Positions 1-64,000 of a stretch of DNA of 64,000 bases are shown here, one piece after another. Under the pieces are notes generated by a model. It ran no database searches. It worked only from the letters and a program-made list of their open reading frames with translations, and was not told the origin of the DNA. The position numbers and the translations under genes were made by a program. The stretch is from assembly GCF_001610835.1 (NCBI RefSeq), contig NZ_CP011270.1, positions 1,488,001-1,552,000 on the forward strand, in the 5' to 3' direction. Position 1 is the stretch's first letter. Every line of letters starts with the position of its first letter. The stretch comes from Planctomyces sp. SH-PL14. Its GTDB lineage: Bacteria; Planctomycetota; Planctomycetia; Planctomycetales; Planctomycetaceae.

Positions 1-126
1 TTTGCATCGAGTGAAGGAAAAAAGCGGAGAACCGTGGGCTCGCGCGGAACAAGTATCCCTGCCTGATGTCCACCGGTTTCTCCGGTGTCATTCCGGCTCA
101 GCTCTTTTCGAATCGCTTTCGGTCTC

Positions 127-2052
127 TCAATTGGCATTTTTTAGCCCCCCCATCACAGGCGACAGCTCGAGAGACCGGACAATATCGGCGATATCGTTTT
201 CCGTTCCTTCAGTTCCGACGACGGCACTGCTGGCAATAACCCGCTTGCGGGCCGTTCGCTGGTCGATCACTTCCTCAACTGTGCCCGGATGAAACAGTCG
301 ATGGACCGTTACGGGTCTTGTCTGCCCACGCCTGTATGCACGGGCCGTTGCCTGATCTTCGAGAGCGGGGTTCCATTCCAGGTTGAAATGTACGACGTGG
401 TTTGCGGCGGTGATGTTAAGGCCTGTCCCGGCGGCCTTGGGATTCAGAATCAGACCAGCCGATGTCGTGATCTGGCCGAAACGGTCCACAGTTGGTTGCC
501 GGTCAGTGACAGGAGTTCGGCCGTCGATGATCGTGAACGGAAGCTTGTATCTTCGATGCAGGTCCTCAGCGAGTATGTCAGCCATCCTCGTGTATGACGT
601 AAAGATCAGCACCTTCTCACCGTCGAGGAAGACCTCGTCGAGAATTTCCAGCAAGCGGGCGTACTTTGAACTATGAGGTAAGGGGTCACCGGTTTCGTCA
701 CTCAGCAGGAAGGGGTGAGTGCAAAACATCCGCAGCTTCGTCAAGGCGACGAGCGACGCCATTTTCCCGTATTCTGCGACCACTTCGTGACGGATTTCGT
801 CGTAGCGATGTGCTGCCTCGTCGGACAATTGGATCGCTTGGGGAATGTCGATGCGGTCGGGCAGGTCCTTTGCCACGTCGGCTACAAGGCGTCGCAGGAT
901 CAGCGGACTCACCAGAGGCTCAAGCTCCGAGGCGTGATCCTCGTCGTCAAGGTAATGCGCCTCGAATTGATTTAAAGGGCCGAGAAGACCTGGAACAGCG
1001 AAGTCCATCAGCGACCACAGATCGCGGAGACGGTTCTCGACAGGCGTTCCAGAAACCGCAACTGCCATCCTTCGCGGTAGAGTCTTCAGCGTGACAGTAC
1101 GTTGCGCGTCTGGCGTCTTGATGGCCTGAGCTTCATCAAGAACGACAATATTCCATCCGACCATCTCCATGATCGAGATGTCACGCATCGCTGTGTCGTA
1201 CGACGCAATGACGACATCGAATTTCTGGAGGTTCCGAGGGAATCCGGTTCGTTCGCGGCCCTGATGAAGAAGCACGGCCAGTGCGGGCGCAAACCGGTTG
1301 AGTTCTCGACGCCAGTTCTCGAGCAACGTAGCTGGAGCGACCACGAGCGAGGGCGCCCCACGAGTCTTGGACTCGCGGAGGAGGAGTGCGATGATCTGGA
1401 GTGTTTTGCCAAGGCCCATCTGGTCGGCCAGGATGCACCCCAGTCCCTCGTCAGCGATCCGGCTGAGCCACTGGAAGCCCGTTTCCTGATAAGGGTAGAG
1501 ATCGGCCTTTAGCCCCTCGGGAATACTTTCGGACCCGGATGGTCGCTCTTCCGCCTCGTCTTCGGAGTCGACTATCTTCACAAGGCTCGAATTGAGCCCG
1601 CGGAGGTCAAGATATTGCCGGAGGGTGAGTCGCCCCGGAGCCATTACGCGTACTGACGAGAGAAGGTCCCTGATTGCCTCAATCGACTCTGGTGGAAGGG
1701 GATACCAGTCCGTGCCGACAAGGAGCTGATCGCCGTCCAGAACCTGAAGAAGCTGGATTGGCTTGCCGCCATCGTAGACGCGTACGCAACATGACGGGTG
1801 CCCGGTCAACGGATCGGACGGCGGGGCGATCTCAATGGAAATGTCAGCCGGAAATCGACGGATGGCCAGATCGGGGAGCGCTTCTGACGGGGGGCGGGAA
1901 ATTTCTTCACCGCGAATGGTCAGACGGCCCTTGAACTCGGCCCGCGTGATTTCGGAGGCGGTTGGAGCCACGACACCGCCTGACGGCAGGCGAAGCATCA
2001 CCCTGCCGGAATCGATATGCCAATCAGTGTCTGACTCCCGGTCGTCGCCCAC
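127..2052 (-). CDS. SNF2-family DEAD/H ATPase (helicase-like)
   Basis: This is an SNF2/RapA-type double-stranded DNA translocase of 641 aa. RecA-like lobe 1 carries the Walker A motif DQMGLGKT (about residues 210-217), the Walker B/motif II DEAQ (about 306) and motif III SGTPVENRL. Lobe 2 carries AGTGLNITAANHVV and the arginine-finger motif QATARAYRRGQT. The first ~180 residues resemble no domain I can name. The start is GTG, and an in-frame stop lies about 60 nt upstream, so the ORF cannot be much longer. Stand-alone SNF2 proteins of this size are common in defence islands and in general DNA metabolism. Its neighbours (a small ORF, then a divergent restriction-modification operon) favour an accessory role. 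The partners of Zorya, DISARM or similar systems are not visible here, but the left edge of the window is only 126 bp from its stop, so they could lie outside. Confidence 0.9.
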   Translation of the reverse strand: MGDDRESDTDWHIDSGRVMLRLPSGGVVAPTASEITRAEFKGRLTIRGEEISRPPSEALPDLAIRRFPADISIEIAPPSDPLTGHPSCCVRVYDGGKPIQLLQVLDGDQLLVGTDWYPLPPESIEAIRDLLSSVRVMAPGRLTLRQYLDLRGLNSSLVKIVDSEDEAEERPSGSESIPEGLKADLYPYQETGFQWLSRIADEGLGCILADQMGLGKTLQIIALLLRESKTRGAPSLVVAPATLLENWRRELNRFAPALAVLLHQGRERTGFPRNLQKFDVVIASYDTAMRDISIMEMVGWNIVVLDEAQAIKTPDAQRTVTLKTLPRRMAVAVSGTPVENRLRDLWSLMDFAVPGLLGPLNQFEAHYLDDEDHASELEPLVSPLILRRLVADVAKDLPDRIDIPQAIQLSDEAAHRYDEIRHEVVAEYGKMASLVALTKLRMFCTHPFLLSDETGDPLPHSSKYARLLEILDEVFLDGEKVLIFTSYTRMADILAEDLHRRYKLPFTIIDGRTPVTDRQPTVDRFGQITTSAGLILNPKAAGTGLNITAANHVVHFNLEWNPALEDQATARAYRRGQTRPVTVHRLFHPGTVEEVIDQRTARKRVIASSAVVGTEGTENDIADIVRSLELSPVMGGLKNAN

Positions 2053-2186
2053 GGCAGAAACGATCCGATTTCTAGAGAAGCGAGCGCAATCCTCCTGTAC
2101 GGCTCATCGCATCCGGGCCTTTTGAAGTGAGAAAGTCTACCGCAACTGGGTCCGTGATAAAAGGATCAGTCGTCGAGGTGCAGCTT

Positions 2187-2492
2187 TTACCGTGATCGAC
2201 GGCTTACGGAATCACGCATGGCGCCGCCACTGCCCAGCCACTCGGTGACGAGATCCATTGCAGGATTCATCAAGTCGCAGAGGGCTGTCATCGCGCTGGA
2301 ATGCCCCTCGTCCGTGTCCGGCACATCCGCGTCGAGCTCATCGAGCAGCGCTTCGATGCCCCCGTAGCAGTTGGCAGCGACGTAATCGTGGAGTTCTGAA
2401 AAATGCTTCACGGAACGCGGCACGACCCCTGCCCGCATATCGGCGAGGATATCTGCCTTCATTCTCTCTGCGAGTTCTGCGGGCGTGATCAC
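2187..2492 (-). CDS. small hypothetical protein, probably accessory/phage-plasmid type
   Basis: This 101-aa acidic protein starts MITPAELAERMKADIL and contains the segment FSELHDYVAANCYGG. It has no signal peptide, membrane segment or cysteine motif. My recollection is that short proteins with a similar FSELHDYV segment are frequent on phages and plasmids, but I cannot verify this and assign no function. It lies 134 bp upstream of the SNF2 gene on the same strand and is divergent from the methyltransferase. Its start therefore limits the methyltransferase promoter to the 2493-2585 gap. It could be transcribed with the SNF2 gene. Confidence 0.6.
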   Translation of the reverse strand: MITPAELAERMKADILADMRAGVVPRSVKHFSELHDYVAANCYGGIEALLDELDADVPDTDEGHSSAMTALCDLMNPAMDLVTEWLGSGGAMRDSVSRRSR

Positions 2493-2585
2493 ACTTCGCC
2501 TATACCCCGCTCAAATGCCGATTTCAATGGGAGATTTGCACCGCCACCGCATTCCAGCTTGCCAGCGGGGAGTCCCACGGCCATA

Positions 2586-3875
2586 ATGTCACAAAATCAC
2601 CCAGTGGGGCCGGGAATGACACAGGTTACTGAATTTTCAAAGCTGCAGCAGCAATCCGGTCTCTCGCTCGACCTACTTGCGGAATCCCTTGGCTACTCCA
2701 CCCGCCAGCTGCGGCGCTTTGAAAGCGGGATTTCGACTCCGCGGCCACCGGTGATCGAGGCAATGCGGCGCCTCATCTCGAAAAATGAGCCTCCTCAGCG
2801 GGAAGCGTTTCGGTTCATCGACCTGTTTGCGGGCATCGGCGGGCTTCGTCGCGGGTTCGACGGGCTCGGCGGCAAATGCGTTTTCACCAGCGAGTGGAAC
2901 CCATACGCAAAGCAGACCTATTGCGCCAACTTCCACGACGGCGATGACCACGTGTTTCATGGCGACATAACCACGATCGACGCGAAGGACGTTCCCGATC
3001 ACGACGTACTCGTGGCAGGGTTCCCCTGCCAGCCGTTTTCGATCGCTGGTGTAAGCAAGAAAAACGCACTTGGACGGGAACATGGCTTCAAATGCGAAGC
3101 CCAGGGAACGCTGTTTTTCGACGTTGCACGAATTATTGAACATCACAGGCCGAAGGCATTCCTGCTGGAGAACGTCAAGAATCTGGTGAACCATGACAAG
3201 GGAAAGACGTTCTCCGTTATCCACCGAACGCTTAAGGAAGAGCTCGGCTACAACGTTCACTGGAAGGTCATCAACGCGAAATCGTTCGTCCCGCAAAATC
3301 GCGAACGAATCTTCATTGTCGGCTTCAGGGAAGAGAACGATTTTTCGTTTGACGACATAGTGCTGCCCGACCCGCTGAAAGGGCCAAAGCTCAGCCAGAT
3401 CCTGCACCCAGAGGACGGGACCGAATCACCCGAGGGGCACTATACCACCGGGCCAAAGGCGATGGTTTGCGACCGTTACACGCTTACAGATCATTTGTGG
3501 AAGTACCTTCAGGATTATGCTGAAAAGCATCGGCTTAAGGGCAATGGCTTTGGATTCGGATTGAACGGTCCAGAAGACGTGGCCAGGACGCTGTCCGCGA
3601 GGTATTACAAGGACGGTTCAGAAATCCTGATCAAGCAGAAGGGAAAGAATCCGCGACGACTCACTCCGCGGGAATGTGCCAGACTGATGGGATTTGACAA
3701 GCCGGGACAGTCAGACTTCAAAATCCCTGTCTCGGATATGCAGGCATACAAACAATTCGGCAACGCTGTTGTAGTTGCAGCCGTCGAAGCCGTTGCCCGC
3801 CATATGGCCCCGTGGATAGAGGGCAGCAATGGAATGTTGCCCTCCGGTCAGAGGTTGCTCACCTTCCATGCCTGA
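2586..3875 (+). CDS. dcm: Dcm/EcoRII-like DNA (cytosine-5) methyltransferase with N-terminal HTH
   Basis: This is a C5-cytosine methyltransferase of 429 aa, or 419 aa if the in-frame ATG at 2616 is used. Further upstream in-frame starts would run into the divergent gene. An XRE-like HTH (LAESLGYSTRQLRRFESG) comes first. It is followed by SAM motif I (DLFAGIGGLRRGF), the catalytic motif IV AGFPCQPFS with the nucleophile at about Cys148, motif VI LLENVKNL, motif VIII QNRERIFIVGF and motif X QFGNAVVV. The target-recognition stretch (YTLTDHLWKYL, then LSARYYKDG and RRLTPRECARLMGF) is strikingly like E. coli Dcm and M.EcoRII, so CCWGG specificity is inferred. In M.EcoRII/M.SsoII-type enzymes the N-terminal HTH also represses transcription, and no separate C protein is seen here. 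The stop overlaps the vsr start. Confidence 0.95.
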   Translation: MSQNHPVGPGMTQVTEFSKLQQQSGLSLDLLAESLGYSTRQLRRFESGISTPRPPVIEAMRRLISKNEPPQREAFRFIDLFAGIGGLRRGFDGLGGKCVFTSEWNPYAKQTYCANFHDGDDHVFHGDITTIDAKDVPDHDVLVAGFPCQPFSIAGVSKKNALGREHGFKCEAQGTLFFDVARIIEHHRPKAFLLENVKNLVNHDKGKTFSVIHRTLKEELGYNVHWKVINAKSFVPQNRERIFIVGFREENDFSFDDIVLPDPLKGPKLSQILHPEDGTESPEGHYTTGPKAMVCDRYTLTDHLWKYLQDYAEKHRLKGNGFGFGLNGPEDVARTLSARYYKDGSEILIKQKGKNPRRLTPRECARLMGFDKPGQSDFKIPVSDMQAYKQFGNAVVVAAVEAVARHMAPWIEGSNGMLPSGQRLLTFHA

Positions 3876-4359
3876 TGTCGTCGATGCACAAACGCGAAGC
3901 CGGATGATGTCCGGTATCCGGGGGAAAGATACCCGGCCCGAGATGACGATCCGTCGAGCGCTGCATCGCTTAGGCTTTCGCTATCGACTTCATTCAAAAA
4001 CACTGCCCGGCAAGCCAGACCTGATATTCCCAAGGCTGAGCGCTGTGATTTTTGTGCATGGTTGTTTCTGGCATGGCCATGACTGTCATTTGTTCAAATG
4101 GCCGTCGTCAAGAAAGGAATTCTGGCGGGAGAAGATCGAAGGAAACAGGACGAGAGACGCTGTATCATCCGGGAGAATTGAGGAAGCCGGTTGGCGGATA
4201 CTCACAGTGTGGGAATGCGCGCTCAAGGGACGGACTCGCCAAAGTGAGGTGGCAGTCGTTGAGGCCGTCGCAAGCTGGTTGACGAGCGGCACAGGCAACA
4301 TGGAATTGCGGGGCATCCGAGATGGCAGCAATGGCCGACCTGACGGACTGGATGGATGA
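3868..4359 (+). CDS. vsr: very short patch repair (Vsr) mismatch endonuclease
   Basis: Vsr nicks 5' of the T in T:G mismatches that arise when 5-methylcytosine deaminates, so it normally accompanies a Dcm-type methyltransferase. The product is 163 aa, close to the usual size. Family features visible are RSRMMSGIRGKDTRPE near the N-terminus, GFRYRLHSKTLPGKPDLIFP (catalytic Asp in KPD), FVHGCFWHGHDC (zinc/catalytic His and Cys) and the C-terminal GWRILTVWECAL. The ATG at 3868 was chosen because it overlaps the methyltransferase stop by 8 nt and begins the conserved region. The 38-nt overlap with the next gene suggests translational coupling of all three genes. The base composition is visibly less GC-rich than the genomic core, which fits acquisition as a cassette. 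Confidence 0.95.
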   Translation: MPDVVDAQTRSRMMSGIRGKDTRPEMTIRRALHRLGFRYRLHSKTLPGKPDLIFPRLSAVIFVHGCFWHGHDCHLFKWPSSRKEFWREKIEGNRTRDAVSSGRIEEAGWRILTVWECALKGRTRQSEVAVVEAVASWLTSGTGNMELRGIRDGSNGRPDGLDG

Positions 4360-5578
4360 GAATTCCGGTCCGCACATTGTGTGGTATGTGAAACGGCTTG
4401 CAGCCAATGACACGCTCGCGAATGAAAGCCATCAGGCAGGGCCGTACATTCCAAAAGAGTTCTTTCTTGGAGTATTCCCATCGCTCAACCGTCCACGGGA
4501 TAAAAATCCAGACAAGAAAGTAGAACTGACGATAGATTCGCATTGCGATGCGCGGCCCGTTCGTGCCGTTTGGTACAACAACAAAACGAGCGAGCCGGAT
4601 GCACCTGGGGCAAAGAAAAAAAGCAAGCGAGATGAATGCAGACTGACGCGTTTTGGAGGTGCGCGATCCGCACTTCTTGACCCGGAAAGCACTGGTTCGC
4701 TTGCAGTCTTTGCGTTCTATCGTGGGGAAACGGGGGAGTCAGAAGTCTGCCATGTGTGGGTGTGTGACACTGAAGTCGAGGCAGATTTGGTCGAGGACCG
4801 CGTTGGCCCTGTCGAGCCCGGAAAGCTGACAGTATGGACTGTTGATGAAAATGATCCGCTTCTGCCGAAGCGGTCGAGGCCGCAAAATAGCTGCTGGCTT
4901 GAACCGGAAGAGTTTCCTTCCGGATGGCTGTCAGTGTTTCCTACCGGTGCTGAGATCATCCGCAAAACGGTTGAATTGCGAAGCGGACACGGCCTGCCCG
5001 TGGATAGCCGGCTACTAAAACGCCGGCGCTGCGAATACGAGCTTTTTCAGAGCCTCGAGGAAGCGACTGAATTGCCAATTATTCGGAATGGTTTTGACAA
5101 CATCGAAGACTTTCTTGCCAGGGCGCAGCACATATTGCAAAGACGAAAGTCGCGTGCCGGGCTATCGCTGGAGCTGCAGACGAGAGAGATATTTCTGGAG
5201 GAGAATCTTCTGCAGGGCACCGACTTCGATCATCAACCGGAATCGGAGCCCGGAAAGCATCCGGATTTCCTCTTTCCTTCAAAATCGCATTACAGCGATC
5301 CAGCGTTCCCCGCAAGCCGGCTTCGGATGCTTGCAGCAAAGACTACCTGTAAAGATCGTTGGTCGCAGGTACTGACAGAGGCGCAAAGAATTCCGGAAAA
5401 GCATCTCCTGACGCTTCAGGAAGGTATGTCCGTCAGACAGTTCACGAACATGACGGAGGCGGGCATTCGGCTTGTTGTCCCGACACCTATCATCGGAAAG
5501 TTTCCGTCCCAAGTGCGACCGCATCTGCAATCGCTTGAAAGCTTCATCGCCGATGTCCGGCTTCTTCGAGTCAATTAG
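4322..5578 (+). CDS. EcoRII-like type II(E) restriction endonuclease
   Basis: This protein (418 aa from the first ATG; in-frame ATGs at 4331 and 4352 are alternatives) matches the two-domain EcoRII layout. The N-terminal part (about 15-160) contains VKRLAANDT and AGPYIPKEFF, resembling the EcoRII-N effector DNA-binding domain. The C-terminal part (about 240-400) is the catalytic domain, with a PD...K core: HPDFLFP with Asp at about 315, then AAKTTCKDRW with Lys at about 340. EcoRII cuts before CCWGG and needs a second site as allosteric effector. The same behaviour is an inference from homology. It is co-transcribed with the methyltransferase and vsr, and its last 8 nt overlap a convergent phage lysis gene. 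This gene is relatively AT-rich for the window, a sign of transfer. Confidence 0.9.
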   Translation: MAAMADLTDWMDENSGPHIVWYVKRLAANDTLANESHQAGPYIPKEFFLGVFPSLNRPRDKNPDKKVELTIDSHCDARPVRAVWYNNKTSEPDAPGAKKKSKRDECRLTRFGGARSALLDPESTGSLAVFAFYRGETGESEVCHVWVCDTEVEADLVEDRVGPVEPGKLTVWTVDENDPLLPKRSRPQNSCWLEPEEFPSGWLSVFPTGAEIIRKTVELRSGHGLPVDSRLLKRRRCEYELFQSLEEATELPIIRNGFDNIEDFLARAQHILQRRKSRAGLSLELQTREIFLEENLLQGTDFDHQPESEPGKHPDFLFPSKSHYSDPAFPASRLRMLAAKTTCKDRWSQVLTEAQRIPEKHLLTLQEGMSVRQFTNMTEAGIRLVVPTPIIGKFPSQVRPHLQSLESFIADVRLLRVN

Positions 5579-5852
5579 CCGTGCAGTTTGCCTCAATCGA
5601 TTCCTGCTGCCGGATCATCCGGTCGAGCCACGCATCGACGCAGGCGGGCGTTTCCGTCCGCTCCAGCCACCCAATGACACACTTGTCGGGCCACACCGGC
5701 ACCGGGCAGTAGCCGCTACTCCCCGTGGTCGCGCAGGATGGCAAGCAACTCAGGCTTAGGCCGAGCAGGAGCAGCGTGAATCTCCGCCTCACGGCGGGTC
5801 TTTGCTGCCATGTCCTCAGCCAGTCGAAGCCGCTCTTCGATTTGACCGGCAT
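5571..5852 (-). CDS. phage outer-membrane spanin-like lipoprotein (Rz1-type)
   Basis: This 93-aa protein has a basic N-terminus (RRRF), a hydrophobic segment LLLLGLSLSC and the lipobox LPSC, followed by a short Cys/Pro-containing mature part. That is the plan of an o-spanin (Rz1), which is tethered to the outer membrane and joins an i-spanin to disrupt the envelope at the end of phage lysis. The ATG at 5852 was chosen because it places the signal peptide near the N-terminus; an upstream ATG at 5924 would add 24 polar residues. It lies in another frame and partly inside the preceding gene, a classic Rz/Rz1 arrangement. The mature part is longer than in lambda Rz1. The 3' end overlaps the restriction gene tail-to-tail. 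Confidence 0.6.
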   Translation of the reverse strand: MPVKSKSGFDWLRTWQQRPAVRRRFTLLLLGLSLSCLPSCATTGSSGYCPVPVWPDKCVIGWLERTETPACVDAWLDRMIRQQESIEANCTAN

Positions 5853-5937
5853 CGTGGGCGTCCCTTCGGATGGCCCAGAGGATGACGATCCCGAATGCCA
5901 GGGCAAGGAATGCGACCGTGCCATAAAACTCGATCAC
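5716..5937 (-). CDS. phage inner-membrane spanin-like protein (Rz-type)
   Basis: This 73-aa protein has an N-terminal membrane anchor (FYGTVAFLALAFGIVILWAI) followed by a charged helix (about 25-60) rich in Glu/Arg/Ala, predicted to be coiled coil. That is the i-spanin layout, although it is shorter than typical Rz proteins. The start ATG overlaps the stop of the upstream holin-like gene by 4 nt. The next gene starts inside it in another frame and encodes a lipoprotein. Sequence identity to known spanins is not evident, so the call rests on architecture and gene order. Confidence 0.55.
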   Translation of the reverse strand: MIEFYGTVAFLALAFGIVILWAIRRDAHDAGQIEERLRLAEDMAAKTRREAEIHAAPARPKPELLAILRDHGE

Positions 5938-6140
5938 TTCTTCGGCTCGAAGATCGAGAAGCGGACGATGAACGCCTTCAGCTTTCCGACGATCTCATCG
6001 TCCTTGGGCGTTTTGGTGAACGGCACGATGACGGAAGCGATGGCGACGAGGCTGCCGAGAACGCTCGACGCTGCGATCACATAGGTGCCATATTTCGTGG
6101 CGAGAAGCATACTGAGTAGTTCGGATTCCATAGTGGTCAC
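5934..6140 (-). CDS. small membrane protein, holin-like
   Basis: This is a 68-aa protein with one clear membrane helix, probably a longer hydrophobic hairpin (TYVIAASSVLGSLVAIASVIV), between short polar ends; the C-terminus is basic (FEPKK). The size, hydrophobicity and position in a run of ATGA-overlapping lysis genes suggest a holin or a phage accessory membrane protein. No family was recognised by sequence. Both neighbouring genes overlap it by 4 nt, so it is almost certainly translated as part of the polycistron. Confidence 0.55.
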   Translation of the reverse strand: MTTMESELLSMLLATKYGTYVIAASSVLGSLVAIASVIVPFTKTPKDDEIVGKLKAFIVRFSIFEPKK

Positions 6141-6574
6141 TCCTTTGATGGTTTGAGGTTGGTTGCGTCTTGAATACCGAGAATGAATTGATCGGGAAGC
6201 AACTTCTTGAGCTTCGCGAGCGTGAGGCGGGAGTTCAGCACGGCCGGCTTTTCGCTGAGGTAACCGAAAGTCTGCCCGACAAGGATGCAGCCCTGCGTGT
6301 CGTCAATCGTGTAGCCTGCGTGAATCAGGATGGCGGAGCGGCCGGGAACGCCATTCACTTCCCAGACGCCCTTGTATTTCGTCCCGCTGTGGGGGACGCA
6401 CAGATAACGGCCTGTGGGAATGCAGCTCTTGCCCCGGCGGTTATCGTTCCAGGGGTCTTCGCAGGTCACGCCCAGCTGTTCCTTGCTCCTGAAGAGGTGA
6501 CCAAAGACTCCGTCGTCACCGCTGCGAATTCGTTTCAACGTCAGCGTTTCTCTTGGAAAATCATGTACGGTCAT
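6137..6574 (-). CDS. DUF5675 family phage protein
   Basis: This 145-aa protein shows the DUF5675 signature: TLKRIRSGDDGVFGHLF, TCEDPW.DN, SCIPTGRYLC, VNGVPGRSAILIHAG and GCILVGQTFG. Members are found in phages and prophages near lysis genes. A peptidoglycan-related role has been suggested from context, but the biochemical function is not established to my knowledge. No signal peptide is seen. The start overlaps the upstream gene's stop and its own stop overlaps the next start (4 nt each), giving strong translational coupling in the cassette. Confidence 0.85.
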   Translation of the reverse strand: MTVHDFPRETLTLKRIRSGDDGVFGHLFRSKEQLGVTCEDPWNDNRRGKSCIPTGRYLCVPHSGTKYKGVWEVNGVPGRSAILIHAGYTIDDTQGCILVGQTFGYLSEKPAVLNSRLTLAKLKKLLPDQFILGIQDATNLKPSKE

Positions 6575-6882
6575 GTGTTGCCCCTCATAATTGTCACGAT
6601 CTTTTCGGGCATCCCTTGGATCGAGTCGTCGACGTCATCGATCCGGGAATGAATCCGATCAAGGCTGTGATTCGTTTCCGCTCGAAGACTGCGAAGCTCT
6701 TCCTTTGTGGTGTAGTTCTCGGAGACATGCAGGCGGAGCATCGCGAGGTCGAGTTCGTTGCCCGAGATCCCGTCCGAGACACCGTTGATTCGACCATTCA
6801 AATAGGCGGCGACGGCGATGCCGCCAGCGACCACCCCGCCGATGATCCATTGAAAGAGGCCGAGTTCAGGTACGTCAGACAT
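6571..6882 (-). CDS. phage membrane protein with TM anchor and coiled coil
   Basis: This 103-aa protein starts MSDVPELGLFQWIIGG, has a single glycine-rich membrane helix (IIGGVVAGGIAVAAYL), and then a long charged helix (about 40-100) with heptad-like spacing of hydrophobic residues (ELDLAMLRLHVSEN, SLDRIHSRIDDVDD). This plan is common among small phage lysis-region proteins, including holin-like and XhlA-like types. The ATG at 6882 was preferred over a distal start that would add about 36 residues with no anchor. It is the first gene of the five-gene minus-strand cassette. Confidence 0.55.
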   Translation of the reverse strand: MSDVPELGLFQWIIGGVVAGGIAVAAYLNGRINGVSDGISGNELDLAMLRLHVSENYTTKEELRSLRAETNHSLDRIHSRIDDVDDSIQGMPEKIVTIMRGNT

Positions 6883-7190
6883 TGAGAATCCCATCCATGA
6901 GGTAAAGTGAGGCGATTGCCGCTCCGAAGGCGGATGCTGTGATTGGCTAGCAGTTCGTGAGACGATTGCGACTGAAAGATCTCTTGGCAATCAGGGCGAA
7001 GATCACTCACCCAGACTTGCCTCCTCTGGACGAGGATCTGCGGGGACAATCACGAGGAGTAGAGTGCGCTCAGTTCATTTTCATTTCCCCTCATCAGATG
7101 ACTGATGTTTCCCAGGGCCAGGGTCACGGCTCTCTCGCTGCGCCGAGCGTCACAACGGCACCCGCTCCTTTCACCACACCACAGCTCACG
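6883..7190 (+). other. gap between lysis cassette and IS remnant
   Basis: No convincing gene was seen on either strand. The right part may include the unrecognised left end of the ISAs1 element. The minus strand here should carry the promoter of the lysis cassette, or the cut edge of a larger prophage, but no clear -35/-10 pair was found. Confidence 0.4.
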
Positions 7191-7231
7191 TCCAATTCTC
7201 TTCAGCCAATTCCGCGGACGGTCCATTCTCA

Positions 7232-8310
7232 ACATGGCGGAAGCCAACGAAGCAGATCTTCGTCCTCGATGACATCCTCGCGATCACGATTCTGGGCGTC
7301 ACCTGCGGGGCCGACGACTGGACGGACCTGGAGCTGTTCGGCCGGCATCGCGAAGAGTGGCTCAGGACGTTTCTCAAATTGCCCGTCGGCATCCCGTCGC
7401 ACGACACCTTCCAGCGGGTCTTGGGGCTGCTGGAGCCCCGGCAGTTCGCCGCAGGGCTCCTCCAGTGGACGCAAGCCATTCATGAAGCGACCGGCGGGAC
7501 GATCCTGGCGATCGATGGCAAGTCGCTCAGACGCTCCTTCGCCAGGAAGTCCGGCCAGGCGCTGCATCTGGTGACCGCCTGGGCCAGCGAGAGCGGCCTG
7601 ACGCTGGGGCCGGTCGCTTGCGAGGAGAAGTCCAATGAGATCGCCGCCACCTCAAACTGCTGTCGGTCACAAGTTGTACGGTGACGACCGACGCGATAGG
7701 GCGTCAGACGGCGATCGCCGAGCAAATTCGCGAGCAGGGAGGTCATTACCTGCTGGCCGCGAAGGGGAATTAGTCGACACTGGAGACCATGCGTTTGGCC
7801 TTCGCTCCGCGAATGCACGTCTTCTCTTGCCGTAACAGGCTCACCGCCAGACGCCGCACCGCCGCCAGGTTTGTCGCGCCGTTGCGGTCTTGCTGGCGCC
7901 GGACATCTTCGCTGAACGCCATGTCGAGCACCCAGTGCTGAGAGTTTTCGATGCTCCAGTGACGCCGGATCGCTTGCGCCAGCTTCTTCGCCTGCGGAAG
8001 GTGGCTCGATGAACAGACGGGCTTCGCACGTCTCTCGGCCGTCCGGAAAGGTCCGCCGCGTCCTGGAGCCCACCAGCATCCGCAATCCCTCCACTTCGCT
8101 CGTTGGGGATGGCCAGCGGGAATCGCCAGGGCATGGCAGGTCCGTTCTTCCGTTCGGCCGTGTCCCTTCTCGGAGGTCTCCCACCGGGTGTGCCGGAAGC
8201 CTTCGAAGTTCGCCTCCACCGCCTGATCGAAGAGCGACTGCAGGTCGGACTGCGCTCTCGATCCCGGTTACCTGCTCAAGGTCATGCACACCACCAAATT
8301 CGATGCGTAG
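7232..8310 (+). pseudogene. broken ISAs1 transposase gene
   Basis: This is a DDE transposase pseudogene with at least four lesions. No usable start codon lies in frame with the N-terminal homology. A frameshift near 7650 breaks EKSNEIAA from LKLLSVTSCTVTTDA. Positions 7771-8252 are inverted. Within the inverted part, two compensating shifts (around 8030-8115) separate GHGRTEERTCHALAIP (catalytic Glu) and EVEGLRMLVGSR from AIRRHWSIENSQHWVLDMAF. All three catalytic residues can still be located, so the copy decayed after arriving intact. Confidence 0.85.
7771..8252 (-). other. 482-bp segment inverted in place inside the transposase
   Basis: Flipping this segment back joins KGN at 7770 to QSDLQSLFDQAVEANF at the left end, and KRMVSSVDY to ALDPGYLLKVMH at the right end. 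Both junctions are in frame, so a simple inversion explains the arrangement. The inner ends carry similar short sequences in inverted orientation: AGTCGAC near 7772 and GTCGGACT near 8244. These could have mediated the event. Small untemplated bases at the breakpoints cannot be excluded. Confidence 0.75.
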
Positions 8311-8454
8311 GCCTGCCCAGACACCACAGTGGGGCATCGTTGACGGATCAACTTAATTTCCTCCCATTCTGCGTCATATATATTTGAGAGTCCCGTTACT
8401 TGGGAAAATGCTTTTTATCAGCTCCTCACGGTCTTATGCAGAAAGGGTCCAGAC

Positions 8455-8625
8455 GTGAATGCAGATAATAATGAACCAAACGAGACGCATTCGGCGGCCC
8501 CGGTCCGCCCCGCCGAAGGCGTTGCGCCAATCGAATGGAAGCAGTTCGCCAAGGAACTGGGCAGGTTGATCGGACGTCGAGTGGCGGAAGAGGCGATATG
8601 CCGAAGAAAGAACGTTCCGAAATAG
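8455..8625 (+). CDS. small ORF of 56 aa, hypothetical
   Basis: The GTG start follows a purine-rich AAAGGG. The product is hydrophilic; its C-terminal half (PIEWKQFAKELGRLIGRRVAEE) looks like an amphipathic helix followed by a basic tail (CRRKNVPK). An AT-rich stretch (TATATATTTGAG) about 70 bp upstream could hold a promoter. It ends one base before the stop of the convergent 418-aa gene. Very small basic proteins next to recombinase genes are common, but I recognise no family. Length and context alone make this a tentative gene. Confidence 0.4.
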   Translation: MNADNNEPNETHSAAPVRPAEGVAPIEWKQFAKELGRLIGRRVAEEAICRRKNVPK

Positions 8626-8626
8626 G

Positions 8627-9883
8627 TCACTTGTCTCGTCGATTGGATGCCGACGACTTCCTTCCGTCACCATTCTCAAGACGCTGAACCTCCACGAGCC
8701 GATCCTTAAGGATCTGAACCAAAGTGGCGCGATCCTGCTTGTCTCGGCCGTCCCGAGATTCACTAAGGGAAGGTTCCCCGGTCAGCTGGTCTTCGACACC
8801 CTGGCACGCCTTTCTTCGTCGATTGAGGGCCTGCCGAAGCTTTCGGACAGATTCTGCCCCCTTGGAAAGTGCCGACTTGGACTTCTCAGTCGGCTCCCAA
8901 AATGCGGCAAATGCGACTTCGACGTCATCCATTGAGCCCCTGAGCCTGTCCCTGTACCGTTGCTTCAATGCGAGATGCAGATACACATACAGTTGAAGCA
9001 TTCGGCCATAGCGGATGTAAGACAGTTTCGATGACTTTCCGAACCACTCGTCAAGGTGGCGGAGGTCTGTCTTTTTCCGATGAAACTCGAAGAGCTCAGC
9101 GACGGTGAATGAGCGGTCGGCGAGTAAGGGCCACGGCAGGAACAGCGTGATTCCGTCTGAGCGAATGCCCGGCGACTGGATCGTGTCTCCCACCATCATG
9201 CCGGCACGGGTCGGTTCAGGAACGTGAAACGTGCAGCAGCCGCTCAGGCACCATCTGTCGAACAGAGCCTGAAGCTCCGCTTTCGCCCGTTCTACGTTCT
9301 TGTTCCGTCGCCGACCTTGGAATTTGGCCCCCACTGCAAACTGAGGTGAACACTCGCCGTACTCCGGCATGACAGCGTAGTGGGCTAGTTGGAAAAGGAT
9401 GACCTCCCGCCAGTACTCGGGGTGCGTAACCAACCAGCCCGAATAGCCAAGCAGCCGCTCCCTGACTCGACTCTCAATGCTGTGTCGAATGGCGTACCGC
9501 TGCGCGGCCAAAGCTTCAGTGAACGCGTCGGTGGAAAGTACCTCTCGAAAGTCTCGGTCTTGATCTGCAAGAACTCGCTGCTGCCAATCACCAACGGCCT
9601 CGAGTTCATATTCGTTTGTGCCCCAGTCGTGGCCATCGAGCACGTCCGAGAAAACGGTTTGCTGACGGTAGAATCCGGTCGCACTGAGTTCGCGCAGACG
9701 CCGCTCGAATCGGAAATCGCTCGGCGGAAGAAGGCCCGGGCAGTGAGCTTCGATCGCGGTCAGGAGTTCCTTGGGAAGGGCGAAGAGCGGGTCGATCGCA
9801 AGCCTCGGATCCCCAGCGAACTCGTCATTGAGCTTCTGCCACTGACTCGGCGATGAGGAGGACGACCCGGTCGGCTTTCCCAT
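8627..9883 (-). CDS. hypothetical protein, 418 aa
   Basis: I do not recognise this protein. It is soluble, rich in Trp/Tyr/Arg in the middle (GYSGWLVTHPEYWREVILFQ), and has an apparently helical C-terminal third with many charged residues (ESVRKLRQALNRRRKAC). No signal peptide or membrane segment is obvious. One Cys-Cys pair occurs in LSGCCTFHVPEP, without a clear zinc pattern. It is divergent from the tyrosine recombinase (139 bp apart) and convergent with the 56-aa ORF, which suggests it is cargo of the same integrated element. Codon use looks like neighbouring genes and the frame is open over its whole length, so it is probably a real gene. Confidence 0.7.
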   Translation of the reverse strand: MGKPTGSSSSSPSQWQKLNDEFAGDPRLAIDPLFALPKELLTAIEAHCPGLLPPSDFRFERRLRELSATGFYRQQTVFSDVLDGHDWGTNEYELEAVGDWQQRVLADQDRDFREVLSTDAFTEALAAQRYAIRHSIESRVRERLLGYSGWLVTHPEYWREVILFQLAHYAVMPEYGECSPQFAVGAKFQGRRRNKNVERAKAELQALFDRWCLSGCCTFHVPEPTRAGMMVGDTIQSPGIRSDGITLFLPWPLLADRSFTVAELFEFHRKKTDLRHLDEWFGKSSKLSYIRYGRMLQLYVYLHLALKQRYRDRLRGSMDDVEVAFAAFWEPTEKSKSALSKGAESVRKLRQALNRRRKACQGVEDQLTGEPSLSESRDGRDKQDRATLVQILKDRLVEVQRLENGDGRKSSASNRRDK

Positions 9884-10022
9884 AAACGATCACGCTTCGA
9901 ACGGGAGGGAAAAACTTCTCGAACTTTTTCCCTGATACGGTTTTCCGCTTCACGGTTCACTGCCCCCCGTCTGATTCAGAGGACCGCTCCCGCGATCCTC
10001 TCAAGGATGATGAGACGGGACG

Positions 10023-11507
10023 ATGGACGATACCCAGAACAGATGTGGTCGTGAACCGGAACGCGGGAAATACGCTTCCGTGCTCACCGAGTCTCCAGCG
10101 AGTGGCAACGCGGCCAGGAAGATGGTCAAGGCGGTGTTGATGGGCGAACACGAGCACGAGGCCAACGATGGCAAACGCGTCCAAATCTACATGCGAAGCG
10201 GGAAGTTCCTTGCCCGCCTGCGGCGCGGGGGACGTCAGTACGGTATGAACCTGGGGGCGGACGAGAAGTTGGCACGTGCGAAGCTCCTGACCCTCTTGAC
10301 CAGCCTCGGCGATGGGACATTCGTGCCGCCATCGGAAGCTCGGAAGAGAAATCGCAATCGCAAGAGCACTCCTCGAGCGACCTTGCCGGAGATCGTGGAT
10401 GAGTACCTGGCCCACGTCAAAAAGAAGAGAGGAAAACGCACAGCGAAATCCTATCAGGGCCGTCTGTGCCCGGTGCTGCACTTCGCGGATCTGCGCGAGA
10501 GCCGAAGGAAATGGCCGCTGGCCGCAGATATCGATCTCGCGTTCGCGACCGATCTGCGCGCCCATCTCGCTCAGCAGCTGGTCTCCAGAAACGGCTCCGA
10601 CTTCGCGCCGAAAAAACACTTGATCTCATCGAGGCAGGTCTCCCACTGCCTCCAGACACTGGCCATGGCTCTCAACTGGGCGGTCAGCCCCTACGTGCGA
10701 ATGCTCCCGTCTGAGTTCGTGAACCCGGTCACCCGGGACATCATCGGCTCCAAGCCGATCAAGAACCCGTTGCGCGAGTGTGTGCTTCCGATGGAGAAGC
10801 GAATCGAGATTGTCGGCCACATGGATCGATGGCAGCTGGTCAATCTCAGCACGCTGCTCGTCCTCCCCACGCGAACTGAAGATGTCTCGGGGGCGATCAT
10901 CTCGGACTTCGACCTGGCAAACCGGACTTGGCGACTGGGAACCAGACTCGGAGGAAACGACTTCAACAAAGGGCGAGTGGACGTTGTCATGCCTCTCCCG
11001 TCGCAGATCATCGCAATACTGCGGATGGCTGAGGCAGGCCGCGTTGCCGGGCCCATGTTCCTGCGTAGGAAGTGCTCAAGTCGGAATCGGAAAGGGTTTC
11101 GCTCGGCTGACGAGTTCCGTTCGCTGTGCGACGCCCGCTTGGCGGCCGCGAAGGGGGGGGAAGTACAAACCGATCAAGACAGGAAACAAGTCATACGAAA
11201 TCTCCTGTGCAAGTGCGGAGCTGTCACGGGCGACATGATCCATCGGGAGATCCGCGCGTTGTTCGATCAGGCGGGAGTTGCTTCCGGGATCCGACCGTAC
11301 GATCTCCGCGGGGCCGTGACGACGGATATGAGTCGTGCCGGCGTTCAGCACCTGGAACGCCGTTATCTGACTTTGCACGCCACGAGCGACATCCTGAACG
11401 ACTACCAGCCTCTCGATCCAGTCACCGAAATGGACAAGTACTTCCGCTTCATCATGCCGCTTCTGGAAGCACTTGACCGGCGGAGCCAGGAGCTGTTCCC
11501 GCGGTAG
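10023..11507 (+). CDS. tyrosine-type site-specific recombinase/integrase
   Basis: This 494-aa protein has a phage-integrase layout. Its basic N-terminal region (RSGKFLARLRRGGRQYGMNLG, about 55-80) is a likely arm-binding domain. A SAM-like core-binding domain (about 120-260; LPEIVDEYLAHVKKKRG) follows, then the catalytic domain. Candidate catalytic residues are Arg284 in LPTRTEDVSGA, Arg429 in YDLRGAVTTDM (a DLRG variant of the HxxR box) and Tyr461 in ILNDYQPLDP. The departure from HxxR is shared, as far as I remember, with other planctomycete integrases, but I cannot check it. No tRNA was seen adjacent. Reiterated heptamers and an inverted repeat directly downstream could be part of the attachment region. 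An in-frame ATG about 33 codons in is an alternative start. Confidence 0.9.
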   Translation: MDDTQNRCGREPERGKYASVLTESPASGNAARKMVKAVLMGEHEHEANDGKRVQIYMRSGKFLARLRRGGRQYGMNLGADEKLARAKLLTLLTSLGDGTFVPPSEARKRNRNRKSTPRATLPEIVDEYLAHVKKKRGKRTAKSYQGRLCPVLHFADLRESRRKWPLAADIDLAFATDLRAHLAQQLVSRNGSDFAPKKHLISSRQVSHCLQTLAMALNWAVSPYVRMLPSEFVNPVTRDIIGSKPIKNPLRECVLPMEKRIEIVGHMDRWQLVNLSTLLVLPTRTEDVSGAIISDFDLANRTWRLGTRLGGNDFNKGRVDVVMPLPSQIIAILRMAEAGRVAGPMFLRRKCSSRNRKGFRSADEFRSLCDARLAAAKGGEVQTDQDRKQVIRNLLCKCGAVTGDMIHREIRALFDQAGVASGIRPYDLRGAVTTDMSRAGVQHLERRYLTLHATSDILNDYQPLDPVTEMDKYFRFIMPLLEALDRRSQELFPR

Positions 11508-11577
11508 GGCGGTGCGATCGACGATTCGGCAAGCAACTGCGAGTCGGGCGAAGGTCGACAACGCAGCATGAGAAAGA

Positions 11578-11594
11578 GGCCTTTACGAAAGGCC
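11578..11594. repeat. perfect inverted repeat downstream of integrase
   Basis: GGCCTTTACGAAAGGCC has 7-bp arms and a 3-nt loop, 71 bp after the integrase stop. It could be a weak terminator (no T-run follows) or part of a recombination core site. Confidence 0.5.
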
Positions 11595-11648
11595 AGAGTC
11601 GCGTAGATTGTGATTCAGAGTGGTACGAGGAACTCTGTTCTCAAAGCT

Positions 11649-11677
11649 GGTGCACAGTTGGTGCACGAGTGGTGCAC
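11649..11677. repeat. three GGTGCAC heptamers at 11-bp period
   Basis: GGTGCAC occurs at 11649, 11660 and 11671, spaced exactly 11 bp, about one helical turn apart. Such phased direct repeats are typical of arm-type integrase sites, iterons or tandem operators. They lie in the otherwise gene-free 11508-12048 interval after the recombinase gene. Confidence 0.6.
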
Positions 11678-11813
11678 AGGGGCTCCAAACGAACACAACA
11701 CTCTGCGGCGCGGTGCCGCAGGGGAACGATCCACAGGATCGAACGAATTTCCAATGATTTCGCATCTCGGACGGCTGAGAGCGGTGGGTCGAGACAGCTG
11801 GAGCTGAAGGAAT

Positions 11814-11842
11814 GCGGAGAGTCTCTCCCTCTCCGCTTTTTT
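11814..11842 (+). terminator. intrinsic terminator
   Basis: A perfect 8-bp stem GCGGAGAG/CTCTCCGC with a 7-nt loop is followed by TTTTTT. It would end plus-strand transcription from the integrase or from an unrecognised RNA upstream, and insulates the copper ATPase promoter. Confidence 0.8.
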
Positions 11843-12048
11843 CTTTACGGGCTGATCGCCAGAAGAATGAACGGACCCGGTTACGGTGCGTTCACGGCGA
11901 GCTTTGCTGATTCCCTGAATTTCGTAGAGGGGAATACGTCGCGACTGTCCGCCTCAGGCCCGCGGTGTGCGCGCCCCCCCGCCAGAGATCCGTTTCCCGC
12001 GTCGCGGCAAGGAAGACCGGATTCCCTTCCGGACCGGCGCTTCGACTC

Positions 12049-12080
12049 TTGACCCTGGAGTGTGGTCCAGGCCGTATCGT
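12049..12080 (+). promoter_or_regulatory. MerR-family-type promoter/operator for the copper ATPase
   Basis: TTGACC (-35, 12049-12054) and TATCGT (-10, 12075-12080) are separated by 20 bp. The over-long spacer holds the dyad CCTGGA-N6-TCCAGG, which overlaps the end of the -35. This is the hallmark of MerR-family activated promoters (CueR, PbrR, CadR type), where metal-bound regulator untwists the spacer. It lies about 50 bp upstream of the ATPase ATG. No merR-like gene is present in the window. Confidence 0.7.
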
Positions 12081-12130
12081 ACGGACGGAGGTTGGTCCCC
12101 CCGACCCGCCTGCGATCAGGAGCCCCTCTC

Positions 12131-14716
12131 ATGTCTCACGATCCCTCCTCGGCTGGAAACGGCTGCTGCCATAGTGGAGTTCCGGAACTCCCTGTTCTGG
12201 GACAACGACACATCGATCCGGTCTGCGGGATGTCGGTCGATCCGCAATCGGCTGCCGGTACGACTACGTACGAAGGCCAGGCTTACTACTTCTGCAGCGC
12301 GGGCTGCCGCGCGAAGTTCGTCGCTCATCCGGAGCAGTACGCGGGCTCAGGCCGGCCGGCTTCGCCAGAGGGGATGGCGAAGGGAGGCTGCTGCGGTGCC
12401 GGCGGGACGAAGCCCGCCTCTCATGCACAAGTGGCTGCCATCGACCCCGTCTGTGGAATGACGGTCGCGCCGGAGTCGGCCGCAGAGACGGCGGTCCATA
12501 AGGGGCAGACTTTCCACTTCTGCAGCACTGGCTGCTACACCAAGTTCCGGGCGGATCCCGAGCGGTATCTCGGTTCGAAGCCCCACGCCCACTTCCACAA
12601 CGCTCCCGCGGTCCCCGGCACCCAATACACCTGCCCGATGCATCCGGAGATCGTCCAGGACGGTCCCGGATCCTGCCCGAAGTGCGGCATGGCTCTCGAG
12701 CCGATGCAGCCTTCGCTCCAGGAGGGGGCCGATCCCGAATACGTCGATATGCGGCGGCGGTTCGTCATCGGGGCGGCGCTCGCGGCTCCGATCTTCCTGA
12801 TCGCGATGGGGGCGATGCTGCCGTTCCCGGCCCTCGCCCACTTCCTGCACGCCCGGATGGGGGCACTCAACTGGCTGCAACTGGTCCTGTCGTTGCCGGT
12901 GGTCCTCTGGTGCGGCTGGCCGTTCCTTGTCCGCGGATGGAATTCCGTGGTTCACCGCAGCCCCAACATGTTCACGCTGATCGCGATCGGCGTCGGGGCG
13001 GCCTTCCTCTACAGCGTGGCGGCGACCGTCGCTCCGCTGGCGTTTCCCGAAGGCTTCCGCGGTCCCGGCGGGAGCGTGGAGCCGTACTTCGACAGTGCCG
13101 CTGTGATCGTGGTCCTGGTCCTGCTCGGACAGGTTCTCGAATTGCGGGCCCGCTCGCAGACCGGGGCGGCGATCCGCGCGCTGCTGGGCCTCGCCCCCAA
13201 GACTGCCCGGGTGATCCGGGACGGGAACGAGGCCGACGTCCTCCTGGCGGACGTGCGGGTCCATGATCGCCTGCGGATCCGGCCGGGCGAGAAGATTCCC
13301 GTCGACGGCCTGGTCGAAGAAGGGGAGAGTGCGGTCGACGAATCGATGGTGACCGGCGAGCCGATGCCGGTCGACAAGCGGACCGGCGACCGACTCGTCG
13401 GCGGGACCGTCAATGGGACCGGGGGACTCGTGATGCGGGCGGAGCGAGTCGGCAGCGACACGCTGCTGGCTCAGATCGTGCATCTCGTGGGGCAGGCTCA
13501 GCGGAGCCGGGCTCCGATCGAGAAGCTGGTGAACCGCGTGGCGGCCTACTTCGTCCCGGCGGTGCTGGCGGCGGCGGTCGTGACGTTCTTCGGCTGGGCT
13601 GTCTGGGGAAGCGAGCCCCGGCTGGCTCACGCGCTTCTCAACGCGGTGGCGGTCCTGATTATCGCTTGCCCGTGTGCGCTCGGTCTGGCGACGCCGATGG
13701 CGATCATGGTCGGAACCGGCAAGGGAGCCTCGATGGGGGTGCTGTTTCGAGACGCCGAGGCGCTTGATCGGCTCCGGCAGGTCGACACCCTGATTGTGGA
13801 CAAGACCGGGACGCTGACCGAAGGAAAGCCGAAGCTGGCGGGCGTCACGCCGGCCGCGGGTTTCTCTGAGAGCGAAATCCTGTCGGTCGCGGCGGGGCTC
13901 GAACTGCAGAGCGAACATCCCCTGGCGCGGGCGATCGTGGCCGCCGCGAAGGAACGGCAGGTCGGGGTCGCGGAGGTTCCGGGGTTCCGCTCCGTCACCG
14001 GCAAAGGAGTGATCGGAACGAGCGGCGGCCGGCAGGTAACAATCGGCAATGCGTCGCTCCTCGAGGAACTGTCGGTCGACGCCTCTTCCCTGACCTTGCA
14101 GTGGGACGCCCTCCGAAGCGAGGGGCAGACCGTGATGGCCGTGGCGATCGACAACCAGCTGGCCGGGCTCATCGGCGTGGCCGATCCGATCAAGGGGACG
14201 ACTGTCGAGGCGCTGCGGGATCTCCGCGCGGAAGGGCTCCAGGTCTGGATGGCCACGGGGGACCACCCGCAGACCGCCCGGGCGGTCGCCACCGCGCTCG
14301 GGATCGATGAGGTGCGGGCCGGCGTTCTTCCGGAGGCCAAGAGCCAGATCGTCGAGGGACTGCAGAGGAGCGGACGAACGGTCGCGATGGCCGGCGACGG
14401 CATCAACGACGCCCCCGCCTTGGCGCAGGCGGACGTCGGAATCGCGATGGGGACGGGCACGGACATCGCGATGGAGAGCGCCGGGGTGACGCTGGTGAAG
14501 GGGGACTTGCGGGGGATCGTCCGGGCGATCCGGTTGAGCCGGAGCACGTCGGCGGCGATCCGCCAGAATCTCGTCCTGGCGTTCGCCTACAATGCGATCT
14601 GCATTCCTGCCGCCGCCCTGGGCTGGGTGTCGCCGATCTGGGCGAGTGCGGCGATGAGCCTTAGCTCCGTCAGCGTCATTGCGAATTCCCTTCGGCTGCG
14701 TCACGTCCGTGTTTGA
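12131..14716 (+). CDS. copA: copper-translocating P1B-type ATPase with two YHS domains
   Basis: This heavy-metal exporting P-type ATPase (861 aa) pumps Cu(I), or a related soft metal, across the cytoplasmic membrane. In place of the usual HMA CxxC domain, its N-terminus carries two YHS domains (DPVCGMSV near residue 30 and DPVCGMTV near 107, each followed by YFC/HFC S.GC) and a heavy-metal-binding domain (YTCPMHPEI...[10 protein letters not shown], about 163-190). The transport site is C513-P-C515 in [11 protein letters not shown]. Asp557 in DKTGTLTEG is phosphorylated, and TGDH and [10 protein letters not shown] complete the ATP-binding core. Eight membrane helices are expected. The ATG at 12131 was chosen over an upstream GTG at 12062 because the latter would start within the promoter dyad. 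A MerR-type promoter suggests metal induction. Confidence 0.93.
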
Positions 14717-14790
14717 CTGCGAAGGGGGCGGGGTGCCGTATCGCGGACGGGTGGATTCGCCGATCGATGGTCGCCCAATTCTGGCCGAAC

Positions 14791-15110
14791 CGGGTCCAGG
14801 GGCACCCTGGTGGGGAGTGCAGAGGGGCAACGCCCCTTTGCCCGCCGGAGGCTTGGCCCTCGAGAGACGTCTGAAGGAGTGAGTGTCCAAGCGCGGACAC
14901 CGTACCGTATGCCCTCTCACCAACCCGCGGGGATTGCAAAGCGAGCGGTGTGGTGTGAAGGAGTCCTCATAGCTGGTCCCACAAAGGGAACGTCCGTCGT
15001 CTGCCACGGTTCCGCTACGAAAATGCCTCCGGCGGCAAGGGGGCGAGGCCCCCTTGACCCCAGGCTCCCGTGGCACATTGGGTTTGAGCGATCGGAGCTG
15101 CGCCGGCAAG
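14791..15110 (+). repeat. MITE-like dispersed repeat, copy 1 (forward)
   Basis: This is the first of four copies. The left end (CCTGG, then AGAGGGGCAACGCCCCTTTG and CCGCCGGAGGC) and right end (GCCTCCGGCGGCAAGGGGG, then CCCCCTTGACCCCAGG) are imperfect inverted repeats of about 40 bp, and each also folds into its own hairpin. The interior includes CTGAAGGAGTGAGTGTCCAA, shared with copy 2. No credible protein is encoded. It fills most of the gap between the copper ATPase and the sigma factor; the remainder (15111-15319) shows nothing recognisable. Confidence 0.85.
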
Positions 15111-15319
15111 AACGCGGTTTGAGCCAGCGGGACAATCCATCGCGGACCGCTTTCATTCGCCGCGATTTCTTCACGAGAAACGGCTTCCGACCTCCATCCC
15201 CGCCCCCCGACCTCCGCAATTCCGTCAATTCATTGACCACTTTCCGGAATTCCGCGACACATTCCCGCGTCATCTCGCCAATCCCTTCTGACTCCAAATC
15301 CAGTCGCCGCGAGCGATGA

Positions 15320-15979
15320 TTGCCTGACTCATGGGACGAGCGCGCCGTGGCCTGCGGACTGCAGAACGGCGATCGGGAGGCGTGGACGTTGCTGTACCAG
15401 CACAACAGCGAACGTGTGTGGCGCTACGTCGCCCGCCTCGTCGGCAGCGACCGCTCGGCGGTGGCCGACATCGTCCAGGAAACCTTCGTGGCCGCCGCCC
15501 ACTCCGCCCGCAACTATGACGCCGGTCGCGGTCCGCTCGCCCAGTGGCTCCTCGGAATCGCCCATCACCACGTCGCACAGTATTGGGCGGCCGCGGCCCG
15601 GCATTCCGCTCTCCCTCGTCTCATTCAGACCGGGCTCGTTCAGTCGAGGCTCGTCCTCGCAAGCGGGCCGGGGGAGGCGGGCCTGACCGAGGCGGACGAT
15701 CCAGCGAGACTCCTGGAACAGAGCGAATCGGCGGAACTGGTCCGACGGGTCCTGTCGGAGCTGCCGTCCGAAGCGGCGCTCGTCCTGTGCGGCAAGTACC
15801 TCGATGACCTGAGCGTCGAAGACCTCGTCGCCCGAGACGGCGGGACGGTCGAATCGGTCCGCTCCCGGCTGGCCCGCGCTCGACGGGATTTTCGCGAACG
15901 ATACGAACGGCTGGCCCGGTGGGATGAGGTGGCCGCCGAACCCAAGCCGCGTCATCCCCCGTCGGAGGACGCCTCATGA
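15320..15979 (+). CDS. ECF-type RNA polymerase sigma factor
   Basis: This 219-aa sigma-70 family protein has only regions 2 and 4. Region 2 spans about 10-90 (EAWTLLYQHNSERVWRYVARLV, DIVQETFVAAAHSARNYD, then PLAQWLLGIAHHHVAQYW). Region 4 spans about 135-200 (LSELPSEAALVLCGKYLDDLSVEDLVARDG, where the HTH recognises -35). The reading start is TTG at 15320; no better in-frame ATG precedes region 2. It is followed after 33 bp by a giant membrane protein whose short cytoplasmic N-terminus precedes a single membrane helix, the arrangement expected for a cognate anti-sigma partner. Target genes are unknown. Confidence 0.88.
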   Translation: MPDSWDERAVACGLQNGDREAWTLLYQHNSERVWRYVARLVGSDRSAVADIVQETFVAAAHSARNYDAGRGPLAQWLLGIAHHHVAQYWAAAARHSALPRLIQTGLVQSRLVLASGPGEAGLTEADDPARLLEQSESAELVRRVLSELPSEAALVLCGKYLDDLSVEDLVARDGGTVESVRSRLARARRDFRERYERLARWDEVAAEPKPRHPPSEDAS

Positions 15980-16012
15980 GAGCGATCCCATCTGTTTCGA
16001 TGGCTGACTCCG

Positions 16013-19000
16013 GTGGTTATCTGGAGTTTGAGCCCCTGTTCTTTCATCCCGTTCTGTCCCTGCGCACGACGCACCCAACCGTTGTCCACTGAACCCGCCC
16101 ACGACCGCGATGACCAGGAGATCGGCCGGCTGCTCCGGACGATTGCCGAAGACGCTGCGCCGGTCGATCCGGCGGCGCTCGATCGCATCGCCGCCCTGGC
16201 CGGCAACCTGTTCCCGTCGGCTGCCGACGCCGAGCCCTCTCGGCCGGTCGGCCCAACTCATTCCCAACCTCTCCCCCGCGCTTCCGGGAGTCGTCCCATG
16301 TTCTTCTCTGTAACCCGTCTGCTGGCCACGGTCTCGGCCGCCGTCGCTGTCCTCGTGATGTGGTTCTCCGCGGACTCCGTCGTCCCGGCGAACCTCGCCC
16401 TGGCGGACGTCCTGCGACCCGTCGTCGACGCCCGGACACTCCAGCTCAGCATCGCGCGGGACGGGCTCGTCTCGAACGTCTTCGTGCAGCATCCAGGGCT
16501 CGTCCGGGTCGAGGAGAGCCCCACGCGGTATCTCGTGGCCCGCGGGAGCAATTTCTGGCAGATCGACGGCGACTCGACCGAAGCGGCCGCCTCCGACGAC
16601 CGCCACTGGGTCCGGCCGGACGGAGCGGTCGATCTCCTGGGGCTGCTGGGGATCGATCCGCGGGAGCGGCCGACGTTCGATCATCTCCGCCCCTCGGGCC
16701 GCAAGTCGTTCGCCGGCCGCGACGCCTGGACCTTCACCCGCCGCGTCGTGCAGGAGGACCGGTCTCTGCGGATCGACCTCTATGCTGATGTTAAATCCCA
16801 CGAGTTCCTGGGGATCACGGCCCGCGATGCGAAGGCACCGGCTGGTGGACCGCCGCTCGCCGAGCTGACGCTCGTCGCCCTCAATCCGCCGCTGGCGAAC
16901 ACGTTGTTCGCCGTGGCCGACACCCTCAACGTCGAGGGGATCGGCAAGGTGACCGATGTGCAGGGGATCGTGACCCTCCGGCCCCTCACCTCGGACCGCT
17001 GGACGGTCGTCTGCCGCGAAGTCCCGTTGCAGCAGGGAGACTGGATCCGCACAAGCCCCCGCGGAGCGAACGCGGCCCGGGTCGTACTCACCGGCGGGAC
17101 AACACTCACGATCGGTCCGGACTCACTCCTTGAAGTGCAGGACGCTGGCAAGGTCCGGCTGACGAGCGGCGAGTGCCAGATCGATCGGGGCGAGGGCGGG
17201 GGCGAAAAAACGCCGTTCGAACTGCTGGGTCCGAAGGATGGAAGCGAGCGGATCGCTGGCGGGAAACACCTGTTCCGCGTCACGAAGGACGAGACGCTGG
17301 CTAAGGTGGCCGAGGCTCCGCTGTGGCTGAAGGGGTTCGAAGGGGCGACGAGCAACGAGTCGATCGGCTCGCTGATCGTCAATGTCGACGGCCGGAACGA
17401 GCCGCTGACGGTCGGCGAGCACAAGGTGACGATCGACATCCGGGACCAGATCGCCCGGACGACGATCGAGGAGACGTTCGTCAACCGGACCAAGAGCCGG
17501 CTGGAGGGGCAGTTCCATTTCCCGCTCCCGCAGGACGCGTCGATCAGCGGCTTCGGGATGTGGATCGGCGATCAGCTCGTCGAGGCGGACATCGTCGAGA
17601 AGCAACGGGCGCGGGAGATCTTCGAGACGATCCTCCGCGAGAACCGCGACCCCGGCCTGCTCGAATGGGCCGGCGGCAACATTTTCAAGGCCCGGGTCTT
17701 CCCGATCGAGCCGCTCTCGGAGAAGCGGATCAAGATTACCTACACGCAGGTCCTCCCGCTGCGGGCCAACCGATACCGATACTCCTACGGACTGCGGAGC
17801 GAACTGCTCCAGAAGTTCCCCCTGCGGGAGCTGTCGGTCCAGGTGAACGTCCACTCGGCCCTGCCGCTCAAGAGCGTCACTTGCCCCAGCTATCCCTGCC
17901 GGTCGCAGGCGACACCCCATTCGGCCCGGCTCGACTTCACGGCGAAGGAGTTCACGCCGCAGCGGGACTTCGACGTCGTCTGCGAAGTCGACGGAACGAA
18001 CTCGCAGGTCGTGGCCATTCCGCACCGGCGGGGGGATGACGGCTACCTGATGCTGCAGCTCATGCCGCCATCGGGAGAGGGGAACTGGCAGCGGGAAGTC
18101 CTGCCGAAGGGGGAGCCGGCTGACTTCCTGATCCTGTGCGACACCTCCGGCTCGATGGACTCGGCGATGCGGAAGACGCAGGCCGAGTTCGTCACCGCGC
18201 TCCTCTCCGCCCTGGGGCCCAAGGACCGGTTCAATATTGGTGTCTGCGACGTCGAGACGGCGTGGCTATTCCCCGAGGCGATGACGCAGAAGGACGACGT
18301 TCTCGCCCAGGTCCAGTCGAAGCTCGCTGAGCGGGCGTCGCTCGGCTGGTCCGATCTCGACAAGGGGCTCGCCTCGGCCCTCGACAAAGCGCAGGGCCTG
18401 ATGACGGAGACGAAGCGCAATTCTGTGCCGCAGATCGTCTATGTCGGCGATGGGATCGTGGCGGGGGTGAACTCCGATCCCCAGGCGTTCGCCGCCCGCG
18501 TCCGGCAGCTCGCGGCGACGCGGCGGAAAGTCGTCGACGGGAAAGAGCAGCCGATGCCGACGATTCATTCGGTGTCGGTCGGCAGCACCTATGAAACGGT
18601 CTCGCTCAAGGCGATGGCCGCGATCGGCGGAGGCTCGATGCGGCAGATCACGGGCGACCAGACGCCGCCCGTCGTCGCTCATGAGCTGCTCAACGAGATC
18701 CTCCAGCCAGGCCTCAAGGATCTGGCGGTCGAGTTCAAGGGGCTTCGCGTCGCGGCGATGTACCCGGAACGGCTGCCGAACCTCCCGGCCGGGATGCAGC
18801 AGATCCTTGTCGGCCGGTATCTGCCGGAACCGAACAAGGACGGGGCGCCCCAGTCGGGCGAAGTGATCGTCACCGGCACGCGAGGCGGCGAGACGGTTCG
18901 ATACGCGGCGAGGATCTCGCTCCCGGCGGCGGCAAACGAGGAGCGGCCCGATGAAAACTCGTTCATCCCGCGGCTCTGGGCCCGGGCCCACCTCGACCAG

Positions 19001-22000
19001 CTTCTGCTCCAGGGATCGAGCCCGTTCCTGCAGGACGAGATCATCCGCCTGTCGGAAGAATTCCACATCATCACCCGCTACACGTCGCTGCTCGTCCTAG
19101 AGTCGGACGCAGACCGGGAGCGGTTCGGCGTGAAGAAGCGGTACGAGATGCGGGACGGCGAGCGGTTCTTTGCCGATGGGAAAGCGGCGGTCCGCTATGA
19201 CCTGGCCCAGCAGCAGATGCAGCGGGCGGGAGCGTGGCGGCAGGGACTGCGGCGGCAGATCCTGACGGCGTACGCGCGGCTGGGACGCGAAATGCCGGAC
19301 GCGCGTGTCCGGCGGGGATTCAGCTCCATCCAGTTCGACAGACGCTCCCTGAGTTCGGACAGCTGGTCCGCGGACGAGTCCGGCATGAACTACTTCTCGC
19401 GGTTCAGCGGAGGCTACGCCGGGTCCGGAGAGGTCTTCTACGACAGCCTCCAGCTGGAAAGCCGCGGCACCATCGAAGATCTGGTGTCGGAGCGCAAGCA
19501 GCTTTCGGAACTGGGCCTCCGTCAGGAGATGAACGCGCCGTTCGCCCCCAGCGCTGCCCCGATGAGCGGCGAATACCTGGGATTCGATGTGGACGCGAAG
19601 AACGATGGTTACGCCGATGGCCTCGACGTGAGCCGCGATTTCCAAACCGCGCTTCCCGCCCTTCAGAAGGCACTCGGAGACAGCGATGCCGAATACGTCA
19701 GTCCGCTGTGGGACGGAGCGGAGCTCGCCGCGGCCGCCAAGCGGTACTCGGTTCGAGAGGCCGAAACGCCGTTGTCGATTCTCGATCCCTATGGAATGGA
19801 TGGCTCCTCCCCGGAACTTCCGTGGGGACGGCTGGGCGCGTTCTCCAGCGAGTATGCGATCGGACGGGGTACTGTCTCGCTGAAAGAGGTGGGGTTCTCG
19901 CTGACCGCGATGGGCCGGGCGAAGCGGGAGGCGTACCCCAGAATCGGAATCGAATGGCTCGGCCTGTTCCCCACGCTGCCCCCGGTGCTGGCGGAACGGA
20001 AGCCGGTCCGGCCGCCGTCGTGGTGGACCGCCGAAGCCCTGGAGCTGGCGCGGCTCCTCGACCGCGCGGAAACCCTTCAGGCTCTCCCGGACGGTCTCGA
20101 AGTGGTCCGCACAACCCGCAATTTTCACGAAGGCTGGCGGCGGATGATCGAGGGAACGACCCATCGGGAACTCCGCCGCGGGACGACGTGGCTCGACCGC
20201 GAGACCGGCCAGGGGAATCCGACGACGATCCACTGGCACGACGGCAAGGAGCGGGGCGTCCTGACCGTGTCGCTTCCGTTCGGGGTGACCCGGCCGGCGG
20301 AGAAGCGGGATGGCGAGCGGCTCGATTCGGTCCTGGCTTCGCTCGACCTCACGCGGATGTATCGCAACCACGTCCCGACGATCGAACGGCCCGAGGCGAA
20401 TCGCGCCGTCCTGACGCTGACCTCCCGCGACGACGCCAAGGTCGTGTTCCGGGTCACGATCGACACGGAGAAGAAGCACATCCTCAAGCAGGAAGCTCTC
20501 CATGACGGCAAGCTCCTGAGCACCTCCGAGTTCAGCGACTTCGTCGAAGTCGCCGGCCTGTGGTTCGCCCGCAAGTCGATGACCCGCGACGGCGACGGGT
20601 TCGAGATCGCTTCGGCGACGATTGAGATCGAGCGGTTGGCGGCCGACGAATTTGAGCGCCGCTACAAGGCCGAGCTCGCGGTCCGCGAACGGACGCTGCT
20701 GTGGACGCAGCCGATGTCGAAGCTCGCCGCCGCCCGGGCCAGAGCGGCGGATGGAACCGCCAGCCTCACCGACCGCCTGCTGATCCTGGCGGAACGGACG
20801 GCGCGGCAGCAGTGGGACGACGCGTTCCAGCAACTGGCCGCGATCGAGACCTCCCAGGCGGGACAGCCCGGTCTGCCGTGGTTGCGGATCGGGCTGGAGA
20901 AGGTCGCCGGCCGGCACGAAGAGGTCCGTGGGCACCTCATGCAGCGGCTCGATGCGGCCCTGACCGACATGTCCGGCGAGGCCCTCCATCGCGTGCAGCA
21001 CATCCTTGACACCTTCTATTCGAACAGCGGATGGCATGAATATGGAAAATTCGTCGAAAAGGCCCGGCCGGTCTACGAGCGGCAGCCCGATCCGGCGGTC
21101 GGTCTCCACGAATGGAAGCGGCGGCAGGTCGAGTGTCTCCGCTACACGGGCCGACTGGAGGAATCCGTGGCGCTCCGCAAGGAGTCCGCGGCCGAACTCC
21201 CGGGTGACGTTGGAGAACAGACCGTCTGCGCCACCGCCCTCTGGGAAATGGGGAAGAAGGCGGAGGCGTACGAATGGCTCGACCGCACGCTCGCCTACGG
21301 AGCCGGGAAGCATGAGCGGCCGCTCGGCTGGAACGAGTGGACCTACCGCGACATCCACGCCACGCGGGCCCGCCTCTTGCGGAACGACACCCGCTGGGGA
21401 GACCTCCTGCGGCATGTGGCGGGCTGGATCGAGCAGAACCCGACCTTCGCCGAGCCGTACTCCGAGTATCTCAGCGCCCGGATCTACAACGACGAAATCG
21501 CTCAGGCGGAGGAACAGGTCCGCCAGTGGCTCGCCGCGTCGCGGGTCGAACGGAAACTGACCGAACCCGAACGAGCCCGGCTGAGTGCGGCAGTCGGCTT
21601 TGCGCTGGGGGACATCTCCCACATTTCGAGTCGCAACGTCCTCGTTCCGCAGTGGTCCCCCGCTCTGGAGGAGACCGCGGCGTACTTCGTCAAGCACCCG
21701 GACCATAGCGACGTGACGCGGCAGATCGTGTCGCATCACCGGTTCCAGGGGACCGATGCGGCCGACCGCGTGCGGGGGCTGATCCGCCTGCGGCTGAATG
21801 AGGCGGCCGGGACGCTCCCGGCGACGACGGTCCACGCGTTCGTGGAGCTCGTCCTCAACCACCGGTGCGTGATGGTCGAGGGGCCCGATCGGCTCAAGGT
21901 CGAAAGTATTCCGCTCTCCGAATGGGCGGCGTTGACGAAGACGCTCCGGACCCGCTGGGACGCGGAGCCCAAGACCGAGGACCGGCGGACGATCGCCGCG

Positions 22001-25000
22001 ACGCTGACGTCGATCTATGCCCTGCACTTCGCCGACACGGAACACCTCCCGTTCCTGCGGGCCCGCCTGCAGCGGGCTGAAGAGGCGCTCGCCGCCCGTC
22101 CCGCGGACCTCGATCTGGAAGCCCGACCCGAGAAGGACCTGGGGGACTACATCGAGTCCGAGCGATCGGAACTGTACGAAGCCCTCCTGGCCCGCCCCTG
22201 GACGGAGGCGATCGAAACGGAGCTGTTCGCGCAGCTCCCGCGGTTCGGCGCCGGGATGGAGGCTCCGCAGCGGCTGGACGTTTGGCTCGGGCGGTTACAG
22301 ACGCTCGTGGACAAGATGCTGGCAGGTCGGCAGGCCGCGCGGATGACCGAGCTGACGGACTCGGGCGAGACCGAGAAGCTGACCCGCACCCAGTTGCAGG
22401 AGAAGCAGACCGAGTTTCAGAAGACGGCCCGCCAGGACCTGGCAAAGCGGCTCCAGAGCGAGGCGGAGGCGCAGCGGGCCGATGCGGACCGGGCCGGCTG
22501 GCTCACGATGGAACGGGCCCGTCTCGACATCCTCCTGGAGCAGAACCTCGAAGGGGTCTGGGGCGAGATGCAGGAACGGCTCGGACCGGCGCCGGCAGCG
22601 ATGCCGGAGAACGACGAAGACTGGGGGCCGGACCGCGTGGCCCACGAGCTGTCGCAGACGCTGCTCCGCTCCCGGGCCCTCGCGGCCTCGCTCTTCCTGG
22701 CCTCCCGGGACAAGGCTCCCAAGGACTGGGCCGACAAGGTCCTGAGATACCTCGACGCCGGAATCGCCAAGGGGGGAGCGGCGACCGCCGCCTGGAAGAG
22801 TGGAAAGTACCAGTTCCTTGTCGCTCTGGATCGCGTCGACGACATCGAGACGTCGCTCAAGGCGTGGACCGCGGACGATCCGCAGGCCCCCGTCTGGAGG
22901 CTGGTCCTGGCCCGGATCCGGGCGGAGCGGGGGGACGTCCCCGGCGCGATCGCGCTGCTGGAGGAGGTCCAGAAGGGTGCGCCCCTCACGCCCCCCGATC
23001 TGGCGATGCTGGCCGACCTGTACCTGGCCGCGAATCGCAAGGGGGACTTCGAACGGACCCGGCTGGCGAAGTTCGAGCAGATGGAGGAGTGGCGGCTCTC
23101 GAACTGGATCGGCCAGCAGCAGAACCGCTTCACGAACCACGGGGGAGACCTCGACGAAGAGCTCCTCGCTGCCGTCCAGGCGCTGTTCGCGAAGGCGAGC
23201 CATCCGGAGAACTACCTCTACCAGATCCGGACGCTGTACCAGGCGACGCGGGACTTCCGCGTGCTGCGGATGGTCCCCGACCTGACGATCGGCCGGACGC
23301 GGGAACGGATCTACGGCACGCTCCAGCACCTCGACGGGCAGGTCCTGTGGGACCTCAAGGAGGCGGCCGCGGATGAGATCCTGGAGCGACTTCGGCTGGT
23401 CCGAAAGGAGACCGCCGCCGCGCTGGCCGCGATTGCCGACACCGCTCCCGACGCCGACATCCTTCGCCGCGCCAGACGGCTCGACCTGCGGGCCCTGGAT
23501 CTGATCGAAGGAATCGTGGAACGGCGGTCGGCCGAAGTCCCCAACAGTCCGGACGTTCACGCCCGGGCCGCGCTCGCCGCCTTCCGCCGGGCCTTCGATG
23601 GCGACTGGCAGGAGGGAGAACGCCGGATGATGTCCGCCGTCCTCAAGGACCTGCGGAAGATCGCCCATCCGGGACTGGCCGAAGAACGCCACCGCGAATT
23701 CCGCGAGTTGATCGCCGGTTCGCCGCCGCTCAGCGACGAGGCGCTCGCGGTCACGGCGGACTTTGCCCACATCCGCTACTGGTACGACATGGACTTCCCC
23801 CGGCCGAACACCGGCCGGCCGGCGGCGCTGATGCTCCTGTCGAACGCGATCCGGGACCGCCTGCAGCAGGACATGGGGATCTGGCCGGTAGCCCTCAACG
23901 GTGTCCTGGGCGAATACCTCGGCCAGCTCCGCGATGCCCGGCAGTACACAACCGCCGAGGAGTTGCTCGAAAAGATCCTCGCGGCACTCCCCGAGGATCA
24001 GCGGCCCGCCATCGAGTCCGAGCGGTGGGCGACGTGGGTCCACGCCCTGGAGCACGACGGCCGGGTTTCGCTCGGCGAGGGGGAAGCGCTTCTGACCGCG
24101 CTGTATGAACGGTCGCTCGACCGGATCCGGGCCGCGGCGGACAACGAGCGGTATTCGCGGATCGTCGAGACCACCCAGCTCCTTTCGACCGCCTCGCAGA
24201 AGGGGCTGCCCAATGCCCGCCCGCTGCTCTCGCGGTTCGCCTTCGACACGCTGCCCGGGCTCCTGACGCCGTCGATGCACAACTACGACTCGGACATCTC
24301 CCAGGTCTCCTCGATCGTGCGGCAGCATCTCGACCGGCGGGAGGACCTGCGGTTCCTGCTCCGGTCGCTCCAGAAGTATCCGGTCTGGTTCCAGTACTCC
24401 TACAGCGACGGCTGGAACTACCACGGCTCGCAGATGGCCTCCCTCCGCACGGAGATCGGCGACATCGGGGACCTGGAAGCGCCGCTCCTCGAACTGGTCC
24501 TGAGCTACCTGCGGAAGGAGCTCCTGACCCGCGACGCGCGGAACCAGAGCTTCACCCGCGCCAACTACGGCTACTTCTGGAGCGAGAAGCGGGCGGACTT
24601 CCTCCGCGTCGCCGAAGAAGTCCTCGCTGCCGAGAAGAACTCGCCGCGGATCATCGAGTACGTGGCCGAGTACCTCTTCCGAGGGCTCAACGCCCAGCCG
24701 CGGGCGATCGAGGTCCTGTTCATCGCCCATCGCCGCGGGCTCCTCGACGATCGCGGAATCGACACTCTCGTCCACTACCTGATGGAGGAGCGCCGCCACG
24801 CCGAAGCGGCCCCGCTGCTGGAAGGTCTGGTCGACCGCGAGCCGGAGAACCTCAACCACCGGACCGACCTCCTGATCTGCTACCACGAGTCGAAACGGCC
24901 GCAGCAGGTGAAGGAGCTCTACGACCGGACGCGGGCGGACTTCCAGAAGAAGGGCCGCTGGACGGCCGACGCCATGGCCCAGATGGCGGATGCCTGTCGG

Positions 25001-25879
25001 CGGAGCGATCTGCCGCAGGAGGCCCGGGATCTCTACACCGGCGCCATCCAGCGGCGGCAGCGGGAGTCAGCCAACCGCGGCATCGGCGACGAGACGCTGT
25101 CGCGTTGGTATCAGCATCTGGCCGCGATCCATTCGCAGCTCGGCGACACGGCCGCGGCGGTCGAAGCGGCGTCGGGGGCGATCGTCTGCTGGTCCCCCCG
25201 CCACGATCAGCGGCGGCAGGCGATCGAGGCTCTGGAGTCGGTCGTCGCGTCGGCCAAAGACCTCGACGCCTATGTTGCGACGGTCGACGCCAAGTCGCGG
25301 GAATCGGGCCAGGACAGTCCGATCATTCGGGCCGCCATCGGCAAGGCGTGGAGAGACCGGATGGCCTGGGACAAGGCGATCGCGCAGTACGAACTCGCCC
25401 GTCAGCTCCAGCCGAACAACCGCGCGATCAACGAGGCGCTCCTGGCGTGCTATGACGCCAAGGGGGACAAGCCGGGGGCGGTCCGGCAACTGCTCGGGAT
25501 GATCGACCTCGACCGGCACAACCTCGACCTCCTCAAGCAGCTCGCCGAGCGATCGAAGGAAGACTCGTCCCTGGCCGAACGGGCGGCGACATCGATCGTC
25601 GAGTCCGCTCCGAACGAAGCGGAGCACCACGCGGCGCTCGCGGAGCTGCGGCAGACGCAGGACCGCTGGAACGAGGCGATTCCGCACTGGGAGCAGGTCG
25701 CGGAGCTGCGGAAGCTCGAGCCGACCGGCCTGATCCAGCTCGCGAAGGCGCTCGTTCACGTCAAGCAGTTCGGACGGGCGAAAGAGGTCCTGGCGCAGTA
25801 CCGGAAGAAGGAGTGGCCAAGCCGCTTCGACAACCTGCAGGAAGAGGTCCGCCGGCTGGAGACTTCGCTTTCGCAGTGA
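16013..25879 (+). CDS. giant membrane-anchored FecR/VIT/vWA/TPR protein (3288 aa)
   Basis: The order of modules is as follows. A cytoplasmic tail (1-95; anti-sigma-like position but no HxxxCxxC zinc motif) precedes one membrane helix (about 96-121, LLATVSAAVAVLVMWF). Next come an RseB/LolA-like region (about 125-310), a FecR-like domain (about 342-390, GDWIRTSPRGANAARVVL), a VIT domain (about 460-580, VTIDIRDQIARTTIEETF) and a vWA domain (about 700-900) with an intact MIDAS motif DTSGSMDS. A second LolA-like segment (about 1370-1550) follows, then about 1700 residues of TPR-type helical repeats to the C-terminus. Most of the protein should be outside the cytoplasm. The start is uncertain: GTG at 16013 or TTG at 16082, both lacking a good ribosome-binding site. 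It lies directly downstream of an ECF sigma gene, so a surface sensor that holds the sigma factor is a reasonable inference. Confidence 0.85.
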   Translation: MVIWSLSPCSFIPFCPCARRTQPLSTEPAHDRDDQEIGRLLRTIAEDAAPVDPAALDRIAALAGNLFPSAADAEPSRPVGPTHSQPLPRASGSRPMFFSVTRLLATVSAAVAVLVMWFSADSVVPANLALADVLRPVVDARTLQLSIARDGLVSNVFVQHPGLVRVEESPTRYLVARGSNFWQIDGDSTEAAASDDRHWVRPDGAVDLLGLLGIDPRERPTFDHLRPSGRKSFAGRDAWTFTRRVVQEDRSLRIDLYADVKSHEFLGITARDAKAPAGGPPLAELTLVALNPPLANTLFAVADTLNVEGIGKVTDVQGIVTLRPLTSDRWTVVCREVPLQQGDWIRTSPRGANAARVVLTGGTTLTIGPDSLLEVQDAGKVRLTSGECQIDRGEGGGEKTPFELLGPKDGSERIAGGKHLFRVTKDETLAKVAEAPLWLKGFEGATSNESIGSLIVNVDGRNEPLTVGEHKVTIDIRDQIARTTIEETFVNRTKSRLEGQFHFPLPQDASISGFGMWIGDQLVEADIVEKQRAREIFETILRENRDPGLLEWAGGNIFKARVFPIEPLSEKRIKITYTQVLPLRANRYRYSYGLRSELLQKFPLRELSVQVNVHSALPLKSVTCPSYPCRSQATPHSARLDFTAKEFTPQRDFDVVCEVDGTNSQVVAIPHRRGDDGYLMLQLMPPSGEGNWQREVLPKGEPADFLILCDTSGSMDSAMRKTQAEFVTALLSALGPKDRFNIGVCDVETAWLFPEAMTQKDDVLAQVQSKLAERASLGWSDLDKGLASALDKAQGLMTETKRNSVPQIVYVGDGIVAGVNSDPQAFAARVRQLAATRRKVVDGKEQPMPTIHSVSVGSTYETVSLKAMAAIGGGSMRQITGDQTPPVVAHELLNEILQPGLKDLAVEFKGLRVAAMYPERLPNLPAGMQQILVGRYLPEPNKDGAPQSGEVIVTGTRGGETVRYAARISLPAAANEERPDENSFIPRLWARAHLDQLLLQGSSPFLQDEIIRLSEEFHIITRYTSLLVLESDADRERFGVKKRYEMRDGERFFADGKAAVRYDLAQQQMQRAGAWRQGLRRQILTAYARLGREMPDARVRRGFSSIQFDRRSLSSDSWSADESGMNYFSRFSGGYAGSGEVFYDSLQLESRGTIEDLVSERKQLSELGLRQEMNAPFAPSAAPMSGEYLGFDVDAKNDGYADGLDVSRDFQTALPALQKALGDSDAEYVSPLWDGAELAAAAKRYSVREAETPLSILDPYGMDGSSPELPWGRLGAFSSEYAIGRGTVSLKEVGFSLTAMGRAKREAYPRIGIEWLGLFPTLPPVLAERKPVRPPSWWTAEALELARLLDRAETLQALPDGLEVVRTTRNFHEGWRRMIEGTTHRELRRGTTWLDRETGQGNPTTIHWHDGKERGVLTVSLPFGVTRPAEKRDGERLDSVLASLDLTRMYRNHVPTIERPEANRAVLTLTSRDDAKVVFRVTIDTEKKHILKQEALHDGKLLSTSEFSDFVEVAGLWFARKSMTRDGDGFEIASATIEIERLAADEFERRYKAELAVRERTLLWTQPMSKLAAARARAADGTASLTDRLLILAERTARQQWDDAFQQLAAIETSQAGQPGLPWLRIGLEKVAGRHEEVRGHLMQRLDAALTDMSGEALHRVQHILDTFYSNSGWHEYGKFVEKARPVYERQPDPAVGLHEWKRRQVECLRYTGRLEESVALRKESAAELPGDVGEQTVCATALWEMGKKAEAYEWLDRTLAYGAGKHERPLGWNEWTYRDIHATRARLLRNDTRWGDLLRHVAGWIEQNPTFAEPYSEYLSARIYNDEIAQAEEQVRQWLAASRVERKLTEPERARLSAAVGFALGDISHISSRNVLVPQWSPALEETAAYFVKHPDHSDVTRQIVSHHRFQGTDAADRVRGLIRLRLNEAAGTLPATTVHAFVELVLNHRCVMVEGPDRLKVESIPLSEWAALTKTLRTRWDAEPKTEDRRTIAATLTSIYALHFADTEHLPFLRARLQRAEEALAARPADLDLEARPEKDLGDYIESERSELYEALLARPWTEAIETELFAQLPRFGAGMEAPQRLDVWLGRLQTLVDKMLAGRQAARMTELTDSGETEKLTRTQLQEKQTEFQKTARQDLAKRLQSEAEAQRADADRAGWLTMERARLDILLEQNLEGVWGEMQERLGPAPAAMPENDEDWGPDRVAHELSQTLLRSRALAASLFLASRDKAPKDWADKVLRYLDAGIAKGGAATAAWKSGKYQFLVALDRVDDIETSLKAWTADDPQAPVWRLVLARIRAERGDVPGAIALLEEVQKGAPLTPPDLAMLADLYLAANRKGDFERTRLAKFEQMEEWRLSNWIGQQQNRFTNHGGDLDEELLAAVQALFAKASHPENYLYQIRTLYQATRDFRVLRMVPDLTIGRTRERIYGTLQHLDGQVLWDLKEAAADEILERLRLVRKETAAALAAIADTAPDADILRRARRLDLRALDLIEGIVERRSAEVPNSPDVHARAALAAFRRAFDGDWQEGERRMMSAVLKDLRKIAHPGLAEERHREFRELIAGSPPLSDEALAVTADFAHIRYWYDMDFPRPNTGRPAALMLLSNAIRDRLQQDMGIWPVALNGVLGEYLGQLRDARQYTTAEELLEKILAALPEDQRPAIESERWATWVHALEHDGRVSLGEGEALLTALYERSLDRIRAAADNERYSRIVETTQLLSTASQKGLPNARPLLSRFAFDTLPGLLTPSMHNYDSDISQVSSIVRQHLDRREDLRFLLRSLQKYPVWFQYSYSDGWNYHGSQMASLRTEIGDIGDLEAPLLELVLSYLRKELLTRDARNQSFTRANYGYFWSEKRADFLRVAEEVLAAEKNSPRIIEYVAEYLFRGLNAQPRAIEVLFIAHRRGLLDDRGIDTLVHYLMEERRHAEAAPLLEGLVDREPENLNHRTDLLICYHESKRPQQVKELYDRTRADFQKKGRWTADAMAQMADACRRSDLPQEARDLYTGAIQRRQRESANRGIGDETLSRWYQHLAAIHSQLGDTAAAVEAASGAIVCWSPRHDQRRQAIEALESVVASAKDLDAYVATVDAKSRESGQDSPIIRAAIGKAWRDRMAWDKAIAQYELARQLQPNNRAINEALLACYDAKGDKPGAVRQLLGMIDLDRHNLDLLKQLAERSKEDSSLAERAATSIVESAPNEAEHHAALAELRQTQDRWNEAIPHWEQVAELRKLEPTGLIQLAKALVHVKQFGRAKEVLAQYRKKEWPSRFDNLQEEVRRLETSLSQ

Positions 25880-25904
25880 GTGTCGGATTCCGGGGAGGGG
25901 AAAT

Positions 25905-26024
25905 GAGCCACAGATAAACACAGATGAACACAGATCAGGAGAGGGAGACGCGAAAGCCGCATCCCGAGCGTCTTCTTTCAGGGGACGCCTCTTATCCGTG
26001 TTCATCTGCGTGCATCTGTGGCTC
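25905..26024. repeat. long hairpin repeat of the CACAGAT type
   Basis: Two 31-bp arms (25905-25935 and 25994-26024) are inverted, near-identical copies. The left begins GAGCCACAGATAAACACAGA; the right is its reverse complement with a few changes. Similar ACAGATGAACAC hairpins are, from memory, widespread in intergenic DNA of Planctomycetota and related phyla. It lies between the giant gene and the sulfatase and may act as a bidirectional terminator or REP-like element. Confidence 0.75.
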
Positions 26025-26144
26025 TCTCCTTTCGTCGTTGAGTTGGAGTCGCAACGCGCCTATCGTCAGCGCGCTCGTGCTCTCCCTCGCCGCGTCACTG
26101 GGTTCGGCGCTCGCGTCCGGGGAGAGGAGCGATGGAGACGCTCG

Positions 26145-27962
26145 ATGATCCGTCTGATGCTGCTCGCGGCGGTCTGGCTCACAATCGCCGCCCATTCCCC
26201 AACCGAGGCCGCCGAAGCCCCCCGGCCCAATCTCGTCGTGTTCCTCGCCGATGATGCCGGGTGGGGAGACTACAGCCGCAACGGCAATACGCAGGTCTCG
26301 ACGCCGAACATCGACTCCCTCGCCCGCGACGGGGTGACGCTCGACCGGTTCTTCGTCTGTCCCGTCTGCTCGCCGACCCGGGCCGAGTTCCTCACCGGAC
26401 GGTATCACCCGCGGACCGGCGTCTACGGCGTCTCGACCGGCCAGGAGCGGATGAGTCTCGACGAGAAGACCATCGCCGATGCCTTCCATACCGCCGGCTA
26501 CGCGACCGGGGCGTTCGGCAAGTGGCACAACGGCAGCCAGTGGCCCTATCACCCGATGGCCCGCGGCTTCGACGAATACTACGGCTACACCGCCGGGCAC
26601 TGGGGGGAGTACTTCGATCCCCCGCTCGAGCACAACGGGCAGCCGGTCCGGGAGAAGGGCTACATCGTCGACCTGTGCACGAGCCAAGCCCTCGACTTCA
26701 TCGACCGGAGCCGGGGAAAGCCGTTCTTCTGCTACGTCCCGTTCACGACCCCGCACTCCCCGTGGGGCGTCCCGGATGAGGACTGGCAGCGGTTCAAGGA
26801 CAAGCCGATCGCGCAGCGCGGCACGCAGCCGAACCAGGAGGACCTCGACGAGACGCGGTGCGCCCTGGCGATGATCGAGAACCAGGACCGCAACGTCGGC
26901 CGCGTGCTGAAGTGGCTCGAGGACCTGGGGCTCGCGGAGAACACTATCGTTCTTTACTTCTCGGACAACGGCCCCAACAGCTGGCGGTGGAACGGCGGCA
27001 TGAAGGGGCGAAAGGCGTCCACCGACGAAGGGGGGATCCGCTCGACCTGCTTCCTCCGCTGGCCGGCGAAGCTGCCGAAGGGCCGGACCGTCCCGCAGAT
27101 CGCGGGAGCGATCGACCTCCTGCCGACGCTGACGTCGCTGGCGGGCGTGACTCGCGTCGGAGACAAGCCGCTCGACGGCCGGGACCTGACGCCCCTCTTC
27201 CTGACGGAAGACACGCTCTGGCCGAAGCGGATGCTGTTCTCCACCTGGGCGGGCAAGGTGAGCGTCCGGACCGATCGCCACCGGCTCGACAGTCAGGGTG
27301 TCCTCTTCGACATGCAGGCCGATCCAGGGCAGACCACGCCGATCACGGCACAGGACCAGGAGACGACGAAGCAACTCACCGCCGCAGTGAGCCAATGGCG
27401 CAAAGACGTTCTCGGTGAAGCCTCCGAACCGAAGGGAGCGCCGCGGCGCGAACGGAAGGGACCGGGGAACGCCGTCGATCCGCGCCCGCTCACGGTCGGC
27501 TACCGCGAGTTCCCCCGCACCTGGCTCCCCGCCCGCGACGGCGAACCGCGGGGTGGGGTCCGGCGGAGCTCCAGCGCGCCGAACTCTTCATACTTCGTCC
27601 ACTGGACCTCGAAGGAGGACTCGATGGTCTGGCGGCTCGCGGTCCACACACCGGGCCGGTACGCGGTCGAGATCCTTTACACCTGTCCAGAAGCGGACGC
27701 GGGCTCGAAGGTCGAGCTCGCCTTTCAGGACCGGCGACTCGCAGGGACCGTCGCCCCGGGCTGGGACCCGCCGCTCTATACGAACCAGGACACGATCCCC
27801 CGTCCTCCGGCGGAGTCGCAGATGAAGGAGTTCCATCCACTGCGGCTCGGTGAGATGACGCTCCCCGCGGGCGAAGGGGACCTCGTCCTCAAGGCGACCG
27901 ACATCCCCGGCGGCTCGGTCATGGATGTGCGGGCCATCACGCTGACGCTGCTCGGCGACTGA
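26145..27962 (+). CDS. secreted type I sulfatase
   Basis: This is a formylglycine-dependent sulfatase of 605 aa that hydrolyses sulfate esters, probably of algal or other polysaccharides (inferred from lineage). A signal peptide is visible (RLMLLAAVWLTIAAHSPTEAAE). The metal site LVVFLADDAGWGD follows, and Cys75 in VCSPTRAEFLTGR is the residue converted to formylglycine (CxPxR core). FGKWHNG and YFSDNGPNSWRWNGG belong to the substrate and metal sites. The C-terminal ~180 residues (after about 430) look like an added beta-sandwich, possibly carbohydrate-binding. The ATG at 26145 was chosen because GGAGA lies 7 nt upstream and the signal peptide begins there. An anaerobic or aerobic maturase would be needed and is not seen in the window. 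Confidence 0.93.
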   Translation: MIRLMLLAAVWLTIAAHSPTEAAEAPRPNLVVFLADDAGWGDYSRNGNTQVSTPNIDSLARDGVTLDRFFVCPVCSPTRAEFLTGRYHPRTGVYGVSTGQERMSLDEKTIADAFHTAGYATGAFGKWHNGSQWPYHPMARGFDEYYGYTAGHWGEYFDPPLEHNGQPVREKGYIVDLCTSQALDFIDRSRGKPFFCYVPFTTPHSPWGVPDEDWQRFKDKPIAQRGTQPNQEDLDETRCALAMIENQDRNVGRVLKWLEDLGLAENTIVLYFSDNGPNSWRWNGGMKGRKASTDEGGIRSTCFLRWPAKLPKGRTVPQIAGAIDLLPTLTSLAGVTRVGDKPLDGRDLTPLFLTEDTLWPKRMLFSTWAGKVSVRTDRHRLDSQGVLFDMQADPGQTTPITAQDQETTKQLTAAVSQWRKDVLGEASEPKGAPRRERKGPGNAVDPRPLTVGYREFPRTWLPARDGEPRGGVRRSSSAPNSSYFVHWTSKEDSMVWRLAVHTPGRYAVEILYTCPEADAGSKVELAFQDRRLAGTVAPGWDPPLYTNQDTIPRPPAESQMKEFHPLRLGEMTLPAGEGDLVLKATDIPGGSVMDVRAITLTLLGD

Positions 27963-28013
27963 GAGATTCTGAAACAAGACTCTTGACCTCATGATTCGCC
28001 GGCGGCAGAATGC

Positions 28014-28030
28014 CTAAACTAATAGTTTAG
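28014..28030. promoter_or_regulatory. palindromic operator upstream of blaI-like gene
   Basis: CTAAACTAATAGTTTAG is a near-perfect 17-bp dyad 18 bp before the blaI-like ATG. A TTGACC hexamer at 27983 with CAGAAT 17 bp later gives a plausible promoter that the dyad would overlap downstream. Autorepression by the BlaI-like protein is inferred. Confidence 0.7.
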
Positions 28031-28048
28031 TTGAAAGGGCCGATCGGA

Positions 28049-28429
28049 ATGGCCGAAGTCAGTCCCAGCGAACGGGAGCTCGACATCCTCAAGGTCCTGT
28101 GGGACCGGGGGGAGTCGAAGGTCCGCGACGTACACGAGGCCCTGTGCCGCCACCAGCAGACCGCCTTCACGACGGTGCAGACGCTGCTGCGGATCATGGC
28201 GGACAAGGGGCTCGTCCGGCAGCGGATCGAGGGGCGGACCCTCTACTACGCTCCCCTCCACACGCGCGAGCAGGTGAGCTCGCGGTTCCTGAGCCGGGTC
28301 TTTGACGGGGCCCTCGACGAGCTCGTCCTCAACATGCTGCGGGCGGAAGACGTCTCGCCCGATGAGATGCGGGACCTGGAACGGCTGATCGCCCGGGCCC
28401 GCCGCGACAAACAGACTCCCCCGGAGTAG
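28049..28429 (+). CDS. BlaI/MecI-family transcriptional repressor
   Basis: This 126-aa winged-helix repressor has the family pattern throughout: SERELDILKVLWDRGESKVRDV, then the recognition helix in TAFTTVQTLLRIMADKGLVRQ, the wing EGRTLYYAP, and a C-terminal dimerisation helix FDGALDELVLNML. BlaI proteins dimerise on inverted repeats and are removed by cleavage started by the partner BlaR1-type protease. The ATG at 28049 was chosen over a TTG at 28031, which sits directly against the operator dyad. Only 3 bp separate it from the downstream protease gene, so the two are one operon. Confidence 0.93.
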   Translation: MAEVSPSERELDILKVLWDRGESKVRDVHEALCRHQQTAFTTVQTLLRIMADKGLVRQRIEGRTLYYAPLHTREQVSSRFLSRVFDGALDELVLNMLRAEDVSPDEMRDLERLIARARRDKQTPPE

Positions 28430-28432
28430 CAC

Positions 28433-31216
28433 ATGACCACTGCACAGTTGCTCGTGTTGACGTGGATGGAGTGGGCCGCCGCGGGAGCCGTACTGCTCCT
28501 CGTGGCGCGACTGGCGCTCGGTCGGATCACCCAGCCGGCCGACCGGATTCTGCTGATCCTGATGGCCTTCGGCACGGCGACGATGCTCCCCGTGCTGGCG
28601 ATGCTCGCCCCGATTCCCGCCTGGCGGCTGGGGGTTGTTTCGTCCTCCCGCACCGAGGCGATCATCGCACCTGCGGTTTCGACGGACGTCCCGACCGCGG
28701 CCATGCCACGGTCGTCCGCGCCTGTTGCGGCTGCGCCCCCACAGCGGCCGTCCGCTCTCGATCACACCCCAGGCTCCTCCGTCGCGTCCCCCGCGGCGGT
28801 GAAGACGGAGACGAGCCGCCCCCGTTCTACTTTCGATTTGTGGTCGCTCGCGGCGGGCGTCCTGGTGACCGCCTACGCCGGGATCGCGGTCGTCTTCGCG
28901 GCGCGATGGATCGCCGGATCGATTCGCCTCCGGCGGCTCGTAAACGACTCTGCTCCGGCCAGCGACGAACTTCGGGCGATCTGGAACGAAGTCACCGCGG
29001 GCCGCGGCGCTTCGGTCGCGCTGCGGGTTTCGAACGATGTCGACACCCCACTCGCCTTCGGCTGGCTCTCTCCGACGGTCGTTGTCCCGGCCACGGTCGC
29101 CGCGGCGGACGCCCGGACGCTCCGGTTCTGCCTGGCCCACGAATGGTCGCATCTGGAACGGCGGGACCTCCCCGCGTGGGGTCTGGCGCGGCTCTGCCAG
29201 TTCGGACTGTGGTGCCAGCCCCTCTACTGGACGCTCCGCCGCGAGCTGCGGGTCTGCCAGGACATCCTCGCCGACAACCGGGCCGCCTCCGCCGGCGGAG
29301 ATTCGATCGAATACTCCGAGCTCCTCGTCCGGTTCGCCCGGAACCGGATGGCGACTCCGCTCGCCGGAGCAATGGCGCTCCTCGATCGACCGAGCCAACT
29401 GACCCGCCGGGTGAAAATGCTCCTCGCCTCCGGACGCAGCCTGCGTCTCCGCTCGGGCGGACTGTTCCGCGCTCTCGCGGGGGCGGGGGTCCTGACGGGA
29501 GCGGTCCTGCTGAGCGCGGTCCGTCTCTCGGCGCTGCAGGCCGCCGACGGGCCCGAGAAGACTCCGGCCCCCGAGGCGAAACCCGAGACTCCCCCGGCGG
29601 AGAAGCCGAAAGACAAACCGGCCGAGGAGACGCTGCACTACGGCGGCGTGGTGGTCAGCAAGGGGACCGACAAAGGAATTCCGGGAGCGACGGTGACGGT
29701 CCGCCGGTCCAAGCTCACCGCACAGGAGAACTCGATCATCGAGGAGTCCCGCCACACGACGGACAGCGACGGCAAATTCCAGTTCGTCATCCCGCCGGAG
29801 CAGGTGGCGATCCCCTGGCTGTACATCGAGCTCGACGTCGAGCATCCCGACTACGCCGCGAAGAAGGGGCACGGCTACGCCCTCTCGATGATCCGCAAGA
29901 ACGAGCCGCTGGGAGAGCGTCCCTTCTTCGAGAAGACGGAACTCAACCCCTCCGACCCCGTCACCGGAACGGTCGTCGATCCGGGCGGAAAACCTCTTCA
30001 GGGAATCAAGCTCCAGGGCTACTCCACATCCAACGCCGCCGATTTCCGGGAATACGGTTCCTTCACCGATACCGTGACCGACGAATCGGGCCGGTTCCGT
30101 CTCCCGATGATCAAAGGGGGCGTCGGCGTGATGTGGATCCTCCCCAAGGACTTCGCCAGCACCTCCCGGGCGATCCACAAGGATCGGGGCGAGCTCGGGA
30201 CCATCACCCTGCGGCCTGGAGTGCGGACCGGCGGCCGGGTGATCGGCGTCTCCGGCGAGCCGGTGGCCGGGATCCCGGTGAACATCGAGTACCAGGGGGA
30301 GGGCAATGAGACCGTCAACGACCTCCCGGTCGCGACGTCGATCGTCCGCAGCGCCGTAACCGACAAGGAGGGACGGTTCGCCTTTGATCCGCTCCCCAGC
30401 GGTTCCTACCGCGTGATCCCGGACGAGCACCGCCGCGATCCGATCGACCGGGACCGGACCCAGTACAAGATCCCGGGGGTCTTCCTCCCGCTCACCGTCA
30501 AGCTCCAGGAAGGGACGGAGGCCGCTCCGATCGAGGTCCAGGCTGCGCCGCACGTCGTCTTCCACGCCCAGATCTATGACAGCAGCGGCAAGAAGTCGCG
30601 GGGGCATGAGTTCTTCCTGTTCGGCGAGATCGACAAGCAGTTCTGGTTCGGCCAGGGAAAACCCGACATGGAGGGGACGATCGCCATGGAGGTGCCGCAC
30701 GGACTGCAGAACGTCCGGATTCAGCTCATGACCAACGAGCACGGGGCCTTGCGGTTCCGCCGCGGCAAAGGGAAAGAACTGGAGAACCGGAAGGACGACA
30801 TCGAGTTCGGCACGCTGAACGAGGATGTCGAAGGCTTCGAGATCATCAAGTACAAGGCCCCGATCGTGATTGTGAAAGCGGTCGACGAGAACCAGGTCCT
30901 GGTCCCCGGATTCCGCGTGTCCGCCGCGTACCCGTGGGGACAGCAGCGGTACATCCTGGAAGGAGAACAGCGGTCGGACCTCTCCTTCGAGAAGCAGAAC
31001 GACGGACGCTACCGGACCTCGCAGATGCTTCCCGACGAGGATGTGAAGTTCACCGTGGAGGCCGCCGGATACGAGACGGCGAGCGAGACGGTCCGGCTGC
31101 CGGAAGGGGAGCTCAAGGAGCTGGTCCTGACGCTCAAGAAGGCGAAGGAGGCCCCGGCCGCTGCTCCCGCGACGCCGCCAGCGGATGCCAAGCTCCCTCC
31201 CCCGAAGCCGGAGTGA
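28433..31216 (+). CDS. BlaR1-like M56 metalloprotease with C-terminal carboxypeptidase-regulatory-like domains
   Basis: This 927-aa integral membrane protease is the probable sensor partner of the BlaI-like repressor. Membrane helices lie near 10-28, 40-62 and 140-160, followed by the M56 zinc motif H236-E-W-S-H240 within LAHEWSHLERRD and a further helix near 345-365. Classical BlaR1 ends in a penicillin-binding domain. Here the C-terminal 540 residues instead contain at least four beta-sandwich segments of the carboxypeptidase-regulatory/CNA-B type (for example VVSKGTDKGIPGATVTVRRS and GTVVDPGGKPLQGIKLQG), ending in an Ala/Pro-rich tail. A beta-lactam sensor role is therefore unlikely. What the extracellular part binds is unknown. 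The wHTH/M56 pair with variable C-termini is common in Planctomycetota. Confidence 0.88.
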   Translation: MTTAQLLVLTWMEWAAAGAVLLLVARLALGRITQPADRILLILMAFGTATMLPVLAMLAPIPAWRLGVVSSSRTEAIIAPAVSTDVPTAAMPRSSAPVAAAPPQRPSALDHTPGSSVASPAAVKTETSRPRSTFDLWSLAAGVLVTAYAGIAVVFAARWIAGSIRLRRLVNDSAPASDELRAIWNEVTAGRGASVALRVSNDVDTPLAFGWLSPTVVVPATVAAADARTLRFCLAHEWSHLERRDLPAWGLARLCQFGLWCQPLYWTLRRELRVCQDILADNRAASAGGDSIEYSELLVRFARNRMATPLAGAMALLDRPSQLTRRVKMLLASGRSLRLRSGGLFRALAGAGVLTGAVLLSAVRLSALQAADGPEKTPAPEAKPETPPAEKPKDKPAEETLHYGGVVVSKGTDKGIPGATVTVRRSKLTAQENSIIEESRHTTDSDGKFQFVIPPEQVAIPWLYIELDVEHPDYAAKKGHGYALSMIRKNEPLGERPFFEKTELNPSDPVTGTVVDPGGKPLQGIKLQGYSTSNAADFREYGSFTDTVTDESGRFRLPMIKGGVGVMWILPKDFASTSRAIHKDRGELGTITLRPGVRTGGRVIGVSGEPVAGIPVNIEYQGEGNETVNDLPVATSIVRSAVTDKEGRFAFDPLPSGSYRVIPDEHRRDPIDRDRTQYKIPGVFLPLTVKLQEGTEAAPIEVQAAPHVVFHAQIYDSSGKKSRGHEFFLFGEIDKQFWFGQGKPDMEGTIAMEVPHGLQNVRIQLMTNEHGALRFRRGKGKELENRKDDIEFGTLNEDVEGFEIIKYKAPIVIVKAVDENQVLVPGFRVSAAYPWGQQRYILEGEQRSDLSFEKQNDGRYRTSQMLPDEDVKFTVEAAGYETASETVRLPEGELKELVLTLKKAKEAPAAAPATPPADAKLPPPKPE

Positions 31217-31248
31217 TGAGGTTTATGGAACTCCCGACGACCGCGTCT

Positions 31249-31414
31249 CGGGAGGGCGAGGCTCCCGTCGAGCCGCAGCGGTGGAAGAGGCGACCGTTCT
31301 CCCCAGCCGAAAGCTCTTCGTCGTGATGCGATTCATCGGGGAAGCGCATCAGCCCGAGGACAGATTGGACACGGTCAGGAACCTGCGCGGCTCAGCAGGA
31401 GCTTCGCCCTCCCG
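31249..31414. repeat. inverted REP-like pair
   Basis: The arms at 31249-31276 (CGGGAGGGCGAGGCTCCCGT onward) and 31387-31414 are inverted copies differing at only a few positions. Together they could fold into a long hairpin. This is a second repeat family, different from the CACAGAT type and from the 300-bp element. It occupies most of the gap between the BlaR1-like gene and the DUF1549 gene. Confidence 0.7.
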
Positions 31415-31452
31415 GGTTCGGCGATCCGTTTCAAATTCCAGAGTGACCAACG

Positions 31453-33858
31453 ATGCCCGGCGCTCCCCTCATTGCGGCTCTGCTCGTCGGGTTCGTCGCG
31501 ACGTGCCTGCCGTCGGTCAGTTGCGCTGATGACGTTGCCGTGCCAGCGGGCGCGTCCGCCGACGCGGAGGCGATCCGGACCGTCGACTTTGAGCGGCACG
31601 TCGAGCCGATCCTGGGACGGCTCGGCTGCCGCGCGGGAGCGTGCCACGGCTCGTTCCAGGGGAAAGGCGGCTTTCGACTGAGCCTCTTCGGCCAGTCCCC
31701 GACGGCGGACCACGCCGCGATGGCGGGGGACCGCGGCTCGAAGCGGGTGATCGTCGAGACGCCGCTGGAGAGCCTGATCCTGGCCAAGCCTTCGGGGCGA
31801 ATCGAGCACGAGGGGGGGCTGCGGCTCCCCGCGGACTCCTTTGAATATGAAGTGCTGCGGCGATGGATCGCGGCTGGAGCGGTCCATGTCTCGGGACGAG
31901 GCGAACTCCGCGAGCTTCGGCTGGAACCGGCGGTGAATGGGCCCCTGAAACGGGGAGAGTCCTTCGGCCTCCGAGTTATGGCCAGCTTCCTCGACGGCGA
32001 GACCGAAGAGGTCACCCGCTTCAGCGAGTTCCGCAGCCGGGACGAGACCGTGGCCACGGTCGACGGACGCGGGACCGTGAACGTTGTCGGACACGGCGGG
32101 ACGTCGGTGCAGGCGACCTATGGAGGCCGGTTCGCCCACCGGTCGGTCAGCGTCCCCTGGCCGACCGCTCAGCCGCTCCCGCCGCGCGCCAAACCGGCCA
32201 ACCTGATCGACGTCGAGATCGACCGCCGGCTCGATGAACTGGGACTGGCGGCGAGTCCCCCCGCCTCCGACGATGAGTTCCTGCGGCGGGCGACGATCGA
32301 CCTCCTGGGGACGCTCCCCGCTCCCGCGGACGTGCGGGCGTTCCTCGCCGATCCGAGTCCGCTCAAGCGGTCGGCGGCGATCGACCGGCTCCTGGCCGAT
32401 CCGCGCCGCGCGGTCGTATGGGCGTCGAAGATGTGCGACGTCACGGGCTGCAACGTCGATACGATGGAGGAACCCGCCGCGCTCCGCCCCAAGCGGGCCC
32501 GGATGTGGCACGACTGGTTCCGCCGCCGGTTCGCTGACAATGTCTCGTATGACGAACTCGTTCGCGGCGTGCTCTGTGCGACGAGCCGCGGCGGAGTGCC
32601 GATCGGAGACTGGGTCGAGCAGGAGGCAGCGCGGCAGGCGGCCGCGGAATCGAAGTTTGAATCGGACTACGCCGAGCGCGATTCGCTCGATCTCTACTGG
32701 CGGCGGCTCCGCGCCGAGGGGACCTTCTCGGTCGAGGACCACGCCGAACTGGCGGCGTCGGCGTTCCTCGGCCTGCGGCTGCACTGCGCCCGCTGCCACC
32801 ATCACCCGTACGACCGCTGGTCGCAGCGGGACTTCGCCGGGTTCGCCCAGACGTTCTCCCGCATCCAGTTCGGCAGCTCGACGGAGCTCCGGACCGAAGT
32901 GATGCGGCAGCTCGACCGCCGCCGCCAGGCCCGCGCGGCGGGGGAATCGCTCCCGCCGCTCGTGCGGGTCCAGGAGGTCTATGTCGCGGCCACCCCCTGG
33001 CAGCTCGTCGACGCCGCGGCCCAGGCGGATGCACCGCCGCAGGCTCCCGGAGGTCCGCTCCTGGCGGAGTCCGCGGATCCGCGGGAGGACCTCTGGCGGT
33101 GGCTCGTCCGCCCGGACAATCCGCTCTTCGCCCGGAGCTTTGTGAACCGGGTCTGGGCGAAATACTTCGGGACGGGCCTCGTCGAACCGGTCGACGACCT
33201 GTCCGCTTCGAACCCCGCCACGCACCCCGAGCTGTTCGACCGGCTGGCGACGGAGTTCGTTCGATCCGGCTTCGACGTTGCGGCGCTGGAGCGGCTGATC
33301 CTCTCGTCCAACGCCTACCAGCGCTCGTCGCGGGCCGTGGACCCGTCGCGGCCGGCCGGTCCCTGGCTTGCTCACGCGCCCGTTCGATCGCTCCCGGCCG
33401 AGACGCTCCTCGACGCGCTGAACGCCGCGCTGGAGACCACGGAAGACTTCGGTGCCGAAGTGCCGCCGGGGAGCACGGCCCACGAGGTCGCGCCGAACCG
33501 GCTGGCCGACGCGCGGAGCCAGGCGCTGTTCACGCTGCTGGGACGCGGCGACCGCCGTTCGCTCTGCGAGTGCGACCGGGAGAGCGGCCCCTCGATCCGG
33601 CGGTCGATTTACCTCCTCAGCGACGAACGGGTCCTGACGAAGATCCGCGAGGGACGTCTCGCTCGGCTCCTCAGCGCCAGCCGCTCCGACGACGAGATTC
33701 TTGACGAAATGTTCCTGGCGACACTGTCGCGGCAGCCCAACTCCGGCGAGCTCTCGTTCCTGCGGAGCGAACTGGCCGCGGCGGCGGACCGCCGGGAGGC
33801 GCTGGTCGACATCGTCTGGTCGCTCCTCAACACCCGCGAGTTTTCCACGAATCATTGA
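31453..33858 (+). CDS. DUF1549/DUF1553 (PSCyt2/PSD1) planctomycete secreted protein
   Basis: This 801-aa exported protein starts with a signal peptide (APLIAALLVGFVATCLPSVSCA). It carries a PSCyt1-like motif GCRAGACHGSFQGK near residue 60, where a cytochrome-c-like Cys...CysHis pattern occurs with unusual spacing. A bacterial Ig-like domain follows (about 150-235; FRSRDETVATVDGRGTVNVVG), then DUF1549 (about 255-460; DDEFLRRATIDLLGTLP, and LRLHCARCHHHPYDRWSQRDF with a second CxxCH) and DUF1553 (about 535-790; RSFVNRVWAKYFGTGLVEPV). The biochemical role of this large planctomycete family is not established; a link to polysaccharide use or outer-surface complexes is an inference. The DUF1501 partner follows 61 bp later, the usual pairing. 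Confidence 0.93.
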   Translation: MPGAPLIAALLVGFVATCLPSVSCADDVAVPAGASADAEAIRTVDFERHVEPILGRLGCRAGACHGSFQGKGGFRLSLFGQSPTADHAAMAGDRGSKRVIVETPLESLILAKPSGRIEHEGGLRLPADSFEYEVLRRWIAAGAVHVSGRGELRELRLEPAVNGPLKRGESFGLRVMASFLDGETEEVTRFSEFRSRDETVATVDGRGTVNVVGHGGTSVQATYGGRFAHRSVSVPWPTAQPLPPRAKPANLIDVEIDRRLDELGLAASPPASDDEFLRRATIDLLGTLPAPADVRAFLADPSPLKRSAAIDRLLADPRRAVVWASKMCDVTGCNVDTMEEPAALRPKRARMWHDWFRRRFADNVSYDELVRGVLCATSRGGVPIGDWVEQEAARQAAAESKFESDYAERDSLDLYWRRLRAEGTFSVEDHAELAASAFLGLRLHCARCHHHPYDRWSQRDFAGFAQTFSRIQFGSSTELRTEVMRQLDRRRQARAAGESLPPLVRVQEVYVAATPWQLVDAAAQADAPPQAPGGPLLAESADPREDLWRWLVRPDNPLFARSFVNRVWAKYFGTGLVEPVDDLSASNPATHPELFDRLATEFVRSGFDVAALERLILSSNAYQRSSRAVDPSRPAGPWLAHAPVRSLPAETLLDALNAALETTEDFGAEVPPGSTAHEVAPNRLADARSQALFTLLGRGDRRSLCECDRESGPSIRRSIYLLSDERVLTKIREGRLARLLSASRSDDEILDEMFLATLSRQPNSGELSFLRSELAAAADRREALVDIVWSLLNTREFSTNH

Positions 33859-33919
33859 CGCGTCGATCCGGCCTCCTGGCCGTTCTTCGGCGTCCGCTCC
33901 CCCTGCGAGGGCTTCGATC

Positions 33920-35275
33920 ATGTCTGGAACCTTCGGCCTGTGGTCTCCCGGAGAGCTGCGTCCTTCCCGGCGGAGCTTCCTCCGCATCGGCGCCGCTGGA
34001 CTGGCGGGGCTGACGCTCGGCGAGGCGCTCCGGGCGGAAGACAAACCGGCGACCGCATCTCCGCCGGCCCGCAACGTGATCATGCTCTTCCTGACCGGCG
34101 GGCCAACCACAATCGACATGTGGGACATGAAGCCCGAGGCTCCTGCGTCGATCCGCGGGGAGTTCCGGCCGATCGACACCTCGGTCAGCGGGCTCCAGAT
34201 CTGCGAACACATGCCGCAGCTGGCGAAGGCGATGCACCTGGCGACCCTGGTCCGCTCCGTGACCCATACGATCGCGGAGCATACGCAGGGGCAGCGGTAC
34301 CTTATGACAGGGAATGCTCCTTCGCCGGCGGTCGAGTCCGCTTCGCTCGGCTCGCTGGCAAGCCACCTCATCCGGGACCGGAAGGGAATCCCGCCGTATG
34401 CGACGCTGGGGGATGTACCGGCTGCCAACTCCGGCGATCTCGGAGCCGCGTTCAATCCGTTTGCGATCCCGTCGCTGGAGCGGATCATTCGAGGAAAGGA
34501 CAAGGAGGACGAGGCCGGCGGGGCGGAAAAAGGGGGGAGCGACCGGATCGGTCTGCCGGAGGGGGTGACGCGGGAGGATTTCTTCCGGAGGCTCAAGATT
34601 CGCGATCGGCTCGATCAGCGGATGGCGGGAGGGGCGGCGGCGGACCTGGCCGGACAGCTCGACCGGTTCCATGCGGAGGCCGTCGAGATCCTGCGGTCGG
34701 ACGCGATCAACGGGGCGTTGCAGATCGGCCAGGAGGGGGCTGCCGTTCGGGAGCGGTATGGGGAGTCGGACCTGGGGCGGCGGATGCTGGCGGCGCGGCG
34801 GCTGGTGGAGGCGGGGGCACGCTTTGTCACGATCGGATTTGGAGACTGGGACACGCACCTCAACAACTTTTCGCGGATGCAGCAGTCGCTGCTTCCACAA
34901 CTGGACCGGGCGCTGGCGTCGCTGCTGACCGATCTGGAGGAGCGGGGGCTGCTGAAGGAGACGGTTGTCTACTGCACGGGGGAGTTCGGGCGGACTCCGG
35001 CGGTGAATGGCAATGCGGGGCGGGACCATTGGGCACGGACGATGACGGCCCTGGTTGCCGGCGGCGGGTTCCGGCGGGGGATTGCCTACGGCGCGACCGA
35101 TCGGGAGGGGGTAGAGCCGACGAGCGGTCCCTGTTCCCCAGATGACTTGAGCGCGACGATCTTCCGGCAGCTCAGTTTTGGTCCGGCGCATCTGGCGACG
35201 ACTCGGACAGGTCGGCCGATCCGGATCTTCCCGGCGGGAACGCCAGTGGAGGGTTTGATTGAGGCTGGTGTCTGA
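33920..35275 (+). CDS. DUF1501 family Tat-exported protein
   Basis: This 451-aa member of the alkaline-phosphatase-like DUF1501 family has a twin-arginine signal (RRSFLRIGAAGLAGLTLG, residues 17-34). Family motifs are NVIMLFLTGGPTTIDMWDMK, EHMPQLAKAMH, RFVTIGFGDWDTHLNNF and ETVVYCTGEFGRTP...GRDHWARTM. The ATG at 33920 was chosen because it gives a normal-length Tat signal; the frame stays open upstream but overlaps the previous gene. It is almost always found next to DUF1549/DUF1553 genes, as here, and presumably acts in the same exported complex. The substrate is unknown. Confidence 0.93.
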   Translation: MSGTFGLWSPGELRPSRRSFLRIGAAGLAGLTLGEALRAEDKPATASPPARNVIMLFLTGGPTTIDMWDMKPEAPASIRGEFRPIDTSVSGLQICEHMPQLAKAMHLATLVRSVTHTIAEHTQGQRYLMTGNAPSPAVESASLGSLASHLIRDRKGIPPYATLGDVPAANSGDLGAAFNPFAIPSLERIIRGKDKEDEAGGAEKGGSDRIGLPEGVTREDFFRRLKIRDRLDQRMAGGAAADLAGQLDRFHAEAVEILRSDAINGALQIGQEGAAVRERYGESDLGRRMLAARRLVEAGARFVTIGFGDWDTHLNNFSRMQQSLLPQLDRALASLLTDLEERGLLKETVVYCTGEFGRTPAVNGNAGRDHWARTMTALVAGGGFRRGIAYGATDREGVEPTSGPCSPDDLSATIFRQLSFGPAHLATTRTGRPIRIFPAGTPVEGLIEAGV

Positions 35276-35384
35276 TCGGTCAATCAATCCCATCGCCCCA
35301 CGACCACGCCGATGCGGCGGGACGCTGGTATGCTGGAGAGCACGAGTCGGACCTCGGTAACCACCCGTTCTCCTCCGTCCCGCC

Positions 35385-38309
35385 ATGACCGCTTTTCGAG
35401 TTCTCATTGCCGTCGGCCTGGGCTTCTTCGCCGCTTGCGGGATCCTGGCCGACGAGCCGGCTCCCCTCGGCCCGATCCGCGACCATCTTCAGCATGGACG
35501 CTACGAGCAGGCGAACGAGGCGATCGAGCGTCTCATTGCAGTAGACCCCGCTGCCGCCGACCGGGACGAGATCGTTGAGATCCGCACTCGCCTCCTTGTC
35601 CAGCAGGACCGCGTTGACCAGGCCCAGTTGCTCCTGAAGACCGCGGTCGAGCGTTCGCCAAAGGAGGTCCCGCTCCTCGCCCGCCTGGCCGAAGTTCAGT
35701 TCAGCGCCGGCCAGTTCTCTGAAGCGGGCCGTTCGGTCGACGCGGCGCTGGAACTCAACCCGGAGGACCGCCGCGCGCGGCTGGTCCGCGCGAACCTGAA
35801 GCTTGAAACGGGCCAGGTCGCCGAAGCGATCGAAGAGTTCCGCTGGTTCGTCACCTTCTACAACCGGATGCAGCCCGAGGATCCGGAGACACTCCTGCTC
35901 GTCGGCGAAGGATCGCTCCAGTACGCCCGCCTCAAGTCCGTCAGCCCGATCTTCAACTTCGTCCTCAACACGCTCTGCCCCGACATCCTCAAGGCCGACC
36001 CGCTGCGGTGGGAAGCCTCCGTCCTTTCCGGCCGACTGCTGTTGGAGAAATACAACCGGTCCGAAGCCAGAACGGAGTTCGAAGCGGCCCTGGCGATCAA
36101 TCCCCACTGCGCCCCGGCCCTGGCGGGACTGGCCGAACTGGCTCTGCAGGACTCGAACCTCGAAGAGGCCGAGCGCCAGGCCCAGGCTGCCCTCAAGGTC
36201 CATCCGAACCTTCCGGAGGCGATCGCCGTGCGGTGCGACGTCGCTTTCCTCAACGACCAGCCGGAGCAGGCCCGGCCCCTGCTCGAAGCCGGCCTGCGGC
36301 ACAATCCCTCGCATCAGGGACTCCTCGCCCGCCGGTCCGCCTGTGACCTGCTGGAGAGGGAGAGAGCGCTGCCGCCGATTGCCGAATGGAAGGCGCTCCT
36401 GGCCCGAGCCCCGGACGCGGCCCGGGAGTCTTCTTCACCCCCGGCCCCGTTCGCGACGACGTGGCGGGAGCTGCTCGCCCGCAATCCCTGCCCGGCTCCG
36501 TATCTCTCGGACCTCGGGGAGATCCTGGAAGCGGAGCGGCAGTTCGAGCATGCCGAGGCGTGTTACGACGCCGCAGTTCGCCTGATGCCGGAGTTCGCGG
36601 CGTCGCGTTGCCAGCTTGCCATGCTCTACCTGCGGACCGGGCGGACCATCGAGGCGGGCACGCTCCTCGACGCGGCGTTCAAGGCGGACCCGTATCATGT
36701 CCGCGTCAGCAACCTTCGTAAGGTCGTCGGCGTCCTCAAGGAGTATGACACGGTCTCGACGGACCATTTTGTGATCCGCGTCGATCGGTCGCAGCGGGTG
36801 CTCGGGGAGCTGGCGGCGGAGCAGCTCGAAGCGGCGTACCCGGAGCTCGTCCGGCAGTACGGCTACGAACCGCCGCTGCGGACGCAGTTCGAGATCTACG
36901 CCAAGGCCAAGGGGCAGTCCGCGCACGCGTGGTTCAGCGCCCGGATGACCGGCCTGCCGTGGATCCAGACGATCGGGGCCTCGACGGGCCGCGTTGTCGC
37001 GCTGGCCTCGCCGCTCGATTCTCCGGAGCCGTTCAACTGGGCGGTCGTCCTCAAGCATGAGCTCGTCCACGTCATCACGCTCCAGGCGACGGAGTTTCGG
37101 ATCCCCCACTGGCTGACCGAAGCCCTGGCGGTGAAGTCGGAGGGGGTGCTGATCCGGGACGACTGGCTGCCGATCCTCGCCGAGCGGTACCCGGACCGGC
37201 TCTACCGCCTCGACACGATCAACAGCGGCTTCCAGAAGCCTCGCCAGCGGCAGGACTGGGACCTCGCCTACTGCCAGAGCCGACTGTACCTCGCGTTTCT
37301 GGAGAAGACCTACGGGGCGGATGTCGTTCCGCGAATGCTGGCTGCCTATCGCCAGGGGAAATCAACCGGCGAAGTGCTGCGGGAGACACTCCAGACGAGC
37401 CCCACGCGTTTTGAATCCGAATTCGTCCGGTTCGTGAAGGAGACGATCGATACCGAAGGGGCCAGCCGCGAGACCCCGCGCCCGACCCTCGCGGCCGCGA
37501 AAGCCGCCTTCGAAGAATCTCCGGAGCAAGCGAACGCGCAGGGGGCCTATGCCTACGCGCTGTTCGTCAACAAGGAGGCGGCGGAGGGGCTGAAGCGGGC
37601 CGAGCTCGTCCTGCAGAAGGCGCCGGGAGAACCGTGGCCGGCCCTCGTGGTGGCGATCGCGAGACTGCGGGAGAAGCAACCGGCCGAAGCTCTGGAAATC
37701 CTCAAAGCGGCAAGCGACACGCAGCCGACCAACTCCCACCTCCTGCTGCTCTACGGAAGCCTCCTGCACTCCGAGGAGAAGAGCGAGGCGGCCACCCAGG
37801 TTCTGGAGCGGGCCAGGACGGCGTTCCCGAAGAACCGGGCCGTGCAGGAGGAACTGGCTGAGCTCTATCAGGAAGCGGACCGCATGACCGAGGCGAAATC
37901 GCTCTGGGAGGAACTGGCGGCGAGTGACTACGACGACGTCGAACCGCGGAGGACGCTGGCGGAGACGGCGTGGCGGGAGGAGGACGCCGAAGCGACCGCC
38001 CGCTGGGCTCGCGAGGCGCTGATGATCGACGTCGGTAGCGCCGGACTGCATACGCTCCTGGCCCGCGCGGAGTCCCGCCGCGGCCGACATCGGGAGTCGG
38101 CCCGCGCGTGGAAGAGCGTTCTGTGGCTCGATCCGCGGCACACGGAGGCTCCGCTCGAATCCGCCAGGGAACTGATCGCCGCCGGAGAAACCGGCGAAGC
38201 GCGAGAGGTCCTCAAATCGCTCCTGAAAGACCAGCCGCGTCACAAGGCCGCGAGCGAGCTGCTCCGCCAGATCGACGAAGGGGCAGCGGGCGATGCCTCG
38301 CGACGCTGA
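35385..38309 (+). CDS. TPR protein with gluzincin (peptidase MA-like) domain
   Basis: This 974-aa protein has a signal peptide (RVLIAVGLGFFAACGILAD). TPR repeats run over about 25-445 (for example EVPLLARLAEVQFSAGQFSEA). A zinc-peptidase-like domain (about 450-680) has HELVH at about residue 558 in VLKHELVHVITLQ and a downstream PHWLTEALAVKSEG carrying the third-ligand Glu. A second TPR block runs to the C-terminus (about 715-965). The HExxH plus WLTEALA layout matches the peptidase MA family of planctomycetes and deltaproteobacteria. It is preceded by a 109-bp gap and probably transcribed alone. Catalytic activity is plausible but unproven. Confidence 0.85.
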   Translation: MTAFRVLIAVGLGFFAACGILADEPAPLGPIRDHLQHGRYEQANEAIERLIAVDPAAADRDEIVEIRTRLLVQQDRVDQAQLLLKTAVERSPKEVPLLARLAEVQFSAGQFSEAGRSVDAALELNPEDRRARLVRANLKLETGQVAEAIEEFRWFVTFYNRMQPEDPETLLLVGEGSLQYARLKSVSPIFNFVLNTLCPDILKADPLRWEASVLSGRLLLEKYNRSEARTEFEAALAINPHCAPALAGLAELALQDSNLEEAERQAQAALKVHPNLPEAIAVRCDVAFLNDQPEQARPLLEAGLRHNPSHQGLLARRSACDLLERERALPPIAEWKALLARAPDAARESSSPPAPFATTWRELLARNPCPAPYLSDLGEILEAERQFEHAEACYDAAVRLMPEFAASRCQLAMLYLRTGRTIEAGTLLDAAFKADPYHVRVSNLRKVVGVLKEYDTVSTDHFVIRVDRSQRVLGELAAEQLEAAYPELVRQYGYEPPLRTQFEIYAKAKGQSAHAWFSARMTGLPWIQTIGASTGRVVALASPLDSPEPFNWAVVLKHELVHVITLQATEFRIPHWLTEALAVKSEGVLIRDDWLPILAERYPDRLYRLDTINSGFQKPRQRQDWDLAYCQSRLYLAFLEKTYGADVVPRMLAAYRQGKSTGEVLRETLQTSPTRFESEFVRFVKETIDTEGASRETPRPTLAAAKAAFEESPEQANAQGAYAYALFVNKEAAEGLKRAELVLQKAPGEPWPALVVAIARLREKQPAEALEILKAASDTQPTNSHLLLLYGSLLHSEEKSEAATQVLERARTAFPKNRAVQEELAELYQEADRMTEAKSLWEELAASDYDDVEPRRTLAETAWREEDAEATARWAREALMIDVGSAGLHTLLARAESRRGRHRESARAWKSVLWLDPRHTEAPLESARELIAAGETGEAREVLKSLLKDQPRHKAASELLRQIDEGAAGDASRR

Positions 38310-38516
38310 CGAGCGGCGCGCCGGCCTCCGCTTCCCCTCGCATCGTGGCCGATGGATTTGATCCGAGGTCGAAGTCCCGCCGTATCCCTCCAGACGGGGA
38401 GACATTTTCCAGGGAGCTGCCATAATTCGGCCTCCGGGAGCGCCGCGTCCATACCGGTCGATCCCCGCTTCCCGGTCCCTCCGTGAACGACTGACAGCAT
38501 CCGAGAAAGCTGCCGC

Positions 38517-39176
38517 GTGTTTCCCTCCTCCGGCTCGTCCGACTTCGACCTGCGATTCAACCTGTTCGGGATCCCCGTGCAGGTCACCCCCATGTTCTGG
38601 CTCATGGCGGTCATCCTGGGGCTGCCCTATCTGCAGGAAGCGGGACCGCTGGCCCTCGTCACCTGGGTGGGGGTCGTGTTCATCTCGATCCTGGTTCACG
38701 AACTGGGACACGCGCTCGCGGCACGCAGCGTCGGACACCATCCCGCGATCCAGCTCACCTACTTCGGCGGGCTGGCCTACTTCCAGCAGTTCCGGCTGAC
38801 GCCGTGGCGGCTGGTCTATATCTCGGCCGCCGGTCCCGCCGCCGGCTATGCGCTGTACCTGCTCTGCTACAACCTGGCGATCTACGGCTACATCCCCGTC
38901 AGCATGACCGTTCAGCAACTCGTGACGGTCAACTTCTACTGGACGATCTTCAACCTGCTCCCCGTCTACCCGCTCGACGGCGGCCAGATCCTGCTCGGCC
39001 TGACGCAGGCCCTGCTGCCGCGCTTCTCGCCACAGATCACGCACGGCCTGGGAGCGATTGTCGCCGCCATCATCGCGATCTTCGCCTTCCGTTCCGGCGA
39101 CATTTTTCTGGTCGTCATGTTCGCGATGTTCGCCATGCTCAACATCCAGATGCTGCAGAGCCGGAGGATGTGGTGA
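38517..39176 (+). CDS. M50 site-2-protease-family intramembrane metalloprotease
   Basis: This 219-aa integral membrane protein is reduced to the M50 core. The zinc motif HELGH begins at residue 61 (ILVHELGHALAARSVGHHP). The second zinc-binding site is the NLLPVYPLDGGQIL motif. Five or six membrane helices are visible. No PDZ or CBS domain is present, so it belongs to the minimal site-2-protease group. The start is GTG. Its last codons overlap the cutA-like start (GTGA), so the two are translationally coupled, though no functional link is known. Confidence 0.9.
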   Translation: MFPSSGSSDFDLRFNLFGIPVQVTPMFWLMAVILGLPYLQEAGPLALVTWVGVVFISILVHELGHALAARSVGHHPAIQLTYFGGLAYFQQFRLTPWRLVYISAAGPAAGYALYLLCYNLAIYGYIPVSMTVQQLVTVNFYWTIFNLLPVYPLDGGQILLGLTQALLPRFSPQITHGLGAIVAAIIAIFAFRSGDIFLVVMFAMFAMLNIQMLQSRRMW

Positions 39177-39502
39177 GCGAGCCGGTCCCTCTCGCCGTGA
39201 TCTACTCCACGTTCGGTTCGGCCGACGACGCCCAGCGCGTTGCACGAACCCTCGTCGAGGAGCGGCTCATCGCCTGCGCGAACGTCGTGCCGGGAGTGAC
39301 GTCGATCTACCGGTGGAAGGACGAAGTCCACGCCGACGCGGAAGTCGTCTTGATCGCCAAGACCCGGGCGGATCTCGTGGAGCCGGCGATGGCTCGCCTC
39401 GCAGCGATTCATCCGTATGACGTCCCGTGCATCACGTCGTGGCCGCTCTCGCAGTGCCACCCCGCTTACGCCGACTGGGTGCGGGCCGAGACCTCCTGCT
39501 GA
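39173..39502 (+). CDS. cutA: CutA-type divalent-cation tolerance protein
   Basis: This 109-aa protein matches the small trimeric CutA1 family: VIYSTFGSADDAQRVARTLVEERLIACANVVPGVTS, then YRWKDEVHADAEVVLIAKT and HPYDVPCITSWPL. CutA is linked genetically to copper tolerance in E. coli but its molecular job is unsettled. The GTG at 39173 overlaps the protease stop by 4 nt. The gene ends 16 bp from the convergent thioesterase gene. Confidence 0.93.
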   Translation: MSEPVPLAVIYSTFGSADDAQRVARTLVEERLIACANVVPGVTSIYRWKDEVHADAEVVLIAKTRADLVEPAMARLAAIHPYDVPCITSWPLSQCHPAYADWVRAETSC

Positions 39503-39518
39503 CGCCCCCGCGAGCGGG

Positions 39519-39962
39519 CTACCCCTGCACGGGACCGTCGAGAATGAACATCGTCGCGGTCGCTAGGCCGACGAGCTGCCCTTCGGCCGTCCGGATTTCG
39601 CCCCGGCAGACCATCGTCCGCTTGCCGCGATGCTCGACGTGCCCCCGGGCAAACAGCGTATCGCCGACCTTGGCGGTCCGGACGTAGTTGATGTTGAGCT
39701 GCCCCGTCACGAGATCCTGCGTCTCCGGCAGCATCGAGGCTCCGGCGAGACCGCAGGCGGAGTCGAGCAGCGTGGCCGTGATCCCGCCATGCAGGATCCC
39801 CCCGGTCCGGCAATGCTCCGGCCGGAGCGTCAGCCGCAGCGTGACGTTCCCCGGCTGGAGGTCCCCCTCGCTCATCTCGACCCCCAGAAGATGCAGGAAG
39901 GTCGTCGGCGGCCCCTGGATGCTGGCAATCAGGGGATTGGCGGGGATGTTCGGATCGGGCAT
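39519..39962 (-). CDS. PaaI-type hotdog thioesterase
   Basis: This 147-aa single hotdog-fold protein hydrolyses acyl-CoA type thioesters in the PaaI/YdiI family. The signature is HCRTGGILHGGITATLLDSACGLA, where the first His/Gly loop and the helix residues form the active site, followed by LNINYVRTAKVGDTLFARGHV. The start ATG at 39962 gives a normal-length protein; earlier in-frame starts would add a low-complexity Pro/Ser stretch. No operon partner is present. The natural substrate cannot be deduced. Confidence 0.85.
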   Translation of the reverse strand: MPDPNIPANPLIASIQGPPTTFLHLLGVEMSEGDLQPGNVTLRLTLRPEHCRTGGILHGGITATLLDSACGLAGASMLPETQDLVTGQLNINYVRTAKVGDTLFARGHVEHRGKRTMVCRGEIRTAEGQLVGLATATMFILDGPVQG

Positions 39963-40354
39963 GGAAGCGGAAACCGCGGGAGGGAGGCGGAGAGGAGGAA
40001 CAGAGGAGCGAGAGGGGACGGCGAGGCTGCGGGCGGTTGTCAAACCGACAAACGGCTGGTCGGTCACCGCCAGGAAACCGGCCCGGACGGCCGTTCGGCG
40101 GGTTCCGCCGGTCCGTCACAGATTACCGCGTCGGCACGTTCACCGGCAGGTCGCCTTGGCGCAGAAGCGGCTGGAGCAGATCGCTGGGAACCTCAAGGAA
40201 GAACTGTTCTATTCATGGCCTCGCGAAAACCTGCTATGACCATGCTGGCGCAGAATTTGCCCGCATTGGCGGCGGGCGTGGGCATCGAACCTCGCGCCCG
40301 GGGCGGCAGGTGCCGCGATCAACGGATGGACCGGCCCGGATGGGCGGAGTTGCA

Positions 40355-42529
40355 ATGTCTGCTTCGATTCGTCTCGTCCTCGCTCTCCACAACCACCAGC
40401 CGGTCGGCAACTTCGACGGCGTCATCGACGCCGCCTACCTCGACAGCTACGGACCGTTCCTCGACCTCCTCGAGGAATTCCCCGAGATCCCGATCTCGCT
40501 GCATACGTCCGGCTGCCTGATGGAGTGGCTCGTCGCCCGCCGGCCCGAATACATCGAGCGGCTGCGGACCTTTGTCCGGCGGGGGCAGATCGAGCTCCTC
40601 GGCGGACCGTTCTACGAGCCGATCCTGGCCTGCATCCCCCGCCGCGACCGCGTCGGCCAGATCCAGCTCTACAGCCGCTTTCTGGAACAACTCTTTGGCG
40701 TGAAGGTCCGCGGGATGTGGGTCCCCGAGCGGGTCTGGGAACCGAGCTTCGCCGGCGACATCACCGAAGCGGGGATCGAGTTCACCCTCGTCGACGACTC
40801 CCACTTCAAGGCGGCCGGCCTCCACGAGGACAAGCTCCACGGCTACTACCTGACGGAGGACGAAGGCCGGCTCCTCAAGATCTTCCCGGACAGCGAGAAG
40901 CTCCGGTACACGATCCCCTTCGCCGAGGTGAACGAAACGATCGACTATCTCCGGGCCCTCTCGGAGAATGTCTCGAACGCCGTGGCGGTCTTCGGCGACG
41001 ACGGCGAGAAGTTCGGCGTCTGGCCGGGAACGCGGGAACACGTCTTCGAGAAGGGCTGGCTGCGGTCCTTCTTCGAGGAGCTGCGGGAGAACCGCGACTG
41101 GCTCCGCACGATCACGCTCGGCCAGGCGGTCGACGAAGTTCCCCCCCTGGGCCGGGTCTACCTGCCGAACGCCAGCTACCGCGAGATGACGGAGTGGGCT
41201 CTCGATACCGACCAGCAGATGGCGTATCGGGAACTCGTCGAGCAGCAGGAGAAAGAGGTCAACTGGGTCCAGCTCCGGCAGTTCGTCCGGGCCGGGTTCT
41301 GGCGGAACTTCCTCGTCAAGTACCCCGAGAGCAACGAGATGTACTGCCGGATGCGGGAGGTGAGCGACCGCATCGCCCGCGCGGGGACCGACGGGACCGC
41401 CCGCCCGGACCTCCTGGCCCAGGCCCAGACCGAGCTCTTCCGCGGCCAGTGCAACTGCCCCTACTGGCACGGCGCGTTCGGCGGCCTGTACCTCCCCCAC
41501 CTGCGGAACGCGATCTACCGCCACCTCATCGCGGCCGACACGCTCCTGGAGCAGGTCGACGGCCGGACCGGCCGTTGGGTCGACATCACCGCCGAGGACT
41601 ACAACCTCGACGCCCGCAAGGAAGTCCGGCTGGCGAGCGACCGCCTCGTCGCCTACTTCGCCCCGGCCCGCGGCGGACACCTCTATGAGCTCGACCTCCG
41701 CTCCACGCAGGTCAACCTGCTGGCGACGCTCAACCGCCGCCCCGAGCCGTACCACGCCAAGGTGATCGCCGCCGCGGAAAAGCAGAAGCAGGTCCAGGAC
41801 GGAGACATCCTCGACCTCAACGATCAGGTCAAGTTCAAGCAGCCCGACCTCGACCAGAAGATCCAGTACGACACCTGGCCCCGCAAGAGCCTCGTCGACC
41901 ACTTCCTGCAGCCCGGCCTTCCGCTGGAGGACTTCCAGCGGGGCCGCGGCGAGATCGGAAGCTTCGTCCAGGGGGTCTATGAGACCCGTCTCCGCCGCTC
42001 GGACACGCGGGTCGAAACGGTCATGACCCGCGAAGGCTACATGGGCGAGCACATCGTCCGGGTGACCAAGACCGTCGGTCTCGACACGACGCTCGGGAGT
42101 CTGCTCGACATCGAGTACGTCCTCGAAAAGCTGCCGGTCGGCGAGCGGATCCACTTTGCGGTCGAGTTCAACTTCGCCGCGATGGCCTCGGGGGCGGACG
42201 ACCGCTACTTCTACGGTTCGACCGGTCAGCAGATGGGCCAGCTCCAGACGGTCCACGACCTCGAGGAGCAGGACCGCATCGGCCTCGTCGACGAGTGGCT
42301 CGGCGTCGACGCCTCGCTCGACCTCTCGCAGCCGGGCGGAATCTGGACGACGCCGATCCAGACCGTCAGCCAGAGCGAAGGGGGCTTCGAACTCGTGCAC
42401 CAGAGCACGGCGGTGATTCCGCACTGGAACTTCGTGGCGGACGAGTCAGGCCGCTGGAGCGTCCGGATCCGGATGACCCTCGACACCTCGGCTGCCCAGG
42501 CCCGCATGCTGGCGACGGCCGGCGTCTGA
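40355..42529 (+). CDS. GH57 alpha-amylase/4-alpha-glucanotransferase-like enzyme
   Basis: This 724-aa cytoplasmic glycoside hydrolase of family 57 has its N-terminal catalytic barrel (1-~300) beginning with the family motif LALHNHQPVGNF. The nucleophile is Glu125 in MWVPERVWEP (equivalent to Glu123 of Thermococcus litoralis 4-alpha-glucanotransferase), and the acid/base is the Asp near 215 in VFGDDGEKFG. DUF1925-like (about 310-400) and DUF1926-like (about 450-715) beta domains follow, as in that enzyme. It acts on alpha-1,4-glucans; transfer versus hydrolysis cannot be told from sequence. CGGAG lies 6 nt before the ATG. A strong hairpin follows the stop. The 288 bp upstream hold no recognisable gene. 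Confidence 0.92.
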   Translation: MSASIRLVLALHNHQPVGNFDGVIDAAYLDSYGPFLDLLEEFPEIPISLHTSGCLMEWLVARRPEYIERLRTFVRRGQIELLGGPFYEPILACIPRRDRVGQIQLYSRFLEQLFGVKVRGMWVPERVWEPSFAGDITEAGIEFTLVDDSHFKAAGLHEDKLHGYYLTEDEGRLLKIFPDSEKLRYTIPFAEVNETIDYLRALSENVSNAVAVFGDDGEKFGVWPGTREHVFEKGWLRSFFEELRENRDWLRTITLGQAVDEVPPLGRVYLPNASYREMTEWALDTDQQMAYRELVEQQEKEVNWVQLRQFVRAGFWRNFLVKYPESNEMYCRMREVSDRIARAGTDGTARPDLLAQAQTELFRGQCNCPYWHGAFGGLYLPHLRNAIYRHLIAADTLLEQVDGRTGRWVDITAEDYNLDARKEVRLASDRLVAYFAPARGGHLYELDLRSTQVNLLATLNRRPEPYHAKVIAAAEKQKQVQDGDILDLNDQVKFKQPDLDQKIQYDTWPRKSLVDHFLQPGLPLEDFQRGRGEIGSFVQGVYETRLRRSDTRVETVMTREGYMGEHIVRVTKTVGLDTTLGSLLDIEYVLEKLPVGERIHFAVEFNFAAMASGADDRYFYGSTGQQMGQLQTVHDLEEQDRIGLVDEWLGVDASLDLSQPGGIWTTPIQTVSQSEGGFELVHQSTAVIPHWNFVADESGRWSVRIRMTLDTSAAQARMLATAGV

Positions 42530-42575
42530 TCGTCCAGCCTGACCGCCGAGCGGAATCGCAACCTTTCAAGCACAA

Positions 42576-42607
42576 GAGGCCCGGCCCCCAGAAGGGGACC
42601 GGGCCTC
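42576..42607. terminator. strong bidirectional hairpin terminator
   Basis: GAGGCCCGGCCCC pairs with GGGGACCGGGCCTC with a single bulged A and a 5-nt loop. It lies between the convergent GH57 and HPF-like genes. No long T-run follows on either strand, so efficiency is uncertain. Confidence 0.7.
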
Positions 42608-42681
42608 TCTCATGTTGGTTCGGTCTTCAGGCGGCGGCCAGTCTCCGAGATCGCACCCGTTACGGGCAGCCGCCATCTTGA

Positions 42682-43029
42682 CTATCCGGGGACGTGGCCG
42701 AACGACGGACGCCCCTTCTTCTCGCTCACCTTGCCGAGCTGTCGCTCCAGCATTTCGATCAGGCGGTCCAGCGTTCCGTTCACCGCCTGCATGACCGCGG
42801 GGGCTTGGAAGGAAACTGCGTAGGGCTTCAAACCGCCGATACGGGCTTCCATGAGACACCGCTTGTCGTCTCCGACCTCCTTCTCGCCATTCTCGTCGGC
42901 GAGGTGCACCTCGACGCGCGTGACCTGGGGCGAGAACCGGCTGAGTGCGGAGGTCACGGTCTGCTGAATCTCTTCCACGAGTCCGGCATGGGCCGCGATG
43001 TGACGATCGGTGCTGACCTGAACAAGCAT
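42682..43029 (-). CDS. hpf: HPF/RaiA-like ribosome hibernation factor
   Basis: This 115-aa protein of the ribosome-associated inhibitor/HPF fold starts MLVQVSTDRHI and continues with the beta-alpha pattern of the family: a helix of VEEIQQTVTSALSRF, the strand VTRVEVHLAD, and a second strand/helix around CLMEARIGG and AVNGTLDRLIEMLERQL. HPF binds the 30S A/P sites and shuts down translation in stationary phase. It lacks the long C-terminal extension of the long-form proteins. ATG 43029 was chosen because GGAGAG lies about 6 nt upstream. Residues after about 105 are a short basic tail. Confidence 0.8.
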   Translation of the reverse strand: MLVQVSTDRHIAAHAGLVEEIQQTVTSALSRFSPQVTRVEVHLADENGEKEVGDDKRCLMEARIGGLKPYAVSFQAPAVMQAVNGTLDRLIEMLERQLGKVSEKKGRPSFGHVPG

Positions 43030-43271
43030 CTCTTCTCTCCTTCCAACAACACGGAACGGAATCCGTCGCAACGGTCACAGATGACCGCAAACGACGTTCC
43101 AGACTTCGTCTTCGAGGGTTGGGCCTTCGAGGAGGAGCGACACGCCGATGCCCGGTTGCCGCTCCTGTGAATTGTACGGGGTGGCCGGGGCGGTGGATCA
43201 CAGAATCGGGGGCCTGTGGGGGCCATTCTGCAAATCGGAGCGGGCCGATGCTGGTGTCTCAGACATCTCGT

Positions 43272-43580
43272 TGCCGGCGCGGCTCTGCTACCTCAAACCC
43301 AACGTGCGACGGCAGTCGGGTCAAGGGGGCCTCGACCCCTTGCCGCCGGAGGCACTTCCATGAGGAACCGTCGGACACAACGGACGTCCGCTTGGTGTCA
43401 CCGGCGTTGAGGACTCACGGCCCGCTTTGCGATCCCGGCGGGGTGGTGAGGGGGGCATACGACACGTCGTCCGCGCTTGGGCACTCGCTCCTTCAGAACG
43501 ATCGAGACGAGACGGGCCTCCGGCGGGCAAAGGGGCCTTGCCCCCTTGCATCCCCCACCAGGGGTACCCCCTGGACCCCG
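43272..43580 (-). repeat. MITE-like dispersed repeat, copy 3 (reverse)
   Basis: This reverse-oriented copy of the 300-bp element contains GCCGGAGGCACTTCCATGAG near its left side (the family's right end) and CTCCGGCGGGCAAAGGGGCC near its right end. It fills most of the 43030-43708 gap. The 240 bp to its left (43030-43271) should include the HPF promoter on the minus strand but show no clear motif; the 128 bp to its right precede the asparagine-synthetase-like gene. Confidence 0.85.
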
Positions 43581-43708
43581 GTTCAGGGGCAGCGTCGATC
43601 GTCTGCCACCTCGGTGCTGACAGCGGCTGCTCGGTTGCCGATTCCGACCGCCCGTTCGACAATCGCCCATACTCCACTCCACACCTCCCTTCCGTCACGA
43701 CGCGCGCC

Positions 43709-45031
43709 ATGCACTCCGAATACGTCGAACGACTCGTCAACCTGATGCAGCCGGAGCGCAACGCCATCCTCGGAATGACGCAGGCCGAAGCCGAAGAGCG
43801 GGTCCGCTCCGGCAATCCCGCCCGCGTCCGCGAGATCGATGGCCACTTCGCCATCGTCACCAAGGACGGGAAGAGCGTCCGGATGGCCCGCTCCCTCGGC
43901 CGTCCCATGCGGTACTTCCTGGCCAAACGATCCGAGGGACCCTGCCTCATCGTCGCCGAACGGATCGACGAGATTCACCGCTTCCTGCAAAGCGAAGGGC
44001 TCGACGGCCAGTTCCACCCCTCCTACACCCGCATGGTCCCGGCCCACCACCTCCTGGAACTGCAGCTCATCGGCTGCCCCGACCCGAATCCCGGCCTCAC
44101 GCGGTTCTTCGTCCCCGAGCGGAACCGCCTCTCGTCCGACCTCGACGACATCGGCCGCCGCTACATCGGAGCCCTGGCGACCGAAATCAACCGCTGGCTC
44201 GACCGCGTCGAACCCCGGGCCCCCATCGGCGTCCTGTTCTCCGGAGGGATCGACAGCGGAGCGGTCTTCCTGGCGGCCTATCACACGCTGCTGAAGCGGG
44301 GCGAATCGCCCGCGCGGCTCAAGTGCTTCACCCTCACCGTGGAGGGAGGAGCGGACGGCGATCAGGCCCGCACCTTCCTGAAGGAACTGGGACTCGAGCT
44401 GTTCCTCGAGACCGTCGCCGTTCCGCCAACGGCGCTCGACTTCCGCGAAGCGATCCGGGTCATCGAGGACTACAAGCCGCTCGACGTCCAGGCGGCCACG
44501 ATGGGACTCGCCCTCTGCCGCGAAGTCCGTCGCCGCTATCCCGAGTGGCGATATCTCATCGACGGCGACGGAGGAGATGAGAACCTCAAAGACTACCCGA
44601 TCGAAGACAACCCGGAGCTGACGATCCGCAGCGTCCTGAACAATCCGCTCCTCTATCACGAGGGCTGGGGAGTCGGAGCAGTGAAGCACTCGCTGACCTA
44701 CTCCGGCGGCCAGAGCCGCGGCCACGTCCGCTCCTCCGCTCCTCCGGCGGCGTTCGGGTTTGAAGGGTTCAGCCCGTTCGCGCTCCCGAACGTGATCGAC
44801 GTCGCCGAGGGGATTCCGTTCATCGAGCTGACCGACTGGAGCCACGAGAAGCTCTACTCGCTCAAGGGAGAGATCGTCCGCCGCGGCGTCCGGGCTGTGA
44901 CCGGACATGAAATGCCGGTCTACGAGAAGCGCCGCTTTCAGCGGGGGGCGGTCGCGGACTCGCTGTTCGAGGGCCTCTTTCCCCGCGACGAACTCACGTA
45001 CCGCCGGGCCTTCGCGGCGCTGTACGAGTGA
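43709..45031 (+). CDS. asparagine-synthetase-like ATP-dependent ligase lacking the glutaminase nucleophile
   Basis: This 440-aa protein has the two-domain plan of AsnB. The C-terminal synthetase domain carries the ATP-pyrophosphatase loop FSGGIDSGAVFLA (about 176-188), then the conserved YLIDGDGGDENLKDYP. The N-terminal ~150 residues keep a recognisable Ntn/GATase shape (GHFAIVTKDGKSVRMARSLG, then CLIVAERIDEI), but the protein starts Met-His-Ser-Glu with no Cys at position 2. It cannot use glutamine as the nitrogen donor in the usual way. Such inactive-Ntn proteins include beta-lactam synthetase and the lasso-peptide cyclase McjC, which adenylate a carboxylate and close an amide ring. The next gene begins at its stop codon (GTGA overlap). 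A tailoring or biosynthetic role with the radical SAM and FAD enzymes is inferred. Confidence 0.85.
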   Translation: MHSEYVERLVNLMQPERNAILGMTQAEAEERVRSGNPARVREIDGHFAIVTKDGKSVRMARSLGRPMRYFLAKRSEGPCLIVAERIDEIHRFLQSEGLDGQFHPSYTRMVPAHHLLELQLIGCPDPNPGLTRFFVPERNRLSSDLDDIGRRYIGALATEINRWLDRVEPRAPIGVLFSGGIDSGAVFLAAYHTLLKRGESPARLKCFTLTVEGGADGDQARTFLKELGLELFLETVAVPPTALDFREAIRVIEDYKPLDVQAATMGLALCREVRRRYPEWRYLIDGDGGDENLKDYPIEDNPELTIRSVLNNPLLYHEGWGVGAVKHSLTYSGGQSRGHVRSSAPPAAFGFEGFSPFALPNVIDVAEGIPFIELTDWSHEKLYSLKGEIVRRGVRAVTGHEMPVYEKRRFQRGAVADSLFEGLFPRDELTYRRAFAALYE

Positions 45032-46077
45032 CACGGCCGGTGGAACATCGTCCGATGAACGCGGTCCGATCGAAACCGGTCGGACGAGGAATCTCTCCGT
45101 CGACCGTGCCCGCTCCCCGCTACACCACCGAGCAGATCCTGGCCGCGCGGGGAGACCGGAACGATGTCGCGGCCGACCGCCCCTATGCGTTCTTGGTCGA
45201 GCGGGAACGGGCGGCAAGTGGCGACATTGTCGACGTCGCGACGCTGTTCCTGACGAACCGCGAGTGCCCGTTCCACTGCCTGATGTGCGACCTGTGGAAG
45301 AACACGACGCAGGAGTCCGTTCCCCCGGGCGCCATCCCGGCCCAGATTGACCATGCTCTCTCGCGTCTCCCGCCCACGCGACACATCAAGCTCTACAACA
45401 GCGGCAACTTCTTCGACCCGAAGGCCATCCCCCACGAGGATCACGCGGCGATCGCCGACCAGGTCCGCCGCTTCGATCACGTGATCGTCGAGAACCATCC
45501 GCGGCTTGTCGGCGACGAGGTCCTGCGTTTCCGCGACCGGATCGCGCCGGCCACGTTCGAGGTCGCGATGGGACTCGAAACGATCCACCCCGAAGTGCTG
45601 CCCGCCTTGAACAAGGGGATGACGCTCGACGACTTCGATCGGGCGGCGGAGTTTCTCCGATCGAACGGGATCGCGGTCCGGGCCTTCATCCTGCTGCGAC
45701 CGCCATTTCTCTCCGACGATGAAGGGCTCGACTGGGCCCTGCGATCGATCGACCATGCGTTCGCCGTCGGCGTCAGCTGCTGCTCGGTCGTCCCGACTCG
45801 TGCCGGCAATGGCCTGCTTGAGGAACTGCAGCACCGCGGCGAGTTCGCCCCTCCGTCGCTCCAGTCGATGGAGCGCGTGCAGGCCGAAGGGATCGCCCGT
45901 GGCCTGCGGCTCCGACCGGAGGATGCCCGAGTGTTCCTCGACACCTGGGACCTGGAGCGGTTTGCTCCCTGCCCACAGTGCCGCGACGCGCGGCGGGCCC
46001 GGCTGGAGACCATGAACCGGGAGCAGGTTGTCCTTCCTTCCGTGTCGTGTCCTGGCGACTGTCTCCTCCACTCCTGA
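45028..46077 (+). CDS. radical SAM enzyme
   Basis: This 349-aa radical SAM protein binds its [4Fe-4S] cluster by C80-x3-C84-x2-C87 in NRECPFHCLMCDLWKNTT, close to the canonical CxxxCxxC. The TIM-barrel continues with IKLYNSGNFFDP (SAM-binding GGE-like position) and VAMGLETIHPEVLPALNKGMT. Further cysteines near the C-terminus (CPQC and CPGDC) could hold a second metal centre. The overall pattern resembles the Elp3-like/archaeosine RaSEA-type group (TIGR01210), but the substrate is not predictable. The GTG start overlaps the preceding stop by 4 nt and the FAD gene follows after 9 bp, so all three should be co-expressed. Confidence 0.87.
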   Translation: MTRPVEHRPMNAVRSKPVGRGISPSTVPAPRYTTEQILAARGDRNDVAADRPYAFLVERERAASGDIVDVATLFLTNRECPFHCLMCDLWKNTTQESVPPGAIPAQIDHALSRLPPTRHIKLYNSGNFFDPKAIPHEDHAAIADQVRRFDHVIVENHPRLVGDEVLRFRDRIAPATFEVAMGLETIHPEVLPALNKGMTLDDFDRAAEFLRSNGIAVRAFILLRPPFLSDDEGLDWALRSIDHAFAVGVSCCSVVPTRAGNGLLEELQHRGEFAPPSLQSMERVQAEGIARGLRLRPEDARVFLDTWDLERFAPCPQCRDARRARLETMNREQVVLPSVSCPGDCLLHS

Positions 46078-46086
46078 AACCTGTCG

Positions 46087-47619
46087 ATGACACCGGAACC
46101 GTTCGATATCGCGATCCTCGGCGGCGGCTTCGGCGGAACGATCACCGCCCTCGTCCTGCACCGGCTGGGCTTCCGCGTGATCGTGATCGACCGCGGCGTT
46201 CATCCGCGGTTCGCGATCGGTGAGTCCTCGACCCCGATCGCGGACCTGGTCCTCCGCGATCTGGCGATCCGGTACGACCTCCCGCGGCTGCTGCCCCTCG
46301 TCAAGTACGGAACCTGGAAGGCGGCCTACCCGGACGTGACGTGCGGCCTCAAGCGCGGGTTCTCGTACTATGAACAGCCCCAGGGGGAGCGGTTCGCGCC
46401 GCGGGAGGATCACGCGAACGAACTGCTCGTCGCGGCCAGCCACGACAATGCCCGGTCCGACACCCACTGGTTCCGGGCCGACGTTGACGCCTTCCTGGCC
46501 CGCGAGGTGACCGACGCCGGCATTCCGTACCTCGACCGGACCGAGGTGACGATCGGAGCCACGGGACCATGGCTCCTGATGGCCCGCCGCATCGGCGAAA
46601 TGAGACCGATCACGGCGCAGTTCCTGATCGACGGAACCGGAGATGCGGGAGTCCTCAAGGGCTATCTCGGGCTCCGCGATCAGGCGGAGCGGCTCAAGAC
46701 GCACTCACGGGCGCTGTTCGCACACTTTGCCGGTGTGAAACGGTGGGGGCCGCTCATCGAGGAACGGGGCGCGAACGTCACCGACCATCCGTTCCCGACC
46801 GACGACGCCGCCCAGCACATGGTCCTGCCGCGGGGATGGATGTGGCAGCTCCGGTTCGATACCGACGTCACGAGCCTGGGGTTCATGCTCGACACGCGGC
46901 ACGACCCGCTCGACACGTCCCTCTCCCCCTCCGAGGAATGGGAGGAATGGCTCCGCCGCTTCCCGTCGATCGCCGACCAGCTTGCAGGGGCGGCGCTCGT
47001 CGATCCTCCCGGCGGACTGCGGCGGACGGGACGGATCCAGCGGTGGATTGATCGGGCCGCGGGGCCCGACTGGGCGCTGCTGCCCCACAGTGCGGGGTTT
47101 ATTGATCCGCTCAACAGCACCGGGATCGCTCACACGCTCTGCGGGATCGAGAAGCTGGCCCTCGCCTTCGAAAGATCGTTCGGCAAACCGGCGCTCGCCG
47201 ATGAGATGGCGACGTACGCCGAAGCGGTCTCCCGCGAGATCGAGCTCATCGACGAACTGATCTCCGGCTGCTTCGACGCCATGCCGCACTTCCCCGCATT
47301 CGTCACGTGGTCGATGGTCTACTTCGCCGTTGTCACCAGTTACGAGCATGGCCGTTCGATGGGGGAGATCCCTCCCGGCACGCCGTTCCTCGGCGCCGAC
47401 TCGGAAGCGCGGTGGAGCATGGTCCGAGGCGCTCGCCAAAAACTGATGGACCGGCTCTCTCGCATCGAAGACAAAGCGAGCGAATCATCAGCGCGCTCAG
47501 AAGCCGACGCATGGTTGAGTGAACATGTCTGCCAGGCGATCGCCCCTTACAACATCGCCGGGCTCTGCAATCCGCAGGTCAAGAACATGTATCGATATAC
47601 GGCGGCCGACAAAGGGTGA
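46087..47619 (+). CDS. flavin-dependent halogenase-like oxidoreductase
   Basis: This 510-aa FAD protein begins with a dinucleotide-binding motif (IAILGGGFGGTITALVL), followed by the halogenase-family GESSTP motif and a late FAD motif (AGFIDPLNSTGIAHTLCG). True flavin-dependent halogenases carry WxWxIP. Here the aligned segment reads RGWMWQLRFDTD, keeping both Trp residues but not Ile-Pro. It may be a halogenase with altered specificity or a dehydrogenase/monooxygenase of the same superfamily. It is the third gene of the ligase-radical SAM-FAD cluster; together these suggest modification of a small molecule or peptide. No partner flavin reductase is seen nearby. Confidence 0.85.
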   Translation: MTPEPFDIAILGGGFGGTITALVLHRLGFRVIVIDRGVHPRFAIGESSTPIADLVLRDLAIRYDLPRLLPLVKYGTWKAAYPDVTCGLKRGFSYYEQPQGERFAPREDHANELLVAASHDNARSDTHWFRADVDAFLAREVTDAGIPYLDRTEVTIGATGPWLLMARRIGEMRPITAQFLIDGTGDAGVLKGYLGLRDQAERLKTHSRALFAHFAGVKRWGPLIEERGANVTDHPFPTDDAAQHMVLPRGWMWQLRFDTDVTSLGFMLDTRHDPLDTSLSPSEEWEEWLRRFPSIADQLAGAALVDPPGGLRRTGRIQRWIDRAAGPDWALLPHSAGFIDPLNSTGIAHTLCGIEKLALAFERSFGKPALADEMATYAEAVSREIELIDELISGCFDAMPHFPAFVTWSMVYFAVVTSYEHGRSMGEIPPGTPFLGADSEARWSMVRGARQKLMDRLSRIEDKASESSARSEADAWLSEHVCQAIAPYNIAGLCNPQVKNMYRYTAADKG

Positions 47620-47808
47620 CTAGCGCGCGAACCACGTCCTTTCTTGAGAATTTGCGAGCCGATTTGATCCGCCGCCCCTGACGCCCCGTTTATGGCGAGA
47701 TCGTTTTTTTCGGGCCATCGAAGGATCGAACGGGATGAAAAGGAATTCGGGGCCGCGGCGTGACTGGTGCCGCCCCCTTCTCGCGATCTCCAGTCGCACG
47801 AGTCGATC

Positions 47809-48651
47809 ATGAGGGTGGAATTTCTGGGAGCGGCGTTTCTGGACGAGGCGAGCGGCCGAGGACTGGCCGGCGTCGCCGGGGTGCTGGCGGGGAGTCTGAT
47901 CACCTGGGCGGTCGCCCAATGGAAGCGGCGTAAGGAGCGGCAGTCGGTCCTCTCGGGGAACGCGCGGGACTCGGTCGTCATTGCGCAGCACATCGTGGAG
48001 TCGGAGGAGCGCGAGTTCCCCGACGGCACGAAGCGTCGCGTCGCACGGACCATGCGGATCCGCTCGCTCGGTCAGGAGCGGTTGTCGGCGGTCATTCCCA
48101 ACGGTCACCTGGCATCGATCTTCTCGGAACGTTCGGAAGAAGTGACGATGTCCGATCCCCTGATCTCGATGGACGGGGTCGAGGGGACGTTCCTCCTCGA
48201 AACGCTGACGAACTTTGTCTGCGACCGGATCGGCAACGAGCCGTTCGATCACGACCAGTACGTCATGACTCCCTGCTGCGAACCGGCCGAGCTCGCCCAG
48301 CATCAGCCGATCACGATCCTGCTGGTCTCCCGTTCCGACCTCGAGCTGTTCGAGTCGTTCGAGACCTGCCGGGAGGTGCAGGTGGAGCACAGCTCGGACG
48401 GCGCGCGGATCCTGACGCTGATGACGATGGCGAGCCAGTTCCGCGAAGAGCAGAAGGTGATCCGGCAGCGCCGCGCCGAGGGAGAGAGTGTCCGCTTCGC
48501 CGAGACGATGTACCTCCTGGACCTGGCGCTCGACCGCCGGGCCGCGTCGTTCCCGTCGAAGTCGGTCCAGTGGCAGCGGTACGAGGCCCTTCTTCCGGCG
48601 ACCGCGTCGCCCGATCGTTCCGCCGTGTCGGCCGAGCCAGTGGCCATCTGA
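47809..48651 (+). CDS. conserved-looking hypothetical membrane-anchored protein
   Basis: I do not recognise this 280-aa protein. A hydrophobic stretch near residues 19-36 (LAGVAGVLAGSLITWAVA) followed by a basic WKRRKERQ suggests one membrane anchor with a cytoplasmic body of about 240 residues. The body is a mix of strands and helices with a CCEP motif near 165. The ATG at 47809 was chosen because it begins just before the anchor; the frame remains open slightly upstream. A strong terminator-like hairpin lies 35 bp after the stop. The 190 bp upstream contain nothing clear. Confidence 0.75.
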   Translation: MRVEFLGAAFLDEASGRGLAGVAGVLAGSLITWAVAQWKRRKERQSVLSGNARDSVVIAQHIVESEEREFPDGTKRRVARTMRIRSLGQERLSAVIPNGHLASIFSERSEEVTMSDPLISMDGVEGTFLLETLTNFVCDRIGNEPFDHDQYVMTPCCEPAELAQHQPITILLVSRSDLELFESFETCREVQVEHSSDGARILTLMTMASQFREEQKVIRQRRAEGESVRFAETMYLLDLALDRRAASFPSKSVQWQRYEALLPATASPDRSAVSAEPVAI

Positions 48652-48685
48652 CGGCCGAGGGATCGGAAGCGGGATCGGTGGTCAG

Positions 48686-48723
48686 CCCCGGCGTTCGGCC
48701 TTATTCTCGAACGCCGGGGTCTT
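48686..48723 (+). terminator. intrinsic terminator
   Basis: A perfect 12-bp stem, CCCCGGCGTTCG/CGAACGCCGGGG, with a 10-nt loop is followed by TCTTTCC. It ends transcription of the hypothetical membrane protein gene. Confidence 0.85.
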
Positions 48724-48760
48724 TCCTCCCCGTGGCTGTCCTTACCTCATCGTGGCTCCG

Positions 48761-49672
48761 ATGTTTCCCAAGCTCACCGGCCTGATTGCCGCCACCCACA
48801 CCCCGTTTCATGACGACCGCTCGCTCAACCTGGACGTGATCCCGCGACAGGCGGAGCACCTCGCCGCGGCGGGAGTCTCGGCAGTCTTTATCTCCGGGAC
48901 GACCGGCGAGTCTCACTCGCTGACGGTCGAGGAGCGTCTTGCCCTCACGCGGCGATGGACGGAGGTGGTCCGCGGCACGCCTCTGAAACTCATCGTTCAC
49001 GTCGGGCATAACTGCCAGGCGGACGCGACGGTGCTCGCCGGCGCGGCCGGCGAAGCGGATGCGATCGCGTCCCTGGCGCCGTCGTTCTTCAAGCCGAAGA
49101 ATGTCGACGAACTGGTCCGCTACCTGGAGCCGCTCGCCCGCGCGGCGTCCGACATCCCCTTCTACTACTACGACATTCCTTCGATGACCTCCGTGACGCT
49201 CCCGGTCACGACGTTCCTCGAAGCGGCCCCGGCGCGGATTCCGAATCTGGCGGGAGTGAAGTACACAAACGCCGACCTGATCCAGCTTCAGGAGTGCTTC
49301 GCGGCGGCGGGGGGGAAATTCGACATCCTGTTCGGGATCGACGAAATCCTGCTCGCCTCGCTGGCCTTCGGAGCCCGGGGTGCGGTCGGGAGCAGCTACA
49401 ACTTTGCCGCACCGATCTATCGGAAGGTCATGGCCGCGTTCGAAGCGGGGGATTGGACGATGGCGCGGAAGGAGCAGGCGCGGGCGGTCGCGCTGATCCG
49501 CCTGCTGGTCCGCTATGACTACCTGCCGGCGGCGAAGTTCGTGATGTCGCTTCTCGGCGTTCCCGTCGGGCCGGCCCGCTCGCCGCTTCCCGACCTGGGA
49601 CAGGAGGCGAAGACCCGGCTGGAGCGGGAGCTGCACGAAACGGGACTGTGGGACGCGCTGCGGGCCTCCTGA
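48761..49672 (+). CDS. nanA: N-acetylneuraminate lyase-like DapA-family aldolase
   Basis: This 303-aa TIM-barrel Schiff-base aldolase has its lysine at Lys167 in AGVKYTNADL and the catalytic tyrosine in FYYYDIPSMTSV (about 135-137). The substrate carboxylate loop is SGTTGESHSLTVEER. GVKYTN and the later FGIDEILLASLAFGARGAVGSSYN resemble animal-type sialic acid lyases (NPL) more than DapA, so cleavage of N-acetylneuraminate to pyruvate and N-acetylmannosamine is the best guess. No other sialic acid genes are adjacent, so a related 2-keto acid substrate is possible. The 272 bp downstream (49673-49944) show an imperfect hairpin around 49717-49770 and no gene. Confidence 0.8.
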   Translation: MFPKLTGLIAATHTPFHDDRSLNLDVIPRQAEHLAAAGVSAVFISGTTGESHSLTVEERLALTRRWTEVVRGTPLKLIVHVGHNCQADATVLAGAAGEADAIASLAPSFFKPKNVDELVRYLEPLARAASDIPFYYYDIPSMTSVTLPVTTFLEAAPARIPNLAGVKYTNADLIQLQECFAAAGGKFDILFGIDEILLASLAFGARGAVGSSYNFAAPIYRKVMAAFEAGDWTMARKEQARAVALIRLLVRYDYLPAAKFVMSLLGVPVGPARSPLPDLGQEAKTRLERELHETGLWDALRAS

Positions 49673-49944
49673 GACGCGTGGATCGCGCGAGTCGCGGCGG
49701 TCGACCAGAAGAGACGGGCGTGTCGGTCGAGACCTCGCGGACAAGACCGCATCGCCCCGACACGTCTCCCGCGCCGGCATAAGCGTTACGATCCGCATCG
49801 TCCTCCCGATCGGAATTCACCGCAGGGAGAATGGTGTCTTTGGGCAACATGTAGCGGCCGAATTCACGACACGGTGTAAGTTTTTGCATCAACGTCACAA
49901 CCGGCCCCGATGCTCGACAGAACCTTTCCGCCCGAAGCGGGACT

Positions 49945-50730
49945 GTGCCGAGCCGGGACGGAGGCGATGTCAAAGGCTGCTCAGTGTCCGTGTCCCACGC
50001 TTCCGCTCTTTCGTCGGCGATCGCCGATGCTCTCGAATACCACCCGTCGCCCTCCTCGCCCCTTCCCCCAGTCTCAACCAGGCCGGCCTCCCGCGGGACC
50101 TGGACTCCTGCCCGGGAACACATCTGGGCCGGAGTGTGGGTTGTCTGCGTCGTCGCGGGTCTGGGCGGGATCCTCAGTTATGAGATGACTCCCGCGGAGT
50201 CCGGGAACTCGGCTTCCCACTGGCCGGCCGCGACTTCGATCCCGCTGGCGGCCGACCGTCTCACGCTGGTGATGTTCGTCCACCCCCGCTGCCCGTGCAC
50301 CCGCGCCAGTCTCACCGAGCTGTCGTCCGTCCTGCAGCGGTCCGACCAGCCTGTTTCCGCCCATGCCGTCATCCTCCGGCCCGACCAGGTCGACCAGACG
50401 TGGGGTAACGGTGCGATCCGCGATCAGGTCGGCGCGATTCCCGGCCTCGCGGCGCGGGAGGATGCCGGGGGAACGGAGCACCGCACCTTCGGAGCCCGGA
50501 CGTCGGGCGAAGTCTTCGTCTTCCGTCCTTCCGGCGAACTCCTCTTTCACGGCGGAGTCACGGCGGGACGCGGGCACGCCGGGCCGAACGCCGGCACCCA
50601 GGCCCTCGACAACCTCCTGATCGGGCTCGCCCCGCGAGTCCGGCAGACGCCGGTCTACGGATGCGGCCTCGAATGCCGAGCGTCGCGAACCGCGCACGCT
50701 GACCTCCTCCCGAACGGAGCGACGCGATGA
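49945..50730 (+). CDS. RedB-like membrane-anchored thioredoxin-fold protein
   Basis: This 261-aa protein has one membrane helix (about 61-79, [19 protein letters not shown]) and a thioredoxin-like domain (about 95-220) with the motif [16 protein letters not shown], where CPC replaces the usual CxxC. The latter half includes [24 protein letters not shown], typical of the fold. This resembles proteins annotated RedB, whose function is unknown to me. The start is GTG, and the first 55 residues are low-complexity, so a later start is possible. Its stop overlaps the sensor kinase start (ATGA), which suggests it acts with that kinase, perhaps passing on periplasmic redox or metal state. Confidence 0.75.
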
Positions 50731-52928
50731 AGAGCGACTTTCCTCCTGAGATCCTCCGGCCGCGGGCCCGTTCCGCTTACCTCGTGTATCGTGAGCGGAT
50801 CCACCGCCGGACCGACCGGATGTTCGCCGTCCTGCTCCTCCTGGAGTGGGCGGGGGCGGTCATCTGGGCGCTGCTCGCCTCGCCGCGGACGTGGTCCGGG
50901 ACGGAGAGCGCGATCCATCCGCACGTCGTCATGGCAGTCGTGGGTGGCGGCCTCCTCTGCAGTCTGCCGGTCCCCCTGGCGTGGTTCCGTCCCGGCCAGG
51001 CGGTGACGCGGTACTGCATCGCGGTCGCCCAGATCCTCTTTTCGTCGCTGCTGATTCATATCAGCGGCGGGCGGCTCGAGACGCACTTTCACATCTTCGG
51101 ATCGCTGGCGTTCCTGGCGGCGTACCGGGACTGGGGGCTCCTGATTCCCCCCACGATCATCACCGCCCTCGACCACTTCGTGCGGGGCTGGTTCTGGCCG
51201 GAAAGCATCTATGGAATCTCGTCCGCCAGCCACTGGCGGTGGATGGAGCACGCCGCGTGGGTGCTGTTCGAAGACATCTTCCTCGTGATCTCGATCCTGC
51301 AGAGCCGCCAGGAACTCCAGCTGCTCTCCGAGCAGTCGGCCGAACGGGAACTGCACCAGGAGCGTCTGGAACAGATCGTCGCGTCCCGCACGGAAGAGCT
51401 GCGGGGGGCCAAGGAGGAGGCGGAAGCGGCCAGCCGGGCGAAGTCCACGTTCCTGGCCAACATGTCGCATGAGATCCGGACCCCGATTACGGCGATCACC
51501 GGCTACTCGGAGCTGCTGCTCGATCCCGCGCACGCCGACGACGACCGGGCGGAGTCGCTGCAGATCATCCGCCGCAGCTCCCGGCACCTCGTCGACATCA
51601 TCAACGACATCCTCGACATCAGCAAAATCGAGGCGGGAAAGATGTCGGTCGAGCGGATCCCCGTCGCCGTCCCGAACATCGCCAGCGACGTCGTGTCGCT
51701 GATGCGGCCCACCGCGATCACCAAGGGGCTCTCGCTGCGGCTGAGCTTCGGCGGCCCGGTCCCGCGGAAGATCCAGTGCGATCCGGTCCGGCTCCGGCAG
51801 ATCCTCGTCAACCTCGTCGGCAACGCCGTCAAGTTCACCGAGCAGGGGCAGATCCATCTCAAGCTCTCGACGCACGTCGAAGAGAACCAGGGCTGGCTCC
51901 GGTTCGAGGTCCTGGACACCGGCATCGGCATGACGCCGGCCCAGCTCGGCCGGATCTTCCAGCCGTTCACCCAGGCGGACGAATCGACGACGCGGCAGTT
52001 CGGAGGCTCGGGACTGGGGCTGGCCATCTCGAAGCGTCTGTCGGAACTCCTGGGGGGGCGCCTGACAGTCGACTCCGTCGCCGGACTGGGAAGCCGGTTC
52101 CAGGTCGAAATCCCCATCGGACCGGCTGCGGAGCTCGACCTGGTCGATGCCGAGAGCGAAACGGGGCTGCTCGTCTCCGAACCGGCCGCCGTCACGAACA
52201 CGATCCGGCTGAAGGCCCGGATCCTGCTGGCCGAGGACGGCCCGGAAAACCAGAAGCTGATCTCGCTCCATCTCCGCAAGGCGGGAGCGGAGGTCGTGAT
52301 CGCGGAGAACGGACGGGTGGCGGTGTCGCTCGCCTCGTCCCAGCCGTTCGACCTGATCCTGATGGATATGCAGATGCCCGAGATGGACGGGTACGCCGCG
52401 ACTCGGGAACTCAGAAACCGCGACGTGGCCCTCCCGATCATCGCGCTCACCGCCCATGCGATGGCCGAGGACCGCAAACGGTGCCTCGACGCCGGATGCA
52501 CCGACTACCTGACGAAGCCGATCGACCGCCAGACGCTGCTCGCCACGCTCGCCCGGCATCTCCCGGCGGAGGCGACGGAAGAGGCGGCGCCGGTCCTGCT
52601 GATGAGCTCGTACGCCGACGACCCGGACATGCTCGAAGTCATCGAGGAGTTCGTCGAGTCGCTGCCGGCGAAGGTCACCCTGCTGCGGCGGCTGCTCGAC
52701 CGGGAAGAGACCGCCGAGCTGCAGCGGGTCCTGCACCAGGTCAAGGGGGCTGGTGGGGGCTACGGCTTCGCGATGATCACGGCCCGCGCGGACGCGGCCG
52801 GAACAGTGCTCAAGGAGGGGAAGGAGATGACCCAGGTCCGGCAATCCGTCGAGGAGCTGATCGGCGTCATGGAATCGGTCGACGGCTATGTCTTGTCCGG
52901 AGAACGGGAGGTCGCGCATGTCGGTTAG
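50727..52928 (+). CDS. hybrid sensor histidine kinase (TM-HisKA-HATPase-REC-HPt)
   Basis: This 733-aa kinase has about five N-terminal membrane helices (about 30-195), including the His-rich segment [23 protein letters not shown], which lies in or near the membrane and could bind metal or haem. A short coiled coil (about 195-240) leads to HisKA with phospho-acceptor His248 in [10 protein letters not shown]. HATPase follows (N, G1, F and G2 boxes such as DTGIGM and [10 protein letters not shown]), then a receiver with the Asp near 547 in [13 protein letters not shown], and a C-terminal HPt domain (His near 670 in [12 protein letters not shown]). It overlaps the RedB-like gene and the next gene (response regulator/diguanylate cyclase), giving a complete phosphorelay in one operon. 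Confidence 0.93.
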
Positions 52929-53865
52929 CAACATTCTCATCATCGATGACTCGCCGGAGATTCACGCCCTGGTGCGGGTCCGTCTCAAGAACGAGCCGGT
53001 AGCGATCCATTCCGCGTTCAACGGAGCGAGCGGAGTCGAGCTGGCGCAGGCCCTCGGCGTCGACCTGATTCTCCTCGACGTCGAGATGCCCGAGCAGGAC
53101 GGCTTCGAAGTCTGTTCAATCCTCAAGAACCACGCGGCGACGCGAGACGTTCCGATCATCTTCCTGACGGGCTCGGGCTCGACCCAGGACAAGATCCGCG
53201 GGCTCGAGTTGGGAGCGACCGACTACGTCACCAAGCCGTTCGACCCGGCGGAACTGCGGGCCCGGGTGCGGGCCTCGCTCCGGACCCGGCACCTGATGGA
53301 CCTTCTGGCCAAGCGGGCGATGATCGACGGCCTGACCGGCCTCCACAACCGCTTCTACCTGGACGCCCAGCTGACGCTGGCGCTCACGGCGGCCCGACGG
53401 TCCGGCGAGCCGCTCTCCTGCGTCATGGCGGACGTCGACTACTTCAAGCGGATCAACGACGAGTGCGGCCACCAGTTCGGGGATGATGTCCTCCGGAAGA
53501 TCGGTTCGATCCTGACCGACGTAAGCCGTGACGGGGACATCGTCTGCCGCTACGGCGGCGAGGAGTTCACGATCCTGATGCCGAACACGTCGCTGCGGGT
53601 CGCCATCGCCGCCACGGAACGGCTGCGGCGGGCGATCGAGACGACCGAATTCTGGTTCCACGACCGCCGCGTGCCGGTGACGTGCAGCTTCGGGGTTGCC
53701 CGGCTGGGCGAAACGATCCCCCCCACGGTGATCGAGCTGGCGGACCAGGCCCTGTACCGCGCGAAGCGGGGGGGCCGCAACCAGGTCCAGATGTGTCTCC
53801 TGAACGATCCCGACGCGGAAGTCGAGGTGGCTCCGGAGGCAACGGCGGACCTGTCGCCGCTCTGA
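52918..53865 (+). CDS. response regulator with diguanylate cyclase (REC-GGDEF)
   Basis: This 315-aa PleD-like output protein has a receiver domain (1-~120) with IIDDSPE and the phospho-Asp in [13 protein letters not shown], then a GGDEF domain with an intact active site YGGEEF (about 212-217) and the allosteric I-site RDGD five residues earlier. It should make cyclic-di-GMP when phosphorylated, with product inhibition. The ATG at 52918 has GGGAGG upstream and lies inside the kinase gene's end (11-nt overlap). It is the terminal gene of the RedB-kinase-cyclase operon, linking the membrane signal to c-di-GMP. Confidence 0.95.
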
Positions 53866-53935
53866 TTCGCCGAACCGGTCGTCGACCCGCACTCCGCCGT
53901 GTCTTCTGCCGCCTCGCGAAAAAGTTCTCCGACCC

Positions 53936-53962
53936 TGTCACAAATTCCCGGCCTCGTCCGTC
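53936..53962 (+). promoter_or_regulatory. ECF41-type promoter
   Basis: TGTCACA (53936-53942), exactly 16 nt, then CGTC (53959-53962) matches the published ECF41 promoter consensus TGTCACA-N16-CGTC as I remember it. It lies 38 bp before the ATG of the FAD oxidoreductase gene, whose downstream neighbour is an ECF41 sigma factor. Autoregulation of the two-gene operon is inferred. Confidence 0.8.
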
Positions 53963-54000
53963 CTTCCTGGTGAAGACCGAGACACGCCGGGAGAGATGAC

Positions 54001-55359
54001 ATGAACGGACGACACGACTTGCGGGGAACGGACGGAGAGATCGTCATTGTGGGAGGCGGAATGGCAGGCCTCGTGGCCGCCAACTTCGCGGCCGGATCCG
54101 GGCACAAGGTCCTCCTGCTGGAGAAGGGCCAGGAGATCGGCGGGCGAGCCGGAACGACGGTCCGCGACGGCGTGTCGTTCAACATGGGGCCGCACGCCCT
54201 CTACTGTCACGGGGCGCTCTTCCGGGCCCTGCACGAGCTCCAGGTTCCGTTTCACGGCGCTCCCCCCAATCCGGGACGGAGCCTGTTCCTGACGGAGCAG
54301 AGCGTCTACCGCTTCCCGCAAACGTTCTGGCAGGTCCTCGTCTCGCGGCTCCTGAACTTCCGCGAGCGACGGTTGTTCCTGCAGATCCTGGGACGCGGCA
54401 TCGCTACCGATCCGCGAACTCTCGATTCCACGTCGGTCGCCGACTGGATCCGACAGCTGGCGGGGACCGGACGCCTTGCCGACCTGTTCCACACTCTGAT
54501 GCGGCTCACGACCTTTGTGAACGACCCCGAGCACCAATCGGCCGGGGCGACGCTGGAGCAGTTCCAGATGGGGCAGAAGGGGGGCGTCTGGTATGTCGAC
54601 GGGGGCTGGACGTCGCTCGTCGAAGGCCTGCGGCGGCGAGCGGTCGAACGAGGTGTCGCGGTCCGCTCCAGCGCGGCGGCCAAGCATGTCCGCACCGGCC
54701 CGAATGGCACGGAGATCGAGCTGACGGACGGGACGCGCGTCAGGGCCGGGGCGGCCATCCTCGCGGTCCCGCCGGCCGAGGCGGTCGGCCTGCTTGACCT
54801 CGATGAAGACCATCCGCTCCACGGGTTCAATCGCACGCGGCGGGTGGGCCGGTGCGCGTGTCTCGATATCGCCCTGAAGCGTCTCCCCCGGCCGGACGAG
54901 CGGTTTACGCTGGGGCTCGATTCCCCTCTGTATTTCTCCGTCCACTCGTCGGCCGCGAAGCTCGGTCCCGACGGCGTGGCGGTCGCTCACGTCATGAAGT
55001 ATCTCCCGGCCGACGAGCCGGTTCAGCATGAGGAGACGCGGAACGAGCTCGAAACCATGCTCGATCGCATCCAGCCCGGCTGGCGAGCGGAGGTCGTCAC
55101 GTCACGGTACCTCCCGAACATGACGGCCGTCCCCGCGATTCCGACGATCGACACCCGTGGGACGCAGGACCGCCCGGACACGGCCGTCGTCGGCCGGCCG
55201 GGGATCTTCCTGGCGGGGGACTGGGTCGGTCGGCAGGGACAGCTCGTCGACGCCTCGGCGGCGAGCGGTCGGACGGCCGCCGCGGCCGCGATCGGGTCGC
55301 TGTCCGGCAGCACGGCGCCCGCGACCCGTCGTCACGGTCCCGTGCTGCTCGACGTTTGA
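54001..55359 (+). CDS. FAD-dependent amine-oxidase/phytoene-desaturase-like oxidoreductase
   Basis: This 452-aa flavoprotein has an N-terminal FAD motif IVIVGGGMAGLVAANFA and EKGQEIGGRAGTT (arginine fingerprint of the desaturase/amine-oxidase superfamily), a middle motif GVWYVDGGWTSLVEGL, and a C-terminal FAD motif RPGIFLAGDWVGRQGQLVDAS. It belongs to the NAD(P)/FAD-dependent oxidoreductases that include carotenoid desaturases, but no carotenoid genes are adjacent. GGGAGAG precedes the ATG. It is under a consensus ECF41 promoter and co-oriented with the ECF41 sigma gene 70 bp downstream. Oxidoreductases are typical ECF41 partners. Confidence 0.88.
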   Translation: MNGRHDLRGTDGEIVIVGGGMAGLVAANFAAGSGHKVLLLEKGQEIGGRAGTTVRDGVSFNMGPHALYCHGALFRALHELQVPFHGAPPNPGRSLFLTEQSVYRFPQTFWQVLVSRLLNFRERRLFLQILGRGIATDPRTLDSTSVADWIRQLAGTGRLADLFHTLMRLTTFVNDPEHQSAGATLEQFQMGQKGGVWYVDGGWTSLVEGLRRRAVERGVAVRSSAAAKHVRTGPNGTEIELTDGTRVRAGAAILAVPPAEAVGLLDLDEDHPLHGFNRTRRVGRCACLDIALKRLPRPDERFTLGLDSPLYFSVHSSAAKLGPDGVAVAHVMKYLPADEPVQHEETRNELETMLDRIQPGWRAEVVTSRYLPNMTAVPAIPTIDTRGTQDRPDTAVVGRPGIFLAGDWVGRQGQLVDASAASGRTAAAAAIGSLSGSTAPATRRHGPVLLDV

Positions 55360-55429
55360 CTTATCATCCCGGAACTTGCGGTCCCGGCCCCGCCGGATTG
55401 ACCAAGAAAAGCGTTGCAGGAGAGCGATC

Positions 55430-56332
55430 GTGGTCAGCGGACCTTCGGACAACCTGGCGGAGTATCAGGCGCTCCGCGACGAGCTCGGACGGATCGCGTA
55501 CCGGATGCTCGGCTCGCTGGCGGATGTCGACGACGTCCTCCAGGAGGCGTACCTGCGGTGGTCGCGAGTCGACCTGAAGGAGGTCGAATCTCCGCGGGCC
55601 TTTCTGATCTCGATCGTGACGCGGCTCTGCATTGACCGACGGCGGGAGATCGACATTCGCAAGGAACATTACCCGGGGCCCTGGCTCCCCGAACCGATCG
55701 TGACGTCATCCCAGGGGGCAGGCGTGCCTGTAGAGCGGGACGAGTCGGTCTCGCTGGCGTTCCTGTACGTCCTCGAGCGGCTGACGCCGGTGGAGCGGGC
55801 GGCGTATCTGCTTCGGAAGGTGTTCGACTTTGAATACGCGGAGCTGAGCAGCATCCTCGACAAGTCGGTCGACAACTGCCGGCAGATCGTCTCGCGGGCC
55901 GAGACGCGGGTCATGGAAGGCCGTCCGCGGTTCACTCCTTCTTCGCAGGACGTTTCCGACCTGAGCGAGCGGTTCCTGGCGGCGTGCGCCTCGGGGGATC
56001 TGCAGGGGCTGCTGTCGATCCTCCGCAGCGATGCCGAGCTGATCTCGGACGGTGGAGGAAAGGCGACGGCGGCGCGGCGGCCGATTCTGGGCGCGGACGC
56101 GATTGCCCGGTTCTTCCTGGGGATCTTCCGCAAGGCGCCGCCGGGAGGTCGGGCGGAGCGGATCGAGGTCAACGGGCAGCCGGGGTTGGCGTTGCTGGTC
56201 GGGACCGCGATGGTGGGGATTTATGCCTTCGATGTGGAGGAGGGGCAGATTCGCGGGATTTATGTGATCCGGAATCCGGACAAGCTGGTGCGGGCTTCGA
56301 TTGGCGGGCCGACGGGAGAGAGTGGTGCCTAG
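55430..56332 (+). CDS. sigJ: ECF41 sigma factor with SnoaL-like C-terminal domain
   Basis: This 300-aa sigma factor has regions 2 and 4 in the first ~200 residues (EYQALRDELGRIAYRMLGSLADVDDVLQEAYLRW; then LTPVERAAYLLRKVFDFEYAELSSIL). A C-terminal SnoaL-like domain of about 110 residues follows. Three signature motifs of the ECF41 group are present: WLPEP in the linker, SDGGGK in the extension, and NPDKL at the end. In this group the extension modulates sigma activity in place of a separate anti-sigma. The GTG start at 55430 has AGGAGA upstream. It should act on the TGTCACA promoter before the oxidoreductase gene and so on its own operon. Confidence 0.93.
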   Translation: MVSGPSDNLAEYQALRDELGRIAYRMLGSLADVDDVLQEAYLRWSRVDLKEVESPRAFLISIVTRLCIDRRREIDIRKEHYPGPWLPEPIVTSSQGAGVPVERDESVSLAFLYVLERLTPVERAAYLLRKVFDFEYAELSSILDKSVDNCRQIVSRAETRVMEGRPRFTPSSQDVSDLSERFLAACASGDLQGLLSILRSDAELISDGGGKATAARRPILGADAIARFFLGIFRKAPPGGRAERIEVNGQPGLALLVGTAMVGIYAFDVEEGQIRGIYVIRNPDKLVRASIGGPTGESGA

Positions 56333-56335
56333 CAT

Positions 56336-56650
56336 CGGGGTCCAGGGGGTACCCCTGGTGGGAGTGCAGAGGGGCAACGCTCCTTTGCCCGCCGGAGGCC
56401 TGGCCGTCGAGAGATGTCTGAAGGAGTGAGTGTCCAAACACGGACACCGTGCCGTGTGCCCCCTCACCAACCCGCTACGAGTGCGGAGCGAGCGGAGAGT
56501 TCTCAACGCAGGTACCACAAAGGGGACATCCGTTGTGTACCACGGTTCCTCACAGGAAGTGCCTCCGGCGGCAAGGGGGCGTGGCCCCCTTGACCCCAGG
56601 CTGCCGTCGCAAGTTGGGCTTGAGCTATCAGAGTCGTGCCGGCATGAACG
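56336..56650 (+). repeat. MITE-like dispersed repeat, copy 2 (forward)
   Basis: This is the second forward copy, highly similar to copy 1 over its full length, beginning GGGTCCAGGGGGTACCCCTG and including CTGAAGGAGTGAGTGTCCAA and CTCCGGCGGCAAGGGGGCGT near the right end. It begins within a few bases of the ECF41 stop and fills the gap to the convergent glycosyltransferase gene, so it may also serve as the terminator there. Confidence 0.87.
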
Positions 56651-56668
56651 CTATTGAGCAAGCGAGAC

Positions 56669-57604
56669 TCAGTCGTAGAGCCCGTACCGAACGATGCACC
56701 ACAGCGCCTGAAAGCCATCCTTCAGACCGATCTTCTTCCCCTCTTCGTACGTTCGGCCGTGGTAGCTGATCGACATCTCGAAGACACGGTAGCGGCGACG
56801 AGCAACACGGGCCGTCAGCTCCGGCTCGATCCCGAACCGGTCCTGCCGCAACTTCGGGCCGATGTCGTCCAGAACGCTCTTCTTGAACAGCTTGTAGCAC
56901 GTCTCCATGTCGGTCAGGTTGAGATTCGTGAAGCAGTTCGAAAGCGTCGTCAGAACCTTATTCGCAAGGTAGTGCCAGAAGTAAAGCACGCGGTGCGGCT
57001 GATCCCCCAGGAACCGGCTCCCGAAGACCGCGTCCGCCTCCCCTTCGACGATCGGCTGCAGCAGCCGCGGAATTTCCTCCGGGTCATACTCCAGGTCCGC
57101 ATCCTGGATGATGACCGCGTCGCCGGTCGCCTTCGCAAACCCGGTCCGGACCGCCGCCCCCTTGCCCCGGTTCCGCGGGTGGTAATGAACCGCCAGCCGG
57201 TTCAGCGGATCGTTCCACGCCGCCGCCTCGGTCTCGATCTCCTTCAGGATCTCGATCGTCCCGTCGCGGCTGCAGTCCTCGACGATCACGATCTCCTTCC
57301 GGACCGGAACGGCACGGACACGGGCCAGGATGTCGCGGATCGTCCGCTTCTCGTTGTAGACCGGGATCACGACCGAGAGAACGAAGTCTTCCGGAATCGC
57401 GTAGAACCCCAGCTGACGACAGGCTCCTTCGCCCAGCATCCCACGCAGCGACAGGTACCAGTCACGGGTGTAGGGGGTGCCGTGCAGGTCGGGCCCCGAG
57501 CCGTTCCCCAGCAGCATCGTGACGTTGCCCGCCCCATCGATCGACGGAGACGACGGCGTGGAGACCGGCGGAACGGGGGCGGACGAGGGAACGTCTTGAG
57601 ACAT
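56669..57604 (-). CDS. family 2 glycosyltransferase (polyprenyl-phosphate mannosyl/glucosyltransferase-like)
   Basis: This 311-aa cytoplasmic GT-A enzyme shows [17 protein letters not shown], the nucleotide-binding VEDCSRDGT, the DxD-type [14 protein letters not shown], and the acceptor-side GSRFLG. It is closest to dolichol/undecaprenyl-phosphate sugar transferases, which load a sugar onto a lipid carrier. C-terminal membrane helices, present in some family members, are missing, and the N-terminal ~70 residues are an unrelated low-complexity extension. It is isolated between a repeat and the ApbE-like gene, on the same strand as the latter but 70 bp away, and may be the last gene of that minus-strand transcript. 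Confidence 0.9.
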
Positions 57605-57674
57605 CGCGCACTGGCACGGAAGTCAGGGGAACGGAGACACCCCTGACACATGAGCCACGGGCGACAGGCTAAGC

Positions 57675-58811
57675 TTACTGCGAAACCGGCGTGGCTGTCG
57701 CGTGTTCTTCCAGCTCCGGGAATCCCCGCGAAACGACCCGCCGCGGCATTCCGTCAACCACGACGACGAAGCTGCACTCAAAGCCCGGCATCGACTCGAC
57801 GAACTTCAGCCCGCGCTCCACGCCGAGGACGCTGACTCCCTTCGAAAAGGCATCCGCATCGACCGCTTTCGATGCGACAAGGGTCACGCTGGCGCGGCCC
57901 GTCAGCCCCATGCCGGTCTCGGGATCGACGATGTGCGAGTACCGCTTTCCATCGATCTCGACGAAGCGGTAGGCGTCCCCGGAGGTGGTCACGGACCGGT
58001 TCCGCAGACTGAGCAGGACCGGCTGGGACCCGTCTTCGAGAAGCGGCTGCACGGCGACGCGCCACCCGGACCGGCCGGGGGGAGGATCGCCGCAGAGGAT
58101 GTCTCCGCTGGCGTCGATGAGGAATTGATGAATTCCGCGATCCTTCAGGCGTCGGCCCACATCGTCCAGCGTCCAGCCGACGCCGATCCCCCCCAGGTCG
58201 AGCTGCATCCCCGGCTCGGAGAACGTGACGGTCGAGTTCCGCTCGTCGAGCCGCATCTTCTCAGAGCCGACACGAGCCAGCGCCTGCCGCAGGATCTCGG
58301 CGTCCGGGAGCTTGCGGGTGCGGCGGGCCTGCCGCCAGAGCCGGATGACCGGTGCGAGCGTGACGTCGAACAGTCCGTCGGTCGCTTCGGAGACCCGCTG
58401 GGACTCCTTGAGCACCTGAAAGAGATCGGAGCTGATCGATACGGGCTCCCCGACACGGTAATCGCGGCAGAGCCGGCTCAGCTCGCTCTCTTCCTTGTAG
58501 TCGCTGAAGGTCCGGTCCAGTTCGGCGAACCGGTCGAACACGACCCGCGAAGCGGCCTGGGCCGCTTCGTCGTCCGCGGCGTACAGAACGAGGATGATCG
58601 GCTGCCCCATGTGGAACTCGCGGGCTTCATACCGCGAGAGTTCCGGAGCGGGCTTCGCCGTTTCGGCGGGGGCTGTCGGCTTCTGAGGGCCGTGAGGTTC
58701 GGCCCCCGAGACCGCCCCAAGGAATCCAACGACCGCGCCGAGAAGTCCCGCCGCCACCCACTGACACCTCTTGACGTCCAGCAGTCGGCGCGGCGCGGGA
58801 ACGGTCGTCAC
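57675..58811 (-). CDS. apbE: ApbE-type FAD:protein FMN transferase
   Basis: This 378-aa exported enzyme attaches FMN covalently to threonine or serine of target proteins (Rnf/Nqr-type or other flavoproteins), Mg2+-dependent. After an N-terminal anchor or signal (WVAAGLLGAVVGFLGAVSG), the family pattern is clear: TFSDYKEESELSRLCRD, SEATDGLFDVTLAPV, LDLGGIGVGWTLD, LIDASGDILC, SHIVDPETGMGLTG and the metal-site Asp in KAVDADAFSKGVSVLG. The start GTG at 58811 overlaps the preceding hybrid-kinase stop (GTGA), which places this enzyme in a signalling operon. The conserved GG.GKG motif here reads GGIGVGW, so the lysine is replaced by valine. Confidence 0.88.
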   Translation of the reverse strand: MTTVPAPRRLLDVKRCQWVAAGLLGAVVGFLGAVSGAEPHGPQKPTAPAETAKPAPELSRYEAREFHMGQPIILVLYAADDEAAQAASRVVFDRFAELDRTFSDYKEESELSRLCRDYRVGEPVSISSDLFQVLKESQRVSEATDGLFDVTLAPVIRLWRQARRTRKLPDAEILRQALARVGSEKMRLDERNSTVTFSEPGMQLDLGGIGVGWTLDDVGRRLKDRGIHQFLIDASGDILCGDPPPGRSGWRVAVQPLLEDGSQPVLLSLRNRSVTTSGDAYRFVEIDGKRYSHIVDPETGMGLTGRASVTLVASKAVDADAFSKGVSVLGVERGLKFVESMPGFECSFVVVVDGMPRRVVSRGFPELEEHATATPVSQ

Positions 58812-60457
58812 GGCGACTCTCCGAGACTGGTGAGGAGCTGATCGAGAACGGCGGAAGGGACGGGCTTGACGAAATGATCGTCGAATCCGGCCTCCCGCGA
58901 TTTGCGGCGATCCTCCGCCTGCCCCCATCCGGTGAGGGCGACGATCTGCATCCCCTGCCCCCAGGGTTCGGTGCGGATCTGCCGGACGACATCGTATCCG
59001 TTCCAGCCCGGGAGACCGATATCCATGAAGATCAGGTCGGGACGGAACTCGCGGGCCGTCTCCACCGCCGCGACGCCGTCGTGCGCCACCCGGACATCCT
59101 GCTCCTTGAGCGCGAGAAGCCTCGAAAGGGTGGTCGCGGAATCGACGTTGTCGTCGACGATTAACACCCGCCGTCGCGGCGTTCGTCCGAGAGTCTGCGT
59201 GGCGGAATCCGGAGCGACGGCTCCAACAGTCGCCGCTCGCGTCCCTTTCGCCGCCGCCGCCGGAGTCCGAGGCAGACGGATCGTAAACCGGCTTCCCTGT
59301 CCGGGACCGTCACTCGCCGCCGTCAGGGTGCCGCCGTGCATCTCGACCAGCGTCCGGGCCAGCGTCAGTCCGATCCCCAGCCCTCCCTGCGACCGCTCCA
59401 GGGTCGATTCCACCTGAGCGAACAGCTCGAAGATCCGCGACAGCGCGTCGGCCGACATCCCGATGCCGTTGTCGGCCACGTGGATGATGACGGCGTCCGG
59501 ATCGGCCGCCAGGGAGACCGTCACCGTTCCCCCCTCGTCCGTAAACTTGGAGGCGTTGTTGAGGAGGTTGCAGATGACCTGCGTCATCCGCGTCGCGTCG
59601 GCGAACAGCGGAACGACGTCGTCGGCCACTTCGACCTCCAGACGCTGCCCCTTCTTCTCAATCAGCGGGCGGGCCGACTCGATCGCGTCGCGCGTGATGG
59701 CGCGGGCATCGCAGGTGCCGAGCCGGAGTTCGATCTTCCCCTGGCTGATGCGGCTCACCTCCAGGAGGTCGTCCACCAGCCGGGTCAGGATTCCGACCTG
59801 CCGCCGCATCGTGTCATGAATCTCGGCCCGGATCCCGGCATCGTCCGCCACATACGGGATCAGGCCGACGACGTTGGCGATCGGCGCCAGCGGGTTGCGG
59901 AGCTCGTGGGCCAGGATCGCCAGGAACTCGTCCTTCCGCTGGTCCGCCAGCCTCAAGGCGGCATTCGCCCGTTCCAAGTCCCGGGTCCGTTCCGCGACGC
60001 GCGTCTCCAGCACTTCGTTGAGACGTTTCAGCTCGGCTCGGTCACGGTGCCGCTCCAGCGAGTGCCGCAGCGTCCGCTCCAGCGTGGCGGCGGTCAGCCC
60101 GTCCTTGGTGAGGAAGTCCGCCGCACCGAGGCGCATCGCCTCGAGGTCGACCTCCCGCTCCCCCTGGCCGGTCAGGAAGATGATCGGCGCGTTGCAGTTC
60201 CGGAGGTCCGGTTCCCGCAGCAGGTCGAGGCCGGTCCGCGCACCGAGCCGGTAGTCCAGCAGGTACGCGTCATGCTGACACTCGCGGACCGCGGTGAGAG
60301 CCGCCTCGTAGGTCGAGACCCAGTCCAGATGAACGCGGTCCCCCATGGACTCGGCAAGCAGATCCCGCGTGAGGATCTGGTCCTCCTGATCGTCGTCGAT
60401 GAGGAGGATCCGCAGCAGGTTCGCGGTGCTGGGGGGGCGGGGGCCGGAGCCTTCCAT
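58808..60457 (-). CDS. soluble hybrid histidine kinase (REC-HisKA-HATPase-REC)
   Basis: This 549-aa protein has no membrane segments. An N-terminal receiver (about 15-135; LLIDDDQEDQ, YLLDYRLGARTG) is followed by a coiled-coil linker (about 135-175), HisKA with the phospho-His in LAHELRNPLAPIAN (near 188), and HATPase (CNLLNNASKFTDEGGT; ADNGIGM; GGLGIGLTLAR). A second receiver follows (about 430-545; LIVDDNVDSA, LIFMDIGLPGWNG). Input comes through phosphorylation of the first receiver, likely by the upstream membrane kinase. It sits 3 bp after the response-regulator gene and overlaps apbE. Confidence 0.92.
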   Translation of the reverse strand: MEGSGPRPPSTANLLRILLIDDDQEDQILTRDLLAESMGDRVHLDWVSTYEAALTAVRECQHDAYLLDYRLGARTGLDLLREPDLRNCNAPIIFLTGQGEREVDLEAMRLGAADFLTKDGLTAATLERTLRHSLERHRDRAELKRLNEVLETRVAERTRDLERANAALRLADQRKDEFLAILAHELRNPLAPIANVVGLIPYVADDAGIRAEIHDTMRRQVGILTRLVDDLLEVSRISQGKIELRLGTCDARAITRDAIESARPLIEKKGQRLEVEVADDVVPLFADATRMTQVICNLLNNASKFTDEGGTVTVSLAADPDAVIIHVADNGIGMSADALSRIFELFAQVESTLERSQGGLGIGLTLARTLVEMHGGTLTAASDGPGQGSRFTIRLPRTPAAAAKGTRAATVGAVAPDSATQTLGRTPRRRVLIVDDNVDSATTLSRLLALKEQDVRVAHDGVAAVETAREFRPDLIFMDIGLPGWNGYDVVRQIRTEPWGQGMQIVALTGWGQAEDRRKSREAGFDDHFVKPVPSAVLDQLLTSLGESP

Positions 60458-60460
60458 CCG

Positions 60461-60919
60461 TCAGTTTCCCGATCGGCCTTCGTCGAGTTCGACGATCTCC
60501 AGCCAGTACTTCCCCAGCGTCTTGACGACATCGACCAGGGACTCGAAGGTCACCGGCTTCGTAATGTACGAAGCCGCCCCCAGATTGTAAGTCCGGTAGA
60601 TGTCTTCTTCCGCCTTGGAGGTGGTCAGGACGATGATCCGGATGTTGCGGAGGTCCGGATCGCTCTTGATCTCCTCCAGGACTTCCCGCCCGTCCTTCTT
60701 CGGCATGTTCAGGTCGAGCAGGATGATGCTCGGCCGGGGGGACGAGGCGGGATCGGAGTACGGGCCGCGCCGGTAGAGGTAGTCCAGCAGCTCGACGCCG
60801 TTCTCGACGAACCGCAGCTCGTTTTTGAGGTGGCTGGCTTCGAACGCCTCCCGGGTCATCAGGCGGTCGTCCGCGTCGTCGTCCGCCATCAGAATGGTGA
60901 TCGCGCGTTTATCAGGCAT
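60461..60919 (-). CDS. single-domain response regulator (Rcp1-like)
   Basis: This 152-aa stand-alone receiver has MADDDADDRLMTREAF, phospho-Asp in SIILLDLNMPKKDG, the conserved Thr in IIVLTTS and Lys in SYITKPVTFESL. No output domain is present, so it relays phosphate or acts by protein contact, as do cyanobacterial Rcp1-type regulators encoded next to phytochrome-like kinases. Its start lies inside the upstream kinase gene (8-nt overlap), and the hybrid kinase starts 3 bp after its stop, so it is the middle component of a phosphorelay. Confidence 0.92.
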   Translation of the reverse strand: MPDKRAITILMADDDADDRLMTREAFEASHLKNELRFVENGVELLDYLYRRGPYSDPASSPRPSIILLDLNMPKKDGREVLEEIKSDPDLRNIRIIVLTTSKAEEDIYRTYNLGAASYITKPVTFESLVDVVKTLGKYWLEIVELDEGRSGN

Positions 60920-62339
60920 GGTTCGTTTCCTCCGTATTCTGCTGGACGGGAAGCGTCACGATGAATTCGGCTCCCTGTTCAGGACGGCTGCGGGCGGTAA
61001 TGGTCCCTCCGTGACGTTCGGCGATCTTCCGGCAGATCGCGAGACCGATCCCGGTCCCTTCGTACTCGTTTCGGCCGTGCAGCCGCTGGAACACCTCGAA
61101 GATCCGGTCGAGGTAGACTTCTTCGAACCCGATGCCGTTGTCCTTGACGGTCAGCTCCACCTGGGCCCCTTTGCGGGATGGGGAGAGCATCTGCCCGGCG
61201 ACCTGGACCACCGGCGGGACATCAGGTTTATGGAATTTGAGGGCGTTTCCGATCAGGTTCTGGAACAACTGGCGGATCTGTGTCGGATCCGCCTCGATCT
61301 CCGGCAGGGGGCCGATTTCAACGCGCCCCGAGACCTGCTGCAAGCGCCCCTCCAGGTCGGAGACCACCTCGCGGGCGACTTTGTCGAGGTTGATCCGGGC
61401 GAAGGGCTGAGCCCGCGTCGTGACCCGCGAAAAGCTGAGGAGATCGTTGATCAGGGTCCGCATCCGCGACGCCGAAGCGAGGATCCGCTCCAGGTAGTCG
61501 CGGCTGGTTTCCTCCAGCGTCGTCGAGCGGGTCTTCAGGCGATCGCCGAAGGCTTCGATCTTCCGGAGCGGCTCCTGCAGGTCATGCGAGGCGACGGAGG
61601 CGAACTGTTCCAGTTCGCGGTTGCTGGTCCGCAGGGCCGTGTTCATCTCGTTCAGCTCCTGGGTCCGCTCCTCGACCTTCCCTTCGAGTTCCTCGTTCGC
61701 CTTCCGCCGCGTCTCGAGTTCCTGGCGGCTCATCTGGAACGCGACGGCGATCATCCCCAGTCCCAGGAGGGCCGTCGCGACGTTGATCCATGTCGCCGAT
61801 CGGTGGCTCGTCCGGAGGTCCCGGTCGCGCTCGGCGAGAAGTTTTCGCTCCGCGGCTTCCATTTCCGAGACGGTCTCGCGGATCTGGACCATCTGTGCCC
61901 GGCCGATCCCGGCCAGTACGTGCTTCATTCCCGCGGCCTGCCCTTCTTCCTGCGTGACCTTGACCCCTCGCTGGAGAGTCTGCAGCCGGAGGTCGACCTG
62001 CTGGCGGAGGCGACCGGTCCGTTCCGCTTGCGGCGGGTTGTCCTCAACGAGGCTGTCGAGGCGATCCAGTTGCTCCGAGACGGTCGGCAGGGCGGTCTTG
62101 AACAACGTCAGGTAGGCGTCGTTCTCCGTGATGATCAGGCCCCGCTGCCCGGTCTCGGCGTTGACGATCTGCAGAAGGATTTCGTCGAGGCAGTCGATGA
62201 CCTCGAAGGTGTGGACGACCTGTTCCTCATTCTGCCGGATCCCGGTCAGGTTGAGGTGCACGACGATCGCCGCCACGACGACGGCGGCCGCGGCGAGAGC
62301 GAAGCCGACAGCGGCTCCTTTGCCGATCAACGATTTCAT
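60912..62339 (-). CDS. membrane histidine kinase with CHASE3-like sensor
   Basis: This 475-aa sensor kinase has membrane helices at about 9-29 (VGFALAAAAVVVAAIVVHLNL) and about 183-203 (TWINVATALLGLGMIAVAFQ), which flank a periplasmic helical domain of CHASE3 type (NAETGQRGLIITEN is the family motif). A coiled coil (about 205-245) leads to HisKA with the phospho-His in VASHDLQEPLRK. HATPase (LIGNALKFHKPD, DNGIGFEE, EGTGIGLAICR) follows, as in cyanobacterial phytochrome-like kinases. The ATG at 62339 was chosen because upstream in-frame starts add only low-complexity sequence. It is the first gene of the kinase-regulator-hybrid kinase-apbE operon. Confidence 0.9.
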   Translation of the reverse strand: MKSLIGKGAAVGFALAAAAVVVAAIVVHLNLTGIRQNEEQVVHTFEVIDCLDEILLQIVNAETGQRGLIITENDAYLTLFKTALPTVSEQLDRLDSLVEDNPPQAERTGRLRQQVDLRLQTLQRGVKVTQEEGQAAGMKHVLAGIGRAQMVQIRETVSEMEAAERKLLAERDRDLRTSHRSATWINVATALLGLGMIAVAFQMSRQELETRRKANEELEGKVEERTQELNEMNTALRTSNRELEQFASVASHDLQEPLRKIEAFGDRLKTRSTTLEETSRDYLERILASASRMRTLINDLLSFSRVTTRAQPFARINLDKVAREVVSDLEGRLQQVSGRVEIGPLPEIEADPTQIRQLFQNLIGNALKFHKPDVPPVVQVAGQMLSPSRKGAQVELTVKDNGIGFEEVYLDRIFEVFQRLHGRNEYEGTGIGLAICRKIAERHGGTITARSRPEQGAEFIVTLPVQQNTEETNHA

Positions 62340-62490
62340 GCGGGGGCGCAGGGGAAGACGAAAACGGAAGACGGAAAGACCGGCAGGTTCTCGCCATCGC
62401 AGACCGCTCACTATGGCGAGCGGTTGGCGGAGGTCAAGGACGGGGGCGGTTGCTCCCGTGTCTCGCCAAGGTTGGCCGAACCGCGTCCTT

Positions 62491-62793
62491 GCCGGCACGG
62501 CTCCGTTTGCTCAAACCCAACGTGCCACGGCAGGCTGGGGTCAAGGGGGCAACCCCTTGCCGCCGGAGGCACTTCAGTGAGGAACCGTTGTAAGCAACGG
62601 ACGACCGCTTTGTGGAAGCGGCGTTGAGGACTTACCGCTCGTTTTGCAATCCTCGCGGGTTGGTAATGGGGGCATACGGCACGTTGTCCGCGCTTGGACA
62701 CGAGCTCCTTCAGACAACTCTCGACGGCCAGGCCTCCGGCGGGCAAAGGGGCGTTGCCCCTCTGCACTCCCCACCAGGGTGCCCCTGGACCCG
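62491..62793 (-). repeat. MITE-like dispersed repeat, copy 4 (reverse)
   Basis: This reverse-oriented copy contains GCCGGAGGCACTTCAGTGAG near its left side and GCCTCCGGCGGGCAAAGGGG near its right side, matching the ends of copies 1 and 2. It lies upstream of the minus-strand CHASE3 kinase and downstream of the M20 hydrolase, so it separates two co-oriented transcription units. Confidence 0.87.
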
Positions 62794-62845
62794 GATGGTT
62801 GGCGTACGCAGTCCGACGTTGCCGCGTCGCGACTCTTCGACGCCG

Positions 62846-64000
62846 TCAGCTCGCCGGAGAAATGCGCTGAGCGACTCGCGCCGCCGCCAGCAGCAGAATC
62901 TGAGATCCAATCAACAACGCCTGCTCATCAATATCAAACGTCGGAGCATGCAACTGCGGCCACTTCTCCCCACCCGGCCGGGCACACCCCAGCCGCAGCA
63001 TCGCGCCAGGAGCCTCCGTCAGAAACCCGCCAAAATCCTCCGCCCCAAGACTCGGCCAATCCAGAATTCGGACCCCCGCCTCCCCGACGACGAACTTCGC
63101 CGCATCGTGAAGGGACTCGGTCACCGCCCGGTCATTGATCACCGCATCCAGCGGACAGAGGAACTGAAGGTCGATCGTCGCCCCCGTCGCTTGGCTCACT
63201 CCCGCCGCAATCTCCCGCATCCGCCGCTGAAGCGTCGCCCGGATCACATGATCGACATTCCGGAGAGTCCCCAGGATCTCCACCCGGTCCGGAATGACAT
63301 TGCAGAGCGTGCCGCCCGCGATCTTCCCCGCCGTAAAGACCGAAGGGCTCCGGGAATCGACCGCCCGCGGCAGAAGCGTGTAGTAAGCCGAGAGCAACTG
63401 GACCGCAGCAGCAACAGGATCGTCCGTGTAATGCGGCCGGGCCGAGTGCCCCCCCCGGCCCGTGATCGTGATCTGGACCTCATCGAGATTGGCGGTCAGC
63501 GCCCCATACCGGATGCCCACGGTCCCACACGGCAACTCCGGCTCGACATGAAGTCCGAGGATCGCCGACACCCCCGCCATCGCCCCCTGCCGAACCATCG
63601 AGACCGCCCCTTCGCCGGTCTCCTCTGCCGGCTGAAAAATCGCGCGAAGCCGGAAAGGACGCGGCGGAGTCGCCCCCTCGGCCAGAACGCGGACGGTCGA
63701 CAACAGCCCTTCAAGGACCATCGTCGTGTGGCAGTCGTGCCCGCAAGCGTGGCAGATCCCGTCCCGCGTCGAGCGGTACTCACAGCTCTTCTGGTCCTGG
63801 AGCCGCAGGGCGTCGATGTCCGCCCGCAGCGCGATGACCGGGCCGGTTTCGGCGGCATTGCCTACCGCCAGATCGGCGACGACCCCCGTCCCCCCTTCCA
63901 TCAGCCGGGCCGGAACCGCCGCTGCCGAAAGACGAGCCAGGATGTAGCGGGAGGTCTCGTGCTCAAACCGGCTCGGCTCCGGATTGCGATGGATGTGACG
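62846..64000 (-). CDS. M20 family amidohydrolase (partial, N-terminus off the right edge)
   Basis: This is a zinc-dependent aminoacylase/amidohydrolase of the M20D type (hippurate, N-acyl-amino acid or IAA-conjugate hydrolase). 384 aa are visible. RHIHRNPEPS at the truncated N-terminal edge corresponds to the family's RRxxHxxPE start, so only a few residues are missing. Metal-site motifs are ALRADIDALRLQ, CHACGHDCHTTMVLEG and AIFQPAEETGEGA. A dimerisation insert (about residues 150-270; GRGGHSARPHYTDDP) and the final WPSLGAEDFGGFL complete the family. It is a housekeeping-type enzyme, apparently unconnected with its neighbours. Confidence 0.92.
   Translation of the reverse strand, partial: RHIHRNPEPSRFEHETSRYILARLSAAAVPARLMEGGTGVVADLAVGNAAETGPVIALRADIDALRLQDQKSCEYRSTRDGICHACGHDCHTTMVLEGLLSTVRVLAEGATPPRPFRLRAIFQPAEETGEGAVSMVRQGAMAGVSAILGLHVEPELPCGTVGIRYGALTANLDEVQITITGRGGHSARPHYTDDPVAAAVQLLSAYYTLLPRAVDSRSPSVFTAGKIAGGTLCNVIPDRVEILGTLRNVDHVIRATLQRRMREIAAGVSQATGATIDLQFLCPLDAVINDRAVTESLHDAAKFVVGEAGVRILDWPSLGAEDFGGFLTEAPGAMLRLGCARPGGEKWPQLHAPTFDIDEQALLIGSQILLLAAARVAQRISPAS

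Follow-up and report, generated by a model that had tools for sequence, protein, structure and literature searches.

Background

Beta-lactam synthetase and carbapenam synthetase are AsnB-like enzymes that lack the nucleophilic cysteine, and beta-lactam synthetase uses a Tyr-Glu catalytic dyad on a clavam substrate. In archaeosine synthesis, as set out in PMC11298593, preQ0 first receives a lysine from ArcS, and RaSEA turns the resulting preQ0-Lys into archaeosine, which provides a precedent for chemistry in which a group is first ligated and then cleaved. The ammosamide C pathway pairs a flavin halogenase (Amm3) with an asparagine-synthase-like enzyme (Amm20), but ammosamide C is assembled by PEARLs on a peptide precursor, and no RaSEA-like radical SAM enzyme was found in the available sections of that source (PMC12715798).

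The window, the whole 64,000-nucleotide stretch of Planctomyces sp. SH-PL14 DNA analysed here, contains three adjacent genes that resemble each of these systems in part. As in the ArcS-RaSEA route, where a transferase couples an amino acid to the substrate and the adduct is then processed by a radical SAM enzyme homologous to the one here (PMC11298593), a ligase accompanies a radical SAM enzyme, but the ligase is ATP-dependent and AsnB-like instead of ArcS, the radical SAM enzyme scores below the RaSEA cut-off, a flavoenzyme is added, and carriers of the trio outside Planctomycetota lack QueC. The ligase shares its fold and AsnB-type ATP loop with beta-lactam and carbapenam synthetases, but it is 12-18% identical to its nearest folds, has an N-domain shortened by about 37 residues at its start, and has as partners a radical SAM enzyme and a halogenase-like enzyme. 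The flavoenzyme has the FAD fold, GES motif, catalytic lysine and WxW of tetracycline 7-halogenase and PltM; unlike in those enzymes, the proline of WxWxIP is mostly Arg, and about 100 C-terminal residues fall outside the alignment. No paper recognisably on this trio was found in the open-licence PMC literature.

Results and discussion

Organization and co-occurrence of the three genes

The AsnB/beta-lactam-synthetase-like ATP-dependent ligase (43709..45031, + strand, 440 aa) is followed by the radical SAM enzyme (rSAM; 45028..46077, + strand, 349 aa, GTG start), whose start codon overlaps the ligase TGA as GTGA, and by the flavin-dependent halogenase-like enzyme (46087..47619, + strand, 510 aa), which begins 9 bases past the rSAM stop. 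These ORFs confirm the cluster of three overlapping or nearly touching genes reported in the preliminary description; the rSAM start is uncertain, with homology to 21 orthologues beginning at residues 4 to 37 (23 to 37 in 17 of the 21). The window contained no RNA family at gathering scores, and there was no PADLOC match to a defence system and no match to plasmids.

In a set of 59 related genomes that includes the window's, 21 carried both ligase and rSAM, none the ligase only, one the rSAM only and 37 neither. When the nine genomes with both genes on one contig were set aside, the same classes held 12, 0, 1 and 37. For the ligase and flavoenzyme, 18 genomes had both, three the ligase only, two the flavoenzyme only and 36 neither. 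Presence was called at E of about 1e-50 or better for ligase and rSAM and 1e-60 or better for the flavoenzyme, and weaker matches (rSAM in G014 and G039, ligase in G044 and G048, flavoenzyme in G007) were scored absent; Fisher tests on these counts treat genomes as independent even where they are related, and genes on separate contigs may still lie close together. The G007 flavoenzyme match (E 1.7e-33) lacks the catalytic lysine. The two genomes with a flavoenzyme and no ligase were G010 (rSAM present; 79% complete) and G014 (78% complete), while three of the 21 ligase genomes had no flavoenzyme (G012, G027 and G050, the latter two 99% complete), and the last step of a pathway formed by the trio may therefore be dispensable.

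A wider ligase search matched 551 stretches at E 1e-3 or better, a figure that should not be taken as the number of family members; the best 80, none of them less than 62% identical to the ligase in the window, were used, and those past them may include other AsnB-like enzymes. Fifty ligase-bearing genomes drawn from these best 80 of 551 loci had the rSAM in 45 cases and the flavoenzyme in 47, the G092 match in this flavoenzyme/rSAM tally being partial and weak (E 1e-21). The ligase had no adjoining rSAM in 39 of the 50, and 34 of those 39 carry an rSAM elsewhere. The two tallies overlap to some extent, since nine of the 80 loci come from genomes already among the 59; seven of these nine, recognised by identical contig coordinates, belong to the 50. 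Among the best 80 of 551, 12 loci are titled outside Planctomycetota; in every one of them ligase and rSAM are no more than about 1.6 kb apart, and each of these 12 genomes has the flavoenzyme. The ligase likewise adjoins the rSAM in 11 of 11 newly drawn planctomycete genomes (within 200 bases in ten, within 1.1 kb in one), with the flavoenzyme also at the locus in five. Carriers include cultured members of three phyla, with two more phyla by bin titles.

Within the family (16 genomes), ligase and rSAM identities tracked each other (rho 0.54) more closely than RpoB (0.37 for the ligase, 0.25 for the rSAM); flavoenzyme distances gave a higher rho with RpoB (0.47) than with ligase (0.34) or rSAM (0.32). 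Mean ligase identity was 67%, against 75% for RpoB. This control was full-length in 18 of the 21 carriers, 16 of which entered the family tests, and its identity rests on profile matches and 65-86% mutual identity, an RpoB motif used as a sanity check having matched none of the 18 frames.

The ligase, rSAM and flavoenzyme are thus firmly coupled genetically: homologues that are scattered and never together, the outcome that would have counted against the original proposal, are not what was found, given co-occurrence on separate contigs and joint loci in other phyla. That the enzymes are kept or lost together in many, often distant, bacteria points to a real, uncharacterised three-step pathway.

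The ligase resembles beta-lactam synthetase

The ligase matches PF00733 (E 9e-14) and retains the PPi-loop SGGIDS (residues 178-183, 44240..44257, + strand), with S178, G179, G180, D182 and S183 each conserved in 81/81 rows; here and below, a row was counted only if it scored above 150 bits and came from a hit adjacent to the ligase. The segments EDYKPLD and GGQSRGH of the ligase are conserved too and would form its pocket. In fold searches its predicted model (pLDDT 84.2) came nearest to beta-lactam synthetase and AsnB, aligning 365 residues with the former (1mc1; Z 26.1, rmsd 3.1) and reaching Z 24.2 against E. coli AsnB (1ct9), and both the overall fold and the ATP loop of beta-lactam synthetase are present. 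By sequence profile the closest match was AsnB (E about 2e-5), beta-lactam synthetase being absent among the matches listed, and the score to glutamine-dependent asparagine synthetase (TIGR01536) was 46.7 bits, under the cut-off of 267.1.

In the model comparison the alignment starts at ligase residue 3, which pairs with residue 40 of beta-lactam synthetase, and the N-domain accordingly lacks its beginning together with the nucleophilic Cys. An in-frame stop lies fewer than 37 codons upstream in 64 of the 80 loci (best 80 of 551); at the remaining 16 the open frame extends beyond that distance, and where the start lies does not by itself settle the matter. Because the alignment begins at residue 40 and a stop is close upstream at most of these loci, the ligase is not a mis-started AsnB: the counter-case raised in the preliminary description, an ordinary AsnB whose start was wrongly called and whose Cys2 is genuine, is rejected, a missed Cys2 being excluded at those 64 loci. 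Its other statements on this enzyme, an intact SGGIDS, no N-terminal Cys and a likeness to beta-lactam synthetase, all agree with the conserved loop, the upstream stops and the modelled fold.

The radical SAM enzyme

The rSAM matches PF04055 (34.2 bits, cut-off 29.5), and its cluster motif CxxxCxxC (C80, C84, C87; 45265..45288, + strand) is present in 42/42 rows. Four C-terminal cysteines (45970..46062, + strand) are also found, as had been described, but they are not a universal feature (C315 38/42, C318 38/42, C341 36/42, C345 39/42 rows); a second metal site formed by them is possible. The nearest profile is RaSEA (TIGR01210), at 119.7 bits below the equivalog cut-off of 212.15; it matches 22 of 22 family members, the rSAM in the window with the best E-value. 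This rSAM is matched by two profiles, RaSEA and MnmL/YtqA, both named RNA-modification enzymes. The profile of the P-methyltransferase PhpK matches 8 of the 22 relatives, as often as MnmL. Among solved structures the best sequence match was queuine lyase (E 0.0011), but fold matches of the predicted model (pLDDT 91.7) to queuine lyase, Elp3, BioB and HydE were tied at Z 16-17, and the family therefore does not fix the reaction.

The flavoenzyme

The third protein matches PF04820 (E 2.5e-12; 46.9 bits, cut-off 21), and its closest solved relatives are tetracycline and phenolic halogenases, namely tetracycline 7-halogenase (CtcP, 7xgb/7v0b; E 8e-50) and PltM (E 9e-33 and 2e-32). Lys89 (46351..46353, + strand; 33/33 rows) aligns with the catalytic Lys87 of PltM, a pairing whose numbering is inferred, the PDB chain being shifted by a tag; PltM K87A is inactive according to PMC6424973. 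GESSTP is present, with GES in 33/33 rows, and the counterpart of WxWxIP by alignment is WMWQLR (46837..46854, + strand), followed by F, with W251 in 31/31 and W253 in 30/31 ungapped rows. The reported combination of GESSTP and WMW without WxWxIP therefore stands for the window, but some relatives keep the proline: 2 of 31 ungapped rows in one alignment and 5 of 20 in a second, where G019 and G030 have the whole motif (alignment A3 omits G007 and the split G010 copy). Since the proline is usually Arg, halogenation is not certain. By sequence the protein is a flavin-dependent halogenase-like enzyme nearest to phenol-type halogenases. Further profile matches were to QhpG and the GoxB/LodB maturases, which act on peptides.

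A proposed pathway

We tentatively read the trio as one dedicated pathway in which a small aromatic compound is halogenated or oxidised after acyl-AMP ligation and radical C-N cleavage, and infer the chemistry and order of its steps as follows. The ligase would activate a carboxylate as acyl-AMP and join it to an amine, which, since the ligase has no glutaminase, would come from the substrate itself or an amino acid. The RaSEA/queuine-lyase-like rSAM would then abstract a hydrogen atom and cleave or rearrange the new C-N-linked group, in a ligate-then-cleave scheme leaving the nitrogen behind as amide or amine, and the flavoenzyme would halogenate, or less likely hydroxylate, an aromatic, phenol-like ring. 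The nearest relatives of the flavoenzyme are carrier-free halogenases, PltM among them phenolic. A small aromatic amide or lactam is the most likely product, and its assembly would involve neither a carrier protein nor a precursor peptide. A more specific and rather less probable form is an undescribed pathway in which a halogenated small molecule, or a cell component carrying a halogenated modification, arises by glutaminase-free ligate-then-cleave nitrogen transfer: the AsnB-like ligase would attach an amino acid and the RaSEA-like enzyme remove its carbon part, transferring the logic of archaeosine to an unrelated substrate.

No fourth pathway gene recurred within about 10 kb of the genes in relatives, nor within 8 kb at the best 80 of 551 ligase loci among the first 60 clusters listed; the recurring clusters were the trio, its antisense ORFs, large planctomycete paralogue families and close-relative synteny. 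In 6 of 22 genomes the stretches compared also include an ABC-transporter ATPase at some point. Beside the trio itself neither regulators nor export genes recurred (relatives; best 80 of 551 loci), which is unusual for a secreted metabolite.

Alternative explanations

This lack of a recurring export gene would suit a trio that modifies a cell macromolecule (tRNA, rRNA or a protein residue), with the ligase adding an amino-acid-like group, the rSAM trimming it and the flavoenzyme oxidising it. The RNA-modification profiles matching the rSAM, the QhpG and GoxB/LodB matches of the flavoenzyme and the ligase identity relative to RpoB also favour it. Against it stand the tetracycline and phenolic halogenases as closest solved flavoenzymes, the small-molecule enzymes to which the ligase is related by fold, and the character of an accessory trait, the ligase occurring in 16 of 195 sampled planctomycetes with presence varying inside genus codes g5, g29 and g49. 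We regard this alternative as possible, if doubtful.

A RiPP pathway, in which the AsnB-like enzyme would macrocyclise a ribosomal peptide in the manner of a lasso cyclase, is improbable. Truncated AsnB-like ligases are similar in design to lasso cyclases, and RiPP clusters can contain halogenases and rSAMs. The route is weakened, however, by the failure to find a conserved precursor next to the genes: distant loci share no small ORF in the 700 bases before the ligase or in the same span after the linked flavoenzyme, although a distant or hypervariable precursor could escape this search, and the flanks of the best 80 of 551 loci hold no conserved lasso-type precursor with leader peptidase, unlinked or variable ones again being able to escape. 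The failure to find other conserved neighbours in those loci and in relatives, and the lack of a lasso-cyclase model among the NCBIfam matches, also speak against it.

Very unlikely, too, is an archaeosine- or queuosine-like pathway in which a 7-deazaguanine would be the substrate of the ligase and would then be trimmed by the RaSEA-like enzyme. The RaSEA profile matches throughout the rSAM family, the queuine lyase match and QueC over cut-off in 54 of the 59 genomes, the window genome included, argue for it; the rSAM itself is under the RaSEA cut-off. The preQ0/archaeosine route is weakened because QueC is over cut-off in none of 13 trio carriers outside Planctomycetota (weak matches of 66 and 45 bits, cut-off 150), compared with 15 of 15 others searched; the 13 are 12 by title and one unplaced, with a complete Roseithermus among them, and uptake could supply preQ0. 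G012 (93% complete) carries ligase and rSAM with no QueC or QueF match, and QueF (57/59) and QueA (58/59, 56 over cut-off) are near-universal in relatives regardless of trio status.

That three unrelated genes are neighbours by chance can be virtually dismissed: the genes do lie on different contigs in many planctomycetes, but they co-occur even when apart and their order is common to several phyla.

Conclusions

The evidence supports the original suggestion of an uncharacterised pathway that modifies a small molecule, a peptide or RNA, and forces nothing more specific. That bacteria of several phyla retain the three enzymes as a set implies that what they make, whether a metabolite or a modification, is worth selecting for. 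Since the set comprises just three genes and the searches turned up no further conserved partner, it could be expressed in full in a laboratory host and the product sought directly, and the trio could reveal a second case in which radical SAM cleavage serves to pass on nitrogen.

Organization and co-occurrence of the three genes

The preliminary description placed a three-gene cluster at 43709–47619, and reading of the open-reading frames reproduced its layout: the ligase gene (43709–45031, + strand) overlaps the radical SAM gene (45028–46077, +) through GTGA, and the flavoenzyme gene (46087–47619, +) follows after 9 bases, within a single-contig genome of 8.44 Mb. Judged by eye, a GH57-type glycoside hydrolase-like gene (40037–42529) and a small ribosome-hibernation-factor-like gene (42682–43071) lie upstream, neither of which recurred near the trio in the relatives compared for gene neighbourhood. 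Also by eye, 50727–53865 holds a hybrid histidine kinase gene that overlaps the next gene, for a response-regulator/GGDEF protein; at 54001–56332 a sigma-70-like factor comes after a phytoene-desaturase-like FAD oxidoreductase. A 19-base element, AGGGGTACCCCCTGGACCC, occurs outside the trio genes in two identical copies (43560–43578, +; 56338–56356, −), with 0.02 matches expected by chance in the window at up to 3 mismatches, and may be a dispersed repeat.

Among 59 related genomes, the window's own included, 21 carried both ligase and radical SAM enzyme (E ~ 1e-50 or better), none the ligase only, one the radical SAM enzyme only (G010, 79% complete) and 37 neither (Fisher P = 4e-15, counting related genomes as independent). 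Excluding nine genomes with both genes on one contig, an imperfect exclusion since short contigs can mask linkage, left 12/0/1/37 (P = 1e-10, kinship ignored), and the corresponding counts for ligase and flavoenzyme (1e-60 or better) in all 59 were 18/3/2/36 (P = 3e-10, kinship ignored). Across 16 family genomes, ligase and radical SAM identities correlated with each other at rho 0.54 and with the control protein RpoB at 0.37 and 0.25, respectively; flavoenzyme identities, by contrast, tracked those of RpoB most closely (0.47), ahead of the ligase (0.34) and radical SAM enzyme (0.32).

Scanning one genome per species gave at least 551 ligase-like stretches at E 1e-3 or better, the best 80 of which, each at least 62% identical to the window ligase, were analysed. 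All three genes were present at 31 of these best 80 loci, 28 with the window's order and strand, while the radical SAM gene was near the ligase at 41 and the flavoenzyme gene at 32. Whole-genome searches of 50 genomes from these best 80 loci, 7 of them shared with the set of 59, found the radical SAM enzyme in 45, including 34 of the 39 in which it does not adjoin the ligase, and the flavoenzyme in 47; the genomes missing either may be incomplete bins. The homologues co-occur in genomes and are not scattered independently, and the three genes form a set that belongs together. At 9602–12012 of locus L068, from a 99% complete genome (G050), a divergent ligase (49%) is paired with a radical SAM enzyme, and the flavoenzyme had no match at 1e-20 in that genome, which may represent a shorter form of the pathway.

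Features of the three enzymes

The 440-residue ligase matches Pfam Asn_synthase (E 9e-14) and scores 46.7 bits against the asparagine-synthase profile, far under the 267.1 cut-off. Its predicted structure (pLDDT 84.2) matches the folds of beta-lactam synthetase (Z 26.1), E. coli AsnB (24.2) and carbapenam synthetase (21.9); by sequence profile, asparagine synthetases were matched (E ~ 2e-5) and beta-lactam synthetase was absent among the solved structures found. The model aligns only from residue 40 of beta-lactam synthetase, so the glutaminase domain of the ligase lacks roughly its 37 N-terminal residues, among them the Cys whose absence was noted earlier. At 64 of the best 80 of at least 551 loci, an in-frame stop lies so close before the aligned start (fewer than 37 codons) that a missed start hiding this Cys is ruled out. 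The SGGIDS ATP site is likewise retained, the SGG.DS loop being invariant across 81 aligned rows, and the segments DGDGGDENLKDYP, EDYKPLD and GGQSRGH are strongly conserved.

For the 349-residue radical SAM enzyme, the best profile was that of the archaeosine enzyme RaSEA (TIGR01210; 119.7 bits, cut-off 212.15), which matched 22 of 22 family members. Queuine lyase was the top solved structure by profile (E 0.0011) and tied by fold with Elp3, biotin synthase and HydE (Z 16–17). The CxxxCxxC motif is invariant (42/42 rows), whereas the C-terminal cysteines also described are present in the window but vary among relatives.

The 510-residue flavoenzyme matches Trp_halogenase (E 2.5e-12), and its closest solved relatives, in agreement with the profile search, are tetracycline 7-halogenase (E 8e-50) and the phenolic halogenase PltM (E 9e-33). 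Its Lys89, present in 33 of 33 rows, aligns to PltM Lys87, whose change to Ala is described as inactivating in PMC6424973; a distant homologue without this lysine occurs in a genome (G007) also lacking the ligase and radical SAM enzyme. WMW was correctly reported as kept and WxWxIP as absent in the window, with the WxW tryptophans conserved, but some relatives do have the proline (2 of 31 ungapped rows, where R occupies 23, and 5 of 20 in a second set).

A putative pathway

Since it is predicted to be incapable of glutamine hydrolysis, the ligase would take an amine that arrives with a substrate. According to PMC11298593, ArcS puts lysine on preQ0 in tRNA and RaSEA converts preQ0-Lys to archaeosine. 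This analogy suggests a ligate-then-cleave scheme in which the radical SAM enzyme would process the ligase product; gene order would set the sequence of steps, with the flavoenzyme last, and its kinship to halogenases favours a free phenol-like ring as its substrate.

Cell-made preQ0, uptake aside, is unlikely as the general substrate, because outside Planctomycetota none of the 13 carriers (12 assigned by title and one unplaced), which include the isolate Fodinibius sediminis and Roseithermus with its complete chromosome, had QueC above its cut-off, and QueF and QueA are found nearly everywhere, irrespective of the trio. QueC did exceed it in 15 of 15 others searched and in 54 of the 59 genomes, the window's own among them. 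Several negative results argue against both a RiPP whose precursor is encoded nearby and a classic cluster for a regulated, exported antibiotic: no fourth neighbour recurred at the genes in the relatives or at the best 80 of at least 551 loci, no small ORF beside the genes was conserved across distant loci, and neither an RNA family in the window nor a defence-system model match was found.

To our knowledge, the three-enzyme combination has no known counterpart, and no recognisable account of it was found in open-licence PMC full text. Taken singly, the enzymes each represent a new subfamily within a known superfamily. Nearest within that literature is ammosamide C, which, according to PMC12715798, resembles the trio in pairing a halogenase with an AsnB-like enzyme and is built on a peptide scaffold.

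Distribution of the trio

By record title, which for metagenome bins may be mistaken, the best 80 of at least 551 loci plus the window comprise 65 Planctomycetota, 6 Bacteroidota, 3 Balneolota, 2 Rhodothermota and 1 Acidobacteriota, with 4 of the 81, the window's own among them, naming no phylum. Cultured carriers (Roseithermus sacchariphilus, Fodinibius sediminis, Rhodopirellula rubra and strain CA13) represent three phyla by title. At all 12 of these best loci titled outside Planctomycetota the radical SAM gene is near the ligase, at one (L182) with an opposing gene in between, and the flavoenzyme gene is near at 9 and elsewhere in the genome for the other 3. Phyla are intermixed in the ligase tree, which suggests horizontal spread between them; its deep branches are weak, however, and the planctomycete sequences may share one origin.

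Of 195 evenly sampled planctomycete genomes, each at least 90% complete, 16 carried the ligase, all from two families of the window's class. Among the 11 of these 16 outside the earlier sets, the ligase adjoins the radical SAM gene in every case (no more than 200 bases apart in 10 and no more than 1.1 kb in the other one) and the flavoenzyme gene adjoins the pair in 5, the remaining six all belonging to one genus (g56). This sparse occurrence, together with variable presence inside three genera (g5, g29 and g49), indicates that the trio is an accessory trait.
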